Assembly: GCF_002161355.1 (NCBI RefSeq) | Contig: NZ_NFHL01000004.1 | Span: 186,001-250,000 of the forward strand | Length of the DNA stretch: 64,000 bases | Direction: 5' to 3' | From: Lachnoclostridium sp. An76 | GTDB taxonomy: Bacteria > Bacillota > Clostridia > Lachnospirales > Lachnospiraceae | Part shown: piece after piece, positions 1 through 64,000 of the stretch | How positions within the stretch are numbered: the stretch's first letter is position 1 | Layout: every line of letters starts with the position of its first letter | Notes under the pieces: model-generated | Databases searched by the model: none | The model's input: only the letters and a program-made list of their open reading frames with translations | What the model was told of the DNA's origin: nothing | Position numbers and translations under genes: made by a program

Positions 1-1
1 G

Positions 2-376
2 TGGACAGGCGGCGGCGTAGTATTCGCTCCGGTTCCGAGAGACTACTCCTTCAAGATGAATAAGAAAGAGAAGAGAGCAGCCCTGAAATCCGCTCTTACT
101 TCCAGAGTAGAAGAGAACAAGTTCATCGTTGTTGACGAGCTGAAGTTCGACGAGATCAAGACAAAGAACTTCCAGAATGTCCTGAACAACCTGAACGTAA
201 ATAAAGCGCTGGTTGTGCTTGAGGACGGAAACGCAAACGCAGAGATCTCTGCAAAGAACATTCCGGACGTAAAGACAGCCCGCACAAACACGATCAACGT
301 ATATGACATCCTGAAATACAACACAGTGATCGCAACGAAAGCTGCTGTTGCTGCAATCGAGGAGGTGTACGCATAA
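2..376 (+). CDS. rplD: 50S ribosomal protein L4 (C-terminal part)
   Basis: The reading frame is open from the left edge and ends at the TAA at 374-376, giving the last 124 residues. The Gly-rich [15 protein letters not shown] stretch followed by [12 protein letters not shown] is the conserved C-terminal half of bacterial L4, which binds 23S rRNA near the exit tunnel and in some bacteria represses its own operon. The start and N-terminal loop lie upstream of the window. An internal ATG at 56 is not the start, because the family signature continues before it. The stop overlaps the rplW start by one base, typical of translational coupling in the S10 operon. Confidence 0.95.
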
Positions 377-675
377 TGGCAAACATTCAGTATTATGATG
401 TGATCCTTAAACCGGTCATCACAGAGAAGAGCATGGATCTGATGGCTGACAAGAAATATACATTCCTTGTACACACAGAGGCTACAAAGAATCAGATCAA
501 AGAAGCTGTTGAGAAAATGTTCGAGGGAACAAAAGTAAAGAGCGTCAACACCATGAATCTTGACGGAAAGACCAAGAGACGCGGCATGACATTCGGAAAG
601 ACAGCAAAGACAAAGAAAGCGATCGTACAGCTTACAGAAGACAGCAAAGATATTGAGATCTTTGAGGGCCTGTAA
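376..675 (+). CDS. rplW: 50S ribosomal protein L23
   Basis: A 99-residue protein of normal length for bacterial L23, with the early KPVITEKSM motif and the basic GKTKRRG segment. L23 lines the exit of the polypeptide tunnel and docks trigger factor and SRP. The ATG overlaps the rplD stop (TAATG), with a Shine-Dalgarno GAGGTG inside the rplD end. It is followed by a 202-base gap with a structured repeat rather than directly by rplB. Confidence 0.97.
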
Positions 676-795
676 GCACTGAACACTTGGCGAAGCCAAG
701 CGTCAGCGCAGGCTGAGTCTAGTGAGAAGGCTGCTCCCAAGCGTTAGTGAACCCGAGCCGCAGGCGAAGGGTGAGCTTAGGCGCACGGAGCCTGA
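676..795. repeat. Structured intergenic repeat, copy A (rplW-rplB)
   Basis: Begins directly after the rplW stop with ACTGAACACTTGGCGAAGCC and carries TTAGTGA and GCTTAGGCG modules. An outer stem pairs GGCTGCTCC with the GGAGCC close to its end. Related copies lie at 3740, 5616, 6142, 11478 and 12404, each right behind a ribosomal stop codon. It should be transcribed as part of the operon mRNA. Function unknown. Confidence 0.75.
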
Positions 796-877
796 GATCC
801 TTTGATGAGAGTTCATCAATCTAAACGGTGCAATTCCGTGAAACGAATAATTAGAGCAGACGAAAGGAGAGACAGTA

Positions 878-1720
878 ATGGGAATCAAAACCTATAACCC
901 ATATACACCTTCCAGAAGACAGATGACAGGGTCTGATTTCTCTGAGATCACAAAGACAACTCCTGAGAAATCCCTCCTGGATTCAAAGAAAAGAAACGCA
1001 GGCCGCAACGCACAGGGTAAGATCACTGTAAGACACCGCGGCGGCGGAGCTAAGAAGAAATATAGAATCGTAGACTTCAAGAGAAATAAAGACGGAATTC
1101 CGGCTAAGGTCATCGGTATCGAGTACGATCCGAACAGAAGCGCGAACATCGCTCTGATCTGCTACGCAGACGGCGAGAAAGCTTACATCCTTGCACCGGA
1201 AGGACTGAAAGACGGCATGACTGTCATGAACGGCGCAGAGGCAGAGGTAAGAGTAGGAAACTGCCTTCCGCTTTCCGAGATCCCGGTTGGTACTCAGGTA
1301 CACAACATCGAGCTTTACCCGGGAAGAGGCGGACAGCTCGTACGTTCCGCAGGAAACAGCGCGCAGCTCATGGCGAAAGAAGGAAAATATGCAACACTGA
1401 GACTTCCGTCAGGTGAGATGAGAATGGTTCCGATCATCTGCCGCGCATCTGTAGGTGTGGTAGGAAACGGGGAGCACAACCTGATCAACATCGGTAAAGC
1501 GGGACGCAAGCGCCACATGGGTATCCGCCCGACAGTGCGCGGTTCTGTTATGAACCCGAACGACCATCCGCACGGTGGTGGTGAAGGTAAGACTGGTATC
1601 GGCCGCCCGGGTCCGTGTACTCCGTGGGGTAAACCGGCACTTGGTCTTAAGACCCGCAAGAAGAAAAAAGCTTCCAACAAGCTGATCGTAAGAAGAAGAG
1701 ACGGAAAAGCGATTAAATAA
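878..1720 (+). CDS. rplB: 50S ribosomal protein L2
   Basis: A 280-residue protein of full family length. It contains the [12 protein letters not shown] segment and the C-terminal [18 protein letters not shown] loop with the conserved histidine near the peptidyl-transferase centre. L2 is needed for subunit joining and tRNA placement. The ATG at 878 follows GAAAGGAGAGACAGTA. It heads rplB-rpsS-rplV-rpsC-rplP-rpmC in the standard S10 order. The long gap before it, holding a repeat element, is the only unusual point. Confidence 0.98.
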
Positions 1721-1746
1721 TCAGATTCACAAGGAGGTTAGAACCT

Positions 1747-2028
1747 ATGGCTCGCTCACTTAAAAAAGGACCATTTGCAGACGCTCACTTACTGAAAAAA
1801 GTTGACGCTATGAATGCATCTGGCGATAAATCAGTTATTAAGACATGGTCACGCCGTTCTACGATCTTCCCGTCATTCGTCGGCCACACATTTGCCGTAC
1901 ATGACGGAAGAAGACATGTGCCGGTATATGTTACAGAGGACATGGTAGGACACAAACTCGGTGAGTTCGTTGCGACAAGAACTTACAGAGGCCACGGCAA
2001 AGACGAGAAGAAGTCAAAAGTAAGATAA
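1747..2028 (+). CDS. rpsS: 30S ribosomal protein S19
   Basis: A 93-residue protein starting [10 protein letters not shown] with the [19 protein letters not shown] core. S19 forms a complex with S13 in the 30S head and contacts the A-site tRNA region. A strong AAGGAGGTT site precedes the ATG. It lies 26 bases behind rplB and 31 bases before rplV in the S10 operon. Confidence 0.98.
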
Positions 2029-2059
2029 GATTCATATATTTCGAAAGGAGGGTTCATCC

Positions 2060-2446
2060 ATGGCAAAAGGACATAGATCCCAGATCAAGAGAGAGAGAAA
2101 CGAGCAGAGAGATACAAGACCTTCAGCCAAGATCTCTTACGCAAGAGTATCTGTTCAGAAGGCCTGCTACGTTCTTGATGCCATCAGAGGTAAGGATGTA
2201 ACAACAGCACTCGGAATCCTGGCATACAATCCGAGATATGCTTCAACAGTGATAGAGAAACTTCTTAAGTCAGCGATCGCAAACGCTGAGAACAACAACG
2301 GTATGAGCGCAGACAACCTGTACATTGAGGAGTGCTACGCAAACAAAGGACCGACAATGAAGAGAATCAGACCGAGGGCACAGGGCAGGGCTTACAGGAT
2401 CGAGAAGAGAATGAGCCACATCACAATCGTGCTGAATGAAAGATAG
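2060..2446 (+). CDS. rplV: 50S ribosomal protein L22
   Basis: A 128-residue L22 with the core KISYARVSVQKACYVLDAIRG and the C-terminal tunnel hairpin ending near RAYRIEKRMSHITIVL. L22 lines the exit tunnel beside L4, where macrolide-resistance changes occur in other species. The start has AAAGGAGGG ten bases upstream. It is a little longer than the typical 110-115 residues because of an N-terminal basic extension (MAKGHRSQIKRERN), common in Clostridia. Confidence 0.97.
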   Translation: MAKGHRSQIKRERNEQRDTRPSAKISYARVSVQKACYVLDAIRGKDVTTALGILAYNPRYASTVIEKLLKSAIANAENNNGMSADNLYIEECYANKGPTMKRIRPRAQGRAYRIEKRMSHITIVLNER

Positions 2447-2455
2447 GAGGGCATT

Positions 2456-3112
2456 ATGGGACAGAAAGTTAATCCTCATGGCTTGAGAGTCGGCGTTATC
2501 AAAGACTGGGATTCCAAGTGGTACGCAGAGAAAGATTTCGCTGACAACCTTGTTGAAGACCACGAGATCAGAACATTTTTAAAGAAGAGATTATACAGCG
2601 CAGGAATCTCCAGGATCGAGATCGAGAGAGCTTCCGACCGCGTGAAGATCGTTGTATATACAGCTAAGCCGGGTGTTGTGATCGGCAAGGGCGGTTCCGA
2701 GATCGAGAAGGTGAAAAAAGAGCTTGCGAAGTACACAGACAAGAAGCTCATCGTTGACATCAAAGAGATCAAGAGACCGGACAAGGACGCACAGCTCGTA
2801 GCTGAGAACATTGCCCAGCAGCTTGAGAACCGTATCTCCTTCAGACGTGCCATGAAGTCCTGCATGTCAAGGACAATGAAGGCAGGCGCTCTCGGAGTGA
2901 AGACATCCGTATCCGGACGTCTCGGCGGCGCTGATATGGCCCGCACAGAGTTCTACAGCGAGGGAACGATCCCGCTGCAGACACTCAGAGCTGACATTGA
3001 TTATGGATTCGCAGAAGCTGACACAACTTACGGAAAAGTCGGTGTAAAGGTTTGGATTTACAAAGGCGAGGTTCTTCCGACTAAAGCAGATAAGGAAGGG
3101 AGCGATAAATAA
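2456..3112 (+). CDS. rpsC: 30S ribosomal protein S3
   Basis: A 218-residue protein. The N-terminal [13 protein letters not shown] is diagnostic, and the KH domain carries [14 protein letters not shown] around residues 75-90. The C-terminal half contains [13 protein letters not shown]3 lies at the mRNA entry channel and helps unwind mRNA. AGGAGGGC precedes the ATG, and the TAA shares a base with the rplP ATG, implying coupled translation. Confidence 0.98.
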
Positions 3113-3549
3113 TGTTAATGCCAAAAAGAGTAAAACGTCGTAAACAGTTCCGTGGTACCATGAAGGGTAAAGCTCTCAGAGGTAACACGATCGCATATGG
3201 TGAGTACGGTATCGTCGCAACAGAGCCGTGCTGGATCCGTTCCAACCAGATCGAGGCAGCCCGTGTTGCCATGACACGTTACATCAAGCGTGGCGGTAAG
3301 GTGTGGATCAAGATCTTCCCGGATAAGCCGATCACAGCTAAGCCGGCTGAGACCCGTATGGGTAGCGGTAAAGGTACGGTTGAATACTGGGCAGCAGTAG
3401 TAAAACCGGGCCGTGTAATGTTTGAGATTGCAGGAGTACCAGAGGAAATCGCTAGAGAGGCACTTCGACTTGCAATGCATAAATTACCTTGCAAATGCAA
3501 AATCGTTTCTCGCGCAGACTTAGAAGGCGGTGATAACAGTGAAAACTAA
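3112..3549 (+). CDS. rplP: 50S ribosomal protein L16
   Basis: A 145-residue protein starting [15 protein letters not shown], with the [20 protein letters not shown] and [15 protein letters not shown] blocks of L16. It organises the A-site side of the 50S subunit. It overlaps rpsC by one base at its start and the rpmC start by 11 bases at its end, a tightly coupled arrangement. The spacer after GGAAGGGAG is longer than usual, consistent with reinitiation from rpsC. Confidence 0.98.
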
Positions 3550-3739
3550 TACATTTGTAAAAGATTTAAGAGGAAAATCCGTAGAGGAATTAAACCAGGA
3601 ATTAGTAGCTGCTAAGAAGGAACTCTTCAACTTAAGGTTCCAGAATGCCACAAACCAGTTGGATAACACAAGCAGGATCAAGGAAGTAAGAAAGAATATC
3701 GCTCGTATCCAGACTCTGATCACAGAGGCTGGCCGATAG
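3539..3739 (+). CDS. rpmC: 50S ribosomal protein L29
   Basis: A 66-residue L29 ([18 protein letters not shown], then a second helix rich in [12 protein letters not shown]). I choose the GTG at 3539 because AAGGCGGTG lies six bases upstream and the product then begins in the family style; another in-frame GTG lies at 3530. L29 sits at the tunnel exit next to L23. The start is inside the rplP 3' end. A structured repeat follows instead of an immediate rpsQ. Confidence 0.93.
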
Positions 3740-3850
3740 GCTGGAAGCACTTGGCGAGGTAGTGTCGAGCCTAGTGCGAAGCCGTTCTTTGAGATTAGTG
3801 AGAACGAGCCGTCAGGCGAAGATCGAGCTTAGCGAAAAGAACTTCCTTAA
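3740..3850. repeat. Structured intergenic repeat, copy B (rpmC-rpsQ)
   Basis: Contains CACTTGGCGAGG, two TTAGTGA/CTTAGCGA modules and a closing stem GTTCTTT...AAAGAAC. It is open in the rpsQ frame, which creates a false 40-residue N-terminal extension if translated from 3762. Belongs to the family described at 676. Confidence 0.7.
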
Positions 3851-3881
3851 CTTCCATAAAATGATTGAAAGGAGAAGAAAA

Positions 3882-4139
3882 GTGGAAGAGAGAAATCTTA
3901 GAAAAACCCGTGTGGGCAAGGTTGTCAGCGACAAGATGGACAAAACGATCGTTGTTGCAGTTGAGGACCATGTAAAGCACCCGCTTTATAAGAAGATCGT
4001 AAAGAGAACTTACAAGCTGAAAGCTCACGATGAGCAGAATGAGTGTAAGATCGGAGATACAGTAAAAGTTATGGAAACAAGGCCGCTGTCCAAGGACAAG
4101 AGATGGAGACTTGTGGAAATCATGGAGAAAGCGAAATAA
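3882..4139 (+). CDS. rpsQ: 30S ribosomal protein S17
   Basis: An 85-residue S17 with the OB-fold signature [28 protein letters not shown] and [17 protein letters not shown]. It is a primary 16S binder in the 30S body. The GTG at 3882 follows AAAGGAGAAGAAAA, and the product then has normal length. Translation from further upstream would run through the repeat and is not believed. Confidence 0.95.
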
Positions 4140-4161
4140 TTTTTGAAGGAGGTTTACCTGC

Positions 4162-4530
4162 ATGATACAGCAAGAAAGCAGACTGAAAGTAGCAGACAAT
4201 ACAGGCGCGAAAGAGCTGCTGTGCATCCGTGTGCTTGGCGGTTCTACAAGAAGATATGCGAGCATCGGCGACGTGATCGTTGCGACTGTTAAAGATGCAA
4301 CACCAGGCGGCGTTGTGAAAAAGGGAGATGTCGTGAAAGCCGTAGTTGTCCGTTCTGTAAAAGGTGCACGCCGTAAAGACGGTTCCTATATCAGATTCGA
4401 TGAAAATGCTGCTGTTATTATAAAAGACGATTTAAACCCGCGTGGAACACGTATTTTTGGACCAGTAGCACGTGAGCTCAGAGAGAAACATTTCATGAAG
4501 ATCGTTTCCCTCGCTCCGGAAGTACTCTAG
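4162..4530 (+). CDS. rplN: 50S ribosomal protein L14
   Basis: A 122-residue L14, the standard length, beginning [18 protein letters not shown] and containing [20 protein letters not shown]14 forms an inter-subunit bridge and is the docking point for the silencing factor RsfS. GAAGGAGGTTTACCTGC gives a strong initiation site. The stop is followed after 12 bases by the rplX start. Confidence 0.98.
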
Positions 4531-4542
4531 GAGGTGCCGAAG

Positions 4543-4854
4543 ATGTCAACAATGAAAATTAAAAGAGGCGACACTGTAAAGGTCATCGCCGGCAAAGATA
4601 AAGACAAAGAGGGCAAAGTAATTGCCGTAAACAAAAAAGACGGTAAAGTCCTGGTTGAAGGCGTCAATATGCTGACAAAGCACACAAAGCCGAGCGCTGC
4701 GAACCAGAATGGCGGTATCATCCATCAGGAAGGCTACATCGATGCGTCCAACGTAATGTACGTACACAAGGGACAGCCGACAAGAGTAGGATTCAAGATG
4801 GACGGCGACAAGAAAGTTCGTTTCGCTAAGAAGACAGGCGAAGTGATCGATTAA
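4543..4854 (+). CDS. rplX: 50S ribosomal protein L24
   Basis: A 103-residue KOW-domain protein: [19 protein letters not shown] is the KOW motif, followed by [16 protein letters not shown]24 is an early assembly initiator that binds the 5' part of 23S rRNA. The ATG at 4543 follows TAGGAGGTGCCGAAG; an upstream in-frame GTG at 4534 is part of the Shine-Dalgarno itself and is rejected as start. Confidence 0.96.
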
Positions 4855-4876
4855 TCAAGGAAGGAGGTCCAGGACT

Positions 4877-5416
4877 TTGAGTAGACTGAAAGAACAGTAC
4901 CAGAACGAGATCGTTGATGCAATGATCAAGAAATTTGGATATAAAAACATTATGGAAGTGCCGAAGCTCGACAAGGTTGTGATCAACATGGGCGTCGGCG
5001 AGGCAAAGGAAAACGCAAAGCTTTTAGAGTCTGCGATCGCTGATATGGAGAAGATCGCAGGACAGAAAGCCGTTGTGACAAGAGCAAAGAATTCCGTGGC
5101 TAACTTCAAGATCAGAGAAGGTATGCCGATCGGATGCAAGGTTACTTTAAGAGGCGAGAAAATGTATGAGTTCGTTGACCGCCTGATCAACCTTGCGCTC
5201 CCGCGTGTGCGTGACTTCAGAGGTGTAAACCCGAACGCATTCGACGGAAGAGGAAACTATGCGCTTGGTATCAAGGAGCAGCTGATCTTCCCTGAGATCG
5301 AGTACGATAAGATCGACAAAGTCAGAGGTATGGATGTAATCTTCGTTACAACTGCCAAGACTGACGAGGAAGCACGTGAATTATTGACACAGTTCAATAT
5401 GCCGTTTGCTAAGTAA
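4877..5416 (+). CDS. rplE: 50S ribosomal protein L5
   Basis: A 179-residue L5 ([37 protein letters not shown]). It binds 5S rRNA and the P-site tRNA elbow. The start is the uncommon TTG at 4877, supported by AAGGAGGTCCAGGACT immediately upstream and by the family N-terminus SRLKEQYQ. The weak start codon beside a near-perfect ribosome-binding site may set its expression level. Confidence 0.96.
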
Positions 5417-5429
5417 AGGAGGGAAAGAC

Positions 5430-5615
5430 ATGGCAAAGACATCAATGAAGATCAAACAGCAGCGCAAACCGAAATTCTCTACAAGAGAGTACAGCCGCTG
5501 CAGAATCTGCGGACGTCCGCACGCGTATCTGAGAAAATATGGAATCTGCCGTATCTGCTTCCGTGAACTGGCATACAAAGGACAGATCCCGGGTGTTAAG
5601 AAGGCAAGTTGGTAG
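5430..5615 (+). CDS. rpsZ: 30S ribosomal protein S14, zinc-binding type
   Basis: A 61-residue S14 of the short C+ type with two zinc-binding CXXC pairs (CRIC near residue 24 and CRIC near 40). It sits in the 30S head. The ATG at 5430 has AAAGGAGGGAAAGAC upstream. The zinc-requiring form is typical of Firmicutes; a zinc-free paralogue may exist elsewhere but is not in this window. Confidence 0.96.
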
Positions 5616-5705
5616 GCACTGAACACTTGGCGAAGCCAAGCGTCAGCGCCGGCTGAGTCTAGTGAGAAGGCCGTTCTTGGAGCGGAGCGACAAGAACTTC
5701 CTTGT
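5616..5705. repeat. Structured intergenic repeat, copy C (rpsZ-rpsH)
   Basis: The first half is nearly identical to copy A (ACTGAACACTTGGCGAAGCC onward), then a short hairpin GTTCTTG-GAGCGGAGCGA-CAAGAAC. It is the most compact copy and shows that the closing stem is variable while the 5' half is conserved. Confidence 0.75.
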
Positions 5706-5739
5706 AATAGTTAAAGAATGAATAGGAGGATATCTATCA

Positions 5740-6141
5740 ATGACTATGAGCGATCCGATTGCAGATATGCTTACAAGAATCCGTAACGCAAACACTGCAA
5801 AACATGATACAGTAGATGTACCGGCATCCAAGATGAAAATTGCTATCGCAAACATCCTGCTTGATGAAGGATATATCGCAAAATATGACCTTGTAGAAGA
5901 CGGACACTTCCAGACGATCCACATCACACTGAAATACGGCGTGGATAAGAATGAGAAAGTTATCTCCGGACTGAAGAGAATCTCCAAACCGGGTCTTCGT
6001 GTTTACGCAAGCACAGAGAATATCCCGAAGGTTCTCGGTGGACTGGGAACAGCGATCCTTTCTACAAACAAAGGTGTCGTAACAGACAAAGAAGCAAGAA
6101 AGCTCGGCGTAGGCGGAGAGGTTCTCTGCTTTATCTGGTAA
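5740..6141 (+). CDS. rpsH: 30S ribosomal protein S8
   Basis: A 133-residue S8: [22 protein letters not shown] at the N-terminus and the C-terminal RNA-binding [14 protein letters not shown] with GGEVLCFIW. It binds helix 21 of 16S rRNA and in E. coli is the spc-operon autorepressor. The start has ATAGGAGGATATCTATCA. It is flanked on both sides by copies of the intergenic repeat. Confidence 0.97.
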
Positions 6142-6250
6142 GCACTGAACACTTGGCGATGCCAAGCGTCAGCGCAGGCAGAGCTTAGTGAGAAGGCTGT
6201 TCTTTGAGCTTAGCGAGGTATTTTCGAGCTTAGCGAAAAGGACTTCCTTA
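6142..6250. repeat. Structured intergenic repeat, copy D (rpsH-rplF)
   Basis: Begins after the rpsH stop with ACTGAACACTTGGCGATGCC, closely matching A and C, then GAGCTTAGTGAG and two GAGCTTAGCGA modules like copy B. It thus joins the two halves of the family. The remaining gap to rplF holds small hairpins (GCGCCGAAAGGCGC; GAGCAGC...GCTGCTC) but no terminator. Confidence 0.75.
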
Positions 6251-6340
6251 TAAAAACCCCCGCGCCGAAAGGCGCATGCAACTGAAAACAGAGCAGCCAC
6301 CGCAGCTGCTCCGAAAATCTAAGTTAAGGAGGAAACAGGT

Positions 6341-6883
6341 ATGTCACGTATCGGAAGACTGCCGGTAGCGATCCCGGACGGAGTGACCGTTGAGATCGCA
6401 GAGAAGAATGTAGTGACTGTAAAAGGTCCGAAGGGAACTCTCACAAGAGAGCTTCCGGTTGAAATGGAAATCAAAGTTGAAGACGGACACGTAGTAGTAA
6501 CAAGGCCGAACGATCTCAAGAAGATGAAATCTCTTCACGGCCTGACAAGAACACTGATCAACAACATGGTTGTAGGTGTTACTCAGGGATATGAGAAAGT
6601 CCTTGAGGTAAACGGTGTAGGTTACAGAGCTGCAAAGTCTGGAAATAAACTGACACTGAACCTTGGATACTCTCATCCAGTCGAGATGATCGATCCGGAA
6701 GGCGTTGAGACTGTTCTGGAAGGTCAGAATAAGATCACAGTAAAGGGCATCGACAAAGAGAAAGTCGGACAGTATGCCGCTGAGATCAGAGATAAGAGAA
6801 GACCGGAGCCGTACAAGGGCAAAGGTATCAAGTACGCTGATGAGGTCATCAGACGTAAAGTTGGTAAGACTGGTAAGAAATAA
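6341..6883 (+). CDS. rplF: 50S ribosomal protein L6
   Basis: A 180-residue L6 with two duplicated folds: [14 protein letters not shown] at the start and the C-terminal [21 protein letters not shown] signature. It lies near the factor-binding site by the sarcin-ricin loop. TAAGGAGGAAACAGGT precedes the ATG. The next gene, rplR, starts 17 bases on. Confidence 0.98.
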
Positions 6884-6900
6884 ATAAGGAGAGTGTGAAA

Positions 6901-7269
6901 ATGGTTAGTAAGAAATCAAGAAGCGAAGTTCGTAGAAAAAAACACATGAAATTACGCAACCGTTTCAGCGGAACAGCAGAGAGACCGCGTCTCGCTGTAT
7001 TTCGGAGCAACAATCACATGTATGCTCAGATCATTGACGACACGGTTGGAAATACACTGGTTGCAGCCTCCACTCTTCAGAAAGACGTGAAGGCAGAGCT
7101 GGAGAAGACAAACAATGTCGAAGCAGCAGCATACCTTGGAAAAGTGATCGCTGAGAAGGCGAAAGAGAAAGGCATCACAGATGTCGTATTCGACAGAGGC
7201 GGATTCATTTACCAGGGAAAGATCAAAGCACTGGCAGACGCGGCAAGAGAAGCCGGGCTGAATTTCTAG
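6901..7269 (+). CDS. rplR: 50S ribosomal protein L18
   Basis: A 122-residue L18 ([21 protein letters not shown]-terminal [23 protein letters not shown]). It binds 5S rRNA with L5. The ATG at 6901 is preferred over the in-frame GTG at 6895, since AAGGAGAG would be too close to the latter. Confidence 0.96.
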
Positions 7270-7285
7270 GGAAGGGAGAACACAG

Positions 7286-7795
7286 ATGAGACAGGAACGT
7301 ATTGATGCTAGTCAGATGGAATTATTAGAAAAAGTAGTATCGATCAAACGTGTTACCAAGGTTGTTAAAGGTGGTCGTAACTTCCGTTTTACAGCTTTAG
7401 TTGTTGTCGGTGACGGCAATGGCCATGTTGGTGCAGGTTTGGGAAAGGCTGCTGAGATCCCGGAAGCGATCCGCAAGGGAAAAGAAGACGCGATGAAGAA
7501 GATGATCACAGTATCACTCGATGAGAATGCGAGCGTGATCCACGATGTGATCGGAAAATTCGGAAGCGCTTCCGTACTCCTTAAGAACGCTCCGGACGGT
7601 ACTGGTGTGATCGCCGGCGGTCCGGCCCGTGCCGTGATCGAGATGGCAGGGATCAAGAACATCCGTACAAAATCTCTTGGATCTAACAACAAGCAGAATG
7701 TCGTACTTGCTACGATCGAAGGCCTGAAAGAGATCAAGGCGCCTGAAGACGTTGCGAGACTGCGCGGCAAGTCAATTGAGGAGATCATGGGCTAA
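7286..7795 (+). CDS. rpsE: 30S ribosomal protein S5
   Basis: A 169-residue S5: [24 protein letters not shown] is the double-stranded RNA-binding N-domain, and the C-domain holds [19 protein letters not shown]. It shapes the mRNA entry and decoding fidelity (ram mutations and spectinomycin resistance in other species). GGGAAGGGAG precedes the ATG. It is followed by rpmD in the spc order. Confidence 0.98.
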
Positions 7796-7847
7796 TTGAC
7801 AGGCCTATATGGAAACAGGTTCTGTCACACAAGGAGGTAAGATTGAA

Positions 7848-8030
7848 ATGGCAAACTTAAAAGTTACATTAGTAAAGTCTACAATCGGCTCCATACCGAA
7901 GCATAAGAAGACAGTTGAGGCTCTTGGTCTCAGGAAGACAGGCAAGACAGTCGTACTGCCGGACAATGCAGCTACAAGAGGTATGGTACAGCAGGTAAGA
8001 CATTTGGTTAAGGTTGAAGAAGAGGCATAA
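7848..8030 (+). CDS. rpmD: 50S ribosomal protein L30
   Basis: A 60-residue L30 (NLKVTLVKSTIGSIPKHKKTVEALGL). The ATG at 7848 follows CACAAGGAGGTAAGATTGAA. An upstream in-frame ATG at 7809 lies before the ribosome-binding site and gives a non-family extension. A small peripheral 50S protein absent from many bacteria, here in its usual place between rpsE and rplO. Confidence 0.95.
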   Translation: MANLKVTLVKSTIGSIPKHKKTVEALGLRKTGKTVVLPDNAATRGMVQQVRHLVKVEEEA

Positions 8031-8050
8031 AAAGATAAGGAGGTAACGTC

Positions 8051-8491
8051 ATGGACTTATCAAACTTAAGACCGGCAGACGGTTCTAAACAGAGTGATAA
8101 TTTCAGAAGAGGCCGTGGACATGGTTCAGGAAACGGTAAGACAGCCGGCAAAGGCCACAAAGGACAGAAGGCTCGTTCAGGTGCGACAAGACCTGGCTTC
8201 GAAGGTGGTCAGATGCCTTTATACAGAAGAATCCCGAAGAGAGGTTTCACGAACAGGAACTCTAAGACGATCGTGGGTATCAACCTGGGCGCTCTTGAGA
8301 GATTCGAGGACGGCGCGACAGTGTCTGTTGAGACACTGATCGAGAGCGGGATCGTTAAAAACCCGAGAGATGGAGTTAAAATTCTTGGAAATGGAGAGTT
8401 AACTAAGAAGCTTACAGTTCAGGCTAACGCATTCAGCGCAAAAGCTGCTGAGAAGATTGAAGCACTTGGTGGAAAAGCAGAGGTGATCTAA
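8051..8491 (+). CDS. rplO: 50S ribosomal protein L15
   Basis: A 146-residue L15: basic Gly-rich N-terminus [19 protein letters not shown] and the [18 protein letters not shown] block. A late-assembly protein threading through the 50S. AAGGAGGTAACGTC precedes the ATG. The TAA overlaps the secY ATG by one base. Confidence 0.98.
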
Positions 8492-9843
8492 TGCTTAAGA
8501 CAGTACGCAGAGCATTCCAGATAGAAGACATCAGAAAAAGGATTTTCTTTACATTTTTAATGCTCATTGTTGTAAGGCTTGGATCAGAGCTGCCTACACC
8601 GGGAGTCGATCCGACCTTTATTCAGGAATTTTTTGCACAGCAGACCGGTGACGCTTTCAACTTTTTTGAGGCGTTCACCGGCGGCTCCTTTACAAATTTC
8701 TCAATCTTTGCCCTGAGTATTACACCGTACATCACATCTTCCATCATTATGCAGCTCCTTACCATCGCGATCCCCAAGCTGGAGGAGATGCAGAAAGAGG
8801 GAGAAGAGGGCAGGAAAAAGATCGCGGCTATCACAAGATATGTGACAGTCGGTCTTGCTCTGATCGAGTCCACAGCTCTTGCGGTAGGACTCGGACGCCA
8901 GGGACTCCTTGAGGAGTACAATTTTGTAAACTGTGCGATTGTTGTATGTACACTGACAGCCGGAAGCGCATTCCTTATGTGGATCGGTGAGCGTATTACG
9001 GAAAATGGCGTCGGAAACGGTATCTCTATCGTCCTTCTGATCAACATTATCTCACGTGTACCGAATGACTTTGTGACACTGTATACTCAGTTTATGAGTG
9101 GGAAGAAGCTGGCGATGGCGGCTCTTGCAGGTGTGATCATCGTGGCAGTGATCCTTGTTGTCGTGATCTTTGTCGTAATACTTCAGAGCGGCGAGAGAAG
9201 GATCGCGGTCCAGTATTCCAAGAAAGTACAGGGAAGGAAGACATACGGCGGACAGTCTACGCATATCCCGCTGAGAGTAAATACGGCAGGTGTTATCCCG
9301 GTCATCTTTGCATCATCGCTGATGCAGACCCCGATCGTGATCGCCGGATTCCTCGGAAAGGGGAATGGAACAGGCATCGGAAGCCAGATACTTGCCGGGA
9401 TGAACTCCAGCAACTGGTGTAATCCTGACAGACCGATCTACTCGATCGGACTTCTGGTATATATTGTGCTCACTATATTCTTTGCGTATTTCTATACATC
9501 GATCACTTTTAATCCGTTGGAGATCGCAAATAATATGAAGAAGAGCGGCGGCTTTATCCCGGGTATCCGCCCCGGAAAGCCGACGGTTGAGTATCTGCAG
9601 AAGATCCTCAATTACATTATTTTCATAGGCGCGTGCGGTCTGGTCATCGTTCAGGTCATCCCGTATTTCTTCAATGGTGTGTTTGGAGCCCAGGTATCCT
9701 TCGGCGGAACCTCCATCATCATCATCGTGGGTGTTGTGCTTGATACGATCAAGAAGATCGAGTCACAGATGCTTGTGAGAAATTACACAGGATTTTTAAA
9801 TAACAAGGGAAGCAACATGTCCAACAGCTTCCTCGGATACTAA
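8491..9843 (+). CDS. secY: Protein translocase channel subunit SecY
   Basis: A 450-residue integral membrane protein with about ten hydrophobic segments. It shows the SecY N-terminus (IRKRIFFTFLMLIVVRLGSELPTPGVD), the plug-region SITPYITSSIIMQLL, and IAVQYSKKVQGRKTYGGQSTHIPLRVNTAGVIPVIFASSL, whose cytoplasmic loop contacts SecA and ribosomes. With SecE and SecG it forms the general secretion pore. It is translationally coupled to rplO. The 138-base gap to adk has a GC-rich hairpin but no clear U-run. Confidence 0.98.
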   Translation: MLKTVRRAFQIEDIRKRIFFTFLMLIVVRLGSELPTPGVDPTFIQEFFAQQTGDAFNFFEAFTGGSFTNFSIFALSITPYITSSIIMQLLTIAIPKLEEMQKEGEEGRKKIAAITRYVTVGLALIESTALAVGLGRQGLLEEYNFVNCAIVVCTLTAGSAFLMWIGERITENGVGNGISIVLLINIISRVPNDFVTLYTQFMSGKKLAMAALAGVIIVAVILVVVIFVVILQSGERRIAVQYSKKVQGRKTYGGQSTHIPLRVNTAGVIPVIFASSLMQTPIVIAGFLGKGNGTGIGSQILAGMNSSNWCNPDRPIYSIGLLVYIVLTIFFAYFYTSITFNPLEIANNMKKSGGFIPGIRPGKPTVEYLQKILNYIIFIGACGLVIVQVIPYFFNGVFGAQVSFGGTSIIIIVGVVLDTIKKIESQMLVRNYTGFLNNKGSNMSNSFLGY

Positions 9844-9981
9844 ACCATACAAGCTCGCGCAGTTTTGTCCTGAAAAGGGGAAAACTGCCGCGGGCTGATG
9901 GCTTATATAAGGCAATGCCCCCGCGGAAAGCCGGGGAATGCAGTATAAACAACTAAATAAAAGGAACGGAGGTATGAGTTT

Positions 9982-10626
9982 ATGAAGATCATCATGCTGG
10001 GCGCGCCGGGCGCAGGAAAAGGGACACAGGCAAAGAAGATTGCGGAGAAGTACGGTATCCCGCACATTTCCACAGGAGATATCTTCCGCGCAAACATCAA
10101 GAACGGCACAGAGCTTGGGAAAAAGGCAAAGACCTATATGGACCAGGGACTCCTCGTGCCGGATGAGCTGGTGGTGGATCTGGTTGTTGACAGAGTGAAC
10201 CAGGATGACTGCACAAAAGGGTATGTGCTCGATGGATTCCCGCGTACGATCCCCCAGGCAGAGGCGCTGGACAAAGCGCTCTCGGAGATGGGACAGAAAG
10301 TGGATTATGCCATCAATGTGGAAGTGCCTGACGAGAACATCGTAAACCGCATGTCAGGGAGAAGGGCATGCGTGGACTGCGGCGCGACATATCACATCGT
10401 GTATGCGCCGACAAAGGAAGAGGGCGTCTGCGACAAGTGCGGAGGCAGCCTGATCTTACGGGATGACGATAAGCCGGAGACAGTGCTTAAGAGACTTGGT
10501 GTTTACCATGAGCAGACTCAGCCTCTGATCGACTATTACACCCAGTCAGGGATACTCAAAGAGGTTGACGGGACGATCGACATCAACGAGGTCTTCGCAG
10601 AGATCGTGAAGATCCTGGGAGAGTAG
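9982..10626 (+). CDS. adk: Adenylate kinase
   Basis: A 214-residue long-form adenylate kinase (ATP + AMP = 2 ADP). The P-loop [11 protein letters not shown] is at residues 7-17, followed by the AMP site STGD and GFPRT. The LID carries four cysteines (CVDC and CDKC pairs), so it should bind zinc as in other Gram-positive enzymes. GGAACGGAGGTATGAGTTT precedes the ATG. In related genomes map usually follows; here a KOW-domain gene starts five bases after the stop. Confidence 0.97.
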
Positions 10627-10631
10627 CCCGG

Positions 10632-10874
10632 ATGGAAATGGGACCGGGGACACTTGTCAGATCAAAGGCGGGACGGGACAGAGGAGCCCTTTACGCTGTG
10701 ATCCGCAGTGATGAGAAGTATGTTTATGTGGCGGATGGGGAGAGATTCCCCCTCTGCCGTATGAAAAGGAAAAACCGAAAACATCTTCAGCCGATCTATA
10801 AGGTGCGGCTGGAAGCAGCGCCGGACGATGAGGCGCTCCGGGATGCAGTAAGGAAATATAAGGAAGCAATGTAA
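10632..10874 (+). CDS. KOW-domain RNA-binding protein (L14E/L6E/L27E-like)
   Basis: An 80-residue protein with MGPGTLVRSKAGRDRGALYAVI, a KOW motif, and a basic MKRKNRKHLQPIYKV segment. Small proteins of this type lie between adk/map and infA in many Clostridia and are annotated as KOW-domain or L14-like RNA-binding proteins. A ribosome-associated role is inferred from context only. GGAGAG nine bases upstream supports the ATG at 10632. Confidence 0.85.
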   Translation: MEMGPGTLVRSKAGRDRGALYAVIRSDEKYVYVADGERFPLCRMKRKNRKHLQPIYKVRLEAAPDDEALRDAVRKYKEAM

Positions 10875-10978
10875 GGTTTGCCCGCTGACGCGGCGGGGAC
10901 AGTGGAAGATTGTCCTGCCGCAGCGGCTCATGGCACAAAAGCCGGAGCTCGGATGCGCCGGGATCAGGAGGAGTGAAT

Positions 10979-11197
10979 ATGTCAAAAGCTGACGTGATCG
11001 AGATTGAGGGAGTTGTAGTTGAAAAGCTCCCGAATGCAATGTTTAAAGTGGAGCTGGAAAACGGACACATCGTTCTTGCCCACATCAGCGGTAAGCTGAG
11101 AATGAATTTTATCAAGATCCTGCCGGGAGATAAGGTGACGTTGGAGATGTCGCCGTACGACCTGAGCAAGGGAAGGATTATCTGGAGAGATAAATAA
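10979..11197 (+). CDS. infA: Translation initiation factor IF-1
   Basis: A 72-residue S1/OB-fold protein ([37 protein letters not shown]). IF-1 occupies the A site during initiation. The ATG at 10979 follows TCAGGAGGAGTGAAT. A terminator 3 bases after the stop separates it from rpmJ, so the spc-type transcript probably ends here. Confidence 0.97.
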
Positions 11198-11200
11198 GGA

Positions 11201-11233
11201 AGATCCCCGGTTACCGGCCGGGGGTCTTTTTTC
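11201..11233 (+). terminator. Rho-independent terminator after infA
   Basis: AGATCCCCGG and CCGGGGGTCT form a GC-rich stem with a short loop, followed by TTTTTT. It ends the long S10-spc transcript just before a new promoter. Confidence 0.85.
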
Positions 11234-11253
11234 GGAAACTGCAAAATTTTCTG

Positions 11254-11283
11254 TTGACTTTGATCTATACACGGTGATATACT
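11254..11283 (+). promoter_or_regulatory. Promoter of the alpha operon
   Basis: TTGACT and TATACT separated by 18 bases, directly behind the infA terminator and about 80 bases before rpmJ. It should drive rpmJ-rpsM-rpsK-rpsD-rpoA-rplQ independently. Confidence 0.75.
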
Positions 11284-11363
11284 ATGGGATGGTCACTATT
11301 GGGGTGGTGTGCCCAATTGGCCGGAAAATGTAGGCAGAGCAAAGAAGGGAAGGAGGATTTGAC

Positions 11364-11477
11364 ATGAAGGTTAGATCATCAGTAAAACCAATTTGTGAAA
11401 AATGCAAGATCATTAAAAGAAAAGGAAGCATCAGAGTAATCTGCGAGAATCCGAAGCACAAACAGCGTCAAGGCTGA
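11364..11477 (+). CDS. rpmJ: 50S ribosomal protein L36
   Basis: A 37-residue L36 ([21 protein letters not shown], ending NPKHKQRQG). It has the zinc-ribbon residues C11, C14, C27 and H33 of the zinc-binding form. GGAAGGAGGATTTGAC precedes the ATG. It is the first gene of the alpha operon here. Confidence 0.96.
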
Positions 11478-11596
11478 CACTGAACACTTAGTGAAAGCAA
11501 GCCGGCAGGCGCAGCTTGAACTTAGTGAGAAGGTCCGTCCCAAGCGTTAGTGAGCCCGAGCCAAAGGCGAAGGGGGAACTTAGGCGCACGGACGTG
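11478..11596. repeat. Structured intergenic repeat, copy E (rpmJ-rpsM)
   Basis: Starts directly behind the rpmJ stop with ACTGAACACTTAGTGAAAGC. It shares GCGTTAGTGAGCCCGAGCC and CTTAGGCGCACGGA with copy A. An outer stem pairs GTCCGTCCC with GGACG. Confidence 0.75.
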
Positions 11597-12034
11597 CAGT
11601 GGATTGATGCACGTTTACCAGTGAATATAAATGGGAAGCGTGCGGCATGATTTAAGCGGCTGACAGCGCAGCACACAAGGCGTGTGCAGAGCTGTTTCAT
11701 ATACAAGTAAGGATACACCGCACCTGTATACAGGTACCGCAGGGCGCGTGTTCTGGCATTTTCACAGCAGCATGTTGAGACAAATAAGCGAAAATGCGAT
11801 TGTATATTGCTTCTAATACCCGGCATTTGCATTGGCGGATTTCAATACAGATCCGTGCCGGGAAAGGGCGTGGAAGAGAAACACGCCTGGGCTGGGATAT
11901 CGGGCGGATAGAAATCTATACATTTATTATAGAAGGAACCCGGTAGGATGCAGACACCAGAGAGCAGAGATACTGCAAGCATCCGCAGCCTCAGTTAAAG
12001 ACAGTATCAAACAAAGAAAATGGAGGAAAGACAC
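11597..12034 (+). other. Long untranslated stretch before rpsM
   Basis: About 440 bases without a credible gene. It is inside the alpha-operon transcript if promoter 11254 is the only one. I see a short palindrome around 11727-11745 (ACCTGTATACAGGT) but no terminator and no recognisable leader motif. The r-protein S4 leader of Firmicutes normally precedes rpsD and is not obvious here. Confidence 0.5.
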
Positions 12035-12403
12035 ATGGCTCGTATTGCAGGTGTAGACTTACCAAGAGACAAACGTGTAGAAATCGGTTTGACTTATATT
12101 TACGGAATCGGAAGAACAAGTTCAAACCGCATCTTAGCAGAGGCAGGAGTTGACCCGAACACACGCGTGAGAGATCTTACAAGTGAGGAAGTAAAGAAGA
12201 TCAGCGCAGTGATCGACGAGACTCAGGTCGTAGAGGGTGATCTCAGAAGAGAGATCCAGCTCAATATCAAGAGACTGAAAGAAATCGGTTGCTACCGTGG
12301 GATCCGTCACAGAAAAGGACTTCCGGTACGTGGTCAGAAGACAAAGACCAATGCAAGAACATGCAAAGGTCCGAAGAGAACAGTTGCAAACAAGAAAAAG
12401 TAG
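12035..12403 (+). CDS. rpsM: 30S ribosomal protein S13
   Basis: A 122-residue S13 ([26 protein letters not shown]-terminal [19 protein letters not shown]). It forms head-to-50S bridges and contacts the P-site tRNA. ATGGAGGAAAGACAC gives the site for the ATG at 12035; the in-frame ATG at 12020 lies within this site and is not used. Confidence 0.96.
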
Positions 12404-12525
12404 GCCGAAAGCAACTTAATGAGAACGAGCTGAAAGCGAAGTTTGAATTTAGTGCGAGGCCGTCCGCGAATCTTAGCGAATGCAAGCTGAAAAGCGCAGC
12501 ATGAGCTTAGCTGAGCGGACTACCT
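12404..12525. repeat. Structured intergenic repeat, copy F (rpsM-rpsK)
   Basis: The most diverged copy: AACTTAATGAGAACGAGC, GAATTTAGTGCGAGGCC and CTTAGCGAATGCAAGC modules. A closing stem pairs GTCCGC with GCGGAC. It lacks the ACTGAACACTTGG start but keeps the TTAG-NGA spacing. Confidence 0.6.
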
Positions 12526-12558
12526 TTTGAAGAGATTAAAGAAAGTAGGTTAGTTTAA

Positions 12559-12954
12559 ATGGCAAAGAAAGTTGCAAAGAAAGTAACAAAAAAGCGTGTC
12601 AAGAAAAACGTTGAACGAGGACAGGCACATATCCAGTCATCTTTTAATAATACGATCGTAACATTAACAGATACACAGGGAAATGCTCTTTCATGGGCAA
12701 GCGCTGGCGGCCTGGGATTCAGAGGTTCAAGGAAATCTACTCCGTATGCAGCACAGATGGCAGCTGAGACAGCAGCAAAGGCAGCTCTTGTGCACGGACT
12801 TAAATCCGTAGATGTATTCGTAAAAGGACCGGGATCAGGAAGAGAAGCAGCGATCCGTGCCCTTCAGGCATGTGGTATCGACGTAGTGAGCATCAAGGAC
12901 GTAACACCGGTTCCGCACAACGGATGCCGTCCGCCGAAGCGCAGAAGAGTGTAA
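12559..12954 (+). CDS. rpsK: 30S ribosomal protein S11
   Basis: A 131-residue S11: [22 protein letters not shown] and the C-terminal [16 protein letters not shown]. It lies on the 30S platform next to the Shine-Dalgarno helix. The ribosome-binding site (AGTAGGTTAG) is weaker than in its neighbours. The preceding gap holds repeat F. Confidence 0.97.
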
Positions 12955-13034
12955 TTACAGATCTGATCACTGACGTACAACGGAAATCAAGAATTGCGGC
13001 GTGATGCCGCTGTGATAAAATTAGGAGGATAGAC

Positions 13035-13628
13035 ATGGCAGTAAACAGAGTTCCTGTTCTTAAAAGATGCCGTTCATTAGGCATGGATCCGATTTATCTC
13101 GGAATCAATAAGAAATCTAACAGACAGCTGAAGAGATCAAACAGAAAAATGAGCGAGTATGGTCTCCAGCTCCGTGAGAAACAGAAAGCAAAATTCATCT
13201 ACGGCGTTCTCGAGAAACCGTTCAGAAACTATTTCGAGAAAGCAAAACAGATGGAAGGCATGACAGGCGACAACCTGATGAGACTTCTTGAGTCCAGACT
13301 GGACAATGTAATGTTCCGCATGGGATTTGCAAGAACAAGAAAAGAAGCAAGACAGATCGTTGACCACAAGCACGTGCTTGTAAACGGCAAGCAGGTAAAT
13401 ATCCCGTCTTACCTTGTAAAGGCAGGAGACACGATCGAAATCAAAGAGAATAAGAAAGGCTCACAGAGATACAAAGAGATTCTCGAAGTGACAGGCGGAA
13501 ACATGATCCCGGACTGGCTTGAGGTTGACTCAGAGAATCTGAAAGGAACAGTGAAAGAGCTTCCGGCAAGAGAAGCTATCGATGTTCCGGTAGATGAAAT
13601 GTTGATCGTCGAGTTATATTCTAAGTAA
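13035..13628 (+). CDS. rpsD: 30S ribosomal protein S4
   Basis: A 197-residue S4: [18 protein letters not shown] at the start and the S4 RNA-binding domain [23 protein letters not shown] at about residues 83-105. A primary 16S binder and, in Firmicutes, a repressor of its own mRNA. The start follows TTAGGAGGATAGAC. Only one zinc-type cysteine is seen near the N-terminus, so this is a C-minus form. Confidence 0.97.
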
Positions 13629-13687
13629 TATCGGCTGCAACAGCGTATCCCCTCAACATTTTAAAACCCATAAGGAGGGTCTGTGTA

Positions 13688-14647
13688 GTGTTTGATTTTA
13701 ATAAACCTAATATTGAAATTACGGATGTTTCAGATGATAAAAAGTATGGAAGATTTGTCGTAGAACCGCTGGAGAGAGGCTACGGTACAACACTTGGAAA
13801 CTCCCTGAGAAGGATCATGCTTTCTTCTCTTCCGGGAGCTGCCATCAGTTCCGTAAAGATCGACGGCGTGCTCCACGAGTTCAGCTCCATCCCGGGTGTG
13901 AAGGAAGATGTCACGGAGATCATCATGAACCTGAAATCTCTTGCCATCAAGAACACATCTGAGTCAGATGAAGTGAAGACCGCGTATATCGAGTTCGAGG
14001 GAGAGGGCGTTGTAACAGGCGCTGACATCCAGGCGGATTCCGATATCGAGATCGTCAACCCGGAGCAGGTCATCGCTACGCTGAGCGGCGGTAAAGACAG
14101 CAGACTGTATATGGAACTGACCATTTCAAAGGGCAGAGGATATGTAAGTGCAGATAAGAATAAGACCGAGGACATGCCGATCGGCGTGATCCCGATCGAT
14201 TCCATCTACACACCGGTCGAGCGTGTGAACCTTACTGTGGAAAATACCCGTGTGGGACAGATCACAGACTATGACAAGCTTACGCTGGATGTATGGACAA
14301 AAGGCACGATGCTCCCGGACGAGGCAGTCAGCCTCGCGGCGAAAGTGCTGAGCGAGCATCTGAAACTCTTTGTGGATCTGTCAGAAGTTGCCCAGGCAGC
14401 GGAAGTCATGATCGAGAAAGAGGATGACGAGAAGGAAAAAGTTCTTGAGATGAGCATCGATGAGCTTGAGCTTTCCGTCCGTTCATACAATTGTCTGAAG
14501 AGAGCCGGAATCAATACGGTAGAAGAGCTTACAAACAAGACTCCGGAGGATATGATGAAAGTCCGTAACCTCGGACGCAAATCTCTGGAAGAAGTGCTTG
14601 CAAAGCTCAAAGAGCTCAACCTGGAGCTCAACCAGGGCGACGAGTAA
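13688..14647 (+). CDS. rpoA: RNA polymerase alpha subunit
   Basis: A 319-residue alpha subunit. The N-terminal dimerisation domain contains [28 protein letters not shown]. An acidic linker ([10 protein letters not shown]) leads to the C-terminal domain, with helix-hairpin-helix [13 protein letters not shown] and [16 protein letters not shown], that binds UP elements and activators. The start is the GTG at 13688 after AAGGAGGGTCTGTGTA. It sits in the alpha operon between rpsD and rplQ. Confidence 0.98.
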
Positions 14648-14754
14648 TTCGGAACCGCCCTGTGGGAAATGAGATAAATACTCTGCCGGTAAGACCGAAG
14701 CGCGCGGCAGGGGCATTTGATTAATAAGCCCGAAGATGCATAACCAAATGTGTA

Positions 14755-14917
14755 GTTATAGTTCAGGCATACATTGGGCGGGAGAAGAAAACATGCCCGC
14801 ATGTTTTTTCGAGCGGACATATGTATGCGCTGAGCGCCTGTTCATGAGCAAAAAAGCGGCGTCAGCCGCGGGGAGCACGCAAGTGCGGTTTTGCGAATGG
14901 CGCGACTGAACTATAAC
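14755..14917. repeat. Inverted-repeat-bounded element between rpoA and rplQ
   Basis: GTTATAGTTCAG at 14755 has its inverse complement CTGAACTATAAC at 14906-14917. Inside lie a second pair (CATACAT/ATGTATG) and the hairpin ACATGCCCGCATGT followed by TTTTTT at about 14791-14811, which could act as a weak terminator. It has no coding capacity. It may be a folded leader before rplQ or a small MITE-like insertion; no clear target duplication is seen. Confidence 0.5.
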
Positions 14918-14942
14918 GGAAAGATTAGGAGGAAATAATAAA

Positions 14943-15479
14943 ATGGCAAAGTATAGAAAACTCGGCAGAACATCAGGCCAGAGAAAGGCTCTGATCAGAA
15001 ATCAGGTGACAGCTCTGTTAAATAACGGAAAGATCGTTACAACAGAGGCAAAGGCAAAAGAGATCCGCAAGGTCGCTGAAGGCCTGATCGCCCTGGCTGT
15101 AAAAGAGAAAGACAACTACGATGAAGTTACTGTAAAAGCAAAAGTTGCCCGCAAGGACAAAGACGGCAAGAGAGTAAAAGAAGTGGTTGACGGCAAGAAA
15201 GTAACTGTTTACGACGAAGTAGACAAGAAGATCAAGAAGGATCAGCCGAGCAGACTCCACGCAAGACGTGAGATGCTCAAGGTTCTCTGCCCGGTTAAAG
15301 AAGTTCCTGCAAAGGCTGCCGGAAAGAAAGCTAACACAAAGAACGTAGATATGGCAGAGAAACTCTTTACAGAGATCGCTCCGAAGTACGCTGACCGCAA
15401 CGGCGGATACACAAGGATCATCAAGATCGGACAGCGTAAAGGCGATGCTGCTATGGAGGTCCTGATCGAGCTTGTGTAA
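14943..15479 (+). CDS. rplQ: 50S ribosomal protein L17 with internal insertion
   Basis: A 178-residue L17. The N-terminal [21 protein letters not shown] and the C-terminal [21 protein letters not shown] are typical, but bacterial L17 is usually 113-130 residues. The extra length lies in the middle, residues about 60-125, a Lys/Glu/Asp-rich segment ([26 protein letters not shown]). Longer L17 forms are known in Clostridia. AGGAGGAAATAATAAA precedes the ATG. Last gene of the alpha operon, ended by the terminator at 15550. Confidence 0.95.
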
Positions 15480-15549
15480 TCATCTGATGATGATCAGTAT
15501 GATAAAAATATCTGAATAAGAAAAAGAAATTTGCCACCGGGTAAATTAC

Positions 15550-15606
15550 AGCGCTGTGACTGTGTCGTTAGGTCTTAGAAGACACAGCTCCAGCGCTTTT
15601 CTTTTG
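15550..15606 (+). terminator. Terminator after rplQ
   Basis: A long hairpin: AGCGCTG and CTGTGTC on the left pair with GACACAG and CAGCGCT on the right, followed by TTTTCTTTT. It closes the alpha operon. Confidence 0.8.
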
Positions 15607-15648
15607 CGCTGCGGGCGGGGGCAGATAGAAAAGGAGAGTGCACATAAG

Positions 15649-15969
15649 ATGGAATGGGTGTTTTTAGTGATCGCAGGGGGCCTGGAAGTGTTCTGGTCCA
15701 CATGCATGAAATATTCGGAAGGGTTTACTGTCCTGAAGTTCTCTGTGCTGACAGTTGTGGGAATGATCTTCAGCTTTTTGTTTTTGTCCCAGGCGACAAA
15801 GAGTCTGCCCCTGGGGACTGCCTACGCGGTCTGGACAGGGATCGGGGCACTGGGTGCTGTGATCGTGGGTATCGTACTGTTTAAAGAGCCGGTGACTGCG
15901 GCGAGGATCTTCTTTGTGTCGCTGCTGCTGATCGGGATCGTGGGGCTGAAGGCGACGTCAGGACACTGA
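15649..15969 (+). CDS. gdx: SMR-family guanidinium exporter (Gdx/SugE type)
   Basis: A 106-residue protein with four hydrophobic helices. E13 in GGLEVFWSTCMKYSEGF is the proton/substrate-coupling glutamate. GTAYAVWTGIGALGAVIVG and the C-terminal GIVGLKATSG match the guanidinium exporter branch (Gdx), not the multidrug EmrE branch. It exports guanidinium in exchange for protons as a dual-topology dimer. The ATG at 15649 follows AAAAGGAGAGTGCACATAAG. Such genes are often under guanidine riboswitches; I found no matching motif in the leader, which is mostly the rplQ terminator. Confidence 0.87.
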   Translation: MEWVFLVIAGGLEVFWSTCMKYSEGFTVLKFSVLTVVGMIFSFLFLSQATKSLPLGTAYAVWTGIGALGAVIVGIVLFKEPVTAARIFFVSLLLIGIVGLKATSGH

Positions 15970-16060
15970 CAAAAGAGAGAAATCGGTATTACTTCCTGAG
16001 TACATGGAACAATGGTCTGAACGAGTTTGGCTAATATGCACAACTACCGTTAAAAAAATA

Positions 16061-16078
16061 ACGTTAAAATATTAACAA
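16061..16078 (+). promoter_or_regulatory. Rex-type operator before adhE
   Basis: GTTAAAATATTAAC (16063-16076) is a GTTAA-N4-TTAAC palindrome matching the core of the Rex consensus TTGTTAANNNNTTAACAA. It lies just upstream of the -35. Rex, the NADH/NAD sensor, represses adhE in Clostridia. Assignment by motif only. Confidence 0.7.
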
Positions 16079-16086
16079 ATAACAGG

Positions 16087-16116
16087 TTGACAAATATTTA
16101 ACGATTCGTATATACT
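16087..16116 (+). promoter_or_regulatory. adhE promoter
   Basis: A perfect TTGACA -35 followed after 18 bases by TATACT. A second Rex-like half (TTTAAC) lies within the spacer. The transcript would have a leader of about 45 bases. Confidence 0.75.
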
Positions 16117-16168
16117 TAGTCTTGTGGGAACAAACCAGATTGATTCAATTACAGGAGGATTTATCAAA

Positions 16169-18787
16169 ATGGCAGAGAAAGAAAAAGTAGTCGTGCCTGA
16201 GATCATCGACAATGTAGAAGCTCTTGAAGCGAAGATGAAAGCGATGCGCGAAGCGCAGAAGATCTTCGCTACATTCACACAGGAGCAGGTGGACAAGATC
16301 TTCTACGAGGCAGCTATGGCAGCCAACAAGCAGCGTATCCCGCTGGCTAAGATGGCAGTCGAAGAGACACAGAGAGGTGTCATGGAAGACAAGGTCATCA
16401 AGAACCACTACGCAGCAGAGTACATCTACAATGCGTACAAAAACACAAAGACATGCGGCGTGATCGAAGAGGATCCGGCTTACGGCATCAAGAAAGTTGC
16501 AGAGCCGATCGGACTTGTCGCAGCGGTCATCCCGACGACAAACCCGACTTCCACAGCGATCTTCAAGACTCTGATCTGTCTGAAGACAAGGAACGCGATC
16601 ATCATCAGCCCCCATCCGGCTGCAAAGGCATGTACCATCGCAGCTGCAAAGGTTGTCCTTGACGCGGCTGTAAAGGCAGGCGCTCCGGAAGGGATCATCG
16701 GCTGGATCGATACTCCGTCACTTGAGCTGACAAACACAGTCATGAGAGACGCAGACATCATCCTGGCTACAGGCGGACCGGGAATGGTTAAGGCTGCTTA
16801 CTCTTCAGGAAAACCGGCTCTCGGTGTTGGCGCGGGTAATACACCGGTCATCATCGACGATACAGCAGATATCAGAATGGCAGTAAACTCTATCATCCAT
16901 TCCAAGACATTTGACAATGGTATGATCTGTGCTTCCGAGCAGTCTGTAACTGTTCTGGACAGCGTATACGACGCAGTGAAGAAAGAATTCGCATACAGAG
17001 GCTGCTATTTCCTGAAACCGGGCAAAGAGCTTGACGCAGTGCGCAAGACGATCATCATCAACGGCGCCCTGAACAGCAAGATCCCCGGAAAATCCGCATA
17101 CGAGATCGCAAAGCTCGCAGGCGTTGACGTACCGGAGAATACAAAGATCCTGATCGGTGAAGTAGAGTCTGTTGATATCTCCGAAGAATTTGCTCACGAA
17201 AAATTATCTCCTGTACTTGCTATGTATAGAGCAAAAACATTCGACGAGGCTCTTGAGAAAGCAGCTCAGCTCGTTGCTGACGGCGGATACGGACATACAT
17301 CCTCCCTGTACGTACACCCGGCAGAGAAGGAGAAGATCCAGAAGCACTACGAGGCAATGAAGACATGCCGTGTCCTGATCAACACACCGTCCTCACAGGG
17401 TGGTATCGGTGACCTTTACAACTTCAAACTCGCTCCGTCACTGACACTTGGATGCGGTTCATGGGGCGGAAACTCTGTATCAGAGAACGTAGGAGTAAAA
17501 CATCTTCTGAATGTGAAGACAGTTGCCGAGAGGAGAGAGAATATGCTGTGGTTCAGAACACCTGAGAAGGTATACTTTAAGAAAGGCTGTATGCCGGTAG
17601 CTCTGGACGAGCTTGGCACAGTGATGCACAAGAAGAAAGCGTTTATCGTAACAGATACATTCCTTTACAAGAACGGATATGCAAAACCGATCGAGGAGAA
17701 GCTCGATTCAATGGGAATCCAGCACACATGCTTCTATGATGTAGCTCCGGACCCGACACTGCAGTGCGCTCAGGAAGGCGTGAAGCAGATGAGATCCTTT
17801 GAGCCTGACACGATCATCGCTCTGGGCGGTGGTTCTGCAATGGATGCTGCCAAGATCATGTGGCTCATGTACGAGCATCCGGAAGCAAACTTCGAAGACA
17901 TGGCTATGGACTTCATGGATATCCGCAAGAGAGTATTCACATTCCCGAAGATGGGCGAGAAGGCTTACTTCGTAGCAATTCCGACATCTTCAGGTACAGG
18001 TTCCGAGGTGACTCCGTTCGCGATCATCACAGACGCTGAGACAGGCGTTAAATGGCCGATCGCTGACTACGCTCTGCTTCCGAACATGGCAATCGTTGAC
18101 GTTGACAATGCTATGACAGCTCCGAAAGGACTGACAAGCGCGTCCGGTATCGACGTTATGACACATGCGATCGAGGCATATGTATCCATCATGGCATCCG
18201 ACTACACAGACGGACTTGCAATGAAGGCTGTTAAGCTTGTATTCGACAACCTTCCGTCCGCATACGAGAACGGCGCGAACGATCCGAAGGCACGTGAAGA
18301 GATGCACAATGCTTCCTGCATGGCAGGTATGGCATTCGCAAATGCGTTCCTCGGCGTGAACCACTCCATGGCTCACAAGCTTGGTGCGTTCCATCATCTG
18401 CCGCACGGTGTTGCAAACGCCCTGATCCTGACAGAAGTCATGAGATACAATGCAGCAGAAGTTCCGACAAAGATGGGAACATTCTCACAGTACCAGTATC
18501 CGCATGCACTGCAGAGATACGCAGAGCTCGGACGCTTTGCCGGATGCACAGGAAATACAGACGAGGAAGTATTCGAGAACTTCATCGCAAGACTGGAAGA
18601 GCTCAAAGAGAAGATCGGCATCAAGAAGACGATCAAAGATTACGGCATCGACGAGAAATACTTCCTGGATACTCTGGATGACATGTGCGAGCAGGCATTC
18701 AACGACCAGTGTACAGGTGCAAACCCGAGATACCCGCTTATCAAGGAGATCAAAGAGATCTACCTGAAATGCTACTACGGGAAATAA
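16169..18787 (+). CDS. adhE: Bifunctional acetaldehyde-CoA/alcohol dehydrogenase
   Basis: An 872-residue AdhE. The N-terminal aldehyde-dehydrogenase half (about 1-440) carries the catalytic cysteine in NGMICASEQS. The C-terminal iron-dependent alcohol dehydrogenase half carries ALGGGSAMDAAK and the metal ligands NHSMAHKLGAFHHLPHG. It turns acetyl-CoA to acetaldehyde to ethanol, using two NADH, and forms spirosomes in known members. The ATG at 16169 follows ACAGGAGGATTTATCAAA; an earlier in-frame ATG at 16124 lies before the ribosome-binding site. The Rex operator and strong terminator suggest a monocistronic redox-controlled gene. Confidence 0.97.
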   Translation: MAEKEKVVVPEIIDNVEALEAKMKAMREAQKIFATFTQEQVDKIFYEAAMAANKQRIPLAKMAVEETQRGVMEDKVIKNHYAAEYIYNAYKNTKTCGVIEEDPAYGIKKVAEPIGLVAAVIPTTNPTSTAIFKTLICLKTRNAIIISPHPAAKACTIAAAKVVLDAAVKAGAPEGIIGWIDTPSLELTNTVMRDADIILATGGPGMVKAAYSSGKPALGVGAGNTPVIIDDTADIRMAVNSIIHSKTFDNGMICASEQSVTVLDSVYDAVKKEFAYRGCYFLKPGKELDAVRKTIIINGALNSKIPGKSAYEIAKLAGVDVPENTKILIGEVESVDISEEFAHEKLSPVLAMYRAKTFDEALEKAAQLVADGGYGHTSSLYVHPAEKEKIQKHYEAMKTCRVLINTPSSQGGIGDLYNFKLAPSLTLGCGSWGGNSVSENVGVKHLLNVKTVAERRENMLWFRTPEKVYFKKGCMPVALDELGTVMHKKKAFIVTDTFLYKNGYAKPIEEKLDSMGIQHTCFYDVAPDPTLQCAQEGVKQMRSFEPDTIIALGGGSAMDAAKIMWLMYEHPEANFEDMAMDFMDIRKRVFTFPKMGEKAYFVAIPTSSGTGSEVTPFAIITDAETGVKWPIADYALLPNMAIVDVDNAMTAPKGLTSASGIDVMTHAIEAYVSIMASDYTDGLAMKAVKLVFDNLPSAYENGANDPKAREEMHNASCMAGMAFANAFLGVNHSMAHKLGAFHHLPHGVANALILTEVMRYNAAEVPTKMGTFSQYQYPHALQRYAELGRFAGCTGNTDEEVFENFIARLEELKEKIGIKKTIKDYGIDEKYFLDTLDDMCEQAFNDQCTGANPRYPLIKEIKEIYLKCYYGK

Positions 18788-18862
18788 TCTCGGAAGCAAT
18801 TGCCAAAATATATAATATAAGGGCTGCCGGCAGTGCCGGCTTTGCCCTCTGACAGGCAGGGA

Positions 18863-18930
18863 GGAGACAATCCTGCAGGATCCGGACTTTTTCATGGACG
18901 GAGTTCTGCAGGGGATTGTCTCCTTCTTTT
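18863..18930 (+). terminator. Terminator after adhE
   Basis: GGAGACAATCC pairs perfectly with GGATTGTCTCC, with an inner TGCAG/CTGCA extension, followed by TTCTTTT. Ends adhE transcription. Confidence 0.88.
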
Positions 18931-19012
18931 ATGTAAATTATTTTTCTTCGCAGGTTTGCCGTTCTTTATGTTGATCTCAGGCTTTCTCCCGATTTTGGCG
19001 GCGTAGTGGAAT

Positions 19013-19127
19013 GATCCGCCAAACATCGGAAAAATAATCCGCCAATCGTCGGAAAAATAATCCGCCAATCGTCGGAAAAATAATCCGCCAATCGTCGGAA
19101 CAATATTCCGCCAAACATCGGAAAAAC
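19013..19127. repeat. Five tandem 23-bp repeats
   Basis: Five contiguous 23-base units of pattern (A/G)ATCCGCCAA-(T/A)C-(G/A)TCGGAAAAAT. The three middle units are almost identical; the outer two carry CAAACATCGG. Each has a short CCG...CGG dyad. The array ends two bases before the -35 of the DUF4143 gene, suggesting regulator binding sites (iterons). There are no unique spacers, so it is not a CRISPR. Confidence 0.85.
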
Positions 19128-19128
19128 G

Positions 19129-19156
19129 TTGTAAAATTTATCGTTTGGGGTATAAT
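19129..19156 (+). promoter_or_regulatory. Promoter of the DUF4143 ATPase gene
   Basis: TTGTAA, 16 bases, then TATAAT, directly behind the 23-bp array and 34 bases before the start codon. Confidence 0.7.
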
Positions 19157-19189
19157 ATAGACAACGCGAATGGAAATGAGGTGTTCCGA

Positions 19190-20464
19190 ATGAAAAACTA
19201 CAGAAAAAGAATTGCCGATGATATTCTGATACGGAAATTGGAAGGCAAAGGCGCGGTGCTGATCGAAGGACCGAAATGGTGTGGTAAAACGACGACTGCT
19301 GAACAGATTGTCGCCAGCATTCTGTATATGGATGACCCGGAAAAGAAGGAACAGAACATTGCCATGTCTGAACTGAATCCCAAACGGCTGCTAAAGGGGG
19401 AGACGCCGAGGCTTATCGATGAATGGCAGCTTGCTCCAAAACTCTGGGACGCGATCCGGTTCGAGGTTGACCACCGTGACCAGCTCGGGCAGTTTGTACT
19501 CACTGGATCTGCTGTACCCGCCGATACAAGAGAAATTACTCATTCCGGTACAGGACGCTTTGCCTGGCTGACAATGAGGCCTATGAGTCTGTATGAATCG
19601 GGAGATTCTACGGGGGATGTCAGTTTGAAAGATCTGTTTTCCGGCGTGTCTGAAATTGACGGGAATTCTGATTTAAGTATCGACCGCCTGGCATTCCTTG
19701 TGTGTCGGGGTGGATGGCCTCAGGCGGTGGATATGCGTGATGAAATCGCCTTAGACCAGGCGATGGACTATTATGACGCTGTTGTCCATGCTGACATTAA
19801 CCGGGCTGATAACGTGCAGAAGAATCCGGAAAGAGTGAAACGGCTCATGCGCTCCTATGCGAGAAATCAGGGCGGCCAGGTCCCTAATACTGTGCTTTCA
19901 CAGGATATTGCCGCAAACGATGAAACACCGATCAGTGAAGAAACAGTTGCGGCGTATGTGAATGCCCTGCGGAAAATTTTTGTTGTAGAGGATATGCCTG
20001 CCTGGAATCCGAACCTCCGCTCTAAAACTGCGATCCGCTCCTCGGATACCCGTTATTATATCGACCCATCTATCGCGGCTGCGGCATTGGGTATCGGGCC
20101 GAATGACCTGATAAACGACTTGAAGACTTTCGGATTTCTGTTTGAAACTCTCTGTGTCAGAGATCTCCGTGTTTTTGCAGATGCTCTGAATGGAGAAGTT
20201 TACCACTACCGGGACAAGGAAGGGCAGGAGTGTGATGCGGTCGTCCATTTAAGAAATGGCAGATACGGACTTATTGAAATCAAACTTGGAGGCGACAAAC
20301 TGATCGAGGAGGGAGTCAGAAGCCTGAAATCAATGGAAGCGAAAATCGATACTGATAAGATGAACGCTCCGTCTTTTCTTATGGTTTTGACGGGCATCGG
20401 GGATTACGCTTACCGCCGGAAGGATGGGGTATATATAGTGCCCATCGGCTGTTTGAAGGACTGA
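19190..20464 (+). CDS. AAA-14/DUF4143 family ATPase
   Basis: A 424-residue protein. Residues 1-170 form an AAA_14 P-loop domain: Walker A EGPKWCGKTTTA, a Walker B-like RLIDEWQLAP, and a VLTGSAVP sensor segment. The C-terminal part is a DUF4143 domain that resembles a PD-(D/E)XK nuclease fold, with the QECDAVVHL and YGLIEIKLG stretch. Families like this are very widespread in gut bacteria and of unknown function. The ATG at 19190 is chosen over in-frame ATG 19145, since the latter lies inside the promoter. Single gene. Confidence 0.85.
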   Translation: MKNYRKRIADDILIRKLEGKGAVLIEGPKWCGKTTTAEQIVASILYMDDPEKKEQNIAMSELNPKRLLKGETPRLIDEWQLAPKLWDAIRFEVDHRDQLGQFVLTGSAVPADTREITHSGTGRFAWLTMRPMSLYESGDSTGDVSLKDLFSGVSEIDGNSDLSIDRLAFLVCRGGWPQAVDMRDEIALDQAMDYYDAVVHADINRADNVQKNPERVKRLMRSYARNQGGQVPNTVLSQDIAANDETPISEETVAAYVNALRKIFVVEDMPAWNPNLRSKTAIRSSDTRYYIDPSIAAAALGIGPNDLINDLKTFGFLFETLCVRDLRVFADALNGEVYHYRDKEGQECDAVVHLRNGRYGLIEIKLGGDKLIEEGVRSLKSMEAKIDTDKMNAPSFLMVLTGIGDYAYRRKDGVYIVPIGCLKD

Positions 20465-20581
20465 TCCGGTAAAACAAAATATGAAAATAATATAAAATAA
20501 AAAGACTGATAGTTAAAAAATTAACAATAAAAAAGATTGAAAAAAGATAGTTAAAAATTGCACAAAATTTGCCCGGACGGG

Positions 20582-20610
20582 TTACATTTCTCTTTTTTCT
20601 GGTGTATAAT
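20582..20610 (+). promoter_or_regulatory. Promoter of the APH-like kinase gene
   Basis: TTACAT, 17 bases, TATAAT; 53 bases before the ATG. Confidence 0.65.
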
Positions 20611-20663
20611 ATCCCCATCGAGAAAAAGAAATGCGCAAACGCAGATCAAGGAGGGCATGATTT

Positions 20664-21419
20664 ATGAAGCTGGAAGAAAAAAATATTATCGTAAAACGTC
20701 CGTATAAGACAGTCTACAGATGCGATGACAGTATCGTCAAAGTATTCGCTGAGACACATCCGAAGTCAGATGTATTTAACGAGGCGCTGATCACATCCCA
20801 GATCGAGGCGACGGGCCTGGATATCCCGAAGGTAAAGGGTGTGACGCAGATCGATGGAAAATGGGCGATCGAGATCGAGTATAAAGACGGTAAGACTTTA
20901 GAAGAGATGATGAACTCCGACAAAAAGAACATCGAGAAATACATGGAAGATTTCGTAGATCTCCAGATCCAGGTACAGAGCAAGACATTCCCGCTCCTGA
21001 AAGGAATGAAAGATAAGCTCGCCCGTCAGATCAACAGCCTGAAAGAAGTAGATGCAACTACAAGATATGAGCTGCTGACCCGCCTTGAAAGTATGCCGAA
21101 GCACAATAAAGTCTGCCACGGCGATTTCAACCCGAGCAATGTGATCGTAGGCAAGAACGGCAAGATGACAGTTGTGGACTGGGCGCATGCGACACAGGGA
21201 AATGCCAGCGCGGATGCGGCTATGACATATCTCCTCTTCGCGCTGAAAGACCAGGAGACAGCAGATCTCTATCTGAATATGTTCTGCAAGAAGAGCGATA
21301 CGGCAAGACAGTATGTACAGCAGTGGCTTCCGATCGTTGCAGCGGCGCAGCTTACGAAAAACAATGAATTTGAGAAAGACTTCCTGATGAAGTGGATCGA
21401 TGTCATTGATTATCAGTAG
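20664..21419 (+). CDS. Aminoglycoside-phosphotransferase-fold kinase
   Basis: A 251-residue protein with the choline/aminoglycoside kinase fold. The catalytic loop is CHGDFNPSNVIV (Asp about 153), the metal-binding segment MTVVDWAHA. Similar proteins in Lachnospiraceae fall in a TIGR02172-like paralogue family with no proven substrate. Resistance should not be assumed. AAGGAGGGCATGATTT supports the ATG. It has its own promoter and terminator, so it is monocistronic. Confidence 0.8.
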   Translation: MKLEEKNIIVKRPYKTVYRCDDSIVKVFAETHPKSDVFNEALITSQIEATGLDIPKVKGVTQIDGKWAIEIEYKDGKTLEEMMNSDKKNIEKYMEDFVDLQIQVQSKTFPLLKGMKDKLARQINSLKEVDATTRYELLTRLESMPKHNKVCHGDFNPSNVIVGKNGKMTVVDWAHATQGNASADAAMTYLLFALKDQETADLYLNMFCKKSDTARQYVQQWLPIVAAAQLTKNNEFEKDFLMKWIDVIDYQ

Positions 21420-21478
21420 GAAATAAGCGCACAAGAAGCGTATAAACAGAGCATATCGTCTCAAATACTATAGTTTAA

Positions 21479-21514
21479 AACAGCCTGCAGGCATCCGCCA
21501 GCAGGCTGTTTTTA
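21479..21514 (+). terminator. Terminator after the APH-like gene
   Basis: AACAGCCTGC and GCAGGCTGTT form the stem, followed by TTTT. Confidence 0.85.
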
Positions 21515-21521
21515 GACTTAT

Positions 21522-21860
21522 GGTATCGAATTCCTTAAATATTTCTATACAGACGAAGCACAGCTCGAGTGGCACTCGGGAACAGGATATCTCCCGGTAA
21601 CAAATTCGACCTATGAGTCGGACGCTTACGCGCAGTTTATCGCTGAGAATCCTCAGTTTGCGGTAGCCGCTGACTGCGTTGCGGAATCAGATCCAAATGT
21701 ACAGGAAGCAATGTGCGGCGTGGCAGGGACGATCCTTACGATCGTGAAAGACGGCATTATGAACTGCCTCGACGGTTCACTGACCGTGGATGAGGCGGTG
21801 CAGACCATGGCGGAAGAGAGCAATACCGCGATCCAGGACTACAATGACGCAAACTACTGA
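21522..21860 (+). pseudogene. C-terminal remnant of a sugar ABC binding protein (UgpB-like)
   Basis: An in-frame stretch of 112 codons without a start. It contains EWHSGTGYLPVTNSTYES, a motif near the C-terminus of glycerol-3-phosphate/maltodextrin-type binding proteins (COG1653), and ends in a helix with NTAIQDYNDANY. There is no signal peptide or N-lobe; the left end abuts the terminator at 21514. A 5'-truncated remnant of a lost transporter operon. Confidence 0.8.
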
Positions 21861-21887
21861 TTATAATGAATAGGCAGAGGTGTATGG

Positions 21888-22706
21888 ATGAAAATACATT
21901 TTTATGGCACAGGTTCTTCCGAGGGATTTCCGGCGCTGTTCTGTGAATGTGAATACTGCAGGACAGCGAGGAAGATCGGGGGAAAAAATATCAGGACAAG
22001 GTCATCCGCGCAGATTGACGAAAGCCTGCTGATCGATTTCTCGCCGGATACTTATGCGCATGAGGTATATGGCGGGCTGGATCTGACGAAGATAAAATAC
22101 TTACTGGTTACCCACTCCCATACGGATCATTTCTATGCGGCTGATATCGAAGGAATCTTCCCGCCGATGGCGGAAACGTCCCCGGAGCGGAAACTGGAAG
22201 TGTACGGGAATGAGGAGATCGGAAAGCTTTTAAAAGATACTCTTCAGAAAGGATATGAGTCAAAAGTGGATTTCCACAGAACAGAGAGTTTTTATCCTTT
22301 TCAGATAGAGCAGTACACAGTGATGCCTCTCCGTGCGAACCATATGCAGTCGGAAGAATGCCACCTGTATATTATCAGCAGGGACGGCAGGACGGTTTTA
22401 TATGGACAGGACTCGGCGATGTTCCCTGAGGAGACATGGGAAGAGCTGAAATTGTGGAAGTTCAGCTGTGTGATTTTGGACTGCACTTCTGTGGACAGAG
22501 ATAATTATTTTGACTGCCATATGGGGATCCAGGATAATGCGAGGATAAAAGAACGCATGATAAAAGAAGGCATGGCGGATGAAGATACAAAGTTCATCGC
22601 AACTCATTTTGCCCACACATTCGCCCCTTATCATGAAAGGCTTACAGAGCTGTTCCGGCCTTATGGGATCATACCGGCGTATGACGGCATGGAAATAGAA
22701 ATATAG
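21888..22706 (+). CDS. Metallo-beta-lactamase-fold hydrolase (PhnP-like)
   Basis: A 272-residue protein with MKIHFYGTGSSEGFPALFC at the start, a CEC..C segment like the PhnP zinc site, the metal motif THSHTDHFYAAD (residues about 74-85) and the late IATHFAHT. PhnP-type enzymes are cyclic phosphodiesterases; the true substrate is unknown and no phn genes are nearby. The start follows GGCAGAGGTGTATGG. It lies right behind a transporter remnant, so it may be the surviving member of an old operon. Confidence 0.8.
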   Translation: MKIHFYGTGSSEGFPALFCECEYCRTARKIGGKNIRTRSSAQIDESLLIDFSPDTYAHEVYGGLDLTKIKYLLVTHSHTDHFYAADIEGIFPPMAETSPERKLEVYGNEEIGKLLKDTLQKGYESKVDFHRTESFYPFQIEQYTVMPLRANHMQSEECHLYIISRDGRTVLYGQDSAMFPEETWEELKLWKFSCVILDCTSVDRDNYFDCHMGIQDNARIKERMIKEGMADEDTKFIATHFAHTFAPYHERLTELFRPYGIIPAYDGMEIEI

Positions 22707-22730
22707 TTTCGGTGAAAAGGCCGGCTCAGA

Positions 22731-23051
22731 TTACTTATCTTTACGGTATGATGACGGTGTTTCCCCATAGTACTGCTTAAAAATACTTGTAAAGTGAGAC
22801 TGATTTGAAAATCCGCAGGACTGAGCGATTTCCCCGATAGCGGCAGCGCTGTTTTTCAGAAGCGCTGCCGCCTTTTTTAACCGGAAACTCAGGATGCAGT
22901 CCTGGATGGACTGATGGGACACTGAGTCAAAGATCCGGTATAAATGCGAGCGGCTGATCCCCATATGATCCGCAATGCGGGCAACGGAAAGCTCTGGATC
23001 GGGATAGTTCAGCCGGATGAACTGGAGCGCTTTGTAGTAGTAATCTGCGTG
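22731..23051 (-). pseudogene. AraC-family regulator, C-terminal HTH domain only
   Basis: About 107 residues: YKALQFIRLNYPDPEL, then the two HTH motifs SVARIADHMGISRSHLYRIF and IGEIAQSCGFSNQSHFTSIFK. The N-terminal cupin half is missing. The frame stays open to 23204, but that part is antisense to an MgtC-like coding remnant, so the extra N-terminus is an artefact. The break lies at about 23050. Possibly still expressed as a bare DNA-binding domain; more likely a relic. Confidence 0.75.
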
Positions 23052-23052
23052 G

Positions 23053-23476
23053 ACCCACATACTCGTATGTCTTGGGGCTACGCTGATCATGCTGACCGGA
23101 GAGTATATGTTCCACAAATTTTCTACCGGGGATCCCGCCCGGCTGGGAAGCCCAGGTCGTAAGCGGGATCGCGGCGACAGCAGTCGTGTATGTTGTTGTT
23201 TCAAGATTTAAATTAATCTCCGATCATTTCACACATAATAATCTCTGGATGAGGATCTATGTGGAATTCCACGATCCGTCCTGTCTGGAGACGATCTGCA
23301 ATATCCTGCAGTCATGCGGCGTCCAGGTTGGAGAGGTGACAATGAATAACCCGGGGAATTCGGGAAATTACAATGCGATCATACTTTTGAAAAACCTGGA
23401 TAATAAAAGCAGCAGCCAGATAGAGGAGTTCCTGGAACATGTGACAGAGATCGATACGCTGAAGTTTCTGGATTAG
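23053..23476 (+). pseudogene. MgtC/SapB-family protein remnant
   Basis: The frame from 23053 reads THILVCLGATLIMLTGEYMF and GDPARLGS. One extra base (about 23152) shifts to QVVSGI, which is the next MgtC signature; the following GFLGAGT helices are absent, and the frame jumps to AATAVVYVVVSRF and a complete C-terminal ACT-like domain (WMRIYVEFHDPSCLETICN). So there is a missing N-terminus, a frameshift and an internal deletion. The GTG at 23186 gives a 96-residue open frame, but it is only the soluble tail. Confidence 0.75.
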
Positions 23477-23530
23477 CCCTGACTTCCATTTCCTGTTCCG
23501 GGCTGGAAATAAAAACAGAGGATACAAAAA

Positions 23531-23576
23531 ACAGGACCCGTCCCATCCGAAATGGATGGACACGGATCCTGGTTTT
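23531..23576 (-). terminator. Terminator of the cell-wall hydrolase gene
   Basis: On the minus strand CAGGATCCGTGTCCATCC pairs with GGATGGGACGGGTCCTG, then TTTTTTG. Located just behind the hydrolase stop; the plus-strand side also has TTTTTT, so it may act in both directions. Confidence 0.85.
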
Positions 23577-23590
23577 TTATTCACTGTGTT

Positions 23591-24658
23591 TTACCAGCTT
23601 GGGAAGAAAAGATTTCCTCCGATGTTGACTCCGGGCCTGTTCGTTGACCCTGCGTACAGGAAGAAATAGCAGTGGGACACTGCGGCCAGCCGCGCCCCGT
23701 TGATCGCGTCCTGAGCCACCTGCATGGAGAGGTCTGTGGGACCGGAGTTGATCACATTCTGGAGACGGCCTGTCCAAACCGGCTCGAACTGTCCCTGTGC
23801 ATAGATGACCCCGCTGATCGAATTGGGGAACCGGGGATCTTCCACGCGGTTCATGATCACAGTTGCTACAGCCAGCAGGGAATCATATTCCTGATGTGCT
23901 TCGCACTGGATGATCGCTGCCAGGAGCGTGACGTCGTCTGCTGTGGCGTCGATGGCTCCGCCGTTGACTACGGAATTGTCATAACCGCCGCCGGAAGAGA
24001 TCGTCTCCTGGGCAGCCTGCTCTGCCGCGATGCGGGCTGCTTCTTCGGCCTTTGCCTGCTCGAGCCGTGCCTGTACGTCAGCCAGGTTTGTGGAGGTCTC
24101 CTCGGCTGTTGTCTGCAACTCCTCCTGGCGTGCAGTGAGACTGGCCTGGATCTCTTTGAGGGAATCCTGCTGGATCTCCAGTGTCTCTTTCTGGTCCTCG
24201 ATCTGCTCGTGGACTTCTTTCAGGCTGTCAAGAGCAGACCTGTCATATTCACTCAGATGCTCGATAAAGTCAGCTTTATTTAAGAAATCCGTCATGTCCT
24301 CAGCAGAGAAAAGCATTTCGAGAAGTGTTGCATTTCCATGCTCATACATATATTTAATACGGGATTTCATATCTTCATACTGCTGGTTTTCGTTTTCTTC
24401 CGCTTCAGCCAGCGCATCGGATGTACGCTCGATCTCACCGTTCATGATCTCGATCTGCATTTCAGCGGTAGATATTTCTTCACTCAATGAGAGGATTTCC
24501 TCATTGATACCCTCCAGTTCGTTCTGAAGAGTCGTGCTCTGTCCTTCCAGACTGGAGATATCCTCGTCTGCGAAAGAAGGAAAAACTGAAAGTACAATTG
24601 CGAGGGAGCTGACCAGTACAACGCCTGACCTGACCCAGCGTTTTTTGTAGAGTTTCAT
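23591..24658 (-). CDS. Secreted coiled-coil cell-wall hydrolase (SleB/CwlJ domain)
   Basis: A 355-residue protein. A signal peptide (residues 1-30, GVVLVSSLAIVLSVFPSFA) is followed by a long coiled coil (about 35-215, like the PcsB/CwlO hinge domain) and a Ser/Gly linker. The C-terminal hydrolase_2 domain of the SleB family begins DDVTLLAAIIQCEAHQEY; the Glu in CEAHQEY is the likely catalytic residue. The coiled coil suggests control by FtsEX-type or other division partners, as inferred from PcsB-like proteins. It is divergent from the HAD gene, with overlapping promoters. Confidence 0.87.
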   Translation of the reverse strand: MKLYKKRWVRSGVVLVSSLAIVLSVFPSFADEDISSLEGQSTTLQNELEGINEEILSLSEEISTAEMQIEIMNGEIERTSDALAEAEENENQQYEDMKSRIKYMYEHGNATLLEMLFSAEDMTDFLNKADFIEHLSEYDRSALDSLKEVHEQIEDQKETLEIQQDSLKEIQASLTARQEELQTTAEETSTNLADVQARLEQAKAEEAARIAAEQAAQETISSGGGYDNSVVNGGAIDATADDVTLLAAIIQCEAHQEYDSLLAVATVIMNRVEDPRFPNSISGVIYAQGQFEPVWTGRLQNVINSGPTDLSMQVAQDAINGARLAAVSHCYFFLYAGSTNRPGVNIGGNLFFPSW

Positions 24659-24714
24659 ACCTGATATTCCTTTCTCAGTGCAAGTTATTGTAATCTTTAA
24701 GTTGCCGGGAAACT

Positions 24715-24743
24715 ATTATACTATAAATTGCGTATTTTGGCAA
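24715..24743 (-). promoter_or_regulatory. Promoter of the cell-wall hydrolase
   Basis: On the minus strand TTGCCA, 17 bases, TATAAT. It overlaps the divergent promoter for the HAD gene by 16 bases, so the two may compete. Confidence 0.7.
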
Positions 24744-24756
24744 ACTCTGATAGAAT
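24728..24756 (+). promoter_or_regulatory. Promoter of the HAD-uppP pair
   Basis: TTGCGT, 17 bases, TAGAAT, 47 bases before the HAD start. Confidence 0.5.
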
Positions 24757-24802
24757 GGATTTGTGACTGAACTGAATTGACGGCACTCAGAAAGGATAAA
24801 GA

Positions 24803-25651
24803 ATGGAACACAGGATAAAAATGATAGGGCTGGATCTGGACGGTACTCTGCTGACGGACCGAAAAGAGATCACACCGCGCACGCGGAGAGTGATCAGCCG
24901 GGCGATCGAAGAAGGGGTCGTCGTCCTTGTCGCTACCGGCAGGCCGTGGATGGGAGTCCCGGAGGAACTGCGGGAGTTCCCGGGGATGCGGTACGCGCTC
25001 ACATCCAACGGGGCGAGGATCCTCGATGTACAGGAAGGGGTTGTACTGGAAGAGCATCTGCTCCCGCCGGACTCCGCGAAAAAGGCGATGCGGATCTGCG
25101 AGAAATACGATACGCTCCAGGAGATTTATTTTGACGGGCAGGGCTACGCCCCGGCGGAGAAGATGGCAAAGGTAGAGCGCTACCATAAAAATCCGAATAT
25201 GTGGGAATATATGAGGAAGACAAGGATCCCGGTCGATGATATCTCTGAGTTCCTGGAGCGGGAGAACAGAGGGCTTGACAAGGTGCAGGCGCTGTTCGCG
25301 GATATGGAAGAGCGCGAGGCGGCCTGGAGAGAGCTGGAGAGGGAACCTGATCTGGAACTCGTGGGATCGCTGAGATATAATATAGAAATAAACGCGGCGG
25401 GCGTCAATAAGGGGACGGGGCTTGTGAACCTGGGCAGGCTACTCGGCATCAGACGCGAAGAGATCATGGCGTGCGGGGACGGAGACAATGACACTGTGAT
25501 GCTCCGCGAAGCCGGTTTCGGTGTTGCCATGGGAAATGCGGAAGAACAGGTGAAGGAAGCGGCGGATCATATCACGCTGACGAATGAAGAGGAAGGCGTG
25601 GCAGAAGCGATCGAAAAATTTGTGCTCAGAGGAGGAGAAGGAGTATGTTAG
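24803..25651 (+). CDS. Cof-type HAD-superfamily phosphatase
   Basis: A 282-residue Cof/YidA-like hydrolase. Motif I is [11 protein letters not shown], motif [10 protein letters not shown], motif III K at NKGTGLVNL, motif [14 protein letters not shown]. It has the type IIB cap. Substrates of this family are sugar or nucleotide phosphates. The start follows AGAAAGGATAAAGA. Its end overlaps uppP by seven bases, so both are co-translated. Confidence 0.88.
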
Positions 25652-26472
25652 AGATATTAAAGGCCATTATATTCGGTATTGTGGAGGGGATCACAGAGTG
25701 GCTGCCCATCAGCAGCACAGGCCATCTGATCCTGCTGAATGAATTCCTGAAGCTGGAACAGGGGGATGCGTTTTTTGAGATGTTCCAGGTGGTGATCCAG
25801 CTCGGCGCGATCCTGGCAGTGATCGTGATCTATTTCCATAAGCTGAATCCGTTCTCGCCGAAGAAAACTCAGAAACAAAAGATGATGACATGGCAGATCT
25901 GGATCAAAGTGCTGATCGGCTCTGTGCCTGCGGGTGTTGTAGGGCTGCTGTTCAACGACTGGATCGATGAAAAGCTGTACCACTGGTACGTGGTGGCGGC
26001 AATGCTCATTGTCTATGGTATCCTCTTTATTATAGTAGAGAATTATCAGAAGGGGAAAGAACCGAAGGTGAAGAAGCTCTCCCAGCTGAGCATCAAGATG
26101 CTGCTTGTCATCGGTGTGTTCCAGATGCTGGCGATGATACCCGGGACTTCCCGTTCCGGGGCGACGATCGTGGGCGCCCTCATGCTGGGGGTGTCGAGAG
26201 GTGTGGCGGCGGAGTTTACGTTTTTCCTCGCCATCCCGGTCATGTTCGGAGCGAGCGCGCTGAAGCTGTTTAAGTTTGGATTTGATTTTACGGGAATGCA
26301 GGCGGCGATCCTTATCGTCGGGATGGCAGTGTCATTTATCGTATCCGTCATTGCGATCAAATTCCTGCTGAAATATATCAAAAACCATGACTTCAAAGTG
26401 TTCGGGTATTACAGGATCGTGCTCGGTGTGATCGTATTTCTGTATTTCGGGATCACTGCCATGCTTTCATGA
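25645..26472 (+). CDS. uppP: Undecaprenyl-diphosphatase
   Basis: A 275-residue polytopic membrane protein of the UppP/BacA family. [17 protein letters not shown] near the N-terminus and [17 protein letters not shown] near residue 170 are the two catalytic motifs. It recycles the lipid carrier for peptidoglycan and wall polymers by removing a phosphate from undecaprenyl diphosphate. GGAGGAGAAGGAGT precedes the ATG inside the HAD gene. Members can confer bacitracin tolerance when overexpressed. Confidence 0.95.
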
Positions 26473-26551
26473 CAGCGGCTTACATAATAAGCGATGGATC
26501 TGATCACGTATATAATTACAGGGATTACCTGCATAAAAGGCGGAAATACAC

Positions 26552-26579
26552 TTGTTTTTTGTGAAAAATATGCTAAAAT
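26552..26579 (+). promoter_or_regulatory. Promoter of the amino-acid ABC importer
   Basis: TTGTTT, 16 bases, TAAAAT; 52 bases before the binding-protein gene. Confidence 0.55.
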
Positions 26580-26631
26580 ATGAAATTAGTCTGTATGATT
26601 ATGCAGAAAGAGAAATAAATGGAGGAATGGA

Positions 26632-27498
26632 ATGATGAAGAGGTTATTAGCAGCAGCTTTATGTGCGGTACTTGCTGTGGGCATGCTCGCGGGATGCGGG
26701 AGCAAAGAAGGCAGCGATACAGGCAGCAAAAAGACAGCGAAGGTGATTGATGTCGATCTGACAAATGAGGAATATGCCTTCGGCGTTGATAAGACACAGC
26801 CGGAACTTCTGGAGCAGGTAAATGCATTTATCAATAAGATCAAAGAAGACGGAACACTGGATGAGATCTGCGATAAGTATTTCGGAGGCGGCGAGCCTGC
26901 ACCGGTAGAATCCGCAGCGCTTGATGAGTCCAAGGATCAGCTTGTCGTTGCAACAAATGCAGCGTTTGAGCCGTTTGAGTACATGCAGGGTGATTCCTAT
27001 GTGGGGATCGATATGGAGATCGCGGCTCTCCTTGCGGAGGAGCTCGGAAAAGAGCTTGTGATCCAGAACATGGATTTCGATGCGGTCTGCCTCTCTGTAG
27101 GACAGCAGAAATGTGATATCGCAATGGCAGGACTCACAGTCAGCGAAGACAGAAAAGAGTACGTGACATTCTCTGATACATATTATCAGGCGTCACAGAG
27201 ACTGATCGTGCCGAGTGATAACACAGATTTTGATGATATGAAGGACGCGGATTCTATCGCGGCAGCGCTTGCTGAGCTGGATTCTTCCGTAAAGATCGGA
27301 TGCCAGCAGGGCACGACAGGAAACAGCTATATCGTGGGAAGTGAAGACCTGGGATTCCCGGGACTTGAGGCGACATGCCAGACATATAAGAATGGTTCGC
27401 TGGCTGTGACGGATATGCTCAATGGCAATATTGATTTTGTGATCATCGATGCAGCTCCGGCGGAAGCGATCACAGAGTCGATCAACGAGATGCAGTAA
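26632..27498 (+). CDS. Amino-acid ABC importer binding protein, permuted layout
   Basis: A 288-residue lipoprotein: signal sequence with lipobox LAGC (Cys about 22). The segment right after it (VIDVDLTNEEYAFGV to EICDKYFGG) is the motif normally found at the C-terminus of family-3 binding proteins. The usual N-terminal LVVATNAAFEPFEY then starts near residue 104, and the protein ends at PAEAITESINEMQ. This is a circular permutation of the type II periplasmic-binding fold. Polar amino-acid import is inferred from the permease and ATPase that follow. AATGGAGGAATGGA precedes the start. Confidence 0.88.
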   Translation: MMKRLLAAALCAVLAVGMLAGCGSKEGSDTGSKKTAKVIDVDLTNEEYAFGVDKTQPELLEQVNAFINKIKEDGTLDEICDKYFGGGEPAPVESAALDESKDQLVVATNAAFEPFEYMQGDSYVGIDMEIAALLAEELGKELVIQNMDFDAVCLSVGQQKCDIAMAGLTVSEDRKEYVTFSDTYYQASQRLIVPSDNTDFDDMKDADSIAAALAELDSSVKIGCQQGTTGNSYIVGSEDLGFPGLEATCQTYKNGSLAVTDMLNGNIDFVIIDAAPAEAITESINEMQ

Positions 27499-27658
27499 TC
27501 CGTCCGTCAGATGGCAGCCCTGGCGGAGAATGAGCCGGATGGCGGCAGAGCAGATAACAGAATACGGAACACAGGACTGAAATGAGAAGGGAAATACAGG
27601 CATCAATGGCGTTCTGTCATAGGTGCATGCGTTTTCCTTCTTTTAAGAAGGGAAGGCA

Positions 27659-28369
27659 ATGGGAAATTTTAGTCAGAAGATAGATAAGTTTATAGAGATA
27701 TTTATAGATCAGAACGGCTATACCAGGGTTGTGGAAGGTCTGCAGAATACGCTTCTCATCGCGGTGTGCGGCCTGATCATCGGTATCCTGATCGGTACGG
27801 TGATCGCGACGGTGCGCGTTCTGCCGAAGTATAAGGTGCTCCCGAGAGTGCTCAACGGGATCTGCAGCTTTTATGTGGCGCTGTTCCGTGGTACGCCCAT
27901 GGTGGTACAGCTCCTTGTATTTTATTATGTCCTCCTGCCGATCATCGGCTGGAATATCACCGGCGTACAGGTGTCGATGCTTGTGTTTGGATTAAACAGC
28001 GGCGCGTACATATCAGAGATCATGAGGAGCGGTATCCAGTCCGTGGATCCGGGACAGATGGAAGCCGGACGGGCAGTGGGACTGAGCTTTGGCGCGAGCA
28101 TGTCAAAGATCGTGATCCCGCAGGCAGTGAAAAACATCCTTCCCACACTGGGAAATGAGTTCATCGCCCTGATCAAAGAGACGTCAGTCGTAAGCTTTGT
28201 CGGCGCGGCGGACCTTTATGTGGCATTTAACTATATCGGAACGAACAACTACGAGTTCATGGTTCCGTATCTGGTGATGGCGCTGATCTATATTGTCATC
28301 GTACTTGTGATCACACTGCTGGTCAAATTACTGGAAAGGAGCCTGAAGAAGAGTGATAGACGTAATTAA
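27659..28369 (+). CDS. Amino-acid ABC importer permease
   Basis: A 236-residue His/Glu/Gln-type permease with about five membrane segments and the coupling-helix [37 protein letters not shown] near the start is typical. AAGAAGGGAAGGCA precedes the ATG. The 3' end overlaps the ATPase gene by 17 bases. The 160-base gap after the binding protein has no obvious terminator. Confidence 0.93.
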
Positions 28370-29177
28370 TCTTAGGAAAAGTTTCGGGGATCTTGAGATC
28401 TTAAAGGGCATCAATATCACCATCAACAAAGGGGACATCGTCGCTGTGCTCGGACCTTCCGGTTCCGGTAAGAGTACATTCCTGCGGTGCCTGAACTGTA
28501 TGGAGGACCCCACAGAGGGCAGCATTATCTTCAAAGGGGTCGATATCGCGGACATGAAGGTGGACATCAACCTGCACCGCAGGCATATGGGGATGGTATT
28601 CCAGCATTTTAATCTGTTTAATAACAAGACCGTGCTTCAGAATGTGATGATGGCGCCGGCATATTTAAGATGCCAGGACCTGAAAAAAGCGAAGCGCAAA
28701 AACAGGATGACACGCCTGAAAAATACCTTCCGCGGAAAGAAGGAAGAGCTGATCCCGATCACAGAGACAAAGGAGCAGATCAAAGCGGAGGCAAAGCAGC
28801 AGGCGCTGGATCTCCTGAAGAGGATCGGGCTGGATGATAAGGCGGACGCTTATCCGTCCACCCTGTCAGGCGGGCAGAAGCAGAGAGTGGCGATCATCCG
28901 CTCCCTGGCGATGAACCCGGATGTGATCCTCTTTGACGAGCCGACTTCAGCGCTGGACCCGGAGATGGTCGGAGAAGTGCTTGACCTGATGAAGAAGCTG
29001 GCGGCTGAGGGTATGACCATGGTCGTGGTGACACACGAGATGGGATTTGCCAGAGAGGTGGCGTCGAGGGTGATCTTTATGGATGACGGGCAGATCCGCG
29101 AGGAAGCTCCGCCGGATGAGTTTTTCGGGAACCCGAAGGACGAGAGGCTGAAGGAATTCCTCTCTAAAATACTGTAG
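28353..29177 (+). CDS. Amino-acid ABC importer ATPase
   Basis: A 274-residue ATPase: Walker [10 protein letters not shown], signature [10 protein letters not shown], Walker [13 protein letters not shown] and the H-loop VVTHEMGFA. It is longer than the usual 240 residues because of a basic insertion at about residues 109-150 ([14 protein letters not shown] to [11 protein letters not shown]) in the helical subdomain between the Q-loop and the signature. The start is the GTG at 28353 inside the permease gene, after GGAGCCTGAAGA. Confidence 0.92.
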
Positions 29178-29206
29178 GACTGCATAAGTATAAGGCTGAG
29201 TATAGA

Positions 29207-30967
29207 ATGAAATATGAGAGAATAAGCAGGGCGCTCTTTTTGGAGCGCCCGAACCGTTTTATCGCATATGCGGAATTAAATGGGAAAAAAGAGACGATAC
29301 ATGTGAAGAATACCGGGCGCTGCGCGGAGCTCCTGCGCCCGGGCGCGGTGATCTATGTGCAGGAGAGTGACAATCCGGAGAGGAAGACGAAGTGGGACCT
29401 GATCGCTGTGGAGAAGGAGACGGGCAGGGGAAAGCGTCTGATCAATATGGATTCCCAGATCCCGAACCGCGTCGTACAGGAATGGATCGAGGCCGGGAAT
29501 CTGTTCCCGGACGTGTCCCTTGTACGGCCGGAGACTACGTACGGGAATTCCCGGTTTGACCTGTACGTTGAGGCCGGGGACAGAAAGATCTTTATCGAAG
29601 TGAAAGGCGTGACGCTGGAAGAGGACGGGGTGTGCCGGTTCCCTGACGCTCCCAGCGACCGTGCGGTAAAGCATCTGGAGGAGCTGATCCGGGCGAAAAA
29701 GGAAGGGTATGAGACATATGTTTTCTTTGTGATCCAGATGAAGGGCGTCTCGTATTTCACGCCCAATACGGATACCCATCCCGCGTTCGCGGAAGCGCTG
29801 AGGCGGGCAAAGGAGGCGGGGGTCGAGATCCTCGCTTATGACTGTAATGTAACTCCGGACAGCATCGTGGTCTCGGAACCCGTAGATGCAGTGCTGTACA
29901 GCCCGCAGATGAAGGAGACAGTACAGCCTCTTGTGGAGTGGTTCCGTGAGAATCAGAGAGACCTGCCGTGGAGAAAGAGAATGGATGCGTACCGGGTGTG
30001 GATCTCGGAGATCATGCTCCAGCAGACCCGTGTGGAGGCGGTGAAGCCTTATTATGAGCGGTTTCTAAAGGAACTGCCTGATGTGAAGGCGCTGGCGGAA
30101 GTGCCGGAAGACCGTCTGCTGAAGTTGTGGGAAGGACTGGGATACTATAACCGCGCCCGCAATCTGAAGGAAGCGGCCTGCCAGATCATGGAGAAATACG
30201 GCGGGCGGTTCCCGGAGACGTACGAAGAGATCCGGGGGCTCAAAGGGATCGGGAATTATACGGCCGGGGCTGTCAGCTCTTTTGTGTACGGCGTCAGGAA
30301 GCCGGCAGTGGACGGAAATGTGCTCCGGGTGGTGACAAGGATCACAGCCGACTGGAGCGACATCACGAAGGCAGGGACCAGGACAAAGGTCGAACGTGAG
30401 GTGGAAGAAGTGATCCCGGCGGAGGCGGCGGGAGATTTCAACCAGAGCCTGATCGAGCTGGGCGCCATTGTGTGCGTCCCCAACGGGGAGCCGAAGTGCG
30501 GGATCTGCCCTGTAAGCGGGATCTGCCTGGCACATGCGCAGGGCAGGGAGACAGAGTTCCCGGTAAAGGCGAAAAAGAAGGCGCGCAGGATCGAAAAGCG
30601 CACGATCCTGGTATTCCGTGACAATGAAAAGACCGCGGTGCGGAAACGTCCGGATACCGGGCTGCTGGCCGGGCTGTATGAATTTCCGGGGACGGAAGGG
30701 CACCTGAAGCAGCCAGAGGTTGTCAGATACGCGAAATCGCTGGGGCTTATGCCTATACGGGTAAAAAAGCTCGGCAGCGCAAAGCATATATTCAGCCATG
30801 TGGAATGGCATATGGTGGGATATGAAGTGATCGTGGATGAGCTGGAGAAAAATGTGAGAGACCAGGGTGCTGCTCCGGGAGAAATCCTTTTCGCAGAGCT
30901 GAGGGAGCTGAAGGAACACTACCCAATGCCGTCCGCGTTTGAGGCGTATATGCCGGATGTATTGTAG
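29207..30967 (+). CDS. mutY: Fused SfsA nuclease and MutY adenine glycosylase
   Basis: A 586-residue fusion. Residues 1-235 are SfsA-like (FLERPNRFIAYAELNGK; TGRCAELLRPGA; GNSRFDLYVE and IFIEVKGVTLE with PD-(D/E)XK-type acidic residues), a family with reported DNA/RNA-binding and nuclease activity. Residues 236-586 are MutY: EIMLQQTRVEAV with the catalytic Glu, helix-hairpin-helix GLKGIGNYTAGAV, VDGNVLRV Asp, an Fe-S cluster with spacing C-X7-C-X2-C-X5-C by my count, and a C-terminal NUDIX-like 8-oxoG recognition domain. It removes A opposite 8-oxoG. No stop or frameshift separates the halves. Confidence 0.9.
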   Translation: MKYERISRALFLERPNRFIAYAELNGKKETIHVKNTGRCAELLRPGAVIYVQESDNPERKTKWDLIAVEKETGRGKRLINMDSQIPNRVVQEWIEAGNLFPDVSLVRPETTYGNSRFDLYVEAGDRKIFIEVKGVTLEEDGVCRFPDAPSDRAVKHLEELIRAKKEGYETYVFFVIQMKGVSYFTPNTDTHPAFAEALRRAKEAGVEILAYDCNVTPDSIVVSEPVDAVLYSPQMKETVQPLVEWFRENQRDLPWRKRMDAYRVWISEIMLQQTRVEAVKPYYERFLKELPDVKALAEVPEDRLLKLWEGLGYYNRARNLKEAACQIMEKYGGRFPETYEEIRGLKGIGNYTAGAVSSFVYGVRKPAVDGNVLRVVTRITADWSDITKAGTRTKVEREVEEVIPAEAAGDFNQSLIELGAIVCVPNGEPKCGICPVSGICLAHAQGRETEFPVKAKKKARRIEKRTILVFRDNEKTAVRKRPDTGLLAGLYEFPGTEGHLKQPEVVRYAKSLGLMPIRVKKLGSAKHIFSHVEWHMVGYEVIVDELEKNVRDQGAAPGEILFAELRELKEHYPMPSAFEAYMPDVL

Positions 30968-31034
30968 TGCAGGGGGATAAATGCGGGGTGATACCGGGGA
31001 GATGCAGGATAGAAGCAGAGTCCGCTCTGTTTTC

Positions 31035-31063
31035 TTGAAAGATGAGGGAAGGCGTGGTATAAT
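31035..31063 (+). promoter_or_regulatory. Promoter at the head of the 129-bp array
   Basis: TTGAAA, 17 bases, TATAAT. The following repeat copies keep the TATAAT but not a good -35, so this is the best promoter of the set. Confidence 0.65.
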
Positions 31064-31510
31064 GATTGCACATTGTGCAATCCGAAGCGGATGCTCCGCT
31101 TCGCCCTGCTCCGCAGGGATTATACCGGGAGCCACGGCTTGGAAAGTAAATGCCGCTGCGCGGCGCTTCCTTTCCTGCGCACGTGGTATAATGATCACAC
31201 ATTGTGCAATCCGAAGCGGATGCTCCGCTTCGCCCTGCTCCGCAGGGATTATACCGGGAGCCACGGCTTGGAAAGTAAATGCCGCTGCGCGGCGCTTCCT
31301 TTCCTGCGCACGTGGTATAATGATCACACGTTGTGCAATCCGAAGCGGATGCTCCGCTTCGCCCTGCTCCGCAGGGATTATACCGGGAGCCACGGCTTGG
31401 AAAGTAAATGCCGCTGCGCGGCGCTTCCTTTCCTGCGCACGTGGTATAATGATCACACGTTGTGCAATCCGAAGCGGATGCTCCGCTTCGCCCCGCGCTG
31501 CGGGAATTAT
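31058..31510. repeat. Three and a half tandem 129-bp repeats before tetR
   Basis: Units start at 31058, 31187, 31316 and 31445, spacing exactly 129 bases, and are nearly identical; the fourth is cut at about 31510. Each contains TATAAT, the palindrome, then hairpins CGAAGCGGA/TCCGCTTCG, CCTGC/GCAGG and GCCGC/GCGGC. Because 129 is a multiple of three, false open frames run through the array in several phases. Likely grown by unequal recombination or polymerase slippage, so copy number may vary between strains. Confidence 0.88.
31064..31082 (+). promoter_or_regulatory. Putative TetR operator
   Basis: GATTGCACATTGTGCAATC is a perfect palindrome (9-base arms, one central base) placed right behind the -10. 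The same site with one to three changes in the left arm recurs in each of the next copies (starting about 31193, 31322, 31451). Operator function for the downstream TetR protein is inferred. Confidence 0.6.
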
Positions 31511-31532
31511 ACCCAGGAGAGTAACTGAGATC

Positions 31533-32156
31533 ATGAACGAGAAAGTACAGATATCCAGACAGCAGCAGAAATCAAGGGAGACAAAGGAGAAGATCTTCCA
31601 GGCGGCGAAGAGGATCCTCCAGAAGAGTGGATATGAGGCGCTGTCTATCAAAAATATATGTGAGGAAGCCGGCGTGTCTAACGGCAGCTTTTACCACCAC
31701 TTTAAGACAAAGGATGACCTGCTGTCTTATTATATCGAGGACCAGCCGAAGATCGAGCCTGACCTGCTGGAGGTCCCGGAGGACGTCAGCGGGGTGAAGG
31801 AAGGGATCATCCAGGTTTATCTGAATTATGTAAAATACTGCCGGGAGCTCGGCGTAGAGTTTATGGCGGAATATTATGACACGAAAAACCAGGCGCTCAA
31901 CGCTGCGATCCGCGCAGAGAGGCCGTATCCGATCGTGACGGTCCAGGCCTATGTGGAAAAGGCGGTCGAAGCCGGTGTGGTAAGCCTGAACGAGGAGATC
32001 GAAGAATTTACTACAGATATCCGTATGATCGTGATCGGCAATGTTTTTGAGTGGTGTGTGAAGCACGGGAAAGCGGATTTTGAGGGAAATATGAGCCGTT
32101 CTCTCGGGAAATATCTTGACGCAGTGCTCTGCCCGGCTGGTACGGATAAAGTCTGA
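31533..32156 (+). CDS. TetR-family transcriptional regulator
   Basis: A 207-residue regulator. The N-terminal TetR HTH (KEKIFQAAKRILQKSGYEALSIKNICEEAGVSNG, then SFYHHFKTKDDLL) spans about residues 18-65; the ligand domain is not assigned. The ATG at 31533 is chosen because the family N-terminus begins there; the frame is open far upstream only because it runs through the 129-bp repeats. It may repress itself through the repeated palindromes and may affect the lipid-kinase gene behind it. Confidence 0.85.
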   Translation: MNEKVQISRQQQKSRETKEKIFQAAKRILQKSGYEALSIKNICEEAGVSNGSFYHHFKTKDDLLSYYIEDQPKIEPDLLEVPEDVSGVKEGIIQVYLNYVKYCRELGVEFMAEYYDTKNQALNAAIRAERPYPIVTVQAYVEKAVEAGVVSLNEEIEEFTTDIRMIVIGNVFEWCVKHGKADFEGNMSRSLGKYLDAVLCPAGTDKV

Positions 32157-32232
32157 AGGCGCCGCCCGAGGCAGGAGATGGAAAAGAATGAGATGAAAAA
32201 GCACGGGGATGAAAAGTACAGGGGATAAAACC

Positions 32233-33159
32233 ATGGAAATGGAATATGATTTTATTATAAATCCGGAATCCCGCTCCGGGCTGGGAGAGATGACCTGGAA
32301 GATGATCGAGCCGGAGCTGAAAAAGCAGCGCGTCAGATACAGGGTCCATATGACGGCGAAGCGGAAGGATGCAGGGAAGATCGCTGAGGAGCTGACATCG
32401 GACGGAAGGGAGCATACGCTTGTCGTGCTCGGCGGGGACGGGACGCTCAATGAGGTGGTCAACGGGATCCGGGATCCGGAGAAGATCACTCTGGGATATA
32501 TCCCGATCGGATCGAGCAATGATTTCGCGAGGGGGCTGAGGCTTCCGAAAGACCCGATGGATGCCCTTGAGGCGGTGCTGCATCCGGGGAAGGTGATCCG
32601 GATGGACGTAGGCGTTATCTCAGACGGGACGCGCAGCAGGCGGTTCCTCGTGAGTGCGGGGATCGGGTTTGACGCGGCGGTGTGCCATGAGGTCTGCGTG
32701 TCCAGGTGGAAAGTGATCTTAAACAGGCTGGGCCTGGGGAAGCTGAGTTACGCTGTGGTCGCCCTTGACCGTCTGGCAAAGGACCGCCCGGCGCATCTGG
32801 CCCTTACGATGGAAGACGGCAGCAGGCGGGAGTTCCCGGGGACATGTTTCGCGGCGTTTATGAATCTTCCCTATGAGGGCGGCGGATTTAAATTCTGCCC
32901 GGGCGCATCCCCGGAAGACGGGCTTTTGGATGTGATCGTGGCGCATGGACTCTCGGTGCCGAAGATATTGTGCCTCCTGCCGCTGGCGTTCGGCGGAAAA
33001 CATACAGGATCCAAAGGTATCACGATCCTTAAGTGCAGGAGCGTGCGCGTGGAGGCGGATACACCCCTTCCGCTTCACACGGACGGTGAGCCGGGATTCC
33101 CCCGGAGAACGGCAGAGGCCGGGATCCTGGATTCCGGGATTTGGGTGATCACCGGGTAA
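32233..33159 (+). CDS. Diacylglycerol-kinase-family lipid kinase (YegS/DgkB type)
   Basis: A 308-residue protein with YDFIINPESRSG, the nucleotide loop VVLGGDGTLNEVVNG and the substrate-side IPIGSSNDFARGL. These are the hallmarks of the DAGK catalytic family (diacylglycerol or related lipid phosphorylation, membrane lipid turnover). The ATG at 32233 follows CAGGGGATAAAACC; an in-frame ATG at 32209 is possible. It lies 76 bases behind the TetR gene and could be co-transcribed. Confidence 0.85.
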   Translation: MEMEYDFIINPESRSGLGEMTWKMIEPELKKQRVRYRVHMTAKRKDAGKIAEELTSDGREHTLVVLGGDGTLNEVVNGIRDPEKITLGYIPIGSSNDFARGLRLPKDPMDALEAVLHPGKVIRMDVGVISDGTRSRRFLVSAGIGFDAAVCHEVCVSRWKVILNRLGLGKLSYAVVALDRLAKDRPAHLALTMEDGSRREFPGTCFAAFMNLPYEGGGFKFCPGASPEDGLLDVIVAHGLSVPKILCLLPLAFGGKHTGSKGITILKCRSVRVEADTPLPLHTDGEPGFPRRTAEAGILDSGIWVITG

Positions 33160-33266
33160 AGGCGGCTCCGGGAACAGGGGCAGGATGCCCCGGGAAACGG
33201 AAGAATGAAACGAAATGCGAGACAAAAGATGAAACGAAAGATTTGCTAAAGGTTTTGTGAACGAGG

Positions 33267-33295
33267 TTGTTGTAAGTTTTAAATCGTGCTATAAT
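33267..33295 (+). promoter_or_regulatory. Promoter of the PAP2 gene
   Basis: TTGTTG, 17 bases, TATAAT, about 125 bases before the start codon. Confidence 0.6.
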
Positions 33296-33419
33296 CGGAT
33301 GCGATAAGAGGGGCGCCCGCATGTCAGATGTATCCGAAATGACAGGGCGGGAGAAAACGGGGAGAAAGTAAAAAGACGGAAGCAGCAGGCTGAGTACAAT
33401 ATTAAAAGGGGCATATCAT

Positions 33420-34106
33420 ATGGAACGAAAAGGCAGGTTCGCCGAGCGGATCAGAAAATATAAACATGCCTGGGTGTTCTTGTACATCCTTGTATATATG
33501 CCGTGGTTTCTCTTCCTGGAGAGGCATGTCACCACGCATTATCATGTGATCCAGACTAAGCTGGACGAGTGGATCCCGTTCAACGAATTTTTTATCATAC
33601 CATATCTGATGTGGTTTGCGTTTATCGCGGCGGCATTTTTATATTTCTTTTTTAAAGATGTCCCGGGCTTTTATAAACTGGCGAAATTTATGTTTACGGG
33701 GATGACAGTATTCCTGATCGTGTCCACGGTCTTTCCGAACGGGCAGGATCTGCGGCCCGCTGTATTTGCCCGCGACAATATATTCGTAGATATGGTCCGG
33801 GTGTTATACAGGGCGGATACATGCACGAATGTTTTTCCGAGCCTGCATGTGTTTAACTCGCTGGGCGTGTGCATTGCGGTCCAGGAGAGCGCGGAGCTCA
33901 GGAAACATCCGTGTGTATGCGGGGGGACCTATATACTCGCGGGACTGATCATCCTTGCGACGATGTTTTTAAAACAGCATTCCATACTGGATGTGATCGG
34001 AGCCGGCGTGATGGCGTGCGTGCTCTATCAGTTCGTCTATGCGGCGGAGAAGAAAAAGGAGCCTCATTATGCGAAGCAGAAGAGACCGCTCCTGCAGAAT
34101 AAATAG
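33420..34106 (+). CDS. PAP2-family membrane phosphatase or phosphotransferase
   Basis: A 228-residue protein with about five or six membrane segments. The second PAP2 motif is visible as NVFPSLHVFNS (catalytic His about 143) and the third as FLKQHSILDVIGAG; the first is weak. Proteins of this shape act on lipid phosphates or as inositol phosphotransferase-like enzymes. The start is the ATG at 33420 after AAAAGGGGCATATCAT. Next to a lipid kinase, a lipid role is plausible. Confidence 0.75.
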   Translation: MERKGRFAERIRKYKHAWVFLYILVYMPWFLFLERHVTTHYHVIQTKLDEWIPFNEFFIIPYLMWFAFIAAAFLYFFFKDVPGFYKLAKFMFTGMTVFLIVSTVFPNGQDLRPAVFARDNIFVDMVRVLYRADTCTNVFPSLHVFNSLGVCIAVQESAELRKHPCVCGGTYILAGLIILATMFLKQHSILDVIGAGVMACVLYQFVYAAEKKKEPHYAKQKRPLLQNK

Positions 34107-34166
34107 GGATCGGATCTGAATCAACAGGAAATAAACAGGGACTAAGTTATCAGGAGGAACAGAGAG

Positions 34167-35255
34167 ATGAAGAAGATCATGCTTACCGGAGACCGTCCTA
34201 CGGGAAGGCTCCATGTCGGGCATTATGTGGGCTCTTTGAGGAGAAGGGTAGAGCTCCAGGATACAGGAGATTTTGACGATATTTTTATTATGATCGCGGA
34301 TGCGCAGGCATTGACGGATAATGCGGATAACCCGGAGAAGGTGCGGCAGAATATTATCGAGGTGGCGCTTGACTATATGGCGTGCGGGCTGGACCCGGAG
34401 AAATCCACTCTGTTTATCCAGTCTCAGGTGCCGGAGCTTTGCGAGCTGTCATTTTATTATATGAATCTTGTGACAGTGTCCAGGCTGCAGCGCAATCCTA
34501 CAGTGAAAGCAGAGATCCAGATGAGGAATTTCGAGGCGAGCATCCCGGTCGGATTCTTTACTTATCCGATCAGCCAGGCTGCGGATATCACTGCATTTAA
34601 GGCAACGGTCGTGCCGGTAGGGGAAGACCAGATGCCGATGCTGGAGCAGACGAAAGAGATCGTGCACAAGTTTAATTCTGTGTATGGGGAGACGCTTGTG
34701 GAGCCGAAGATCCTGCTCCCGGATAACGAGGCGTGCATGCGCCTGCCGGGTATCGACGGGAAGGCGAAGATGAGCAAATCCCTGGGCAACTGTATTTATC
34801 TTTCCGAGGAGCCGGAGGACATTAAGAAGAAAGTGTTCAGCATGTTCACGGATCCGAACCATATCCGTATCGAGGATCCGGGAAGCCTGGAGGGAAATAC
34901 AGTGTTTACCTATCTGGATGCATTCTGCAGGCCGGAATACTTCCCGGAGTTCCTGCCGGAGTATAAAGACCTGGATGAGCTGAAGGCGCATTACCAGAGA
35001 GGCGGACTGGGAGACATGAAGGTGAAGCGCTTCCTGAACAATGTGCTGCAGGCGGAGCTGGAACCTATAAGGACAAGGAGAAAAGAGCTCCAGAAGGATA
35101 TACCGGCGGTGTATGAGATCCTCAGAAAAGGCAGTGAGAAAGCGGAAAAGGTGGCTGCGCAGACACTGAAGGAAGTGAAGGCGGCTATGAAGATCGATTA
35201 CTTTGCGGATGAGGAGCTTATCAGGGCGCAGGCGGAGAAGTTTGCGGCGGAATAG
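34167..35255 (+). CDS. trpS: Tryptophanyl-tRNA synthetase
   Basis: A 362-residue class I synthetase. [17 protein letters not shown] contains the HIGH-type motif and [10 protein letters not shown] the KMSKS motif. It charges tRNA-Trp. CAGGAGGAACAGAGAG precedes the ATG. Only 60 bases separate it from the PAP2 gene, too short for a T-box leader. The terminator at 35308 closes the unit. Confidence 0.95.
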
Positions 35256-35307
35256 AAAAGACAGGGATATACTTTTACTCTGTTAGAGAAATATCAGGAT
35301 AGATTCA

Positions 35308-35381
35308 GGCGGTCATAAAGAGCAGGAGACTGGCAGTGGAAGTGCAGCCGGTCTTCAGATCTTTATGACCGCCATTGTTTT
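35308..35381 (+). terminator. Terminator after trpS
   Basis: GGCGGTCATAAAGA and TCTTTATGACCGCC form a 14-pair outer stem with a smaller inner hairpin, followed by ATTGTTTT. Confidence 0.75.
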
Positions 35382-35455
35382 CGATATGGTGTTTTAGATA
35401 TAAAAAATCGTCATTTCCAAAAGTCGGATAAATTCTGATAAAGAAAAGAAGAGTA

Positions 35456-35490
35456 AAAAAATAGCATCTTCATATCGAAGATGCTATTCC
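35456..35490 (-). terminator. Terminator after tRNA-Arg
   Basis: On the minus strand AATAGCATCTTC pairs with GAAGATGCTATT, then TTTTTT. It lies directly behind the tRNA. Confidence 0.9.
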
Positions 35491-35493
35491 GAC

Positions 35494-35566
35494 GTGCGAT
35501 AGAAGATTCGAACTCCCGACCTTCTGGTCCGTAGCCAGACGCTCTATCCAGCTGAGCTAATCGCAC
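35494..35566 (-). tRNA. tRNA-Arg (anticodon ACG)
   Basis: A 73-base cloverleaf on the minus strand. Acceptor GTGCGAT pairs with ATCGCAC; the D arm is GCTC/GAGC; the anticodon stem TCTGG/CCAGA encloses CTACGGA with anticodon ACG; the T-loop is TTCGAAT. The CCA end is not encoded. A34 is expected to be converted to inosine to read CGU, CGC and CGA. It has its own promoter and terminator. Confidence 0.95.
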
Positions 35567-35597
35567 ATAAAGTGCTGTCTCGTTCACAGCAAAAATA

Positions 35598-35626
35598 ATT
35601 ATATATGACAAAGAGAAGAGTGTCAA
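35598..35626 (-). promoter_or_regulatory. Promoter of tRNA-Arg
   Basis: On the minus strand a consensus TTGACA, 17 bases, TATAAT, about 30 bases before the tRNA. Confidence 0.85.
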
Positions 35627-35661
35627 GAGATTTTTTTGAAGTTGAAATATTCAGACAACTC

Positions 35662-35711
35662 CGGGAAAAGGGGTCAGACCCCTCTTCAGAGGGGTCTGAC
35701 CCCTTTTCCCG
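35662..35711. repeat. Perfect 50-bp inverted repeat with GGGGTCTGACCCC core
   Basis: Two arms of 23 bases around a TCTTC-type loop, each containing AAAAGGGGTCAGACCCC, itself palindromic. It lies between the RluA gene end and the tRNA promoter. A strong bidirectional hairpin, possibly an extragenic palindrome of a dispersed family or an unusual terminator for the RluA gene (CCCCTTTTCCC on either side). Confidence 0.85.
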
Positions 35712-35717
35712 AAATAA

Positions 35718-36602
35718 TCAGAATATTCTCAACATATCCTCCGGAAGATCTGCTGTGAACTTCAGATCTTCCCCTGTGATGGGATGGCGGAATGACAGAC
35801 TGTGTGAATGCAGTGCCTGTCTCTGGATGTATTCCATATCTGGGTTGTACAGGTAGTCTCCGACAAGGGGAAAGCCCAGATATTTCATATGGACACGGAT
35901 CTGATGAGTGCGGCCTGTCTCCAGGACAAGGGAGACGAGGCTGTGTCCGTTCTTTTCTTTTACGACCCGGTAATGGGTCACTGCCCGCTCGCCGTGCTCA
36001 AAGTCGATCCGGCGCTCGATCAGCGGTGTGCCTGCCCTGCCGATGGGAGCGTCTATCGTGCCGGAAGGCGGGGTGACGTGCCCGCGGACGATGGCAAGAT
36101 ATTCCCGCCGGATCTCGTGGCGCGTGGTCATGGCGGAAAGGATGCCGGAACTGACCATGTGTTTTGCGACCACGGTCAGCCCGGATGTATCCCGGTCAAG
36201 ACGGTTCGTGCATCGAAAGATAAAAGGTTTCCCCTGCTGCTGATAATAGTACATCAGCGCATTGGCAAGGGAATTTCTGTAATTATGGAGCGAGGGATGC
36301 ACCGGCATTCCTGCAGGCTTGTTGACGACAATGATGTCTTCGTCCTCGTATACAATGCAGAGAGGCAGATCTACTGGCGGGATATTCGGTGAGCTTTCAG
36401 TTTCGCGGATATGGACAGTGAGAGTGTCCCCGGCGCTGAGAGGAGTGCGCATATAGGACCATACGCCGTTTATGAGGATGCTTTCCGGCATCTTTTTCAG
36501 CTGTGTGAGATTCTGGCATGAGTAGCCGCGGCGGCGCAGGAACTGTTCTGTGCGCAGCCCATCCGCATGGGCGTCTATATGGTATGTAATGGTCCGTTCC
36601 AT
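35718..36602 (-). CDS. RluA/RluD-family pseudouridine synthase
   Basis: A 294-residue protein. An N-terminal S4-like domain (residues about 12-60, RTEQFLRRRGYSCQNLTQLKK) precedes the catalytic domain with INKPAG-like VVNKPAGMPVHPS, the catalytic Asp in NRLDRDTSGLTVVAKH, and RTHQIRVHMKYLGFPLVGD. It isomerises uridines in rRNA or tRNA; the exact target is not readable from sequence. The start (minus ATG at 36602) follows AAAGGAGAGGAA. Confidence 0.93.
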   Translation of the reverse strand: MERTITYHIDAHADGLRTEQFLRRRGYSCQNLTQLKKMPESILINGVWSYMRTPLSAGDTLTVHIRETESSPNIPPVDLPLCIVYEDEDIIVVNKPAGMPVHPSLHNYRNSLANALMYYYQQQGKPFIFRCTNRLDRDTSGLTVVAKHMVSSGILSAMTTRHEIRREYLAIVRGHVTPPSGTIDAPIGRAGTPLIERRIDFEHGERAVTHYRVVKEKNGHSLVSLVLETGRTHQIRVHMKYLGFPLVGDYLYNPDMEYIQRQALHSHSLSFRHPITGEDLKFTADLPEDMLRIF

Positions 36603-36960
36603 TTCCTCTCCTTTCTATTTCTCATTCAGCGCTGCCAGCAGATCAGGGCGGCAGTGAAGGGAAATCCGGGGCAGCGTCCGGCGGCATGCCTGTGTGCCTG
36701 ACGCGTGCAGTCTTATGCTATGTTAGCAGAACATTAGGAAAAATGAAAGGCACAGAGAAAAACAGTCCGAAAAAAAGTTAAAAAGGTCAGAAAGGTCAAA
36801 ACTAAACCAGGGGCCAAAACCAAAGCTGGAACAGACGGGAAGCCTGTGTTACAATAGCAGAGACGTCTGTAAATGATCCATATCATGATATATGGCATGG
36901 CAGAAGAGCAGCAAAACAGAAGAATAGCAGAATAGAAGAATGACAGAGAGGACAGCACAC
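36603..36960 (+). other. Intergenic region between the RluA gene and tex
   Basis: About 358 bases between divergent genes with no credible coding frame. It must hold both promoters. The best visible hexamer for tex is TACAAT near 36850. The stretch 36895-36945 is a purine-rich run of AGAAGAATAG-like near-repeats. No riboswitch or hairpin of note. Confidence 0.5.
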
Positions 36961-39117
36961 ATGGATATCAATCAAAAGCTGACAGAAGAACTGGGAGTGA
37001 AACAGTGGCAGGTCGACGCCGCTGTCAATCTGATAGATGAAGGAAATACGATCCCGTTTATTTCCCGGTACAGGAAAGAAGTGACAGGATCCCTCAATGA
37101 CGAGCAGCTCAGGAAGCTGTATGAGCGCCTGGTCTACCTGCGCAATCTGGAAGAGAAGAAGGAGCAGGTCTTATCCAGCATCGAGGAGCAGGGCAAGCTT
37201 ACGGAAGAGCTCAAGGCGCAGATCCTGGCAGCGGAGACACAGGTGGCGGTGGAGGACCTGTACCGCCCGTACCGCCCGAAACGCCGCACCCGCGCGACGA
37301 TCGCGAAGGAGAAAGGGCTGGAGCCGCTGGCGGCGTTCATCCTGCTCCAGAGGACAAAGGAGCCACTGGAAAAGACTGCTGCGGAATATGTCTCAGAGGA
37401 AAAAGGCGTGGAGAGCCCGGAAGAGGCGATCCAGGGAGCTGCGGATATTATAGCGGAGTCAATCTCGGACAATGCGGATTACCGCGCCTGGATCCGAAAT
37501 GCCACGGCAAAGAAGGGCAAGGTCATTTCCACGGCAAAAGACCCGGAGGCTGAGTCCGTATATGAGATGTACTATGAGTTTGAAGAGCCGGTGGCAAAGC
37601 TGGCAGGGCACAGAGTGCTGGCCCTAAACCGCGGGGAGAAGGAGAAGTTCCTTACCGTGAAGGTGGAAACGCCGGAGGAGGATATCATCCGATACCTTGA
37701 GAAAAAGACGGTCCGCACGGACAACCCGTACACCACGCCTGTGTTAAAAGCTGTGGTGGCAGACAGCTACCAGAGGCTGATCGCCCCGGCGATCGAGAGG
37801 GAGATCCGGAATGAGCTGACGGAGAAAGCGGAGGATGGAGCCATCGAAGTTTTCGGGAAGAACCTGCACCAGCTCCTCATGCAGCCGCCTATTGCCGGCA
37901 GGGTCGTCCTGGGATGGGACCCGGCGTTCCGTACAGGATGCAAGCTGGCAGTTGTCGATCCTACGGGGAAGGTCATCGGGACCACGGTCATTTACCCGAC
38001 CGCTCCGACCACGCCCCAGAAGATCAAGGCGAGCAAGGACCTTCTGAAGAAGATCATCCCAAAGTACCATATCTCTCTGATCTCCCTGGGGAATGGCACC
38101 GCATCAAGGGAGTCTGAGCAGTTCATCGTGGAGCTGTTAAAAGAGATCCCGGAGGAGAAGGTACAGTATGTGATCGTCAATGAGGCCGGCGCATCTGTCT
38201 ACTCGGCGAGCAAGCTGGCGAGTGAAGAATTCCCCAAGTTCGACGTGGGGCAGAGGAGCGCGGCGTCTATCGCAAGGCGTCTCCAGGATCCGCTGGCAGA
38301 GCTGGTGAAGATCGATCCGAAGTCCATCGGGGTAGGGCAGTACCAGCATGACATGAACCAGAAGAAGCTGGGAGAATCCTTAAACGGCGTGGTGGAGGAC
38401 TGTGTGAATAAAGTCGGCGTGGATCTAAATACTGCGTCAGCGCCGCTTCTTTCCTATATCTCCGGTATCAGCGGTACGGTCGCGAAAAATATCGTGGCGT
38501 ACCGGGAAGAAAACGGCAGATTCTCCGACCGCAGGGAGCTCCTCAAAGTTCCGAAGCTGGGACCGAAGGCCTTCGAGCAGTGCGCGGGCTTCATGCGCAT
38601 CACAGGGGGCAAAAATCCTCTGGACGGGACCGGCGTGCACCCGGAGTCCTACGGGGCGGCGGAGAAGCTGCTTAAAAAACAGGGATATACGCCGGAAGAC
38701 GTGGCGGAACACAATCTGGCAGGGCTGTCCCTGACGATTAAAGATTATAAGGGCCTGGCAGAAGAGCTGGGAGTCGGAGAGATCACGCTCCGGGATATTG
38801 TAAAAGAGCTGGAGAAGCCGGCGAGAGACCCCCGTGACGAGATGCCGAAGCCAATCCTGCGCACGGATGTGCTGGAGATGAAGGACTTAAAAGAAGGCAT
38901 GATCCTCAAAGGCACAGTGAGAAATGTGATCGATTTCGGCGTGTTCGTGGATATCGGCGTGCACCAGGACGGACTGGTCCATATCTCCCAGATCACGGAC
39001 CGGTATATCAAACATCCGCTGGAAGTTGTGAGCGTGGGAGATATCGTAGATGTAAAGGTGATGAGCGTGGACCTGAAAAAGAAAAGGATCCAGCTGACCA
39101 TGAGAGGGATCAGCTGA
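36961..39117 (+). CDS. tex: Tex-family RNA-binding protein
   Basis: A 718-residue Tex/YhgF. The N-terminal helical domain begins MDINQKLTEELGVKQWQV. The YqgF-like RNase H fold carries GWDPAFRTGCKLAVVD. Helix-hairpin-helix segments follow (SYISGISGTVAKNIVAYREENG, LLKVPKLGPKAFEQCAGF), and the C-terminal S1 domain has GTVRNVIDFGVFVDIG. Homologue of eukaryotic Spt6; binds RNA and affects transcription. The ATG at 36961 is preferred over the in-frame ATG at 36940. Confidence 0.95.
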   Translation: MDINQKLTEELGVKQWQVDAAVNLIDEGNTIPFISRYRKEVTGSLNDEQLRKLYERLVYLRNLEEKKEQVLSSIEEQGKLTEELKAQILAAETQVAVEDLYRPYRPKRRTRATIAKEKGLEPLAAFILLQRTKEPLEKTAAEYVSEEKGVESPEEAIQGAADIIAESISDNADYRAWIRNATAKKGKVISTAKDPEAESVYEMYYEFEEPVAKLAGHRVLALNRGEKEKFLTVKVETPEEDIIRYLEKKTVRTDNPYTTPVLKAVVADSYQRLIAPAIEREIRNELTEKAEDGAIEVFGKNLHQLLMQPPIAGRVVLGWDPAFRTGCKLAVVDPTGKVIGTTVIYPTAPTTPQKIKASKDLLKKIIPKYHISLISLGNGTASRESEQFIVELLKEIPEEKVQYVIVNEAGASVYSASKLASEEFPKFDVGQRSAASIARRLQDPLAELVKIDPKSIGVGQYQHDMNQKKLGESLNGVVEDCVNKVGVDLNTASAPLLSYISGISGTVAKNIVAYREENGRFSDRRELLKVPKLGPKAFEQCAGFMRITGGKNPLDGTGVHPESYGAAEKLLKKQGYTPEDVAEHNLAGLSLTIKDYKGLAEELGVGEITLRDIVKELEKPARDPRDEMPKPILRTDVLEMKDLKEGMILKGTVRNVIDFGVFVDIGVHQDGLVHISQITDRYIKHPLEVVSVGDIVDVKVMSVDLKKKRIQLTMRGIS

Positions 39118-39124
39118 ATCCAGA

Positions 39125-39215
39125 GTCTGTCTCCAAAGTCTGTCTCTAAAATCTGTCTCCAAAATCCTGATGTCAGGTGTCTTAAGAGCCCTGACGTCAG
39201 GCATCTTAAAAGCCA
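39125..39215. repeat. Short tandem repeats behind tex
   Basis: Three 13-base units of TCTGTCTC(C/T)AAA type at 39125-39163, then two and a half units of about 24 bases with CTGA(T/C)GTCAGG and CTTAA(A/G)AGCC. Between the convergent tex and HAD stops. The CTGACGTCAG palindromes could fold, but no U-run follows. Confidence 0.7.
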
Positions 39216-39219
39216 AATG

Positions 39220-39858
39220 TCAGGCCTCCAGGAGCATCCGGGCAAGTTCCGCCGGAGTCTCGGGATGATACTGCGCCGGGATATGGGAATCCTCATGCGC
39301 TCCCCATACTGCGCAGGCAAAGTCAACGCCTGCGGAGGAAGCGCATTTCCCGTCGCCTGAGCTGTCCCCGACATAGAGGATCTCACCGCTCCCGGCTCCT
39401 GTCTTCTCCATGTATTTCAGGAGCGGAGCAGGGGAGGGCTTGTGCTCCTCTGTGTCGTCCGAGCAGATCTCGACAGTAAAATAAGGGCGGATGGGGAGCG
39501 GATCCAGAACCAGATCCAGCTCTTCGTGTGTCCTGGATGTGACGATGCCAAGAGTACAGCCGGCATTTTTCAACGCTTCCAGCAGCTCGGGGATGCCCTC
39601 AAAGGGCTGCATGAGGTCGCTGTGTTTCGCCTCGTTTTCCACCCAGAGGGCGATGGTCTCTTCCGCTCTGTCCGTGATGCCGAAATATTCCATATTCCCT
39701 ATGGAAGTCCGGCCGAGGACATGGCCCATCTCCTCGATCTCAGGGGAAGAGCCTGTGACGGCGAGGAGAGCCTCGCGCAGGGAATAAAGGATACAGTAGG
39801 CTGTATCGAGAAGGGTTCCGTCTACATCAAAAACGATATGCTTATACTTCTTGTTCAT
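39220..39858 (-). CDS. HAD-superfamily phosphatase (Gph/PgmB-like)
   Basis: A 212-residue haloacid-dehalogenase-like hydrolase. Motif I is FDVDGTLLDTA, motif II GIVTSRT, motif III K at EEHKPSPAPLL and motif IV LYVGDSSGDGKCA. A helical cap of the phosphoglycolate-phosphatase type lies in between. Substrate unknown. It lies downstream of, and on the same strand as, the LacI gene, with a 17-bp repeat array between. Confidence 0.88.
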   Translation of the reverse strand: MNKKYKHIVFDVDGTLLDTAYCILYSLREALLAVTGSSPEIEEMGHVLGRTSIGNMEYFGITDRAEETIALWVENEAKHSDLMQPFEGIPELLEALKNAGCTLGIVTSRTHEELDLVLDPLPIRPYFTVEICSDDTEEHKPSPAPLLKYMEKTGAGSGEILYVGDSSGDGKCASSAGVDFACAVWGAHEDSHIPAQYHPETPAELARMLLEA

Positions 39859-39958
39859 AGTTGAAAGTCTCCGTTCTGCCGCCTGGAAAGCGGCTTTTTT
39901 CTTTTTGCAGGCAGCAGCCCGGGCGGATATGCCGCACGGCTGTCTGCCGTATGTCAGG

Positions 39959-40060
39959 AAGTGCCACCCGTCGGGAAGTGCTACCTGTCGGGAAGCACCG
40001 CCTGCCCGGAGGCGTCACCTGCCGGGGAGTACCACCTGTCGGAAAGTGCCACCTGTTTGG
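39959..40060. repeat. Six tandem 17-bp repeats
   Basis: Six imperfect units of AAGTGCCACCTGTCGGG type placed end to end between the LacI stop (40071) and the HAD start (39858). Variation between units is about 2-7 bases. It has no spacers, so it is not a CRISPR. It could fold into several small hairpins (CCACCTG with CCGGGG parts). Confidence 0.8.
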
Positions 40061-40070
40061 GAAAATCCCC

Positions 40071-41096
40071 CTACGCCGTGGTCTCCCTCCGGATCAGCAC
40101 CGGCGGGATGATCCGGTGCACGGGTCCTGTCTGCGGGGCGGGCCTGCGTTTCTTCCGTTCCTCCATCTGTTCGGAGAGAAGCTTCATTGCCTCATTCGCG
40201 ATCACGCTGATCTGCTGCCCCACTGTGCTGATCGGGATGACAGCCTCCCTGGAAATAGGCGAGTTGTCAAACCCGATGATCTGGTAAGTATCGGGAAGGC
40301 TGCCGTATCTCTGGATCAGGATGTTCAGTAAGACATTGGCATGGGTATCGTTCGGCATGAAGATCCCCTTCCGTTTCCCCGGGTATTTTTGTTCAAGCTG
40401 GTCTGTCAGCGAGGAGATCCTCTCCCTGTTTTCTTCAAACGTATTCCCCAGATGGGTGAGGATCAGCTCATAGGGCAGATGGTACTCTTTGCACGTATCC
40501 ACAAATCCCCGGATCCGGCCGGATGCAGGCTGGCTGTCAGGCATATCTGCGTTTACATGGATGATGATATCGCATCCGCTCTTGCGAAGGAGGCTCGCCG
40601 CCTGGACTCCGCCCATGTAATTGTCTGTGTTGACGCTGGATATAAACTGGTCTTCACGCTCGATGCCGACCACAGGCACCCCGTAGGAAGCCAGCTCTCT
40701 GGAAGGGACTGTCCCGCTCAGGATGATCATGCCTTCGATATTGTAGGCAAGCAGCTCTTCAATGTATTTCCGCTCCACATCTGCTTTTTCATTCCCGGCG
40801 AAGACAAGGAACTTGTAGCCGTAAGTCCCGTAAGTGTCAAGGATCTGGCTGAGCATTTCTGAGTAGAAGTGCATGTACAGGTTGGGGATGATGAGCCCGA
40901 CGAATTCCGTCTTCCCGCTGGCAAGGATGCGGCCCACTTTGTTTTCCTTATAATCCAGTTCTGTCAGGGCGTCCGAGATCTTCTGCTGATTCTCCAGTGT
41001 GAGGGAATCCGGGGCATTAAAATAGCGGGAGATCGTTGTCTTGGAAAATCCCGTGTATGCCGCGATATCTGCGAATGTTACTTTTTTCTGTTTCAT
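40071..41096 (-). CDS. LacI-family repressor of the sucrose/fructan operon
   Basis: A 341-residue regulator. The N-terminal HTH is VTFADIAAYTGFSKTTISRYF with a hinge helix near residues 45-55 (ENKVGRILASGK), followed by a periplasmic-binding-like sensor domain (FVGLIIPNLYMHFYSEML; GFDNSPISREAVIPISTV). Its HTH and divergent position before an importer-GH32-fructokinase operon resemble ScrR-type repressors. The paired CCGGTT operators between the two genes fit autoregulation and sucrose- or fructose-dependent control. Confidence 0.9.
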   Translation of the reverse strand: MKQKKVTFADIAAYTGFSKTTISRYFNAPDSLTLENQQKISDALTELDYKENKVGRILASGKTEFVGLIIPNLYMHFYSEMLSQILDTYGTYGYKFLVFAGNEKADVERKYIEELLAYNIEGMIILSGTVPSRELASYGVPVVGIEREDQFISSVNTDNYMGGVQAASLLRKSGCDIIIHVNADMPDSQPASGRIRGFVDTCKEYHLPYELILTHLGNTFEENRERISSLTDQLEQKYPGKRKGIFMPNDTHANVLLNILIQRYGSLPDTYQIIGFDNSPISREAVIPISTVGQQISVIANEAMKLLSEQMEERKKRRPAPQTGPVHRIIPPVLIRRETTA

Positions 41097-41190
41097 GTCT
41101 TTTTGCTCCTTTGGCTTAACGCAGACTGTGTCCTATACGATCACAGCAACTACAGTATAACAGAAAAAAGCGCGGGCAGGCAATAAAGTG

Positions 41191-41212
41191 ACCGGTTACA
41201 AAACCGGTTTTG
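41191..41212. promoter_or_regulatory. LacI-type operator O1
   Basis: ACCGGTTA followed by the perfect palindrome CAAAACCGGTTTTG (41199-41212). It lies on the repressor-gene side of the divergent region, about 95 bases from its start. Confidence 0.7.
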
Positions 41213-41273
41213 TGAAATCTGTACAGAAAATGCGGAGAGAAAATGGGACAAATGCTGAAACTGTATTTTTGTA

Positions 41274-41302
41274 TTGACACTCTGCGTTCCAAGAGCTATG
41301 AT
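41274..41302 (+). promoter_or_regulatory. Promoter of the sugar-uptake operon
   Basis: Consensus TTGACA, 17 bases, TATGAT. The start of transcription should fall just before operator O2, so a bound repressor would block polymerase. Confidence 0.85.
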
Positions 41303-41315
41303 CGCATTAAAAGAA

Positions 41316-41347
41316 TCGGTTACTTAACCGGTAACGTAATCGGTTTT
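41316..41347 (+). promoter_or_regulatory. LacI-type operator O2
   Basis: Contains TTAACCGGTAA with flanking TCGGTTAC and ATCGGTTTT, i.e. three CGGTT-type half sites in 32 bases. It covers about +8 to +40 of the predicted transcript. Confidence 0.7.
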
Positions 41348-41379
41348 ACAATAATTGTTTCAGAAGAGGAGGTAAAGGG

Positions 41380-42702
41380 ATGAAGAAACGATGGCTGTGT
41401 CTGACCGGCGTGATCCTCGCCGCGGCGTGCCTTTCCGGGTGCCAGCAGAAGGATCCGGAGCCGGGAGAGGTGCCGGGCTATGACCAGGGAGAAGAGTATC
41501 TCTCGATCTGGGTGCATTCCATAGAGGATACGGAGGAAGGCCAGGCATACAGAGAATCAGTGGAGAGCTTTAACGAGGCTTATGACGGGACGTATTTCGC
41601 GGATATCGAGTTCGTGCCGAGGAATGACAGCGGAGGCGGGTATTCGGACAAGGTCAATGCGTCTGTCATGGCGGGAGGCCTGCCGGATGTGCTCACAGTG
41701 GACGGGCCGAACGTATCGGCGTACGCGTCGAACGGGATCATCCAGCCGCTTGCGGACCTGACGGAGGAAGAGGAGAGTGAATACCTGCCGTCCATCATCG
41801 AGCAGGGGACGGTCAACGGCGACCTGTATGCCCTGGGGGTGATGGAGTCCAGCGTAGGATTCTACTATAACAAGGACATTATCGAGGAGGCGGGGATCGA
41901 GATCCCGGACGCGGACGACCCGTGGACCTGGTCGGAGTTCCTGGATATCCTGGAGGAGCTGAAACCTCTGATGGATGAGAAAGACGGCTATCCCCTGGAT
42001 ATGACATTCCCGGTAGGGGAGACGAGCATCTATTATTATGCTCCCTTTGTCTGGTCAGGCGGGGGCGAGCTGGTAAGCGACGACGGGCTGACAGTGGACG
42101 GATATTTCAATTCAGATCAGACTGCCGCAGCGATGGAATACTTCCGCACGATCGTGGAAAATGAGTACATGTCGGAAGCGCCGATCGACCATCTTTTCGA
42201 GAGCGGAAGGGCAGCGTTTAAATTCGACGGGGCGTGGGAAGTCAATACCGTCTACACAAGTTACCCGGACATCGACCTGGGAGTCGCGCCTTACATTGTC
42301 AGCGACGACTGGGACGGAGAGGCCTATACGCCGACAGGCTCGTGGGCGTTCGCGGCGTCTTCCGAGACAGAGGATATCGAGGGAGCCACGGAGCTGGTCA
42401 AATGGATGAGCGGAGTGGACAGCGGGATCCGCATCTGGGAGATGACGAAGAATTTCCCGTCTACATATGAAGCATTTGAAAATATCGATGTGTTCCAGAC
42501 AGATGAGAACTACAAGGCGCTGTACGACCAGCTGAGCAATTACGGGCATCCCAGACCGAAGACCCCGGTGTATCCGCAGGTGAGCACCAGTTTCCAGGAG
42601 GTACTGGAAAGCACGGCGCTGAGCGGAAAGGATGTACAGGAAGAGCTTGACAAGGCTGTGGAACGGATCGATCAGAAACTGGAACGTTATACGAGGGAAT
42701 AA
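41380..42702 (+). CDS. Sugar ABC importer binding lipoprotein
   Basis: A 440-residue COG1653-type binding protein: lipoprotein signal with LSGC lipobox (Cys about 21), then YLSIWVHSIEDTEEGQAY, GGLPDVLTVDGPNVSAYAS and a C-terminal helix-rich lobe (SFQEVLESTALSGKDVQEEL). It captures an oligosaccharide outside the cell. The GH32 and fructokinase in the same operon suggest sucrose or short fructo-oligosaccharides. AGAGGAGGTAAAGGG precedes the ATG. Confidence 0.92.
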   Translation: MKKRWLCLTGVILAAACLSGCQQKDPEPGEVPGYDQGEEYLSIWVHSIEDTEEGQAYRESVESFNEAYDGTYFADIEFVPRNDSGGGYSDKVNASVMAGGLPDVLTVDGPNVSAYASNGIIQPLADLTEEEESEYLPSIIEQGTVNGDLYALGVMESSVGFYYNKDIIEEAGIEIPDADDPWTWSEFLDILEELKPLMDEKDGYPLDMTFPVGETSIYYYAPFVWSGGGELVSDDGLTVDGYFNSDQTAAAMEYFRTIVENEYMSEAPIDHLFESGRAAFKFDGAWEVNTVYTSYPDIDLGVAPYIVSDDWDGEAYTPTGSWAFAASSETEDIEGATELVKWMSGVDSGIRIWEMTKNFPSTYEAFENIDVFQTDENYKALYDQLSNYGHPRPKTPVYPQVSTSFQEVLESTALSGKDVQEELDKAVERIDQKLERYTRE

Positions 42703-42706
42703 AATT

Positions 42707-43606
42707 ATGAAGAAAAAGAATTCAATCATGGGAATGGCGTTTTTCGGGCCCGCGCTGGTGCTGCTCACCATTTTCTTATTCCTGCCGATGCTGCTTACGT
42801 TCGGATTCAGCTTTACGGATTATTTTGCGCTGAATCCTGAGCTGACACATTTCGTGGGGCTGGAAAACTACATCAATATTTTTAAGGACGAACTTTTTGT
42901 ACAGTCGTTTTTGAACACCGTAAAATTTGTGATCATCATTGTGCCGCTCCAGTGCGGCGGAGCGCTGCTCCTGGCGCTGGCCATCAACAAAGCGGCGCAC
43001 TGCAAGAAATATTTTAAAGTCGCGTTTTTCGTGCCGGTGGTCATGTCCCTGGCCGTTGTCTCCACACTGTGGATGCAGATCTACAGTCCGGAGGGCATCC
43101 TGAATACGCTCCTGGCGAACTTCGGGATCGACGCGCAGCCGTTTATCCACAGCGCGGACCAGGCGCTGCCGTCCATCGCCATCATGAGCGTATGGCAGGG
43201 AGTGGGTTACCAGATGATCATCTTCCTGGGCGGGCTGCAGAATATCAACCCCGCGCTCTACGAGGCGGCGGAGATGGACCATGCCAGCGCATGGCAGAAG
43301 TTTAAGGACATCACGCTCCCGGAGCTGAAGCCTCTGTGCATCTTCGTGTTCATCACAGTGACGATCGGCGCGTTCCGTATGCTGGTCCAGCCGATGGTTA
43401 TGACCGGAGGCGGTCCGGACCATTCGACGTACACCCTTGTCTACGACATTTACGAGACAGGTACAGTCAACTGGGAGATGGGACTTGCGTCTACCATGGC
43501 GATCGTATTTACGGTATTTGTGGTGATCCTGACGATCATCCAGAATGTACTGACTAAGGATAAGGAGGGAAGAAAGCATGTTGACAAAAAAGCAAAAGCG
43601 AATTAA
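42707..43606 (+). CDS. Sugar ABC importer permease (MalF/UgpA-like)
   Basis: A 299-residue permease with six membrane segments. The coupling motif is EAAEMDHASAWQKFKDITLPEL, the carbohydrate-importer EAA loop. The ATG at 42707 follows CGAGGGAATAAAATT, directly behind the binding-protein stop. It overlaps the next permease by 29 bases. Confidence 0.93.
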   Translation: MKKKNSIMGMAFFGPALVLLTIFLFLPMLLTFGFSFTDYFALNPELTHFVGLENYINIFKDELFVQSFLNTVKFVIIIVPLQCGGALLLALAINKAAHCKKYFKVAFFVPVVMSLAVVSTLWMQIYSPEGILNTLLANFGIDAQPFIHSADQALPSIAIMSVWQGVGYQMIIFLGGLQNINPALYEAAEMDHASAWQKFKDITLPELKPLCIFVFITVTIGAFRMLVQPMVMTGGGPDHSTYTLVYDIYETGTVNWEMGLASTMAIVFTVFVVILTIIQNVLTKDKEGRKHVDKKAKAN

Positions 43607-44429
43607 CTGGATCCTGGTAGCTGTGCTGCTGGTGCTGTCCGTATTCTTCCTCTTCCCGGTGATCTGGATGCTGGCGAACTCCTTTAAGCCGGACGCGGCG
43701 ATCACAGCGGATATGAATTCCATAGCGGCGTTCATCCCGCCGGCGCTGAACGGAAACTTTTTTGAAAATTATGTTTCCATCCTCACGGACACGAACTTTT
43801 TGAGATACATGGCGAACACGCTCTTTTACGCGGCGGTCCTGATCGTCCTGAGCATCGTGGTAAACGGCCTGGCGGGATATGCGCTTGCGAAGATCAAGTT
43901 CCCGTTCCGCGACCAGTGGCTTATGATCATTATCATGCTGCTCATCGTGCCGACGGAGACGGTCATTACGATCCATTTCCTGATCATCGCCAAGGCGGGG
44001 CTTTTGAATACCATTGTCGGATACATCCTGCCGCTGATCGTCAACCCGTTCAACATCTTTCTGTTCCGGCAGGTGTTCGTAAGCCTCCCGGACGATGTGT
44101 ACGAAGCGGCGCAGCTGGACTTCTGCGGGCCGGTGAAATACTTCTTCACCATGGTCCTGCCAATGTCAAAGACTGTGGTCGCGACGGTCAGCGTGTTTAC
44201 ATTCCTGAATGTGTGGAACGATTATCTCTGGCCGTCTCTGGTATTTACATCCAGCGACCTGCTGACAGCGCAGATCGGCCTGAACTCGATCACGTCCAAC
44301 GAAAATACAACGATGGGGCAGACCCTCGCGGTCATTACTCTTGTTACCATACCAGTCATCATCATCTACTCTCTGTTCTCAAAGCAGATCGTGGAAGGTG
44401 TAACATCAACAGGTTCAAAGGAAGGATAA
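43578..44429 (+). CDS. Sugar ABC importer permease (MalG/UgpE-like)
   Basis: A 283-residue permease with six membrane segments and the EAA loop EAAQLDFCGPVKYFFTMVLPMS. FFLFPVIWMLANSFKPD near the start is typical of the MalG branch. AAGGAGGGAAGAAAGC within the previous gene precedes the ATG. It pairs with the upstream permease to form the transmembrane core. Confidence 0.93.
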   Translation: MLTKKQKRINWILVAVLLVLSVFFLFPVIWMLANSFKPDAAITADMNSIAAFIPPALNGNFFENYVSILTDTNFLRYMANTLFYAAVLIVLSIVVNGLAGYALAKIKFPFRDQWLMIIIMLLIVPTETVITIHFLIIAKAGLLNTIVGYILPLIVNPFNIFLFRQVFVSLPDDVYEAAQLDFCGPVKYFFTMVLPMSKTVVATVSVFTFLNVWNDYLWPSLVFTSSDLLTAQIGLNSITSNENTTMGQTLAVITLVTIPVIIIYSLFSKQIVEGVTSTGSKEG

Positions 44430-44433
44430 GAAG

Positions 44434-45537
44434 ATGAGTTTTATAGAATTTAAAAATGTATGTAAAAAATATCCGGGTTCTGATAAAAATACAGTAGACA
44501 ATTTCAATCTTGAGATTGAGGAAAAAGAGTTCATCGCTTTCGTCGGTCCTTCCGGGTGCGGAAAGTCAACGACACTGCGCATGATCGCGGGCTTTGAGGA
44601 GATCACAGGGGGCGAGCTCTACATCGACGGCAAGAAGGTCAATGAGATGGCGCCCAGGGACAGAGGAATCTCCATGGTATTCCAGAATTATGCGCTGTAT
44701 CCCCATATGACAGTGGAGAAGAACATCGGATACGGCCTGAAGAATATGAAAATGCCGGCGGACCAGATCAAGAAGAAAGTGGACTGGGCGATCGATATCC
44801 TTGGGCTGGAGGAATACCGTTACAGAAAGCCGAAGAACCTCTCCGGCGGGCAGCGCCAGAGAGTGGCGCTGGGGCGCGCGATCGTCAAGAACTCCAAGGT
44901 GTTCCTCATGGATGAGCCTCTGTCAAACCTTGACGCAAAGCTCCGCGTCAGTATGAGGACAGAGATCAGCAAGCTCCACAGACAGATCGGGGCGACGACC
45001 ATCTATGTCACCCATGACCAGGTGGAGGCCATGACCATGGCGGACCGCATCGTTATCATGAAGGACGGCGTGATCCAGCAGGTCGGGAAGCCGATGGAGC
45101 TCTATGACCATCCGAAGAATCAGTTCGTCGCCGGATTCATCGGATCGCCGCAGATGAATTTCTTCGATGTGACCGTATCCGGGGATACCGTGAGGTTTGC
45201 CGATGGGAATACCATTACGCTCTCAGAAGGCATGGTGAAGAAATTAGGCGGGCGCCAGGGAGAAATGGTGCTCGGCATCCGCGGCGAGGACATCAAGTCA
45301 GACGCCCAGAATCTGGATCTGAACAGCGCCAACAGACTGCACGCAGTCATTTCTGACACAGAGGTCATGGGAAATGAGAATAACCTGTATTTTGAATTCG
45401 GAGGCACGCAGGCAGTGGCAAGGGTGTCAAAGTATGAGATCAGCCAGATCGGCGACAAGATCGATTTCGTATTCATGCCGTCAAAAATGCATTTCTTTGA
45501 CAAAGAAACAGGAGTGAATTATACGGAAGAAGTGTAA
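44434..45537 (+). CDS. Sugar ABC importer ATPase (MsmK/UgpC type)
   Basis: A 367-residue ATPase. Walker A is GPSGCGKST, signature LSGGQRQRVALGRAI, Walker B VFLMDEPLSNLD, H-loop VTHDQ. A C-terminal TOBE/MalK-like regulatory domain runs from about residue 240. Many Firmicutes use one shared MsmK for several importers; here it is encoded within the operon. The start follows AAGGATAAGAAG. Confidence 0.93.
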   Translation: MSFIEFKNVCKKYPGSDKNTVDNFNLEIEEKEFIAFVGPSGCGKSTTLRMIAGFEEITGGELYIDGKKVNEMAPRDRGISMVFQNYALYPHMTVEKNIGYGLKNMKMPADQIKKKVDWAIDILGLEEYRYRKPKNLSGGQRQRVALGRAIVKNSKVFLMDEPLSNLDAKLRVSMRTEISKLHRQIGATTIYVTHDQVEAMTMADRIVIMKDGVIQQVGKPMELYDHPKNQFVAGFIGSPQMNFFDVTVSGDTVRFADGNTITLSEGMVKKLGGRQGEMVLGIRGEDIKSDAQNLDLNSANRLHAVISDTEVMGNENNLYFEFGGTQAVARVSKYEISQIGDKIDFVFMPSKMHFFDKETGVNYTEEV

Positions 45538-45596
45538 GGACGCGCGGAAGCAGTATGAGATCACACAGAAGAAGTATGAGAACACACGGAGGCAGT

Positions 45597-46973
45597 ATGA
45601 AGAGACAGAGACTACACTTAAAAGCGCCGGATAACTGGGTCAATGACCCGAATGGCTTTATCTACTACAAAGGATACTACCATCTGTTTTACCAGTATTT
45701 CCCCTATGGTCCCCGCTGGGGGACCATGCACTGGGGGCATGCGGTGAGCCGGGACCTGGTCACATGGGAGCACAGAGGGATCGCGCTCTATCCGACTGTG
45801 CGTGAGGACAGGAACGGATGCTTTTCAGGGAGCGCCATTGAACAAGACGGGAAGCTGTACCTCGTCTATACAGGGGTGCGCTACGAGGTGGTGAACCCGG
45901 AGGACCCGCACACATGCTTAGACGAGCAGTTCGAGTCCGCGCAGCTTATGATCACTTCAGAGGACGGATTCCATTTTGACAATGAGAATGGAAAGACGGT
46001 CATCATACCGCCGGTCACGGATAAGGAGATCGGAGACCGGACCCATACAAGGGATCCCAAGATCTGGAGAGGAACAGATGCGTGGTATCTTGTCCTGGGA
46101 AGCACGGTGGAGGAAAAGTACGGGGAATTGCTCTTCTTCCGCAGCGAGGACCTGCGCACATGGACTTATGTCAACAAAGCGTGGAAGGGACCGGAATACG
46201 GCTGGATGTGGGAATGCCCGGACTTCTTTGAGACAGAGGGCGGAGCCGTACTTATGGTATCGCCCATGGGACTGCTGAAAAACGGAGAGAAGGAAAAAAA
46301 TCAGGCAGTGTGCTTCCCGGTGGGATTCGAGGAGAGCGCCTGCAGGATGGACATACCGGACGAGTATCAGTTTACGGATTACGGGATGGACCTGTATGCG
46401 CCCCAGACCACAGTGGACGCGGAAGGCAGGAGAGTGATGGAGGCATGGATCAGGATGCCGAAGCCTGCGGAAGCCGGCTGGATCGGGATGTTCTGTTCCC
46501 CGCGCGTGGTGGAGCGGAGAGGAGAGCATATTTACTTCCGCATGCATCCGAATATCCGGGCAGCCTGCTCGGAAGAGATCACGGATCCCGCTGAGGCTTC
46601 CCCGGACGGATATATGGCGGTATTTGAGCTGGAAGACGGGGAACAGGCGGACATCGGCGGGCTCCTGATCACCCGGGACGGAAACCGGATCCGCGCGGAC
46701 CGGACCGCAGTGTATCCTTCCTTTGAGGGAGCACACCTGATCTCGGAAACCCCGGAGCTGAAAGACGGCTGCCGCCTGGAAGTCCTGGCGGACGACAGTC
46801 TTGTGGAGATCTATATCAATGACGGGGAATATGTGATCAGCAATGCCGTGTACGGGATCGGGAAGACGGTCAAAGTGAGCGGAGGGAAAACAGTCCGGCT
46901 GTATACGATGAAAGCAGATAAGGAAAACAACGAGGGAATGGAAGGAAAAAGCAGTGAGGAAAGCTATGAGTGA
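45597..46973 (+). CDS. Glycoside hydrolase family 32 (sucrose/fructan hydrolase)
   Basis: A 458-residue cytoplasmic GH32 without a signal peptide. The nucleophile block is NWVNDPNGFIYYKG, the transition-state RDP motif is in HTRDPKIW, and the acid/base EC motif is in MWECPDFF. A C-terminal beta-sandwich follows. It splits sucrose, sucrose-6-phosphate or short fructans after import. The ATG at 45597 follows ACGGAGGCAGT; two upstream in-frame ATGs sit in a 21-base triplicated segment (about 45550-45612) and lack a good ribosome-binding site. Confidence 0.93.
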   Translation: MKRQRLHLKAPDNWVNDPNGFIYYKGYYHLFYQYFPYGPRWGTMHWGHAVSRDLVTWEHRGIALYPTVREDRNGCFSGSAIEQDGKLYLVYTGVRYEVVNPEDPHTCLDEQFESAQLMITSEDGFHFDNENGKTVIIPPVTDKEIGDRTHTRDPKIWRGTDAWYLVLGSTVEEKYGELLFFRSEDLRTWTYVNKAWKGPEYGWMWECPDFFETEGGAVLMVSPMGLLKNGEKEKNQAVCFPVGFEESACRMDIPDEYQFTDYGMDLYAPQTTVDAEGRRVMEAWIRMPKPAEAGWIGMFCSPRVVERRGEHIYFRMHPNIRAACSEEITDPAEASPDGYMAVFELEDGEQADIGGLLITRDGNRIRADRTAVYPSFEGAHLISETPELKDGCRLEVLADDSLVEIYINDGEYVISNAVYGIGKTVKVSGGKTVRLYTMKADKENNEGMEGKSSEESYE

Positions 46974-47931
46974 CGGAAAGAAATATGATGTGACTGCCCT
47001 TGGGGAGCTTTTGATCGACTTTACGGAAAACGGCGTCAGCGGTCAGGGGAATCCTATGTTTGAAGCAAATCCGGGAGGCGCGCCGTGCAATGTGCTGGCA
47101 ATGCTTGCCAGGCTGGGGTACCGGACCGCGTTTATCGGAAAAGTGGGCAGAGATTGTTTTGGAGACCAGCTCCGCAGCGCGATTGAGGAAGCGGGGATCA
47201 GCATGGAACATCTTCTGACAGACCAGGAGATCCACACCACGCTCGCAATCGTCCATACGTTTCCGGACGGTGACCGGGATTTCTCATTCTACCGGAATCC
47301 CGGGGCAGACATGATGCTTACGGAGGATGAGATCCCGGAGGATACGATCCGGAACTCCCGGATCTTTCACTTCGGGACGCTGTCCATGACACATGAGGGA
47401 GTGCGCGCGGCTACGAGAAAGGCTGTGCATATCGCAGAGCAGTCCGGGTGCATCCTCTCCTTTGACCCCAATCTGCGCCCTCCCCTCTGGAACAGTCTGG
47501 AGGAGGCGAAGGAACAGACCCTCTGGGGGCTGGAACACTGCCACATCCTGAAGATCTCAGATAACGAGATCACATGGCTGACCGGGAAAGAGGACTATAC
47601 AGAAGGCGCGCGGTGGATCTACAGCAGATATCATATCCCGCTTATCCTTGTGTCAATGGGGAAGGAGGGCAGCAGGGCGTATTACGGCGATATCATGGCT
47701 GAGGCAGCGCCCTTCCTGCGCGCAGATACAGTGGAGACGACCGGCGCGGGAGATACCTTCTGCGGATGCATGCTCAGCGGCGTCTTGGAGAAAGGTCTGG
47801 AAGGACTTACGCAGGAAAATCTGAGAGAAATGCTGACCTTTGCAAACAGCGCTGCTTCAGTCATAACGACAAGGCGGGGAGCGCTGAAAGTGATGCCGGA
47901 CAGAGATGAGATCGAGCAGAATAAGAGATAA
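46966..47931 (+). CDS. Fructokinase (PfkB family)
   Basis: A 321-residue ribokinase-family sugar kinase. It begins VTALGELLIDFTENGVS, has the substrate-side NPGGAPCNVLAMLARLG and the C-terminal signature DTVETTGAGDTFCGCMLSG with the catalytic Asp. It phosphorylates the fructose freed by the GH32. The ATG at 46966 lies inside the end of the GH32 gene, after GTGAGGAAAGCT; an in-frame GTG at 46954 is an alternative. Confidence 0.92.
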   Translation: MSDGKKYDVTALGELLIDFTENGVSGQGNPMFEANPGGAPCNVLAMLARLGYRTAFIGKVGRDCFGDQLRSAIEEAGISMEHLLTDQEIHTTLAIVHTFPDGDRDFSFYRNPGADMMLTEDEIPEDTIRNSRIFHFGTLSMTHEGVRAATRKAVHIAEQSGCILSFDPNLRPPLWNSLEEAKEQTLWGLEHCHILKISDNEITWLTGKEDYTEGARWIYSRYHIPLILVSMGKEGSRAYYGDIMAEAAPFLRADTVETTGAGDTFCGCMLSGVLEKGLEGLTQENLREMLTFANSAASVITTRRGALKVMPDRDEIEQNKR

Positions 47932-47964
47932 ACAGCGGACGGTATAAGAGAAAAAGTGCCGTTC

Positions 47965-47993
47965 TTGCGCCTCTCTTCAAAGCGTAGTACAAT
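47965..47993 (+). promoter_or_regulatory. Candidate promoter before mazG
   Basis: TTGCGC, 17 bases, TACAAT. A terminator-like hairpin lies between it and the gene. Confidence 0.5.
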
Positions 47994-48053
47994 GGAAACG
48001 GATTTATTCACAGATTCACGTCATATCGTGAAAAGAGTTCGTCTCCGAGGGAC

Positions 48054-48078
48054 TGCCTTTGTAAGAGAGGCATTTTTT
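48054..48078 (+). terminator. Terminator-like hairpin in the mazG leader
   Basis: TGCCTTT and AGAGGCA around GTAAG, then TTTTTT. It could end the sugar operon or attenuate mazG, since it lies behind the candidate promoter at 47965. Confidence 0.6.
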
Positions 48079-48131
48079 ATGGGATCAAAGCTGCTGTCAG
48101 ATATACAGCGGATGGAAAGGAAAGAAGTAAT

Positions 48132-48632
48132 ATGACAAAGTTTGAAGAATTTGAACATATCATCGAAAAACTCCGCGCCCCGGACGGCTGTCCGTGGGAC
48201 CGCGAGCAGACCCACGCCAGCCTGAAGAAACCGTGCATCGAGGAGGCGGCGGAGGTCGTCTGCGGGATCAATATCCTGGAGCAGACGGGAGACCCGGATA
48301 ATCTGAAGGAAGAACTGGGGGACCTTCTCCTCCAGGTGGTGATGCACGCGCGCATCGCGGAGGAGGAAGGCTATTTTACCATGGACGATGTGATCCAGGG
48401 GATCATTGACAAAATGGTGCGGCGGCATCCGCATGTGTTCGGGGACGCTGTGGCTGACGATTCCGGCGCGGTGCTGAAGAAGTGGGATGAGATCAAGAAG
48501 CAGGAGAAGGCCGGGAAAGAGTGGACGGAAGCCTATCTGCCCGCGGCGTTTGAGGAGGCGAAGGAGCTGATCGACGCGGCGGCGGAGAGGAAAGGCTTCG
48601 GGAAAATAGAAAGGAATGGTCAAAGTGAATAA
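48132..48632 (+). CDS. mazG: MazG nucleotide pyrophosphohydrolase
   Basis: A 166-residue single-domain MazG. RAPDGCPWDREQTHASLKKPCIEEAAEVV holds the first metal-binding acidic helix; LKEELGDLLLQVVMHARIAEE holds the second. It hydrolyses (d)NTPs to monophosphates and pyrophosphate, a house-cleaning role. It is shorter than the two-domain E. coli protein. GGAAAGGAAAGAAGTAAT precedes the ATG. Confidence 0.92.
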   Translation: MTKFEEFEHIIEKLRAPDGCPWDREQTHASLKKPCIEEAAEVVCGINILEQTGDPDNLKEELGDLLLQVVMHARIAEEEGYFTMDDVIQGIIDKMVRRHPHVFGDAVADDSGAVLKKWDEIKKQEKAGKEWTEAYLPAAFEEAKELIDAAAERKGFGKIERNGQSE

Positions 48633-49284
48633 GACAAAAGAAAACAGGACAGCAGTATATGTTTTGAGACGGTATCTGCTCCTCTGCGCCGGACTTGCCA
48701 TTATGGCGTTCGGCGTTGCTTTTTCTATCAAGGCAAGTCTGGGCACATCGCCGATCTCCAGCGTGCCGTATGTGGTCAGCCTGTTTGCCCCGCTGACGGT
48801 GGGGACAGCTACCATTGTAATGCACTGTGTATTCATCCTGCTGCAGATCCTCATCCTGAGGAGACAGCACCATCCGATCCAGCTCATGCAGCTCCCGGTG
48901 GCGGTCTTCTTCGGATACCTGACGGATTTCGGCGTGTGGGCGGTGCGCGTGATCCGGTGCGATACATACTGGCAGCAGTGGATCGTCTGTCTGATCGGTA
49001 TCCTCCTGGTAGCTGCGGGCGTCAGTCTGGAAGTGAAAGCGGGGGTCGTGGTGCTGGCAGGAGAGGGCGTTGTCCTCGCCATCTGCAAAGTGCTTCCGGT
49101 GAAATTCGGATACATGAAAGTTGGTTTTGACGTGACCCTTGTGGTCACTGCGTGTATCCTGTCCCTTGTCTTTACCGGGCGTCTCCAGGGCGTGCGGGAA
49201 GGGACTGTGGCAGCGGCTCTTATGGTGGGGCTGATCGCGAAGCAGTTTGGGAAAGTGCTGGCGAAGTGGGAGTTGGAGAAATAG
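48625..49284 (+). CDS. YczE/YitT-like integral membrane protein
   Basis: About 219 residues with five or six membrane segments: LCAGLAIMAFGVAFSIKASLGTSPISSVPYV near the N-terminus is typical of the YczE/DUF6198 family. The mechanism is unknown; B. subtilis YczE has been linked to lipopeptide production. The GTG at 48625 fits the AAAGGA spacing better than the in-frame ATG at 48616. It overlaps mazG by eight bases. Confidence 0.8.
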   Translation: MNKTKENRTAVYVLRRYLLLCAGLAIMAFGVAFSIKASLGTSPISSVPYVVSLFAPLTVGTATIVMHCVFILLQILILRRQHHPIQLMQLPVAVFFGYLTDFGVWAVRVIRCDTYWQQWIVCLIGILLVAAGVSLEVKAGVVVLAGEGVVLAICKVLPVKFGYMKVGFDVTLVVTACILSLVFTGRLQGVREGTVAAALMVGLIAKQFGKVLAKWELEK

Positions 49285-49365
49285 GGGAGTGAATTGACCC
49301 ATGCGATCCAGCTGATCCGCCCGTTTCTCTTTTTTACAGGATAAGAGTAAGATATAAATAATGTA

Positions 49366-49512
49366 TGGATAGGCGGCGGGGTAATTATTATGCCGGGGGT
49401 TACCATTGGGGATAATGTGGTAATCGGCGCGGGCAGTATTGTGACAAAAGATCTTCCGAGTAATGTGGTCGCTTATGGAAATCCATGCCGGGTGATACGG
49501 GAAAATCAATAA
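49366..49512 (+). pseudogene. C-terminal remnant of a hexapeptide-repeat acetyltransferase
   Basis: [21 protein letters not shown] and [20 protein letters not shown] over 48 codons match the end of maltose/galactoside O-acetyltransferases (Maa/LacA). There is no start or N-terminal part. It marks the left border of the decayed accessory region. Confidence 0.85.
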
Positions 49513-49768
49513 ATTGTAGGGAATGGGAATTCATTTCTTGACATTTATAAAAAGCAGGTACAGAGTTGGTCAGACAAAAATAATGCGACCAACTCAGGGA
49601 AAATTTACGGCCATTACTGGCACCAGGGAGTTTTTCAAATTGGGTAAACACTGTTTCCACAATTTCATCCTAGGAATACACAACATAAAAAGGACGCATG
49701 AGTTTCAGGTTTTTCCGCGGAATAGTATAATGAAGGTATTACAAAAAGAATATCAGGGCAGTTTTGTT

Positions 49769-49844
49769 CTGTGTTATCAGAGCTCATAAAACCTCATATA
49801 CAAGGGTTTATGGGCTCTAACGTTCTGCCTTGGAGCGTCAAAAA
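49769..49844. repeat. Hairpin repeat, left copy
   Basis: CTGTG-N5-AGAGCTCATAAA, loop, TTTATGGGCTCT, then GGAGCGTCAAAAA. About three quarters of the positions match the copy at 52587-52664, including compensating changes in the stem. The two copies bracket the BREX-remnant block. Surrounding 49513-49768 shows no credible gene. Confidence 0.7.
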
Positions 49845-49919
49845 GTGGAGTGAGATATATTGTGTGTAATTTAAAAATGCGATATTTCGGAATTTAATTT
49901 CGGATTTTGATATATTAGA

Positions 49920-49948
49920 TTGTTCAGAACGCATTCCTGTGATATGAT
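49920..49948 (+). promoter_or_regulatory. Promoter of the HTH gene
   Basis: TTGTTC, 17 bases, TATGAT, about 50 bases before the start. Confidence 0.65.
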
Positions 49949-50000
49949 GATAAATACAATGTGAACAGAAAGTTTAAATAAATAAGACTGAGGTGAAGAA

Positions 50001-50219
50001 ATGGCAATTAGTTACAAGAAACTGTGGAAATTGCTGATTGATAAAGACATGATGAAAAAAGATTTGCGTGCAATGACAGGTGTCAGTACGACAACAATGT
50101 CTCGATTATCTAAAGATGAAAATGTGAGTACAGAAATTTTATCAAAGATTTGTTCTGCTTTGAGCTGCGATGTTGGAGATATCATGGAGTTCGTTCCAGA
50201 TAAAAAAGAGGAACAGTAA
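50001..50219 (+). CDS. Small Cro/C1-type HTH regulator
   Basis: A 72-residue protein that is essentially one XRE HTH domain: WKLLIDKDMMKKDLRAMTGVSTTTMSRLSKDENVSTEILSKICSAL. The C-terminal CDVGDIMEFVPD is typical of the small regulators at the head of methylase or phage-defence loci in Firmicutes. ACTGAGGTGAAGAA precedes the ATG. It is followed after 14 bases by the brxA-brxB remnant, the usual place of a BREX regulator. Confidence 0.88.
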   Translation: MAISYKKLWKLLIDKDMMKKDLRAMTGVSTTTMSRLSKDENVSTEILSKICSALSCDVGDIMEFVPDKKEEQ

Positions 50220-50233
50220 GGAGATACGGCATT

Positions 50234-50647
50234 ATGGATCATTCTTATCCTTATATTGCGTCTCTGACCAGAGAGCTGTTTCTTTTCTACGAAATGCGTT
50301 CCACCGCAAAGCTAATGGCAGAAGGAAATTCAGATATGGAAAAAGCTGACGTAAGTGCTTATCTTCTGGAACAGCTGAACTCCGCAATCGGCAATGGAGA
50401 GTTCATTGATAAAATTCAGTACGAGCCGCACGAACCAGGCGATGTACTGATGCTGACGGGGGTAGGTGAGGTGTTTCCGTTTATGAGAATCCATACGTTA
50501 CTGGAAGCCTTGCAACCGTATTTTTCGGATGTTCCGATTTTGGTTATGTATCCGGGGGAGTTTGATGGTCGTCATGTAAAACTATTCAATCGTCTGACAC
50601 CAAGTGATTATTACCGGGCATTCAATGTGATCGATCAAGGGAGATAA
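50234..50647 (+). pseudogene. BREX remnant: brxA 5' end fused in frame to brxB 3' end
   Basis: A 137-residue open frame. Residues about 1-34 (PYIASLTRELFLFYEMRSTAKLMAEG) resemble the N-terminus of BrxA (DUF1819). From about residue 36 (KADVSAYLLEQLNSAI) to the end (TGVGEVFPFMRIHTLL; LVMYPGEFDGRHVKLFNRL; DYYRAFNVI) it resembles the C-terminal half of BrxB (DUF1788). Full-length proteins are about 200 residues each, so an in-frame deletion joined the two neighbours. It may still be translated (AAGGAGATACGGCATT). BrxA and BrxB are core parts of type 1 BREX phage exclusion. Confidence 0.72.
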
Positions 50648-50651
50648 AGCC

Positions 50652-50798
50652 ATGATGATTCGAGAAATGTTTGCGGATGACATTAATCGCAAGCAAAAGG
50701 CATTTGAGAATGCAATGGCTGCAATTATTCTTGGAATAATGATGTATGTGGTTGCTGTGCTATTAAGAAAAGGAGGATTTGTAGATTATGACGGATGA
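50652..50798 (+). pseudogene. brxC start codons joined to an unrelated short tail
   Basis: A 48-residue frame: MMIREMFADDINRK matches the opening of BrxC, the large BREX ATPase, then switches to KAFENAMAAIILGIMMYVVAVLLRKGGFVDYDG, a hydrophobic helix of unknown origin. It is placed exactly where brxC follows brxB. The 3' end overlaps the next ATG by 11 bases. Either a relic or a new small membrane peptide upstream of the DUF3791 gene. Confidence 0.65.
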
Positions 50799-51024
50799 AA
50801 AAATCAAAAATTCCAGTGAACTGGAGTTTGCTGTTTTTTGCATTGAAAATGTAGCGGCAAAGCTGGGTGTGGATGCAGAGCGTGTTTATCAGGCATTTAC
50901 TGAACAGAGTGACATTCTGAACGGATATATCGTGCCAGAATATGAAATGCTGCATACCCAGAGCCGGGAATATATCGTTGACGATCTTGTTGATGTGATG
51001 AAAGAGAGGGGTGTGGAAGTATGA
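50788..51024 (+). CDS. DUF3791-family small protein
   Basis: A 78-residue protein: SSELEFAVFCIENVAAKLGV, then YEMLHTQSREYIVDDLVDVMKERG. This LHTQ-containing pattern is that of the DUF3791 family, regularly encoded before DUF3990 genes in Firmicutes. The stop overlaps the next start by four bases. A toxin-antitoxin-like partnership is inferred from the pairing. AAAGGAGGATTTGTAGATT precedes the ATG. Confidence 0.8.
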   Translation: MTDEKIKNSSELEFAVFCIENVAAKLGVDAERVYQAFTEQSDILNGYIVPEYEMLHTQSREYIVDDLVDVMKERGVEV

Positions 51025-51491
51025 TTCTATATCATGGTTCTTTCTTAGAGATCGCAAAGCCGGATTTGATTCATTCCCGTCCTAATGTGGACTTCGGGCG
51101 TGGCTTCTATGTTACGCCGTTGTATGAACAGGCAGCGAAGTGGTGCGGCAAGTTCAAACGCCGTGGAAAAGACGGTATCATTTCACGGTATGAATACGAT
51201 GAAAGCCGGGAAGCTGAACTGAAAACGCTGAAATTTGATTCTTATTCCGAAAAATGGCTGGATTTTATTCTGGATTGTCGCAGCGGAAAAGATCCGACAG
51301 ATTACGACCTTGTTGTGGGCGGTGTTGCAAATGATAAGGTGTTTAATACGGTAGAGCTGTTCTTTGATGGGCTGATTGATAAGACGGAAGCCATCAACCG
51401 CCTGCGTTATGAAAAGCCGAACCTGCAAATATGTTTCCGCACAGAGAAAGCGTTGTCTCTGCTGCATTTTGAAGGGAGTGAAACACTATGA
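51021..51491 (+). CDS. DUF3990 protein (ADP-ribosyltransferase-like fold?)
   Basis: A 156-residue protein starting MILYHGSFLEIAKPDL with DFGRGFYVTPLYEQAAKWC. The YHGS...FGRGFYVT...A pattern resembles the NAD-binding core of ADP-ribosyltransferase-fold families, with which I believe DUF3990 is grouped. It is sandwiched with four-base overlaps between two small proteins. A toxin or effector role is plausible but unproven. No signal peptide. Confidence 0.78.
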   Translation: MILYHGSFLEIAKPDLIHSRPNVDFGRGFYVTPLYEQAAKWCGKFKRRGKDGIISRYEYDESREAELKTLKFDSYSEKWLDFILDCRSGKDPTDYDLVVGGVANDKVFNTVELFFDGLIDKTEAINRLRYEKPNLQICFRTEKALSLLHFEGSETL

Positions 51492-51748
51492 CAGCGAACC
51501 CGATTTTGCTTCAGAAAAAATACAGCCGTGTTATTGAGTGCTTTGCCAAACAGCAGGGACTTTCACTGGATGCGGCATTGGGTTTCTTTTATCATTCCCA
51601 GGTCTATCAGTTAATGCGTGACGGTGTTTCTGATATGCACTGTATGAGCGATGCGTATCTGACAGAAGAACTGGAACAGGAATATGCCGAGAAAAATGCC
51701 GGATACCAAGGAAGGAAAGAAAGTGACTTATGGATACAGACAAAGTAA
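51488..51748 (+). CDS. Second small partner protein (DUF3791-like)
   Basis: An 86-residue protein: NPILLQKKYSRVIECFAKQQGLSLDAALGFFYHSQVYQLM, then GVSDMHCMSDAYLTEELEQEY. This type regularly follows DUF3990 genes. The start overlaps the DUF3990 stop by four bases. Its end overlaps the start of the pglZ remnant at 51730, so the cassette once sat inside an intact BREX operon. Confidence 0.75.
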   Translation: MTANPILLQKKYSRVIECFAKQQGLSLDAALGFFYHSQVYQLMRDGVSDMHCMSDAYLTEELEQEYAEKNAGYQGRKESDLWIQTK

Positions 51749-52020
51749 TACAAGACTTGAACCGCAGATTTGCCGCATCTCTGCCGGAGTTTTATCAACG
51801 TCGGATCATCTTCTGATTGGATGGATGAGATGGGGCTTGCATCGAATCCGGCCATGCGGAAGCAGGTCAAGAATTATCGTGCTTTTTTAATGCGAAAGAC
51901 CGTCGTTTGAAGGTTAGCATACAGAATAAAGTTCCAGCAACCCCCTGGCACAGCTGCACATGGCTGTCATGGCGGCAATCTGCGGATTAAGGGCTGCTAT
52001 TTTCAAGAAGTCACACGGAT
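51730..52020 (+). pseudogene. pglZ remnant (BREX alkaline-phosphatase-like protein)
   Basis: The ATG at 51730 opens DLNRRFAASLPEFYQRRIIF and then stops at 51814, matching the start of type 1 PglZ. Downstream pieces in shifted frames read WMDEMGLASNPAMRKQVKNYRAF, NAKDRRLKV and LHMAVMAAICGL, plausible internal PglZ segments. So there is a large deletion plus at least two frameshifts. Not functional. Confidence 0.68.
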
Positions 52021-52171
52021 AGAGAAATGAACTTTCCATCCCCATCACAGGTCTGGGGACGGTTGATTTTCCATGTTTTCAAGGTATTTGTTCGTGACAT
52101 CTGCCAGTAAAGAATACGAGAGCTCAGGATTTTTGAAAGGGCCACTATTCGTGGAATAGCAGATTATTTGT

Positions 52172-52288
52172 TGTTTGGTACTATCCCAGACAAAGATGAT
52201 CGGGATTATGGATGTTTACAATCACGTTACGGATCGGGAATGGATTGACAAGGAGATTGTCAAACTGGATGAAGTTCAGGTCATGTAA
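52172..52288 (+). pseudogene. C-terminal tail of a tyrosine integrase
   Basis: In-frame residues KMIGIMDVYNHVTDREWIDKEI end at the TAA at 52286. MDVYNHV is the catalytic-Tyr block near the end of phage and ICE integrases. The rest of the gene is missing. The stretch 52020-52171 shows no recognisable gene. Confidence 0.65.
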
Positions 52289-52996
52289 AGGAAATCTGCC
52301 ATGCACCTCACGAACCGCGTTCCTTCAGTCAGGGCTGTCGCCGTATAGGTTCCAAACCGAGCATGATTTTCCGTGAGCAAGCTCCTGAAAGGCAACCCGA
52401 TTTTGTCTCTGCATGGCTTGTAGCTTGCGCGGAAATGGTGTAAAAATGGTGTAGTAAGTCATTTATGAAGCAAATTAAAAAATCGTAACTCCTTAGAAAG
52501 CGCGTAAAATCAAGCTTTTTTCGGACCTCCTAAAAAATCTTAAAAAATTAGCACTCACCTCTTGGCTCGTTTGGGGTGGTTTTGTCCTGTGGCGTCAGAG
52601 CCCGTAAAGCCTTATTTTACAAGGTTTTTACGGGTTCTTATTTTTTGTCTGAGAGCGTCAAAAATCGTCATTTTTTGCGAAAATGGTGTAGTAAATGGTG
52701 TAGTAAAATGGCCGGGGGAGATGTAGAGAGGGGTGGAAATAATCGATAGCGAAAAGCATCAAAATTTGATAAAATTAATCATATCATTGTGATTAATAAA
52801 GAAACTTCTTATTTGCATAGGGAATGAGCATATTAAGCAGTTTTATTGAAGTTTGGAACTTAGACCAAATTCATTTATTAATTATAGCGGTTGGGGTTAA
52901 AGTAAGAAATGAAAGAACAGTTCCATTTCGAGAGTGGATAGTCAGATTAAGAAAACTTACTTCCTTGATCCGTTGGATATGGAGAGAGGGTGAAAA
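52289..52996. other. Non-coding scar with direct repeats
   Basis: About 700 bases with no credible gene. It contains four copies of ATGGTGTA (52435, 52446, 52683, 52695; three extend to ATGGTGTAGTAA), which look like integrase arm-type sites. It also contains the right hairpin repeat at 52587-52664 and AT-rich sequence up to the next frame. Probably the former end of an integrated element. Confidence 0.5.
52587..52664. repeat. Hairpin repeat, right copy
   Basis: AGAGCCCGTAAA and TTTACGGGTTCT form the stem, then GAGAGCGTCAAAAA. Related to the copy at 49769. With an integrase tail about 300 bases upstream, an att-associated role is inferred. Confidence 0.7.
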
Positions 52997-53293
52997 ATGA
53001 ACTTTTTGTATTTTGAAGATGATGAGTTAGATGATCTGTATTCAGCAATTAATAGACTACAAATCTGTTTCCACCCAGTTTATGCTCCGGAAGGGAAATT
53101 TACTGTTAAAACATCTTTTGAGTTACAATCGGGTGATAAAGATATTATTATTATTGCTGACAAGAATTTTGTATCTCCTATTTGTGAGATCTCAAAAAAA
53201 GGCACATTAAGTGATAAATATCGTTTGCAAAAGGTGGCTCTTTTTGTTACTTGGGCAAAGTATCTAAATGCCAGATTGACTTGTGGGATTTAG
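52997..53293 (+). CDS. Unknown protein, probably truncated by the IS
   Basis: A 98-residue frame (MNFLYFEDDELDDLYSAINR; ADKNFVSPICEISKKGT; ALFVTWAKYLNARLTCGI). I do not recognise the family. It is acidic at the N-terminus with no signal peptide or membrane segment. GGAGAGAGGGTGAAAA precedes the ATG. The stop codon TAG is exactly the target duplication of the IS element that starts at the next base, so the original C-terminus may be lost. Confidence 0.6.
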   Translation: MNFLYFEDDELDDLYSAINRLQICFHPVYAPEGKFTVKTSFELQSGDKDIIIIADKNFVSPICEISKKGTLSDKYRLQKVALFVTWAKYLNARLTCGI

Positions 53294-53383
53294 TGGTAGT
53301 ATAAAAATAGTACAAAGTAAAGATGCCATGCAGACCTAAATCATGTATGATAAGAGAGATGATAAAAAGGAGGCAGTACAGGC

Positions 53384-53677
53384 ATGGCAAAGGGTAGCAG
53401 ATACGATCAACAGTTTAAGGAGAATGCAGTCAGGTATCGTTTGGAACATCCAGAACTCTCACTTCAGAAGGCAGCTGAGAATCTGGGAATCAGTGATTCC
53501 GCTCTCAAGACGTGGCTACGAGCGGCCAGAGAGAACGAAGGGAGCGTACCAACACGGGGATCCGGGAATTATTCCAGTGATGAGGCGAAAGAGATCGCAC
53601 GTCTCCAGCGTGAACTAAGGGATACAAAGGATGCGCTTGAAATTCTAAAAAAAGCCATCAGTATCCTGGGAAAATGA
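53384..53677 (+). CDS. IS3-family transposase OrfA
   Basis: A 97-residue DNA-binding protein: HTH YDQQFKENAVRYRLEHPELSLQKAAENLGISDSALKTWL, then a leucine-zipper-like ELRDTKDALEILKKAISIL. It binds the IS ends. AAAGGAGGCAGTACAGGC precedes the start. Its stop overlaps the orfB ATG (ATGA). The run CTAAAAAAAG at about 53644-53653 is a candidate -1 frameshift site for making OrfAB. Confidence 0.9.
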   Translation: MAKGSRYDQQFKENAVRYRLEHPELSLQKAAENLGISDSALKTWLRAARENEGSVPTRGSGNYSSDEAKEIARLQRELRDTKDALEILKKAISILGK

Positions 53678-54597
53678 CAGAGGCTGTCTATACTGCCACA
53701 GCGGAGTATATTGTGGAAATGGAGCAGCGTCCGGTGAAGCACCACGTCTCTGTCAGCGGGGTACTGAAACATCTTGGTGTTTCACGATCCGGTTATAATG
53801 CTTGGAAAAAAAGAGTCCCTTCTGCCACGGAAAAACACCGTGGGGAGATCAAACAGAAAATCCGAAAAATCTATGAAGATTCCCACCAGAACTATGGAGC
53901 CCCTAAGATCACAAGGGAATTGTGGAAAACCGGTGAAAAAATCGCAGTGAAAACTGTGGCGAATTACATGCGTCAGATGGGAATCAAAGCCCAATGGGTA
54001 AAGCCATATGTACAAACAACCATAGATTCTGATTTCAGTTCGAAACTGCATAACATTCTGAATGAACAGTTCAATCCCGCTCAGCCGGATGCTGTATGGG
54101 TGTCGGATATCACTTATATCTGGACGTTTGACGGCTTTGTATACTTAACCAGCATTATGGATCTGTATTCCCGGAAAATCATCGCATGGGTCTTGGGCGA
54201 AACACTGGAAGCATCCCATGTGGTGGAATGTATCGAGAAAGCAAAGAAAATCCGCAGAATAGCACATCCGCTTATCATACATACAGACCGTGGCTGCCAG
54301 TATGTATCGGATGCATTCCGTAAAGCAACAGAGGGGATGGTAAACAGCTATTCAAAAAAAGCATATCCATGGGACAATGCGTGTATTGAATCGTTCCATG
54401 CATTACTGAAAAGGGAGTGGATCAACCGTTTTAAAATTTTTAATTACCGGCATGCATATAAGCTGGTATTCGAATATATAGAAACATTTTATAACACAGT
54501 GAGGACACACAGCCATTGTGGATATCTTTCGCCAGATCAGTATGAAAAAGAATACTATGCAGCGTTAGATGAAAGAGCTGAAGCTTTAGCAGGGTAA
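53674..54597 (+). CDS. IS3-family transposase OrfB (DDE integrase)
   Basis: A 307-residue rve-type integrase. An HTH_21 domain (HQNYGAPKITRELWK) precedes the catalytic core, with first Asp in VWVSDITYIWTFDGF, second Asp in IIHTDRGCQYVS and Glu in NACIESFHALLKREW. It catalyses strand transfer of the IS. Full length, with no frameshift. Confidence 0.92.
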   Translation: MTEAVYTATAEYIVEMEQRPVKHHVSVSGVLKHLGVSRSGYNAWKKRVPSATEKHRGEIKQKIRKIYEDSHQNYGAPKITRELWKTGEKIAVKTVANYMRQMGIKAQWVKPYVQTTIDSDFSSKLHNILNEQFNPAQPDAVWVSDITYIWTFDGFVYLTSIMDLYSRKIIAWVLGETLEASHVVECIEKAKKIRRIAHPLIIHTDRGCQYVSDAFRKATEGMVNSYSKKAYPWDNACIESFHALLKREWINRFKIFNYRHAYKLVFEYIETFYNTVRTHSHCGYLSPDQYEKEYYAALDERAEALAG

Positions 54598-54644
54598 CTC
54601 AACATTAAAAGGGCATATTTAATTTGTACTTTTTCTTGACATAG

Positions 54645-55365
54645 GACCAGTCCATGCTTCTGAAACGCAATACTGGACAGAAAGTGCGGAGCGAGCAGGC
54701 TATATCGAAAAGGTTATGAATGATGGTTCTATCGGTTCGACCTTTAATGAGGGCATTATGAAAGTTGAGGGCGAAACTGCCTACTGCGTGGACATCAACA
54801 CCAATTTCAAGAACGGCTACAAGACCAGAGCCGACGCAAGCACACGCATGAGTACCGACCAGATTTCCGACGTTGCCCTCTCTCTGGAATACGTCAAGCA
54901 GTACGCACAGAGCCACAGCGAGCTGAATTATAAACAGGTCTATCTTCTTGAACAGTGCGTCGTATGGCAGAGATTGAGCGTTCATCTTGGCTGGCAATGC
55001 GATAACGTCAGAGCTTCCTATGATGAAATCTCAAAAGCCGTACAGGACGAGGTTTACACTGGGGCGAAAGCCTTTGCCAGCGAGAACAAGGGACGCTATG
55101 AATGTGGCGGTTACATCTACTCTGGCGAGGGACAGGACATTGGACAGTTCTGGGAGAAACTTGCCGTAGGGAACGCTACCCTTAAAAAGACTTGCAGTAA
55201 TACCAGCATTACCGACGGGAACGGGCTTTACTCTATCGCTGGTGCGACTTATGGTGTCTATTCTGATAAGGATTGTACGAAACAGCTTACCACCCTTACG
55301 ACTGATAACAGCGGAAATACTGATATCGTGGAAGTAAAGGTTGGCACAGTCTACATCAAAGAGCT
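54645..55365 (+). pseudogene. Fragment of an ICE surface protein (thioester plus Cna-B domains)
   Basis: The frame from 54645 reads GPVHASETQYWTESAERAGYI, then a thioester-type domain (GETAYCVDINTNFKNGYKT; LNYKQVYLLEQCVVWQRLSVH) and the start of a SpaA/Cna-B fold (NGLYSIAGATYGVYSDKDC). The signal peptide is missing on the left, next to the IS, and the sequence breaks at VGTVYIKE on the right, where group II intron sequence begins. Such long adhesin-like proteins are carried by integrative conjugative elements of gut Firmicutes. An internal ATG at 54716 gives a 217-residue frame, probably not functional. Confidence 0.78.
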
Positions 55366-56142
55366 TTGAGGCTTATAAAAGAGTGAAAGCAAACAAAGGC
55401 AGTGCTGGTATAGATGGCATGGGTTTTGAGAAATTTGAAGAAAGACTGAATAATAATCTTTATAAAATCTGGAACCGGATGAGTTCGGGAAGTTATTTCC
55501 CATCTCCAGTGATGGCGGTAGAAATACCAAAGAAATCAGGAGGAACCAGACGACTCGGAGTACCGACTATAGCAGACCGGATTGCACAGATGGTCGCAAG
55601 AGCATATGTAGAACGGGCAGTGGAGACTATGTTTTGTGAAGATTCATATGGATACAGACCACACAAATCAGCAGTAGACGCGTTTGAGAAGACAAGGAAA
55701 AGATGTTGGAAATATGACTATGTTATAGAATTAGATGTAAAAGGATTGTTTGACAATATCGACCATGAATTGTTACCTTAAATGTAAGGATGGTGTGATA
55801 CGAAATAACTTTATCGCAACGGTCAGTAAAACGGCAGCGAAAGGTTTCAGGGATAAGATCAAAGCACTGGAGATACACAAGAAAATCGGGTGCAAGATAG
55901 ACATGATTGCAGAATTGCTGAATCCGATGCTTAGAGGGTGGATGAATTACTTTGGGAAATTTAATCCGTCAGCAATGAAAAACACGTTACAGTGTATTGA
56001 ACACAGACTGATAAAATGGGCAATGTGCAAGTATAAAAGTTTTCGTGGACGCAGGCAGAGGGCTGAGAAATGGCTTTCGTCTATCAGAAAACGAGAGCCG
56101 AAGCTGTTTGCTCATTGGAGCAGGATGTACTCGTATTGCTAA
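55363..56142 (+). pseudogene. Group II intron reverse transcriptase/maturase, deleted
   Basis: The first piece (55363-55781) has RT blocks SFEAYKRVKANKGSAGIDG, VEIPKKSGGTRRLGVPTIADR and ELDVKGLFDNIDHELL. It then jumps to the maturase part (55750-56142): GFRDKIKALEIHKKIG, NPMLRGWMNYFGKF and the HNH-less end KREPKLFAHWSRM. The YADD active-site block and thumb are lost, as is the N-terminus. LtrA-type ancestry; not active by itself. Confidence 0.85.
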
Positions 56143-56149
56143 ATGATAA

Positions 56150-56220
56150 GAGCCGTATGAAGGGAGACCTTCACGTACGGTTCCGTGAGAAGTTTGAGGT
56201 GAAAGTCCTCTTACTTACTC
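56150..56220 (+). ncRNA. Group II intron domains V-VI
   Basis: GAGCCGTATGA, a GGGAGACC loop region, TCACGTACGGTTCCGTGAG form the conserved domain V hairpin right behind the maturase stop. GAGGTGAAAGTCCTCTTAC follows as the domain VI branch-point helix. It marks the 3' end of the intron. The 5' ribozyme domains I-IV are not present in this window. Confidence 0.8.
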
Positions 56221-56301
56221 GACTGAGAGGTCGGAATTTCTCAACTATGAGAAATTCCTCTTACTCGATTGGTATATTGAAAAAAAATAAATTATAGGTG
56301 G

Positions 56302-56330
56302 TTGTATATGATGCTGAACAGCGATATATT
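56302..56330 (+). promoter_or_regulatory. Candidate promoter of the dynamin-like operon
   Basis: TTGTAT, 17 bases, TATATT, about 145 bases before the first GTPase gene. It is the first promoter-like signal after the intron scar. Confidence 0.55.
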
Positions 56331-56476
56331 ATCTTTAAGGCTTAAATTATAGTACAGATATACTTTCTGATCATTATGGAAACTGATTATTTGACCGAGC
56401 CTGCCTGAGTATAACGCAGATAATGAATATGTAGAAAATGAATAAAGAAATCAAAAGAAAATGGAGGTATGAGGAT

Positions 56477-58174
56477 ATGATCCATAAAAAACAGCTTATT
56501 GGCAAACTTGAGAAGATTGAGAGTATACTGGTCCCGTTTGAACTGGCGGAGAAGATCAGAAAAGATAAGGATAATCTGATAAGTGATATACGGAACTATC
56601 GATTTCGGGTTTTGTTGACAGGAGGATTTTCTTCAGGAAAGAGCGCACTTCTTAATGCACTTATGGAGAGATATGTACTCCGGGAAGATCAGGCTCCTGA
56701 GACAACGATTGCAACAGAGCTCGTATGGGACGGTGAGGAGTATATTGAGGCAATAAATGAAGAGGGGATAACACGAAGGTTTGATATGATCAGTCCTGGC
56801 AGTGGCATGCCTCAGCCATCTGATGATTATGCGGATGGACTTAATACGAAAGATTACCGATGTCTTGTATATCATTTGAATAATGACTTTCTGAAAAAGA
56901 CTCAGGATATTATTCTTGTGGATATGCCCGGGATTGAGTCCAATATCGACAGCCATAACAAAGCTATTTCGCAGTATATCACCAGAGGTAGCGCATATCT
57001 GTTTTTGGTAAGCTGTGAGGACGGTACATTGCGGCGGTCTTCGATTGATTTTCTCAGGGAGGCGTCTCAGTACCCTCAGAGCATGATTTGCCTCATATCA
57101 AAATGTGATCTGCGATGCGAAGAGGAGACAGAACAGGTGTGCAACCAGGTAAAGGAGGATATCTATGCGGTCTACGGGCAGCAAGTCCCGACGGAGAAGA
57201 TCAGTGTTTATGATGAAGATTTGGCATCGCATATCTGCAGACTTCTGGCCGGACTTGATTTGCAGGAGATATTTGAACAGAAATATGTGGGGAGGATTAA
57301 TTCGCTAGTCCTTCTTGCGGAAAGCCTGCTGAGTTCTGCGGCAGATGCTCTCTGCCTGGATGTGACGGAGTTGGACAGGCGAATTGAGGAATGCAGCAGA
57401 CACAGGGCAGAGGCTGAAAAAGAATTTATTGTGCAGAGAAAACGACTTGAGAAAAATTACCGGCAGACAGTGCTGCCTTCGATCAGCTATGATCTTAGGG
57501 CTGCTCTTACAGCTCAGACCGACAGGTTGACAGAAGCACTTTCGACAAGTCCAGAGGCGTTCAGTGCAGCGGTTAATTCGATTATCCGTCCGGTGCTCTA
57601 TAATTCGACACATAAAAATATCGAGAGCAGTTTTGAAGCCTATGTTGCGGGTGTGGATGACTCCCTTTTTAAAGATGACAATGATAAGATAAAGCAGGTA
57701 CTTACGGAAGGATTGAGCCATATCAGGGATTATGTGACGGATGGAAATGCAGAGGGCTCTGAAAAAGGGAATGAGTCTTTCGGTCTTTATCAGCTGACGG
57801 CGTCCGCACTTGCAATCACAACAGATATTATCGCACCGGTCATTGAACTTGTTATTGTACTTCTGCCGAATATTCTTGATTTCTTTGCCGGATTTGGACG
57901 AAAACAGAAATATGAAGAGCTCAGACAGAAGGTACAGAACATCATCATACCACAGATTGTTGATCAGATGATCCCGAAGATTGAGGAAGCATTGGATGAA
58001 ACAAGGGCGGCTGTTATTACCGAATTTGAAGAAAAGATGAAAACCATGATGCAGGCGCAGGAAGAGACGCTGGAAAAATGCCTTGAGGAGAAGAAACAGC
58101 GTACACAGGATCATGAGGCTGAAGAAGAAAAGATCAGAGAAGCGATACATGAGCTGAACAGTCTTATTATGTAA
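56477..58174 (+). CDS. Dynamin-like large GTPase, first of three
   Basis: A 565-residue protein. G1 P-loop GGFSSGKSALLN (about 49-60), G2 Thr in APETTIAT, G3 DMPGIES (149-155), G4 SKCD (208-211). A helical stalk region follows. A strongly hydrophobic pair of segments at about 437-473 (LTASALAITTDIIAPVIELVIVLLPNIL) could be a membrane-inserting paddle, as in bacterial dynamin-like proteins. The C-terminal coiled coil is rich in Glu/Lys. The ATG at 56477 is preferred to 56438 because TGGAGGTATGAGGAT precedes it. First gene of a four-gene operon. Confidence 0.85.
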   Translation: MIHKKQLIGKLEKIESILVPFELAEKIRKDKDNLISDIRNYRFRVLLTGGFSSGKSALLNALMERYVLREDQAPETTIATELVWDGEEYIEAINEEGITRRFDMISPGSGMPQPSDDYADGLNTKDYRCLVYHLNNDFLKKTQDIILVDMPGIESNIDSHNKAISQYITRGSAYLFLVSCEDGTLRRSSIDFLREASQYPQSMICLISKCDLRCEEETEQVCNQVKEDIYAVYGQQVPTEKISVYDEDLASHICRLLAGLDLQEIFEQKYVGRINSLVLLAESLLSSAADALCLDVTELDRRIEECSRHRAEAEKEFIVQRKRLEKNYRQTVLPSISYDLRAALTAQTDRLTEALSTSPEAFSAAVNSIIRPVLYNSTHKNIESSFEAYVAGVDDSLFKDDNDKIKQVLTEGLSHIRDYVTDGNAEGSEKGNESFGLYQLTASALAITTDIIAPVIELVIVLLPNILDFFAGFGRKQKYEELRQKVQNIIIPQIVDQMIPKIEEALDETRAAVITEFEEKMKTMMQAQEETLEKCLEEKKQRTQDHEAEEEKIREAIHELNSLIM

Positions 58175-58190
58175 CAGGAGTGTGAAAAAC

Positions 58191-60446
58191 ATGATAGAAC
58201 AAAGGAAAAGTGACAGAGAGTTCCTTGATTTGCTGGAACGGATAGGGAAAGAACTGGCAGAGGACAACAGCGTACTGAATCCGGAAAATGTATTTGTATT
58301 TCAGAAAGGTGTGAAAAATGCCAGAGAACAGATAGAAGTGATAAAGAAAGAGGGGCGGAGGATCAGTGTTGGAATTATCGGCTGCGTGAAAGCAGGAAAA
58401 TCCACTTTTTTGAATGCGCTTTTGTTCGGCGGCGAAGAGGTTTTGCCGCGGGCGGCGACCCCTATGACTGCTTCTCTTACAAGAATATCCTATTCGGAAA
58501 AGCCAAAGGCAAAAGTAGTATTTTACAAAAGCTATGACTGGAAGAATATCGAGAACTTTAATCAGCTCTATGAGAAGAGAATTGATGATGAGATCGCGAA
58601 AAGAAAAGAAGAGAATGCAAAAGCTGCGGGTAAAAAGAAAAAAAACGGTCTGTTTTCTGTGGATAGAGAAACGGTAGAACGTCAGATCAGCCTCGAGCTT
58701 CCTGACAAATATAAATCGTGTCATGAACTTATAAAAATGGTAAAAGAGAATAGGTTGAATGTAGATGACTATCTTGGAAAGGCGGAAGAGATTGAGATAG
58801 ACAGCAAGAAGCCGCTTGGCGAGAGTTTGAAAGAGTATGTGGGAGCAACCGGAAGATATACTCCAATCGTTAATTATATTGAGCTGGAAGTCGATAATCC
58901 CCTGCTTCAGGACCTGGTGGTTGTAGATACCCCCGGCCTTAACGACCCGATTACGTCCAGGGGAGAGCGAACAAAGGATTTCCTGGAAGCGTGTGACGTT
59001 GTGTTTATTGTCAGCAATATGAGTCAGTTCCTTCCGGAGGAAGACATCAATATGATTGTGAAAAATATTGGTGACACAAGTATCCAAAGAGCGTATGTCA
59101 TCGGTTCGCAGCTGGACAGTGCACTCAGGCAGCAGCCACGATCTCTGGCCAGTATCCAGACGGCGTTTGACAATTGCTGTATCAGCGCAGGGAGGCGCTT
59201 CCGTGATGAGATCGACCAGGCATCCCGCATCCGGCCTGACAGTGTACTTCTTCAAGAGTTGAAGAAAACATCTCCTGAATTTGTTTCTGCTATGGCTTTT
59301 GGGATTGCAGCAAAGCAGAAAAAAGGAATCCGGCTGGAAAAGGATGAATTAAATGTCATTACGAATCTGGAAAAGCGCTTTTCGGATTTTCATACTGTTA
59401 TAGAAAGCCCCGACGACTTGGCAGAACTTGCCAATATCGAAGGGGTGAGGAAAAGAGTACTGGAAAAAGTCCGCAGTGAAAACAGGAAGATCGCAGAAGG
59501 AAAACTGCAGGACTATAAACCGCGCACTGCACTGAGTATGGCAAAAAATCTTGAACGGATGGAAGAGGAGTGCTATGCAAATCTGAAAATGCTGCGGACC
59601 GGAGATATGGAGACGCTGGGTGAAAAGCTGAAGCTGCTGGAGGACAATCTGGATTCTATTCGGAGCAATATAAGAAATATTTTTGAGGGTCAGGATGTGC
59701 AGTGCCGTAAACAAATACAGAGCCTCAAGACAGAAATCGCCGGTGAAATGAGTGCTCATGACGGGCTGGAAATCGGGACACGGACGAGGACGGAAATGTG
59801 GACGGAACAGTATGGGCTTTTCGGTTTGTTTAAACGAACGAATCGCGAAGTGGTAAGGGATGATGTGGCTGATGTGTCTCAGGTTGTAAAGCTTATTAGT
59901 GGGTTTGGTGCAAGAGTCATGGAAATGATCAATGAGCAGCTGGACAATATTTTTGACATCAAAGGACTGAGCGACCAGATCAAAGGATGTGTGCTTGGAG
60001 CATTTGATCTCAGTGATGATAAATTTGACCGCAATGAGATCCTGCTCCCGTTAGAAAATGCCATGACAAATTTGACAGTCTATGAAGTGGAATTTGATTT
60101 TATGGATGAGATCAGCGAAACAATCTACAACGCGTTTCCGAACGGTCAGGCTGTAAATGAAGAGATTCATTGTCTGCGCCAGCTTCAGGAGAAAGAAATG
60201 CGAAAAGTGCTCAAAATATTCTGCCAAAAACTTGACGAAACGGCTGATAATATATCTGCAAATATGAATGAGCAGGCGGCAGTTTTTGTAGACAGTATCC
60301 AGAAAAAAATCTCAGTGAATATTGAACATATACGCCGGCTTCTGGATAACAGAGAAGAAAATGTCAGAGAATATGAAGCGGTGATCAGCCGGCTTCGCAG
60401 CAGCAGACAAGCACTTGTCAGCTATGCCGGGAAGGAGAAGGGCTGA
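58191..60446 (+). CDS. Dynamin-like large GTPase, second of three
   Basis: A 751-residue protein. G1 GCVKAGKSTFLN (64-75), G2 ATPMTAS (about 89-95), G3 VVDTPGLNDP (244-253). The G4 position reads VIGSQLD instead of N/TKxD, an unusual form. A Lys-rich insertion (KEENAKAAGKKKKNG, about 140-153) lies between G2 and G3. The second half is long helical/coiled-coil without a clear membrane segment. The ATG at 58191 follows AGGAGTGTGAAAAAC; the gap to the first GTPase gene is 16 bases. Confidence 0.85.
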   Translation: MIEQRKSDREFLDLLERIGKELAEDNSVLNPENVFVFQKGVKNAREQIEVIKKEGRRISVGIIGCVKAGKSTFLNALLFGGEEVLPRAATPMTASLTRISYSEKPKAKVVFYKSYDWKNIENFNQLYEKRIDDEIAKRKEENAKAAGKKKKNGLFSVDRETVERQISLELPDKYKSCHELIKMVKENRLNVDDYLGKAEEIEIDSKKPLGESLKEYVGATGRYTPIVNYIELEVDNPLLQDLVVVDTPGLNDPITSRGERTKDFLEACDVVFIVSNMSQFLPEEDINMIVKNIGDTSIQRAYVIGSQLDSALRQQPRSLASIQTAFDNCCISAGRRFRDEIDQASRIRPDSVLLQELKKTSPEFVSAMAFGIAAKQKKGIRLEKDELNVITNLEKRFSDFHTVIESPDDLAELANIEGVRKRVLEKVRSENRKIAEGKLQDYKPRTALSMAKNLERMEEECYANLKMLRTGDMETLGEKLKLLEDNLDSIRSNIRNIFEGQDVQCRKQIQSLKTEIAGEMSAHDGLEIGTRTRTEMWTEQYGLFGLFKRTNREVVRDDVADVSQVVKLISGFGARVMEMINEQLDNIFDIKGLSDQIKGCVLGAFDLSDDKFDRNEILLPLENAMTNLTVYEVEFDFMDEISETIYNAFPNGQAVNEEIHCLRQLQEKEMRKVLKIFCQKLDETADNISANMNEQAAVFVDSIQKKISVNIEHIRRLLDNREENVREYEAVISRLRSSRQALVSYAGKEKG

Positions 60447-61663
60447 TGGCTTTAAAAAGAAACTTTGATTTCGATTACAGCGCCCCGATACTGACAGGCA
60501 ACAGATACTTGGATAACCGGGAAAAAGGACTTGAACTTGTGGCACGCATCATTTCAGCGGAGCCAGATAAATACAGTGGATATGACAGAATAGACCGTAT
60601 TATGGATGAGGAGATCCTGCTTTCAACCGGAAGTCTGAGGCTGGATGATGAGCTTGAGGTATACGCACGTTTAACTGCGCTCAGCGACAGACTCATGGAA
60701 GGAAAGTACAGGCTTTTAAAAGAGCGTACTGTGATCGGACTGGGAGGGAAATTCAGCGCGGGTAAATCATTGTTTATAAACTCCCTTCTTGGGAAAGATG
60801 AGCTCCCGGTTGATCAGGCTCCGACCACATCAGTTCCTACATATATCATATCAGGGAAGAAGGATGAGGTGTTTGCCTATACATTAAAAGGAACTCATCT
60901 TCCTCTGGACGGGGAGGCTGTAAAAGCAATTTCACACGGATTTCAGAAGGAGTACGGACTTGGGCTTGCCCGTTATATTTTATATCTATCAGTAAGGGTA
61001 GAAGGTTTTATGCCTGAAGTGGCACTTCTGGATACCCCGGGCTACAATAAGCCGGACGGGGGGACTGAAGATGAGTTTTCTGATTTAAGGAAGGCGTATA
61101 CCCAGCTTCGCTCTATAGACTCGTTGATCTGGCTGCTCGATGTGCAGAACGGAACGATTACACAGAGTGATATAGATTTTATCCGTCAGCTCAACATGAA
61201 TTCAAAGATACTGATCGTAGTCAATAAATGTGATCTTAAAACGGAAGAAGAATATGCGGTTGTTGTCAAAAGCGTCCGGGAATCAGCAGAGCATGCGGGG
61301 ATCCCTCTTTTTGATGTGGTCCCTTATTCCTCCATGGATCCGGAGGCATATGAAGGTATTGAAAAAATACATGAATTCTTTGAGTATTCCCGAAAAACCG
61401 GGCTGAGGTCCGAGGACGTTGCCGCAGAAGCGGAGGGGATTCTTTCACGGATCAATAAGTCTTTTTCCGGACGCATAAAGCAGCTGGATTCTGTTGGGAA
61501 TAGTCTGTCAAAGGCAATTTGTAAATCCTCAAATATTTTTGAAATGCAGTCCCTGGTGGAAATGTATGGTGAGATCAGCCTTGAATCTTCCAATATAAAA
61601 CATGACCGGGAAAAGTTTAATAAGACAGCAGGCAGGCTGCGGCATATGATAGAGCGTTTGTGA
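60446..61663 (+). CDS. Dynamin-like GTPase, third and shortest
   Basis: A 405-residue protein. G1 GGKFSAGKSLFIN (100-112), G2 DQAPTTSVPT, G3 LLDTPGYNKPDGG (195-207), G4 VVNKCDL (258-264). A helical N-terminal arm precedes the G domain; the helical part behind it is short (about 70 residues) and lacks a membrane segment. So it carries a complete nucleotide site but a reduced stalk. The start overlaps the previous stop (TGATGG, with A of ATG shared), so it is translationally coupled. Confidence 0.85.
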   Translation: MALKRNFDFDYSAPILTGNRYLDNREKGLELVARIISAEPDKYSGYDRIDRIMDEEILLSTGSLRLDDELEVYARLTALSDRLMEGKYRLLKERTVIGLGGKFSAGKSLFINSLLGKDELPVDQAPTTSVPTYIISGKKDEVFAYTLKGTHLPLDGEAVKAISHGFQKEYGLGLARYILYLSVRVEGFMPEVALLDTPGYNKPDGGTEDEFSDLRKAYTQLRSIDSLIWLLDVQNGTITQSDIDFIRQLNMNSKILIVVNKCDLKTEEEYAVVVKSVRESAEHAGIPLFDVVPYSSMDPEAYEGIEKIHEFFEYSRKTGLRSEDVAAEAEGILSRINKSFSGRIKQLDSVGNSLSKAICKSSNIFEMQSLVEMYGEISLESSNIKHDREKFNKTAGRLRHMIERL

Positions 61664-61682
61664 CTGAGGGGAGAATAATAAA

Positions 61683-64000
61683 ATGCAGGATAATAGTGAA
61701 GAATATTTAAAACTGATATCACGTTTGTCTTCCGTAAAAAAGGAAGACAGGACAGAGTCGGGGAGAAGCTGGGAGAAGCTGTCGCAGTTTTTGAATACTG
61801 AGGCGGCAGCAGTGATCGAGGACAGCACATATCCGAAAAAAAGCGTCCTTAAGGCAAAAATCGACAACGCTCTGGATGACGCGCAGCTGTTTCTGCGCGA
61901 GCCGTATCTGTATGGAAAACCTGCAGTTGGCGTGCTTGGGGGAAAAGCAGCCTCGGCGGAAGCATCTTTTCTTCACCAACTTCTTAATTCATATATACCG
62001 TATGAGCTTTGTCTTCAGCGGTCGCTTCCATGTGCTGTATACAAGGGGGAACGTGTTCAAACAGCAGCAGTTGGAAAGAGCGGGAGCCTTATTCCGCTTG
62101 ATATGGATGAATATTCATTGATGTTGGAGCTTTATAAGCAGAAACTGCGGATGGATGATCTGGCTGCAGGGATTACATTTTCCCTTCCGGATATGTCTGA
62201 AGGATATAATTTGATTCGTTTTCCCTGGTATGCGCAGGAGAAAGAAGAAGAGTATATACGTTTGGCAGGGCTTTGCAGCATATTTTTCATACTTTGGGAC
62301 TCGGAATATCCAGACCGGTATGTGCCGAGAAGTGTAACAGATCAGGAAGTTCCGATAATTATTGCGGTGAGAGAAGAGGACGGCTCTGCTGTAAAATTTG
62401 CGGAAGAACTCCGCAGCAGAATACCAGGAGTTGATATTTCGGTAAAGAGTATAAAAGAATGTGCGTCGCTTATGGAAAAGCAGAATGGGATTCAATATAA
62501 TTTTACTGTTGGAAACAGGATCTTTGCAGCTTTGTTAAAGCTTTTGGCTTATGAAAAATCTGAAGTGAAGAGGCATGCTGCAAATATAGAAAATCTTCAG
62601 CGCAGCGCAGTCTTTGTAGAAAATCTTCAGAATACACTCGACGAAATCAGATCCGTTAAATCTGCGCAGAAAAACAGGGAGCTGAAGAATATCGAACGAC
62701 TTACCGATGTTCTGAAGGAGACGGAAACGCTGCTGCAGGATTTTGAAAATACGCTTCTGCTTCAATATCCTTCTGAGGTGCGGGAAATGCTGAAAAGTGG
62801 AAAGTCCGCAGCATCTCAGCAGGAAATGTATTCTGAGGAGGAAGTTCTTTTCGTAATTGGATCATTTGAGAATTCGAACAGCGATCAATCGAATGAGGAT
62901 ATAGCCATGCGTATCGTCCGGTCGTTGACTGAGAGAGGATTCAAATATGCAGCTCTGGACAATCTCTGGCTTCTGAAAGCAAGGGGGCAGCAGGTTCCGG
63001 AAAATATGTTGAATGATCTTATGTGCTATACAGGAAAAGACATTCGTTATATGCGGGCTGTGATTTGTTTCGCAGAGGAATTAAAGATTTCTGACAAAAC
63101 AGCTGGCTGTATAGCTTCACAGATTCCGGCGAATACAGCAGATGAACTCTATTATCTGGCATATTATACAGAATATACAAGTGGAAATACGGCAAAAACT
63201 GTCAGTGCATATGAAGAGGCGTTTGAAGGCGGAAGCAGAAAAGCAGGAGAATGGCTCACAGATCACTATTTTGGAAAAGCAGAAGACAAAATTAATCTTT
63301 CTGCTGATTTCAAGACACGTAAGGCAAAAAAACTTGCGGACAGCCTTATTCCGCGTGCTGCAAGATATTATGGTATGTATTGCATTCTGAATCAAAAGAG
63401 GTTTTACAGACAGGGAATAACGTATCTGCGGATCGCTGCTGCGCTTGGCGATATACCTGCGATAAGGTTTTACGCGGGTTATCTTTTTGAACAAAGGGGC
63501 TCGGATGATAAAGAGACCGTTTATGCAGCTTTGGAATTGTATAAGTATATGGATAATCATAATATTGCGGAAGAGAATTTGTCTGACAAGATAGGAATAT
63601 TGTATTATAGATGCAAAGATTATGTTAACGCCAAAAAGTGGCTTCAGAAAAAGCATAAAATGCCGGAGGCGGCTTATTTGCTCGGCAGTATGTACTATAG
63701 TGGGACGGGATCCACAGCAAAGAACCCTGCAAAGGCACAGGAACTGTTAGGCTATGCTGCTTCCAACGGAAACAGTACCATAAGAAAAAATGCAAAGCAA
63801 AAATTACAGAACATAGAGAAAGAAAAAGAGAAACGAGTAAAAAAACTTGCAGAACAGAAAAAAACAGAATATAAGAAGACTGCAACTTATTCAAGCCATA
63901 CTGTCAGCAGCAGTTCAAGTGATGACTGCTTTATTACTACTGCTGTGTGTGGTTCGGAAGGAAAATCAGATAACTGCGAGGAACTCACAGCGTTTCGGCG
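61683..64000 (+). CDS. Decayed-GTPase/Sel1-repeat protein with CFI-box C-terminus (cut by window edge)
   Basis: Open from the ATG at 61683 to the window end, at least 772 residues. Near residues 80-120, KPAVGVLGGKAASAEASFLHQLLN looks like a dynamin-type P-loop region that has lost the GKS lysine-serine core, and YNLIRFPW stands where DTPG would be. A central coiled coil (about 300-360) is followed by helical TPR/Sel1-like repeats (ITYLRIAAALGDIPAIRFYAGYL; AAYLLGSMYYSGTGS). A Lys/Glu and Ser-rich linker leads to CFITTAVC at about 748, the CFI-box. AGGGGAGAATAATAAA precedes the ATG. Fourth operon gene, 19 bases behind the third. Confidence 0.8.
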   Translation, partial: MQDNSEEYLKLISRLSSVKKEDRTESGRSWEKLSQFLNTEAAAVIEDSTYPKKSVLKAKIDNALDDAQLFLREPYLYGKPAVGVLGGKAASAEASFLHQLLNSYIPYELCLQRSLPCAVYKGERVQTAAVGKSGSLIPLDMDEYSLMLELYKQKLRMDDLAAGITFSLPDMSEGYNLIRFPWYAQEKEEEYIRLAGLCSIFFILWDSEYPDRYVPRSVTDQEVPIIIAVREEDGSAVKFAEELRSRIPGVDISVKSIKECASLMEKQNGIQYNFTVGNRIFAALLKLLAYEKSEVKRHAANIENLQRSAVFVENLQNTLDEIRSVKSAQKNRELKNIERLTDVLKETETLLQDFENTLLLQYPSEVREMLKSGKSAASQQEMYSEEEVLFVIGSFENSNSDQSNEDIAMRIVRSLTERGFKYAALDNLWLLKARGQQVPENMLNDLMCYTGKDIRYMRAVICFAEELKISDKTAGCIASQIPANTADELYYLAYYTEYTSGNTAKTVSAYEEAFEGGSRKAGEWLTDHYFGKAEDKINLSADFKTRKAKKLADSLIPRAARYYGMYCILNQKRFYRQGITYLRIAAALGDIPAIRFYAGYLFEQRGSDDKETVYAALELYKYMDNHNIAEENLSDKIGILYYRCKDYVNAKKWLQKKHKMPEAAYLLGSMYYSGTGSTAKNPAKAQELLGYAASNGNSTIRKNAKQKLQNIEKEKEKRVKKLAEQKKTEYKKTATYSSHTVSSSSSDDCFITTAVCGSEGKSDNCEELTAFR

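Follow-up and report, generated by a model that had tools for sequence, protein, structure and literature searches.

Bacterial dynamins have mostly been described singly or as pairs. Campylobacter jejuni encodes neighbouring, non-identical dynamin-like GTPases, Cj-DLP1 and Cj-DLP2 (PMC6104087; PDB 5owv). Eleos, or LeoA-LeoBC, of ETEC is presented in extracts of PMC4159319 as an island-borne operon of dynamin-like genes, and both LeoA and LeoBC are included in the PADLOC defence library. The tandem bacterial dynamins, such as DynA of Bacillus subtilis, are tied in extracts of PMC8844932 to membrane guarding and to phage lysis, which DynA slows. Dynamin genes predicted on another mobile island were, according to extracts of PMC12595487, inactive against the phages tested there.

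The four-gene operon

The locus described here lies in a window of 64,000 nucleotides from Lachnoclostridium sp. An76 and may encode a membrane-guarding defence system. It consists of the following genes.

56477..58174, + strand: D1, dynamin-like GTPase of 565 aa with a GGAGG ribosome site (alternative ORF start at 56438, giving 578 aa)
58191..60446, + strand: D2, dynamin-like GTPase of 751 aa (754 aa from the GTG at 58182)
60446..61663, + strand: D3, short dynamin-like GTPase of 405 aa
61683..64000 in the window, running on to 64274, + strand: S4, putative pseudo-GTPase with Sel1-type and CFI-box parts, 863 aa

D1, D2 and D3 are contiguous and are followed by S4. The gaps of 16, -1 and 19 bases in the ORF coordinates agree with the original prediction of three unlike GTPases of 565, 751 and 405 residues at this spacing. 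That prediction also had the operon content right, but its start at 56302 is 175 bases ahead of the likely first codon. Similarly, the fourth gene does encode a repeat protein, as proposed, but had been taken to the window end; the protein is really 863 aa long and its gene leaves the window, the stop being 274 bases beyond the end.

Domains of the three GTPases

The three GTPases match Pfam Dynamin_N with 61.5 (D1), 78.8 (D2) and 51.2 (D3) bits, all exceeding the cut-off of 27 bits; S4 has no match to this family. In the 3.43-Mb draft genome they are the top three Dynamin_N matches (E 1.7e-22, 1.2e-16 and 3.2e-13), the fourth-ranked match having an E of 1e-4. A chance neighbourhood of dynamins was rejected, since the three strongest of the genome sit together and their orthologs stay together. 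G1 and G3 lie within one frame in each protein, and the strings are distinct in each, as had been claimed for the G motifs. D1 has GGFSSGKS (G1), DMPG (G3) and SKCD (G4), and D3 has GKFSAGKS, DTPGYN and NKCD. D2 has GCVKAGKS (G1) and DTPGLN (G3); a search of the window D2 for the G4 pattern [NTS]KxD found none.

One of the GTPases had been expected to carry a likely membrane paddle, and this is borne out by a paddle-like hydrophobic segment in D1 (residues 458-476 in the numbering of the 578-aa ORF; mean hydropathy 2.31). No such segment was found in the window D2 and D3. It is common to most full-length D1 orthologs and is missing from the three type C D1s. The predicted structure of D1, of low confidence (pLDDT 62), suggests a helical neck/trunk layout after the G domain, and the top structural matches of the model, at a TM of about 0.3, are BDLP, Cj-DLP, IniA, SynDLP and LeoA.

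S4 and its relation to D3

Judged by profile comparison, S4 is a descendant of D3, with a putative pseudo-GTPase at about residues 1-330. With five S4 sequences, the N-terminus matches the D3 profile with an E of 4.3e-18, against 9e-4 for D1 and 0.26 for D2, and an origin from either of the latter was rejected. Shuffled and reversed D3 controls gave an E of 0.42 or worse. A search for G motifs in S4 found none present. The broken nucleotide site predicted for the fourth protein is supported at the level of motifs, with the ancestry of the protein traced to D3. The pseudo-GTPase fold gets no support from the AlphaFold model of S4, which has a pLDDT of 54.7 and falls mostly below 50 in the N-terminus.

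A CFI-box-CTERM domain is found at residues 749-820 of S4 (NF041770, 68.8 bits; cut-off 40). Four of the five S4 orthologs score above this cut-off, that of L070 being the exception. The Sel1-type repeats reach 25.8 Pfam bits in the window S4, the sequence of which ended at the window edge, 33.8 in L069 and 27.6 in L070, with a gathering score of 30.7; the S4 profile matches solved Sel1 proteins with an E of 6.5e-23. Kinship of S4 with the type B middle proteins was rejected (E 0.088). A resemblance of these middle proteins to TerB, noticed by eye, was dropped as Pfam has no such match.

Conservation of the operon

The order D1-D2-D3-S4 is also found in L008, an Oscillospiraceae MAG, in two other same-order genomes (L069 and L070) and on Escherichia plasmids, with 17-49% identity. 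D1, D2 and D3 each form an ortholog group of their own, and the distance matrices of the three co-vary with r of 0.855-0.954. This comparison covered 13 of 22 loci: L012 and L015 (D1 split or divergent), L076 (a near copy of L075) and L016, L040, L072, L073, L074 and L078 (incomplete trio) were left out, and the Escherichia plasmids were treated as a single locus, L024. L006 and L007 are identical to the window over entire contigs and were not counted as independent loci; L007 and G878:C97 have equal length and equal gene coordinates. Of the D3-like proteins in L012, L014 and L015, which are longer, only parts entered the D3 profile (A5).

D2 was found in 16 of 392 genomes of the order and in 1 of 398 of the phylum, the window's genome being in both counts. 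The S4 N-terminus was found in four of the 392, all of them among the 16 with D2 and each time adjoining D3; the confinement of S4 to D2-positive genomes has a p of 1.9e-6, rising to 0.0012 when the two window copies are left out. At class level, a D3 profile of two rows, which is too narrow, found 2 of 391 genomes. In a sister architecture the trio is kept and the accessory genes differ. The three distinct GTPases stay together in other genomes, with conserved order and co-varying distances, and in the window's lineage the genes neither occur mostly apart nor form a fixed housekeeping locus. D2 without D3 in two congeneric genomes, and D2 without a nearby D1 in L016, count against a joint machine. 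A 925-aa reverse ORF adjoining the L008 operon was discarded as a gene, being antisense to a beta-galactosidase gene.

The insertion site and its surroundings

The operon is accessory in the window's lineage, and the DNA upstream of it contains both mobile and defence-related features.

50234..50647, + strand: BREX remnant, residues 1-36 matching BrxA and the remainder BrxB
51021..51491, + strand: DUF3990 protein, PADLOC candidate defence family PDC-M13B
52401..52547, + strand: direct repeat R1, 147 nt, 83% like 64793-64939 (outside the window)
52545..52647, + strand: direct repeat R2, 103 nt, 88-90% like 64322-64424 (outside the window)
53674..54597, + strand: IS3-type transposase ORF (by eye)
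55341..56142, + strand: two overlapping ORFs, group II intron reverse transcriptase/maturase-like (by eye)
56148..56223, + strand: group II intron end (Rfam RF00029), just upstream of the operon

Two copies of R2 were found in the whole draft genome, with the operon between them. The operon had been placed right behind a decayed BREX locus and mobile elements. A remnant and mobile DNA are indeed present, but the remnant is only one BrxA/BrxB fusion fragment, about 5.8 kb upstream, with the mobile DNA in between. At the equivalent site a congener has BREX (BrxP, BrxC, PglZ and BrxL) and AbiD, and the operon is missing from this site in the congener G1300. An integrase is found at some loci.

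The link to defence is partial. A scan of 93 of 152 candidate flanking proteins, from 14 loci (58 from L012-L015, L073 and L074 and one from L075 were left out for size), gave three clear-cut defence effectors, all within two loci, among the matching families listed (25 of 49). Most of the scanned proteins had no recognised defence effector among the matches listed, which counts against the membrane-guarding reading. HsdR (type I restriction) is encoded 3.2 kb from the L008 operon and CBASS 5.5 kb from the L071 D2. In two genera D1-D2 or D1-D3-D2 are found in ordinary-looking chromosomal surroundings (L073-L077; mostly by eye), and L016 is within a flagellar gene cluster (by eye). Of the proposed defence-island setting, the BREX-sharing site and the HsdR and CBASS near two relatives remain, against which stand the ordinary surroundings of other relatives.

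A phage origin of the operon was rejected. The window D3 had no match among 50,697 phage records, the window D2 had one, covering 8% of D2, and viral contigs scanned with two peptide patterns each for D3 and D2 gave no relatives. S4 had 11 viral-contig matches, all to the C-terminal part only (the widest to query residues 692-854).

Possible function of the operon

We postulate that the operon encodes a horizontally moved, hetero-oligomeric membrane-guarding machine, regulated by S4 and responding to envelope damage most likely caused by the entry of phages or other elements; the chances that this reading is right appear to us even. The complex, its membrane action, its trigger and its anti-phage role are the parts that we infer. 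D1 would be the membrane-inserting subunit, by means of its paddle, and D2, closest to Cj-DLP1 of the Campylobacter tethering pair, would be its partner. D3 would be soluble and work as a GTPase switch. S4, a dead D3 copy joined to Sel1 repeats and a CFI-box, may pair with D3 via the G-domain face and so tie the loading of GTP to a trigger that its repeats sense. The trigger would be envelope damage, most likely when a phage infects or another element enters, and the GTPases would then gather on the inner membrane to tether, seal or block it. The delay of phage lysis by DynA favours this reading, and the inactivity of the dynamin genes predicted on the other mobile island speaks against it.

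The operon could instead be a general membrane-repair or stress system, accessory but not phage-specific, that responds to antibiotics, bacteriocins or envelope damage. Extracts of PMC8844932 link bacterial dynamins to membrane surveillance, several relatives lie in neighbourhoods without defence genes, and two small heat-shock genes are immediately downstream of the operon. The latter are considered to be outside the operon, however, because hsp20 is present in 55 of 58 genus genomes, including G833, G857 and G870, where D2 was not found. Also, the site is common to BREX and AbiD, and we regard this explanation as unlikely. A lineage-specific housekeeping role in division, sporulation or flagella is highly improbable. 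A malQ-like gene lies beside D1-D2 in two species of the same genus (L073 and L074; by eye), and D3-x-D2 is found in a flagellar cluster in G317 (by eye), but the few D2-positive genomes of the order and the phylum and the site without the operon in G1300 argue against it.

Plasmids bear on a further explanation, that the operon is a plasmid or conjugation module in which membrane remodelling aids the formation of mating pairs, entry exclusion or maintenance. Of 72,556 plasmid records, the same 15 are matched by the window D2 and by the Photobacterium D3. The Photobacterium trio is located between traU and traN, and the Escherichia copies that were fetched lie on IncF plasmids, with parA/parM on one side and repE on the other. 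However, typing classes 11 of these 15 plasmids as non-mobilizable and many copies of the operon are chromosomal; we consider such a module improbable. The Escherichia D2 is broken up in 5 of 10 copies, and the surroundings are plasmid maintenance regions; both count against the membrane-guarding machine. Because the operon also occurs on plasmids of Escherichia, it can be tested in laboratory strains.

Comparison with known systems

By profile, the closest solved protein is Cj-DLP2 for D1 (1.1e-19) and Cj-DLP1 for D2 (4.8e-26). Compared to this pair, the window operon adds a third GTPase and a putative pseudo-GTPase scaffold, is remote in sequence, and is accessory and mobile. D1-D3 match the LeoA/LeoBC models of Eleos weakly and partially (best 5.4e-11; best stretch, D1 residues 35-102), the window operon has no leoB/leoC split, and no counterpart of S4 was found in the extracts of PMC4159319. 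DynA is a single fused protein, whereas D1-D3 are separate; NF052648 (DynA) gives 26.7 bits for the window D1 and 35.5 for D3, and 26.7-39.9 for the trio proteins where they match, with a cut-off of 1600. The domain of the CFI-box-CTERM proteins (NF041770), a term not found in the literature searched, is present in S4 too, but there it is joined to the putative pseudo-GTPase.

A conserved trio with a pseudo-GTPase derived from one of its own members would be a natural system for studying the division of labour among dynamins, and the regulation of live G domains by a dead one is a question shared with animal immune GTPases. We tentatively suggest, giving it somewhat less than an even chance, that mobile multi-dynamin immune systems form a new superfamily, to which the operon belongs and in which the GTPase trio exchanges regulatory modules. 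One branch would have as its sensor the pseudo-GTPase from the trio's own D3 together with Sel1 repeats and the CFI-box, and the other a set of helical proteins with a HerA-like ATPase. Such a superfamily would parallel, in bacteria, the multi-member immunity of GBP/Mx, and its pseudo-GTPase would be a built-in decoy or regulator.

Organization of the operon

The source genome of the window is a 3.43-Mb draft of 26 contigs (window, G000:C21:186001-250000). The operon consists of four co-directional genes, of which D1, D2 and D3 encode dynamin-like GTPases, with intergenic gaps of 16, -1 and 19 bases:

56477-58174, + strand: D1, 565 aa, GGAGG ahead of the start
58191-60446, + strand: D2, 751 aa, AGGAG ahead of the start
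60446-61663, + strand: D3, 405 aa
61683-64274, + strand: S4, 863 aa, the final 274 bases lying beyond the window

The lengths and spacing agree with the original prediction. D1, D2 and D3 exceed the cut-off of Pfam Dynamin_N and are its top three matches in the 3.43-Mb draft genome, the fourth-ranked having an E-value of 1e-4; S4 has no Dynamin_N match above the cut-off. At 30981-31530 of the window, ORF translations reveal about four near-identical tandem units of about 130 bases each, upstream of a TetR-like sequence.

The three GTPases

Each GTPase group has its own signature, which is kept across most loci. D1 carries GxFSxGKS and DMPG (DTPG in L070 and L015, DIPG in L077); a pattern search did not find its G3 pattern in L073 and L074. 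D2 carries GxVKAGKS and DTPGxN, with minor deviations in L015, L016, L073, L074 and L077, and D3 carries GxFSxGKS and DTPGY, deviating in L016. Most full-length D1 copies contain a hydrophobic stretch with a mean hydropathy of about 1.9-2.6, which was searched for and is absent in D1 of the three loci with the order D1-D3-D2; no similar stretch was found in the D2 orthologs. D1 of the window carries such a hydrophobic, paddle-like segment, in keeping with the likely membrane paddle predicted for one GTPase.

In profile searches the nearest solved structure is Cj-DLP2 for D1 (5owv_C, E 1.1e-19) and for D3 (E 1e-14; best 60 of 70 matches), and Cj-DLP1 for D2 (5owv_A, E 4.8e-26). Among the matches listed, LeoA appears for D1 alone (E 0.0096). 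The predicted structure of D1, computed from two input sequences (pLDDT 62, pTM 0.48), would start with a G domain, behind which long helices enclose the hydrophobic helix. The ten best Foldseek matches of this model are all bacterial dynamin-like proteins, with E-values of 5.3e-12 to 4.3e-7 and low TM-scores of about 0.3. The distances of D1, D2 and D3 correlate over 13 loci (r 0.883, 0.855 and 0.954; p 0.0001), a correlation to which shared descent contributes part.

The fourth protein

The broken nucleotide site predicted for the fourth protein recurs in its relatives: a pattern search found neither G1 nor G3 in any of the five distinct S4 orthologs. S4 of L069 has NKxD-like letters, elsewhere in the sequence. 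A profile of three S4 N-termini is collinear with D3 over 326 columns (E 1.9e-13), compared with E-values of 0.016 for D1 and 0.1 for D2. With five sequences the match to D3 reaches 4.3e-18 (probability 99%), against 9e-4 for D1 and 0.26 for D2; five column shuffles and one reversal of D3, used as controls, gave 0.42 or worse. Degenerate S4 letters stand opposite the P-loop and DTPGYN of D3. The predicted S4 structure is of too low quality to contribute. Judged from the alignments, S4 derives from D3 as a copy with a dead nucleotide site, plus extra domains.

These are Sel1-type repeats behind the pseudo-GTPase part (matching a Sel1 protein of known structure by profile at E 6.5e-23; S4 of the window falls below the Pfam Sel1 cut-off) and a C-terminal domain present in four of the five orthologs:

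S4 residues 749-820: CFI-box-CTERM domain, 68.8 bits against a cut-off of 40

Conservation and sister architectures

The gene order D1-D2-D3-S4, called type A, recurs in a MAG of the Oscillospiraceae (L008; identities of 43, 39, 49 and 34%, respectively) and in two other families of the window's taxonomic order (L069, L070). Ten Escherichia plasmid records match D2, D3 and the C-terminal half or less of S4; of four that were fetched, three have the full order (L011, L024, L026) and one has D1-D2-D3 reaching the end of the record (L025). At the DNA level 22 D2 loci were compared, with Escherichia as one locus. D1, D2 and D3 occur together in 17, two of which have a split or truncated D1 (L012, L072); the other five are two short contigs (L040, L078), one locus without D1 (L016) and two without D3 (L073, L074). 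D2 is present in 16 of 392 genomes of the order and D3 in 14 of these 16, on a separate contig in the fragmented G556. For the window's lineage, the genes are not mostly apart, the outcome named as a refutation. The S4 N-terminus occurs in four of the 392 genomes, each time in a D2-positive genome and directly behind D3; the chance of this confinement to D2-positive genomes is 1.9e-6, or 0.0012 when both genomes with the window's own operon are left out. Among 72,556 plasmid records, D2 of the window and D3 of Photobacterium match an identical set of 15; D3 of the window matches 18, the additional three weakly. The anatomy and conservation of the operon are near certain.

Of the ten Escherichia plasmids, five give a D2 match in a single piece and four a match split into two or three; in the tenth, an insertion sequence breaks D2. 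S4 of L026 is annotated as two parts. D2, fragmented or interrupted in half of these plasmids, is possibly costly. The operon query, itself carrying an insertion sequence, is covered to 80% or more in only 5 of 5,426 E. coli genomes.

In type B (L013, L017, L067, L068, L071, L072, and L078 in pieces), D1 and D3 are followed by at least one further helical-looking gene and then D2. One such gene, in L017, has a weak beta-helix match. Behind D2, four loci encode a HerA-like ATPase some 1030 aa long (L017, L068, L071 and, fragmented, L078); none was found there in L067, L072 and L013. With the same trio, helical-looking proteins and the ATPase in four of seven loci, type B probably represents a second system within the same superfamily. 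Type C has the order D1-D3-D2 (L075-L077). The length of D3 differs between the types: type A has 405-420 aa, type B mostly 499-542 aa and type C 772-782 aa, so its tail varies in step with the accessory genes. L071 has two D3 copies in one operon (1909-5871), one of 453 aa, with CBASS nearby. Behind the type C operons lies a conserved gene, about 490 aa long, which in L076 encodes a BspA-type leucine-rich repeat protein. In Photobacterium (L013 10094-16867) the trio is flanked by traU and traN, inside a cluster of conjugation genes.

The five type A loci, one of which is Escherichia, cluster in the trees of D2 (85/86) and D3 (93/93), neither with full support. In the D1 tree their grouping is not rejected (p-AU 0.408), and Calditerrivibrio falls among them. 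In each of the three trees, the copy from Photobacterium falls with the sister architecture. Since Escherichia groups with type A and Photobacterium with the other architecture, the trees suggest that whole modules moved between phyla.

Genomic site and mobility

The operon is uncommon. Counting the window genome, D3 was found in 2 of 150 genomes of the family at E 1e-20 and D2 in 1 of 398 genomes of the phylum. The operon is bracketed by repeats:

52545-52647 and 64322-64424: 103-nt direct repeat pair bracketing the operon, no further copies found in the genome
52401-52547 and 64793-64939: second repeat pair, partly outside the 103-nt pair
between the repeats: IS3-type transposase, by eye
56148-56223: group II intron end between the repeats, Rfam match
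50234: BrxA-BrxB fusion fragment
51021: DUF3990 candidate defence protein
G1300, L096 2911-4435: Tn916-type integrase gene, followed after about 105-120 bases by the 103-nt repeat

In the congener G1300 the site lacks the operon, and sequence like 52208-52373 abuts sequence like 64767 onward. This, with D2 in only 16 of 392 genomes, speaks against a fixed housekeeping locus. In the stretch of about 23 kb that precedes the junction, G1300 carries the integrase gene and the 103-nt repeat, together with a 794-aa gene without match, the BREX genes BrxP, BrxC, PglZ and BrxL, a cysteine desulphurase resembling DndA, and AbiD. The decayed BREX locus noted earlier is, in the window, a single fusion fragment; BREX genes occupy the site in G1300. 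Because of the repeats, the integrase and BREX/AbiD cargo of G1300, and the BREX remnant, the repeat pair is likely an attachment site or the recombination edge of a defence hotspot. Two tandem hsp20 genes (L003 13127-14197; hsp20 in 55 of 58 genomes of the genus) mark its right edge. Before the hsp20 pair of another congener, G1318, lies a protein matching IetA, an AAA ATPase model (1.6e-29; L080 16365-17870), so the same site may hold another defence cargo. The operon is base for base identical in another species of the genus (G878), on an 8.9-kb MAG contig, so a binning error is possible.

Defence context

The predicted link to mobile and defence genes stands in part. HsdR lies 3.2 kb from the L008 operon, with a beta-galactosidase gene in between; a CBASS cyclase and E1-E2 start 5.5 kb behind D2 of L071; BREX genes occupy the site in G1300; and operon relatives are on plasmids of five genera and two phyla. 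In two type B loci (L017, L068) the operon is immediately preceded by WYL regulators, and near L017 are a tyrosine recombinase (by eye) and a LeoA-like GTPase of 383 aa (15033-16184, 2.5e-14). However, 93 of the 152 proteins that flank 14 loci were scanned, and among the families listed HsdR, the cyclase and E1-E2 are the sole unmistakable defence effectors; one protein also matches a DpdF model. The neighbours in L073-L077 are metabolic or other chromosomal genes, and in L016, from a Clostridia genome, D3, a further gene and D2 lie without D1 inside a flagellar-looking cluster (5345-10457), both mostly by eye. The scarcity of the operon in E. coli and the broken D2 of five Escherichia plasmids also count against a defence role. 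The chances of a defence role are about even. A radical-SAM-like protein adjoins the type A operon of L070 (1065-2054), its first 90 residues weakly matching viperin models (1.4e-12). Also against a defence role, predicted dynamin genes on another mobile island were inactive against the phages tested there (PMC12595487).

Proposed mechanism

Dynamin-type G domains pair across the nucleotide face. Cj-DLP1/2 tether membranes, and neither is active without the other (PMC6104087); LeoA alone showed neither nucleotide binding nor hydrolysis (PMC4159319), and DynA forms clusters on the membrane and delays phage lysis (PMC8844932). From analogy with these proteins we infer the pairings, trigger and output: D1 and D2 would bind the membrane as a pair, and D3 would pair with S4 for regulation, its live G domain being controlled by the dead one of S4. 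The Sel1/CFI part of S4 would sense the trigger. Hetero-oligomeric action of the operon proteins on membranes is likely.

Comparison with known systems

Neither a three-dynamin operon with a pseudo-GTPase nor the term CFI-box was found in the open-access literature searched, subscription papers and preprints being outside its scope. Eleos was reportedly described first by Millman and colleagues. The LeoA/LeoBC models match the trio weakly and partially, which distinguishes it from Eleos. PMC11811056 pairs Eleos with 'Dynamins', and a term search of the conflict-systems paper PMC7159879 gave no occurrence of dynamin. The trio scores far below the cut-offs of both DynA and CrfC and is neither system. 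The operon is real, conserved and mobile, was not found in the literature searched, and would be a variant among bacterial multi-dynamin systems.
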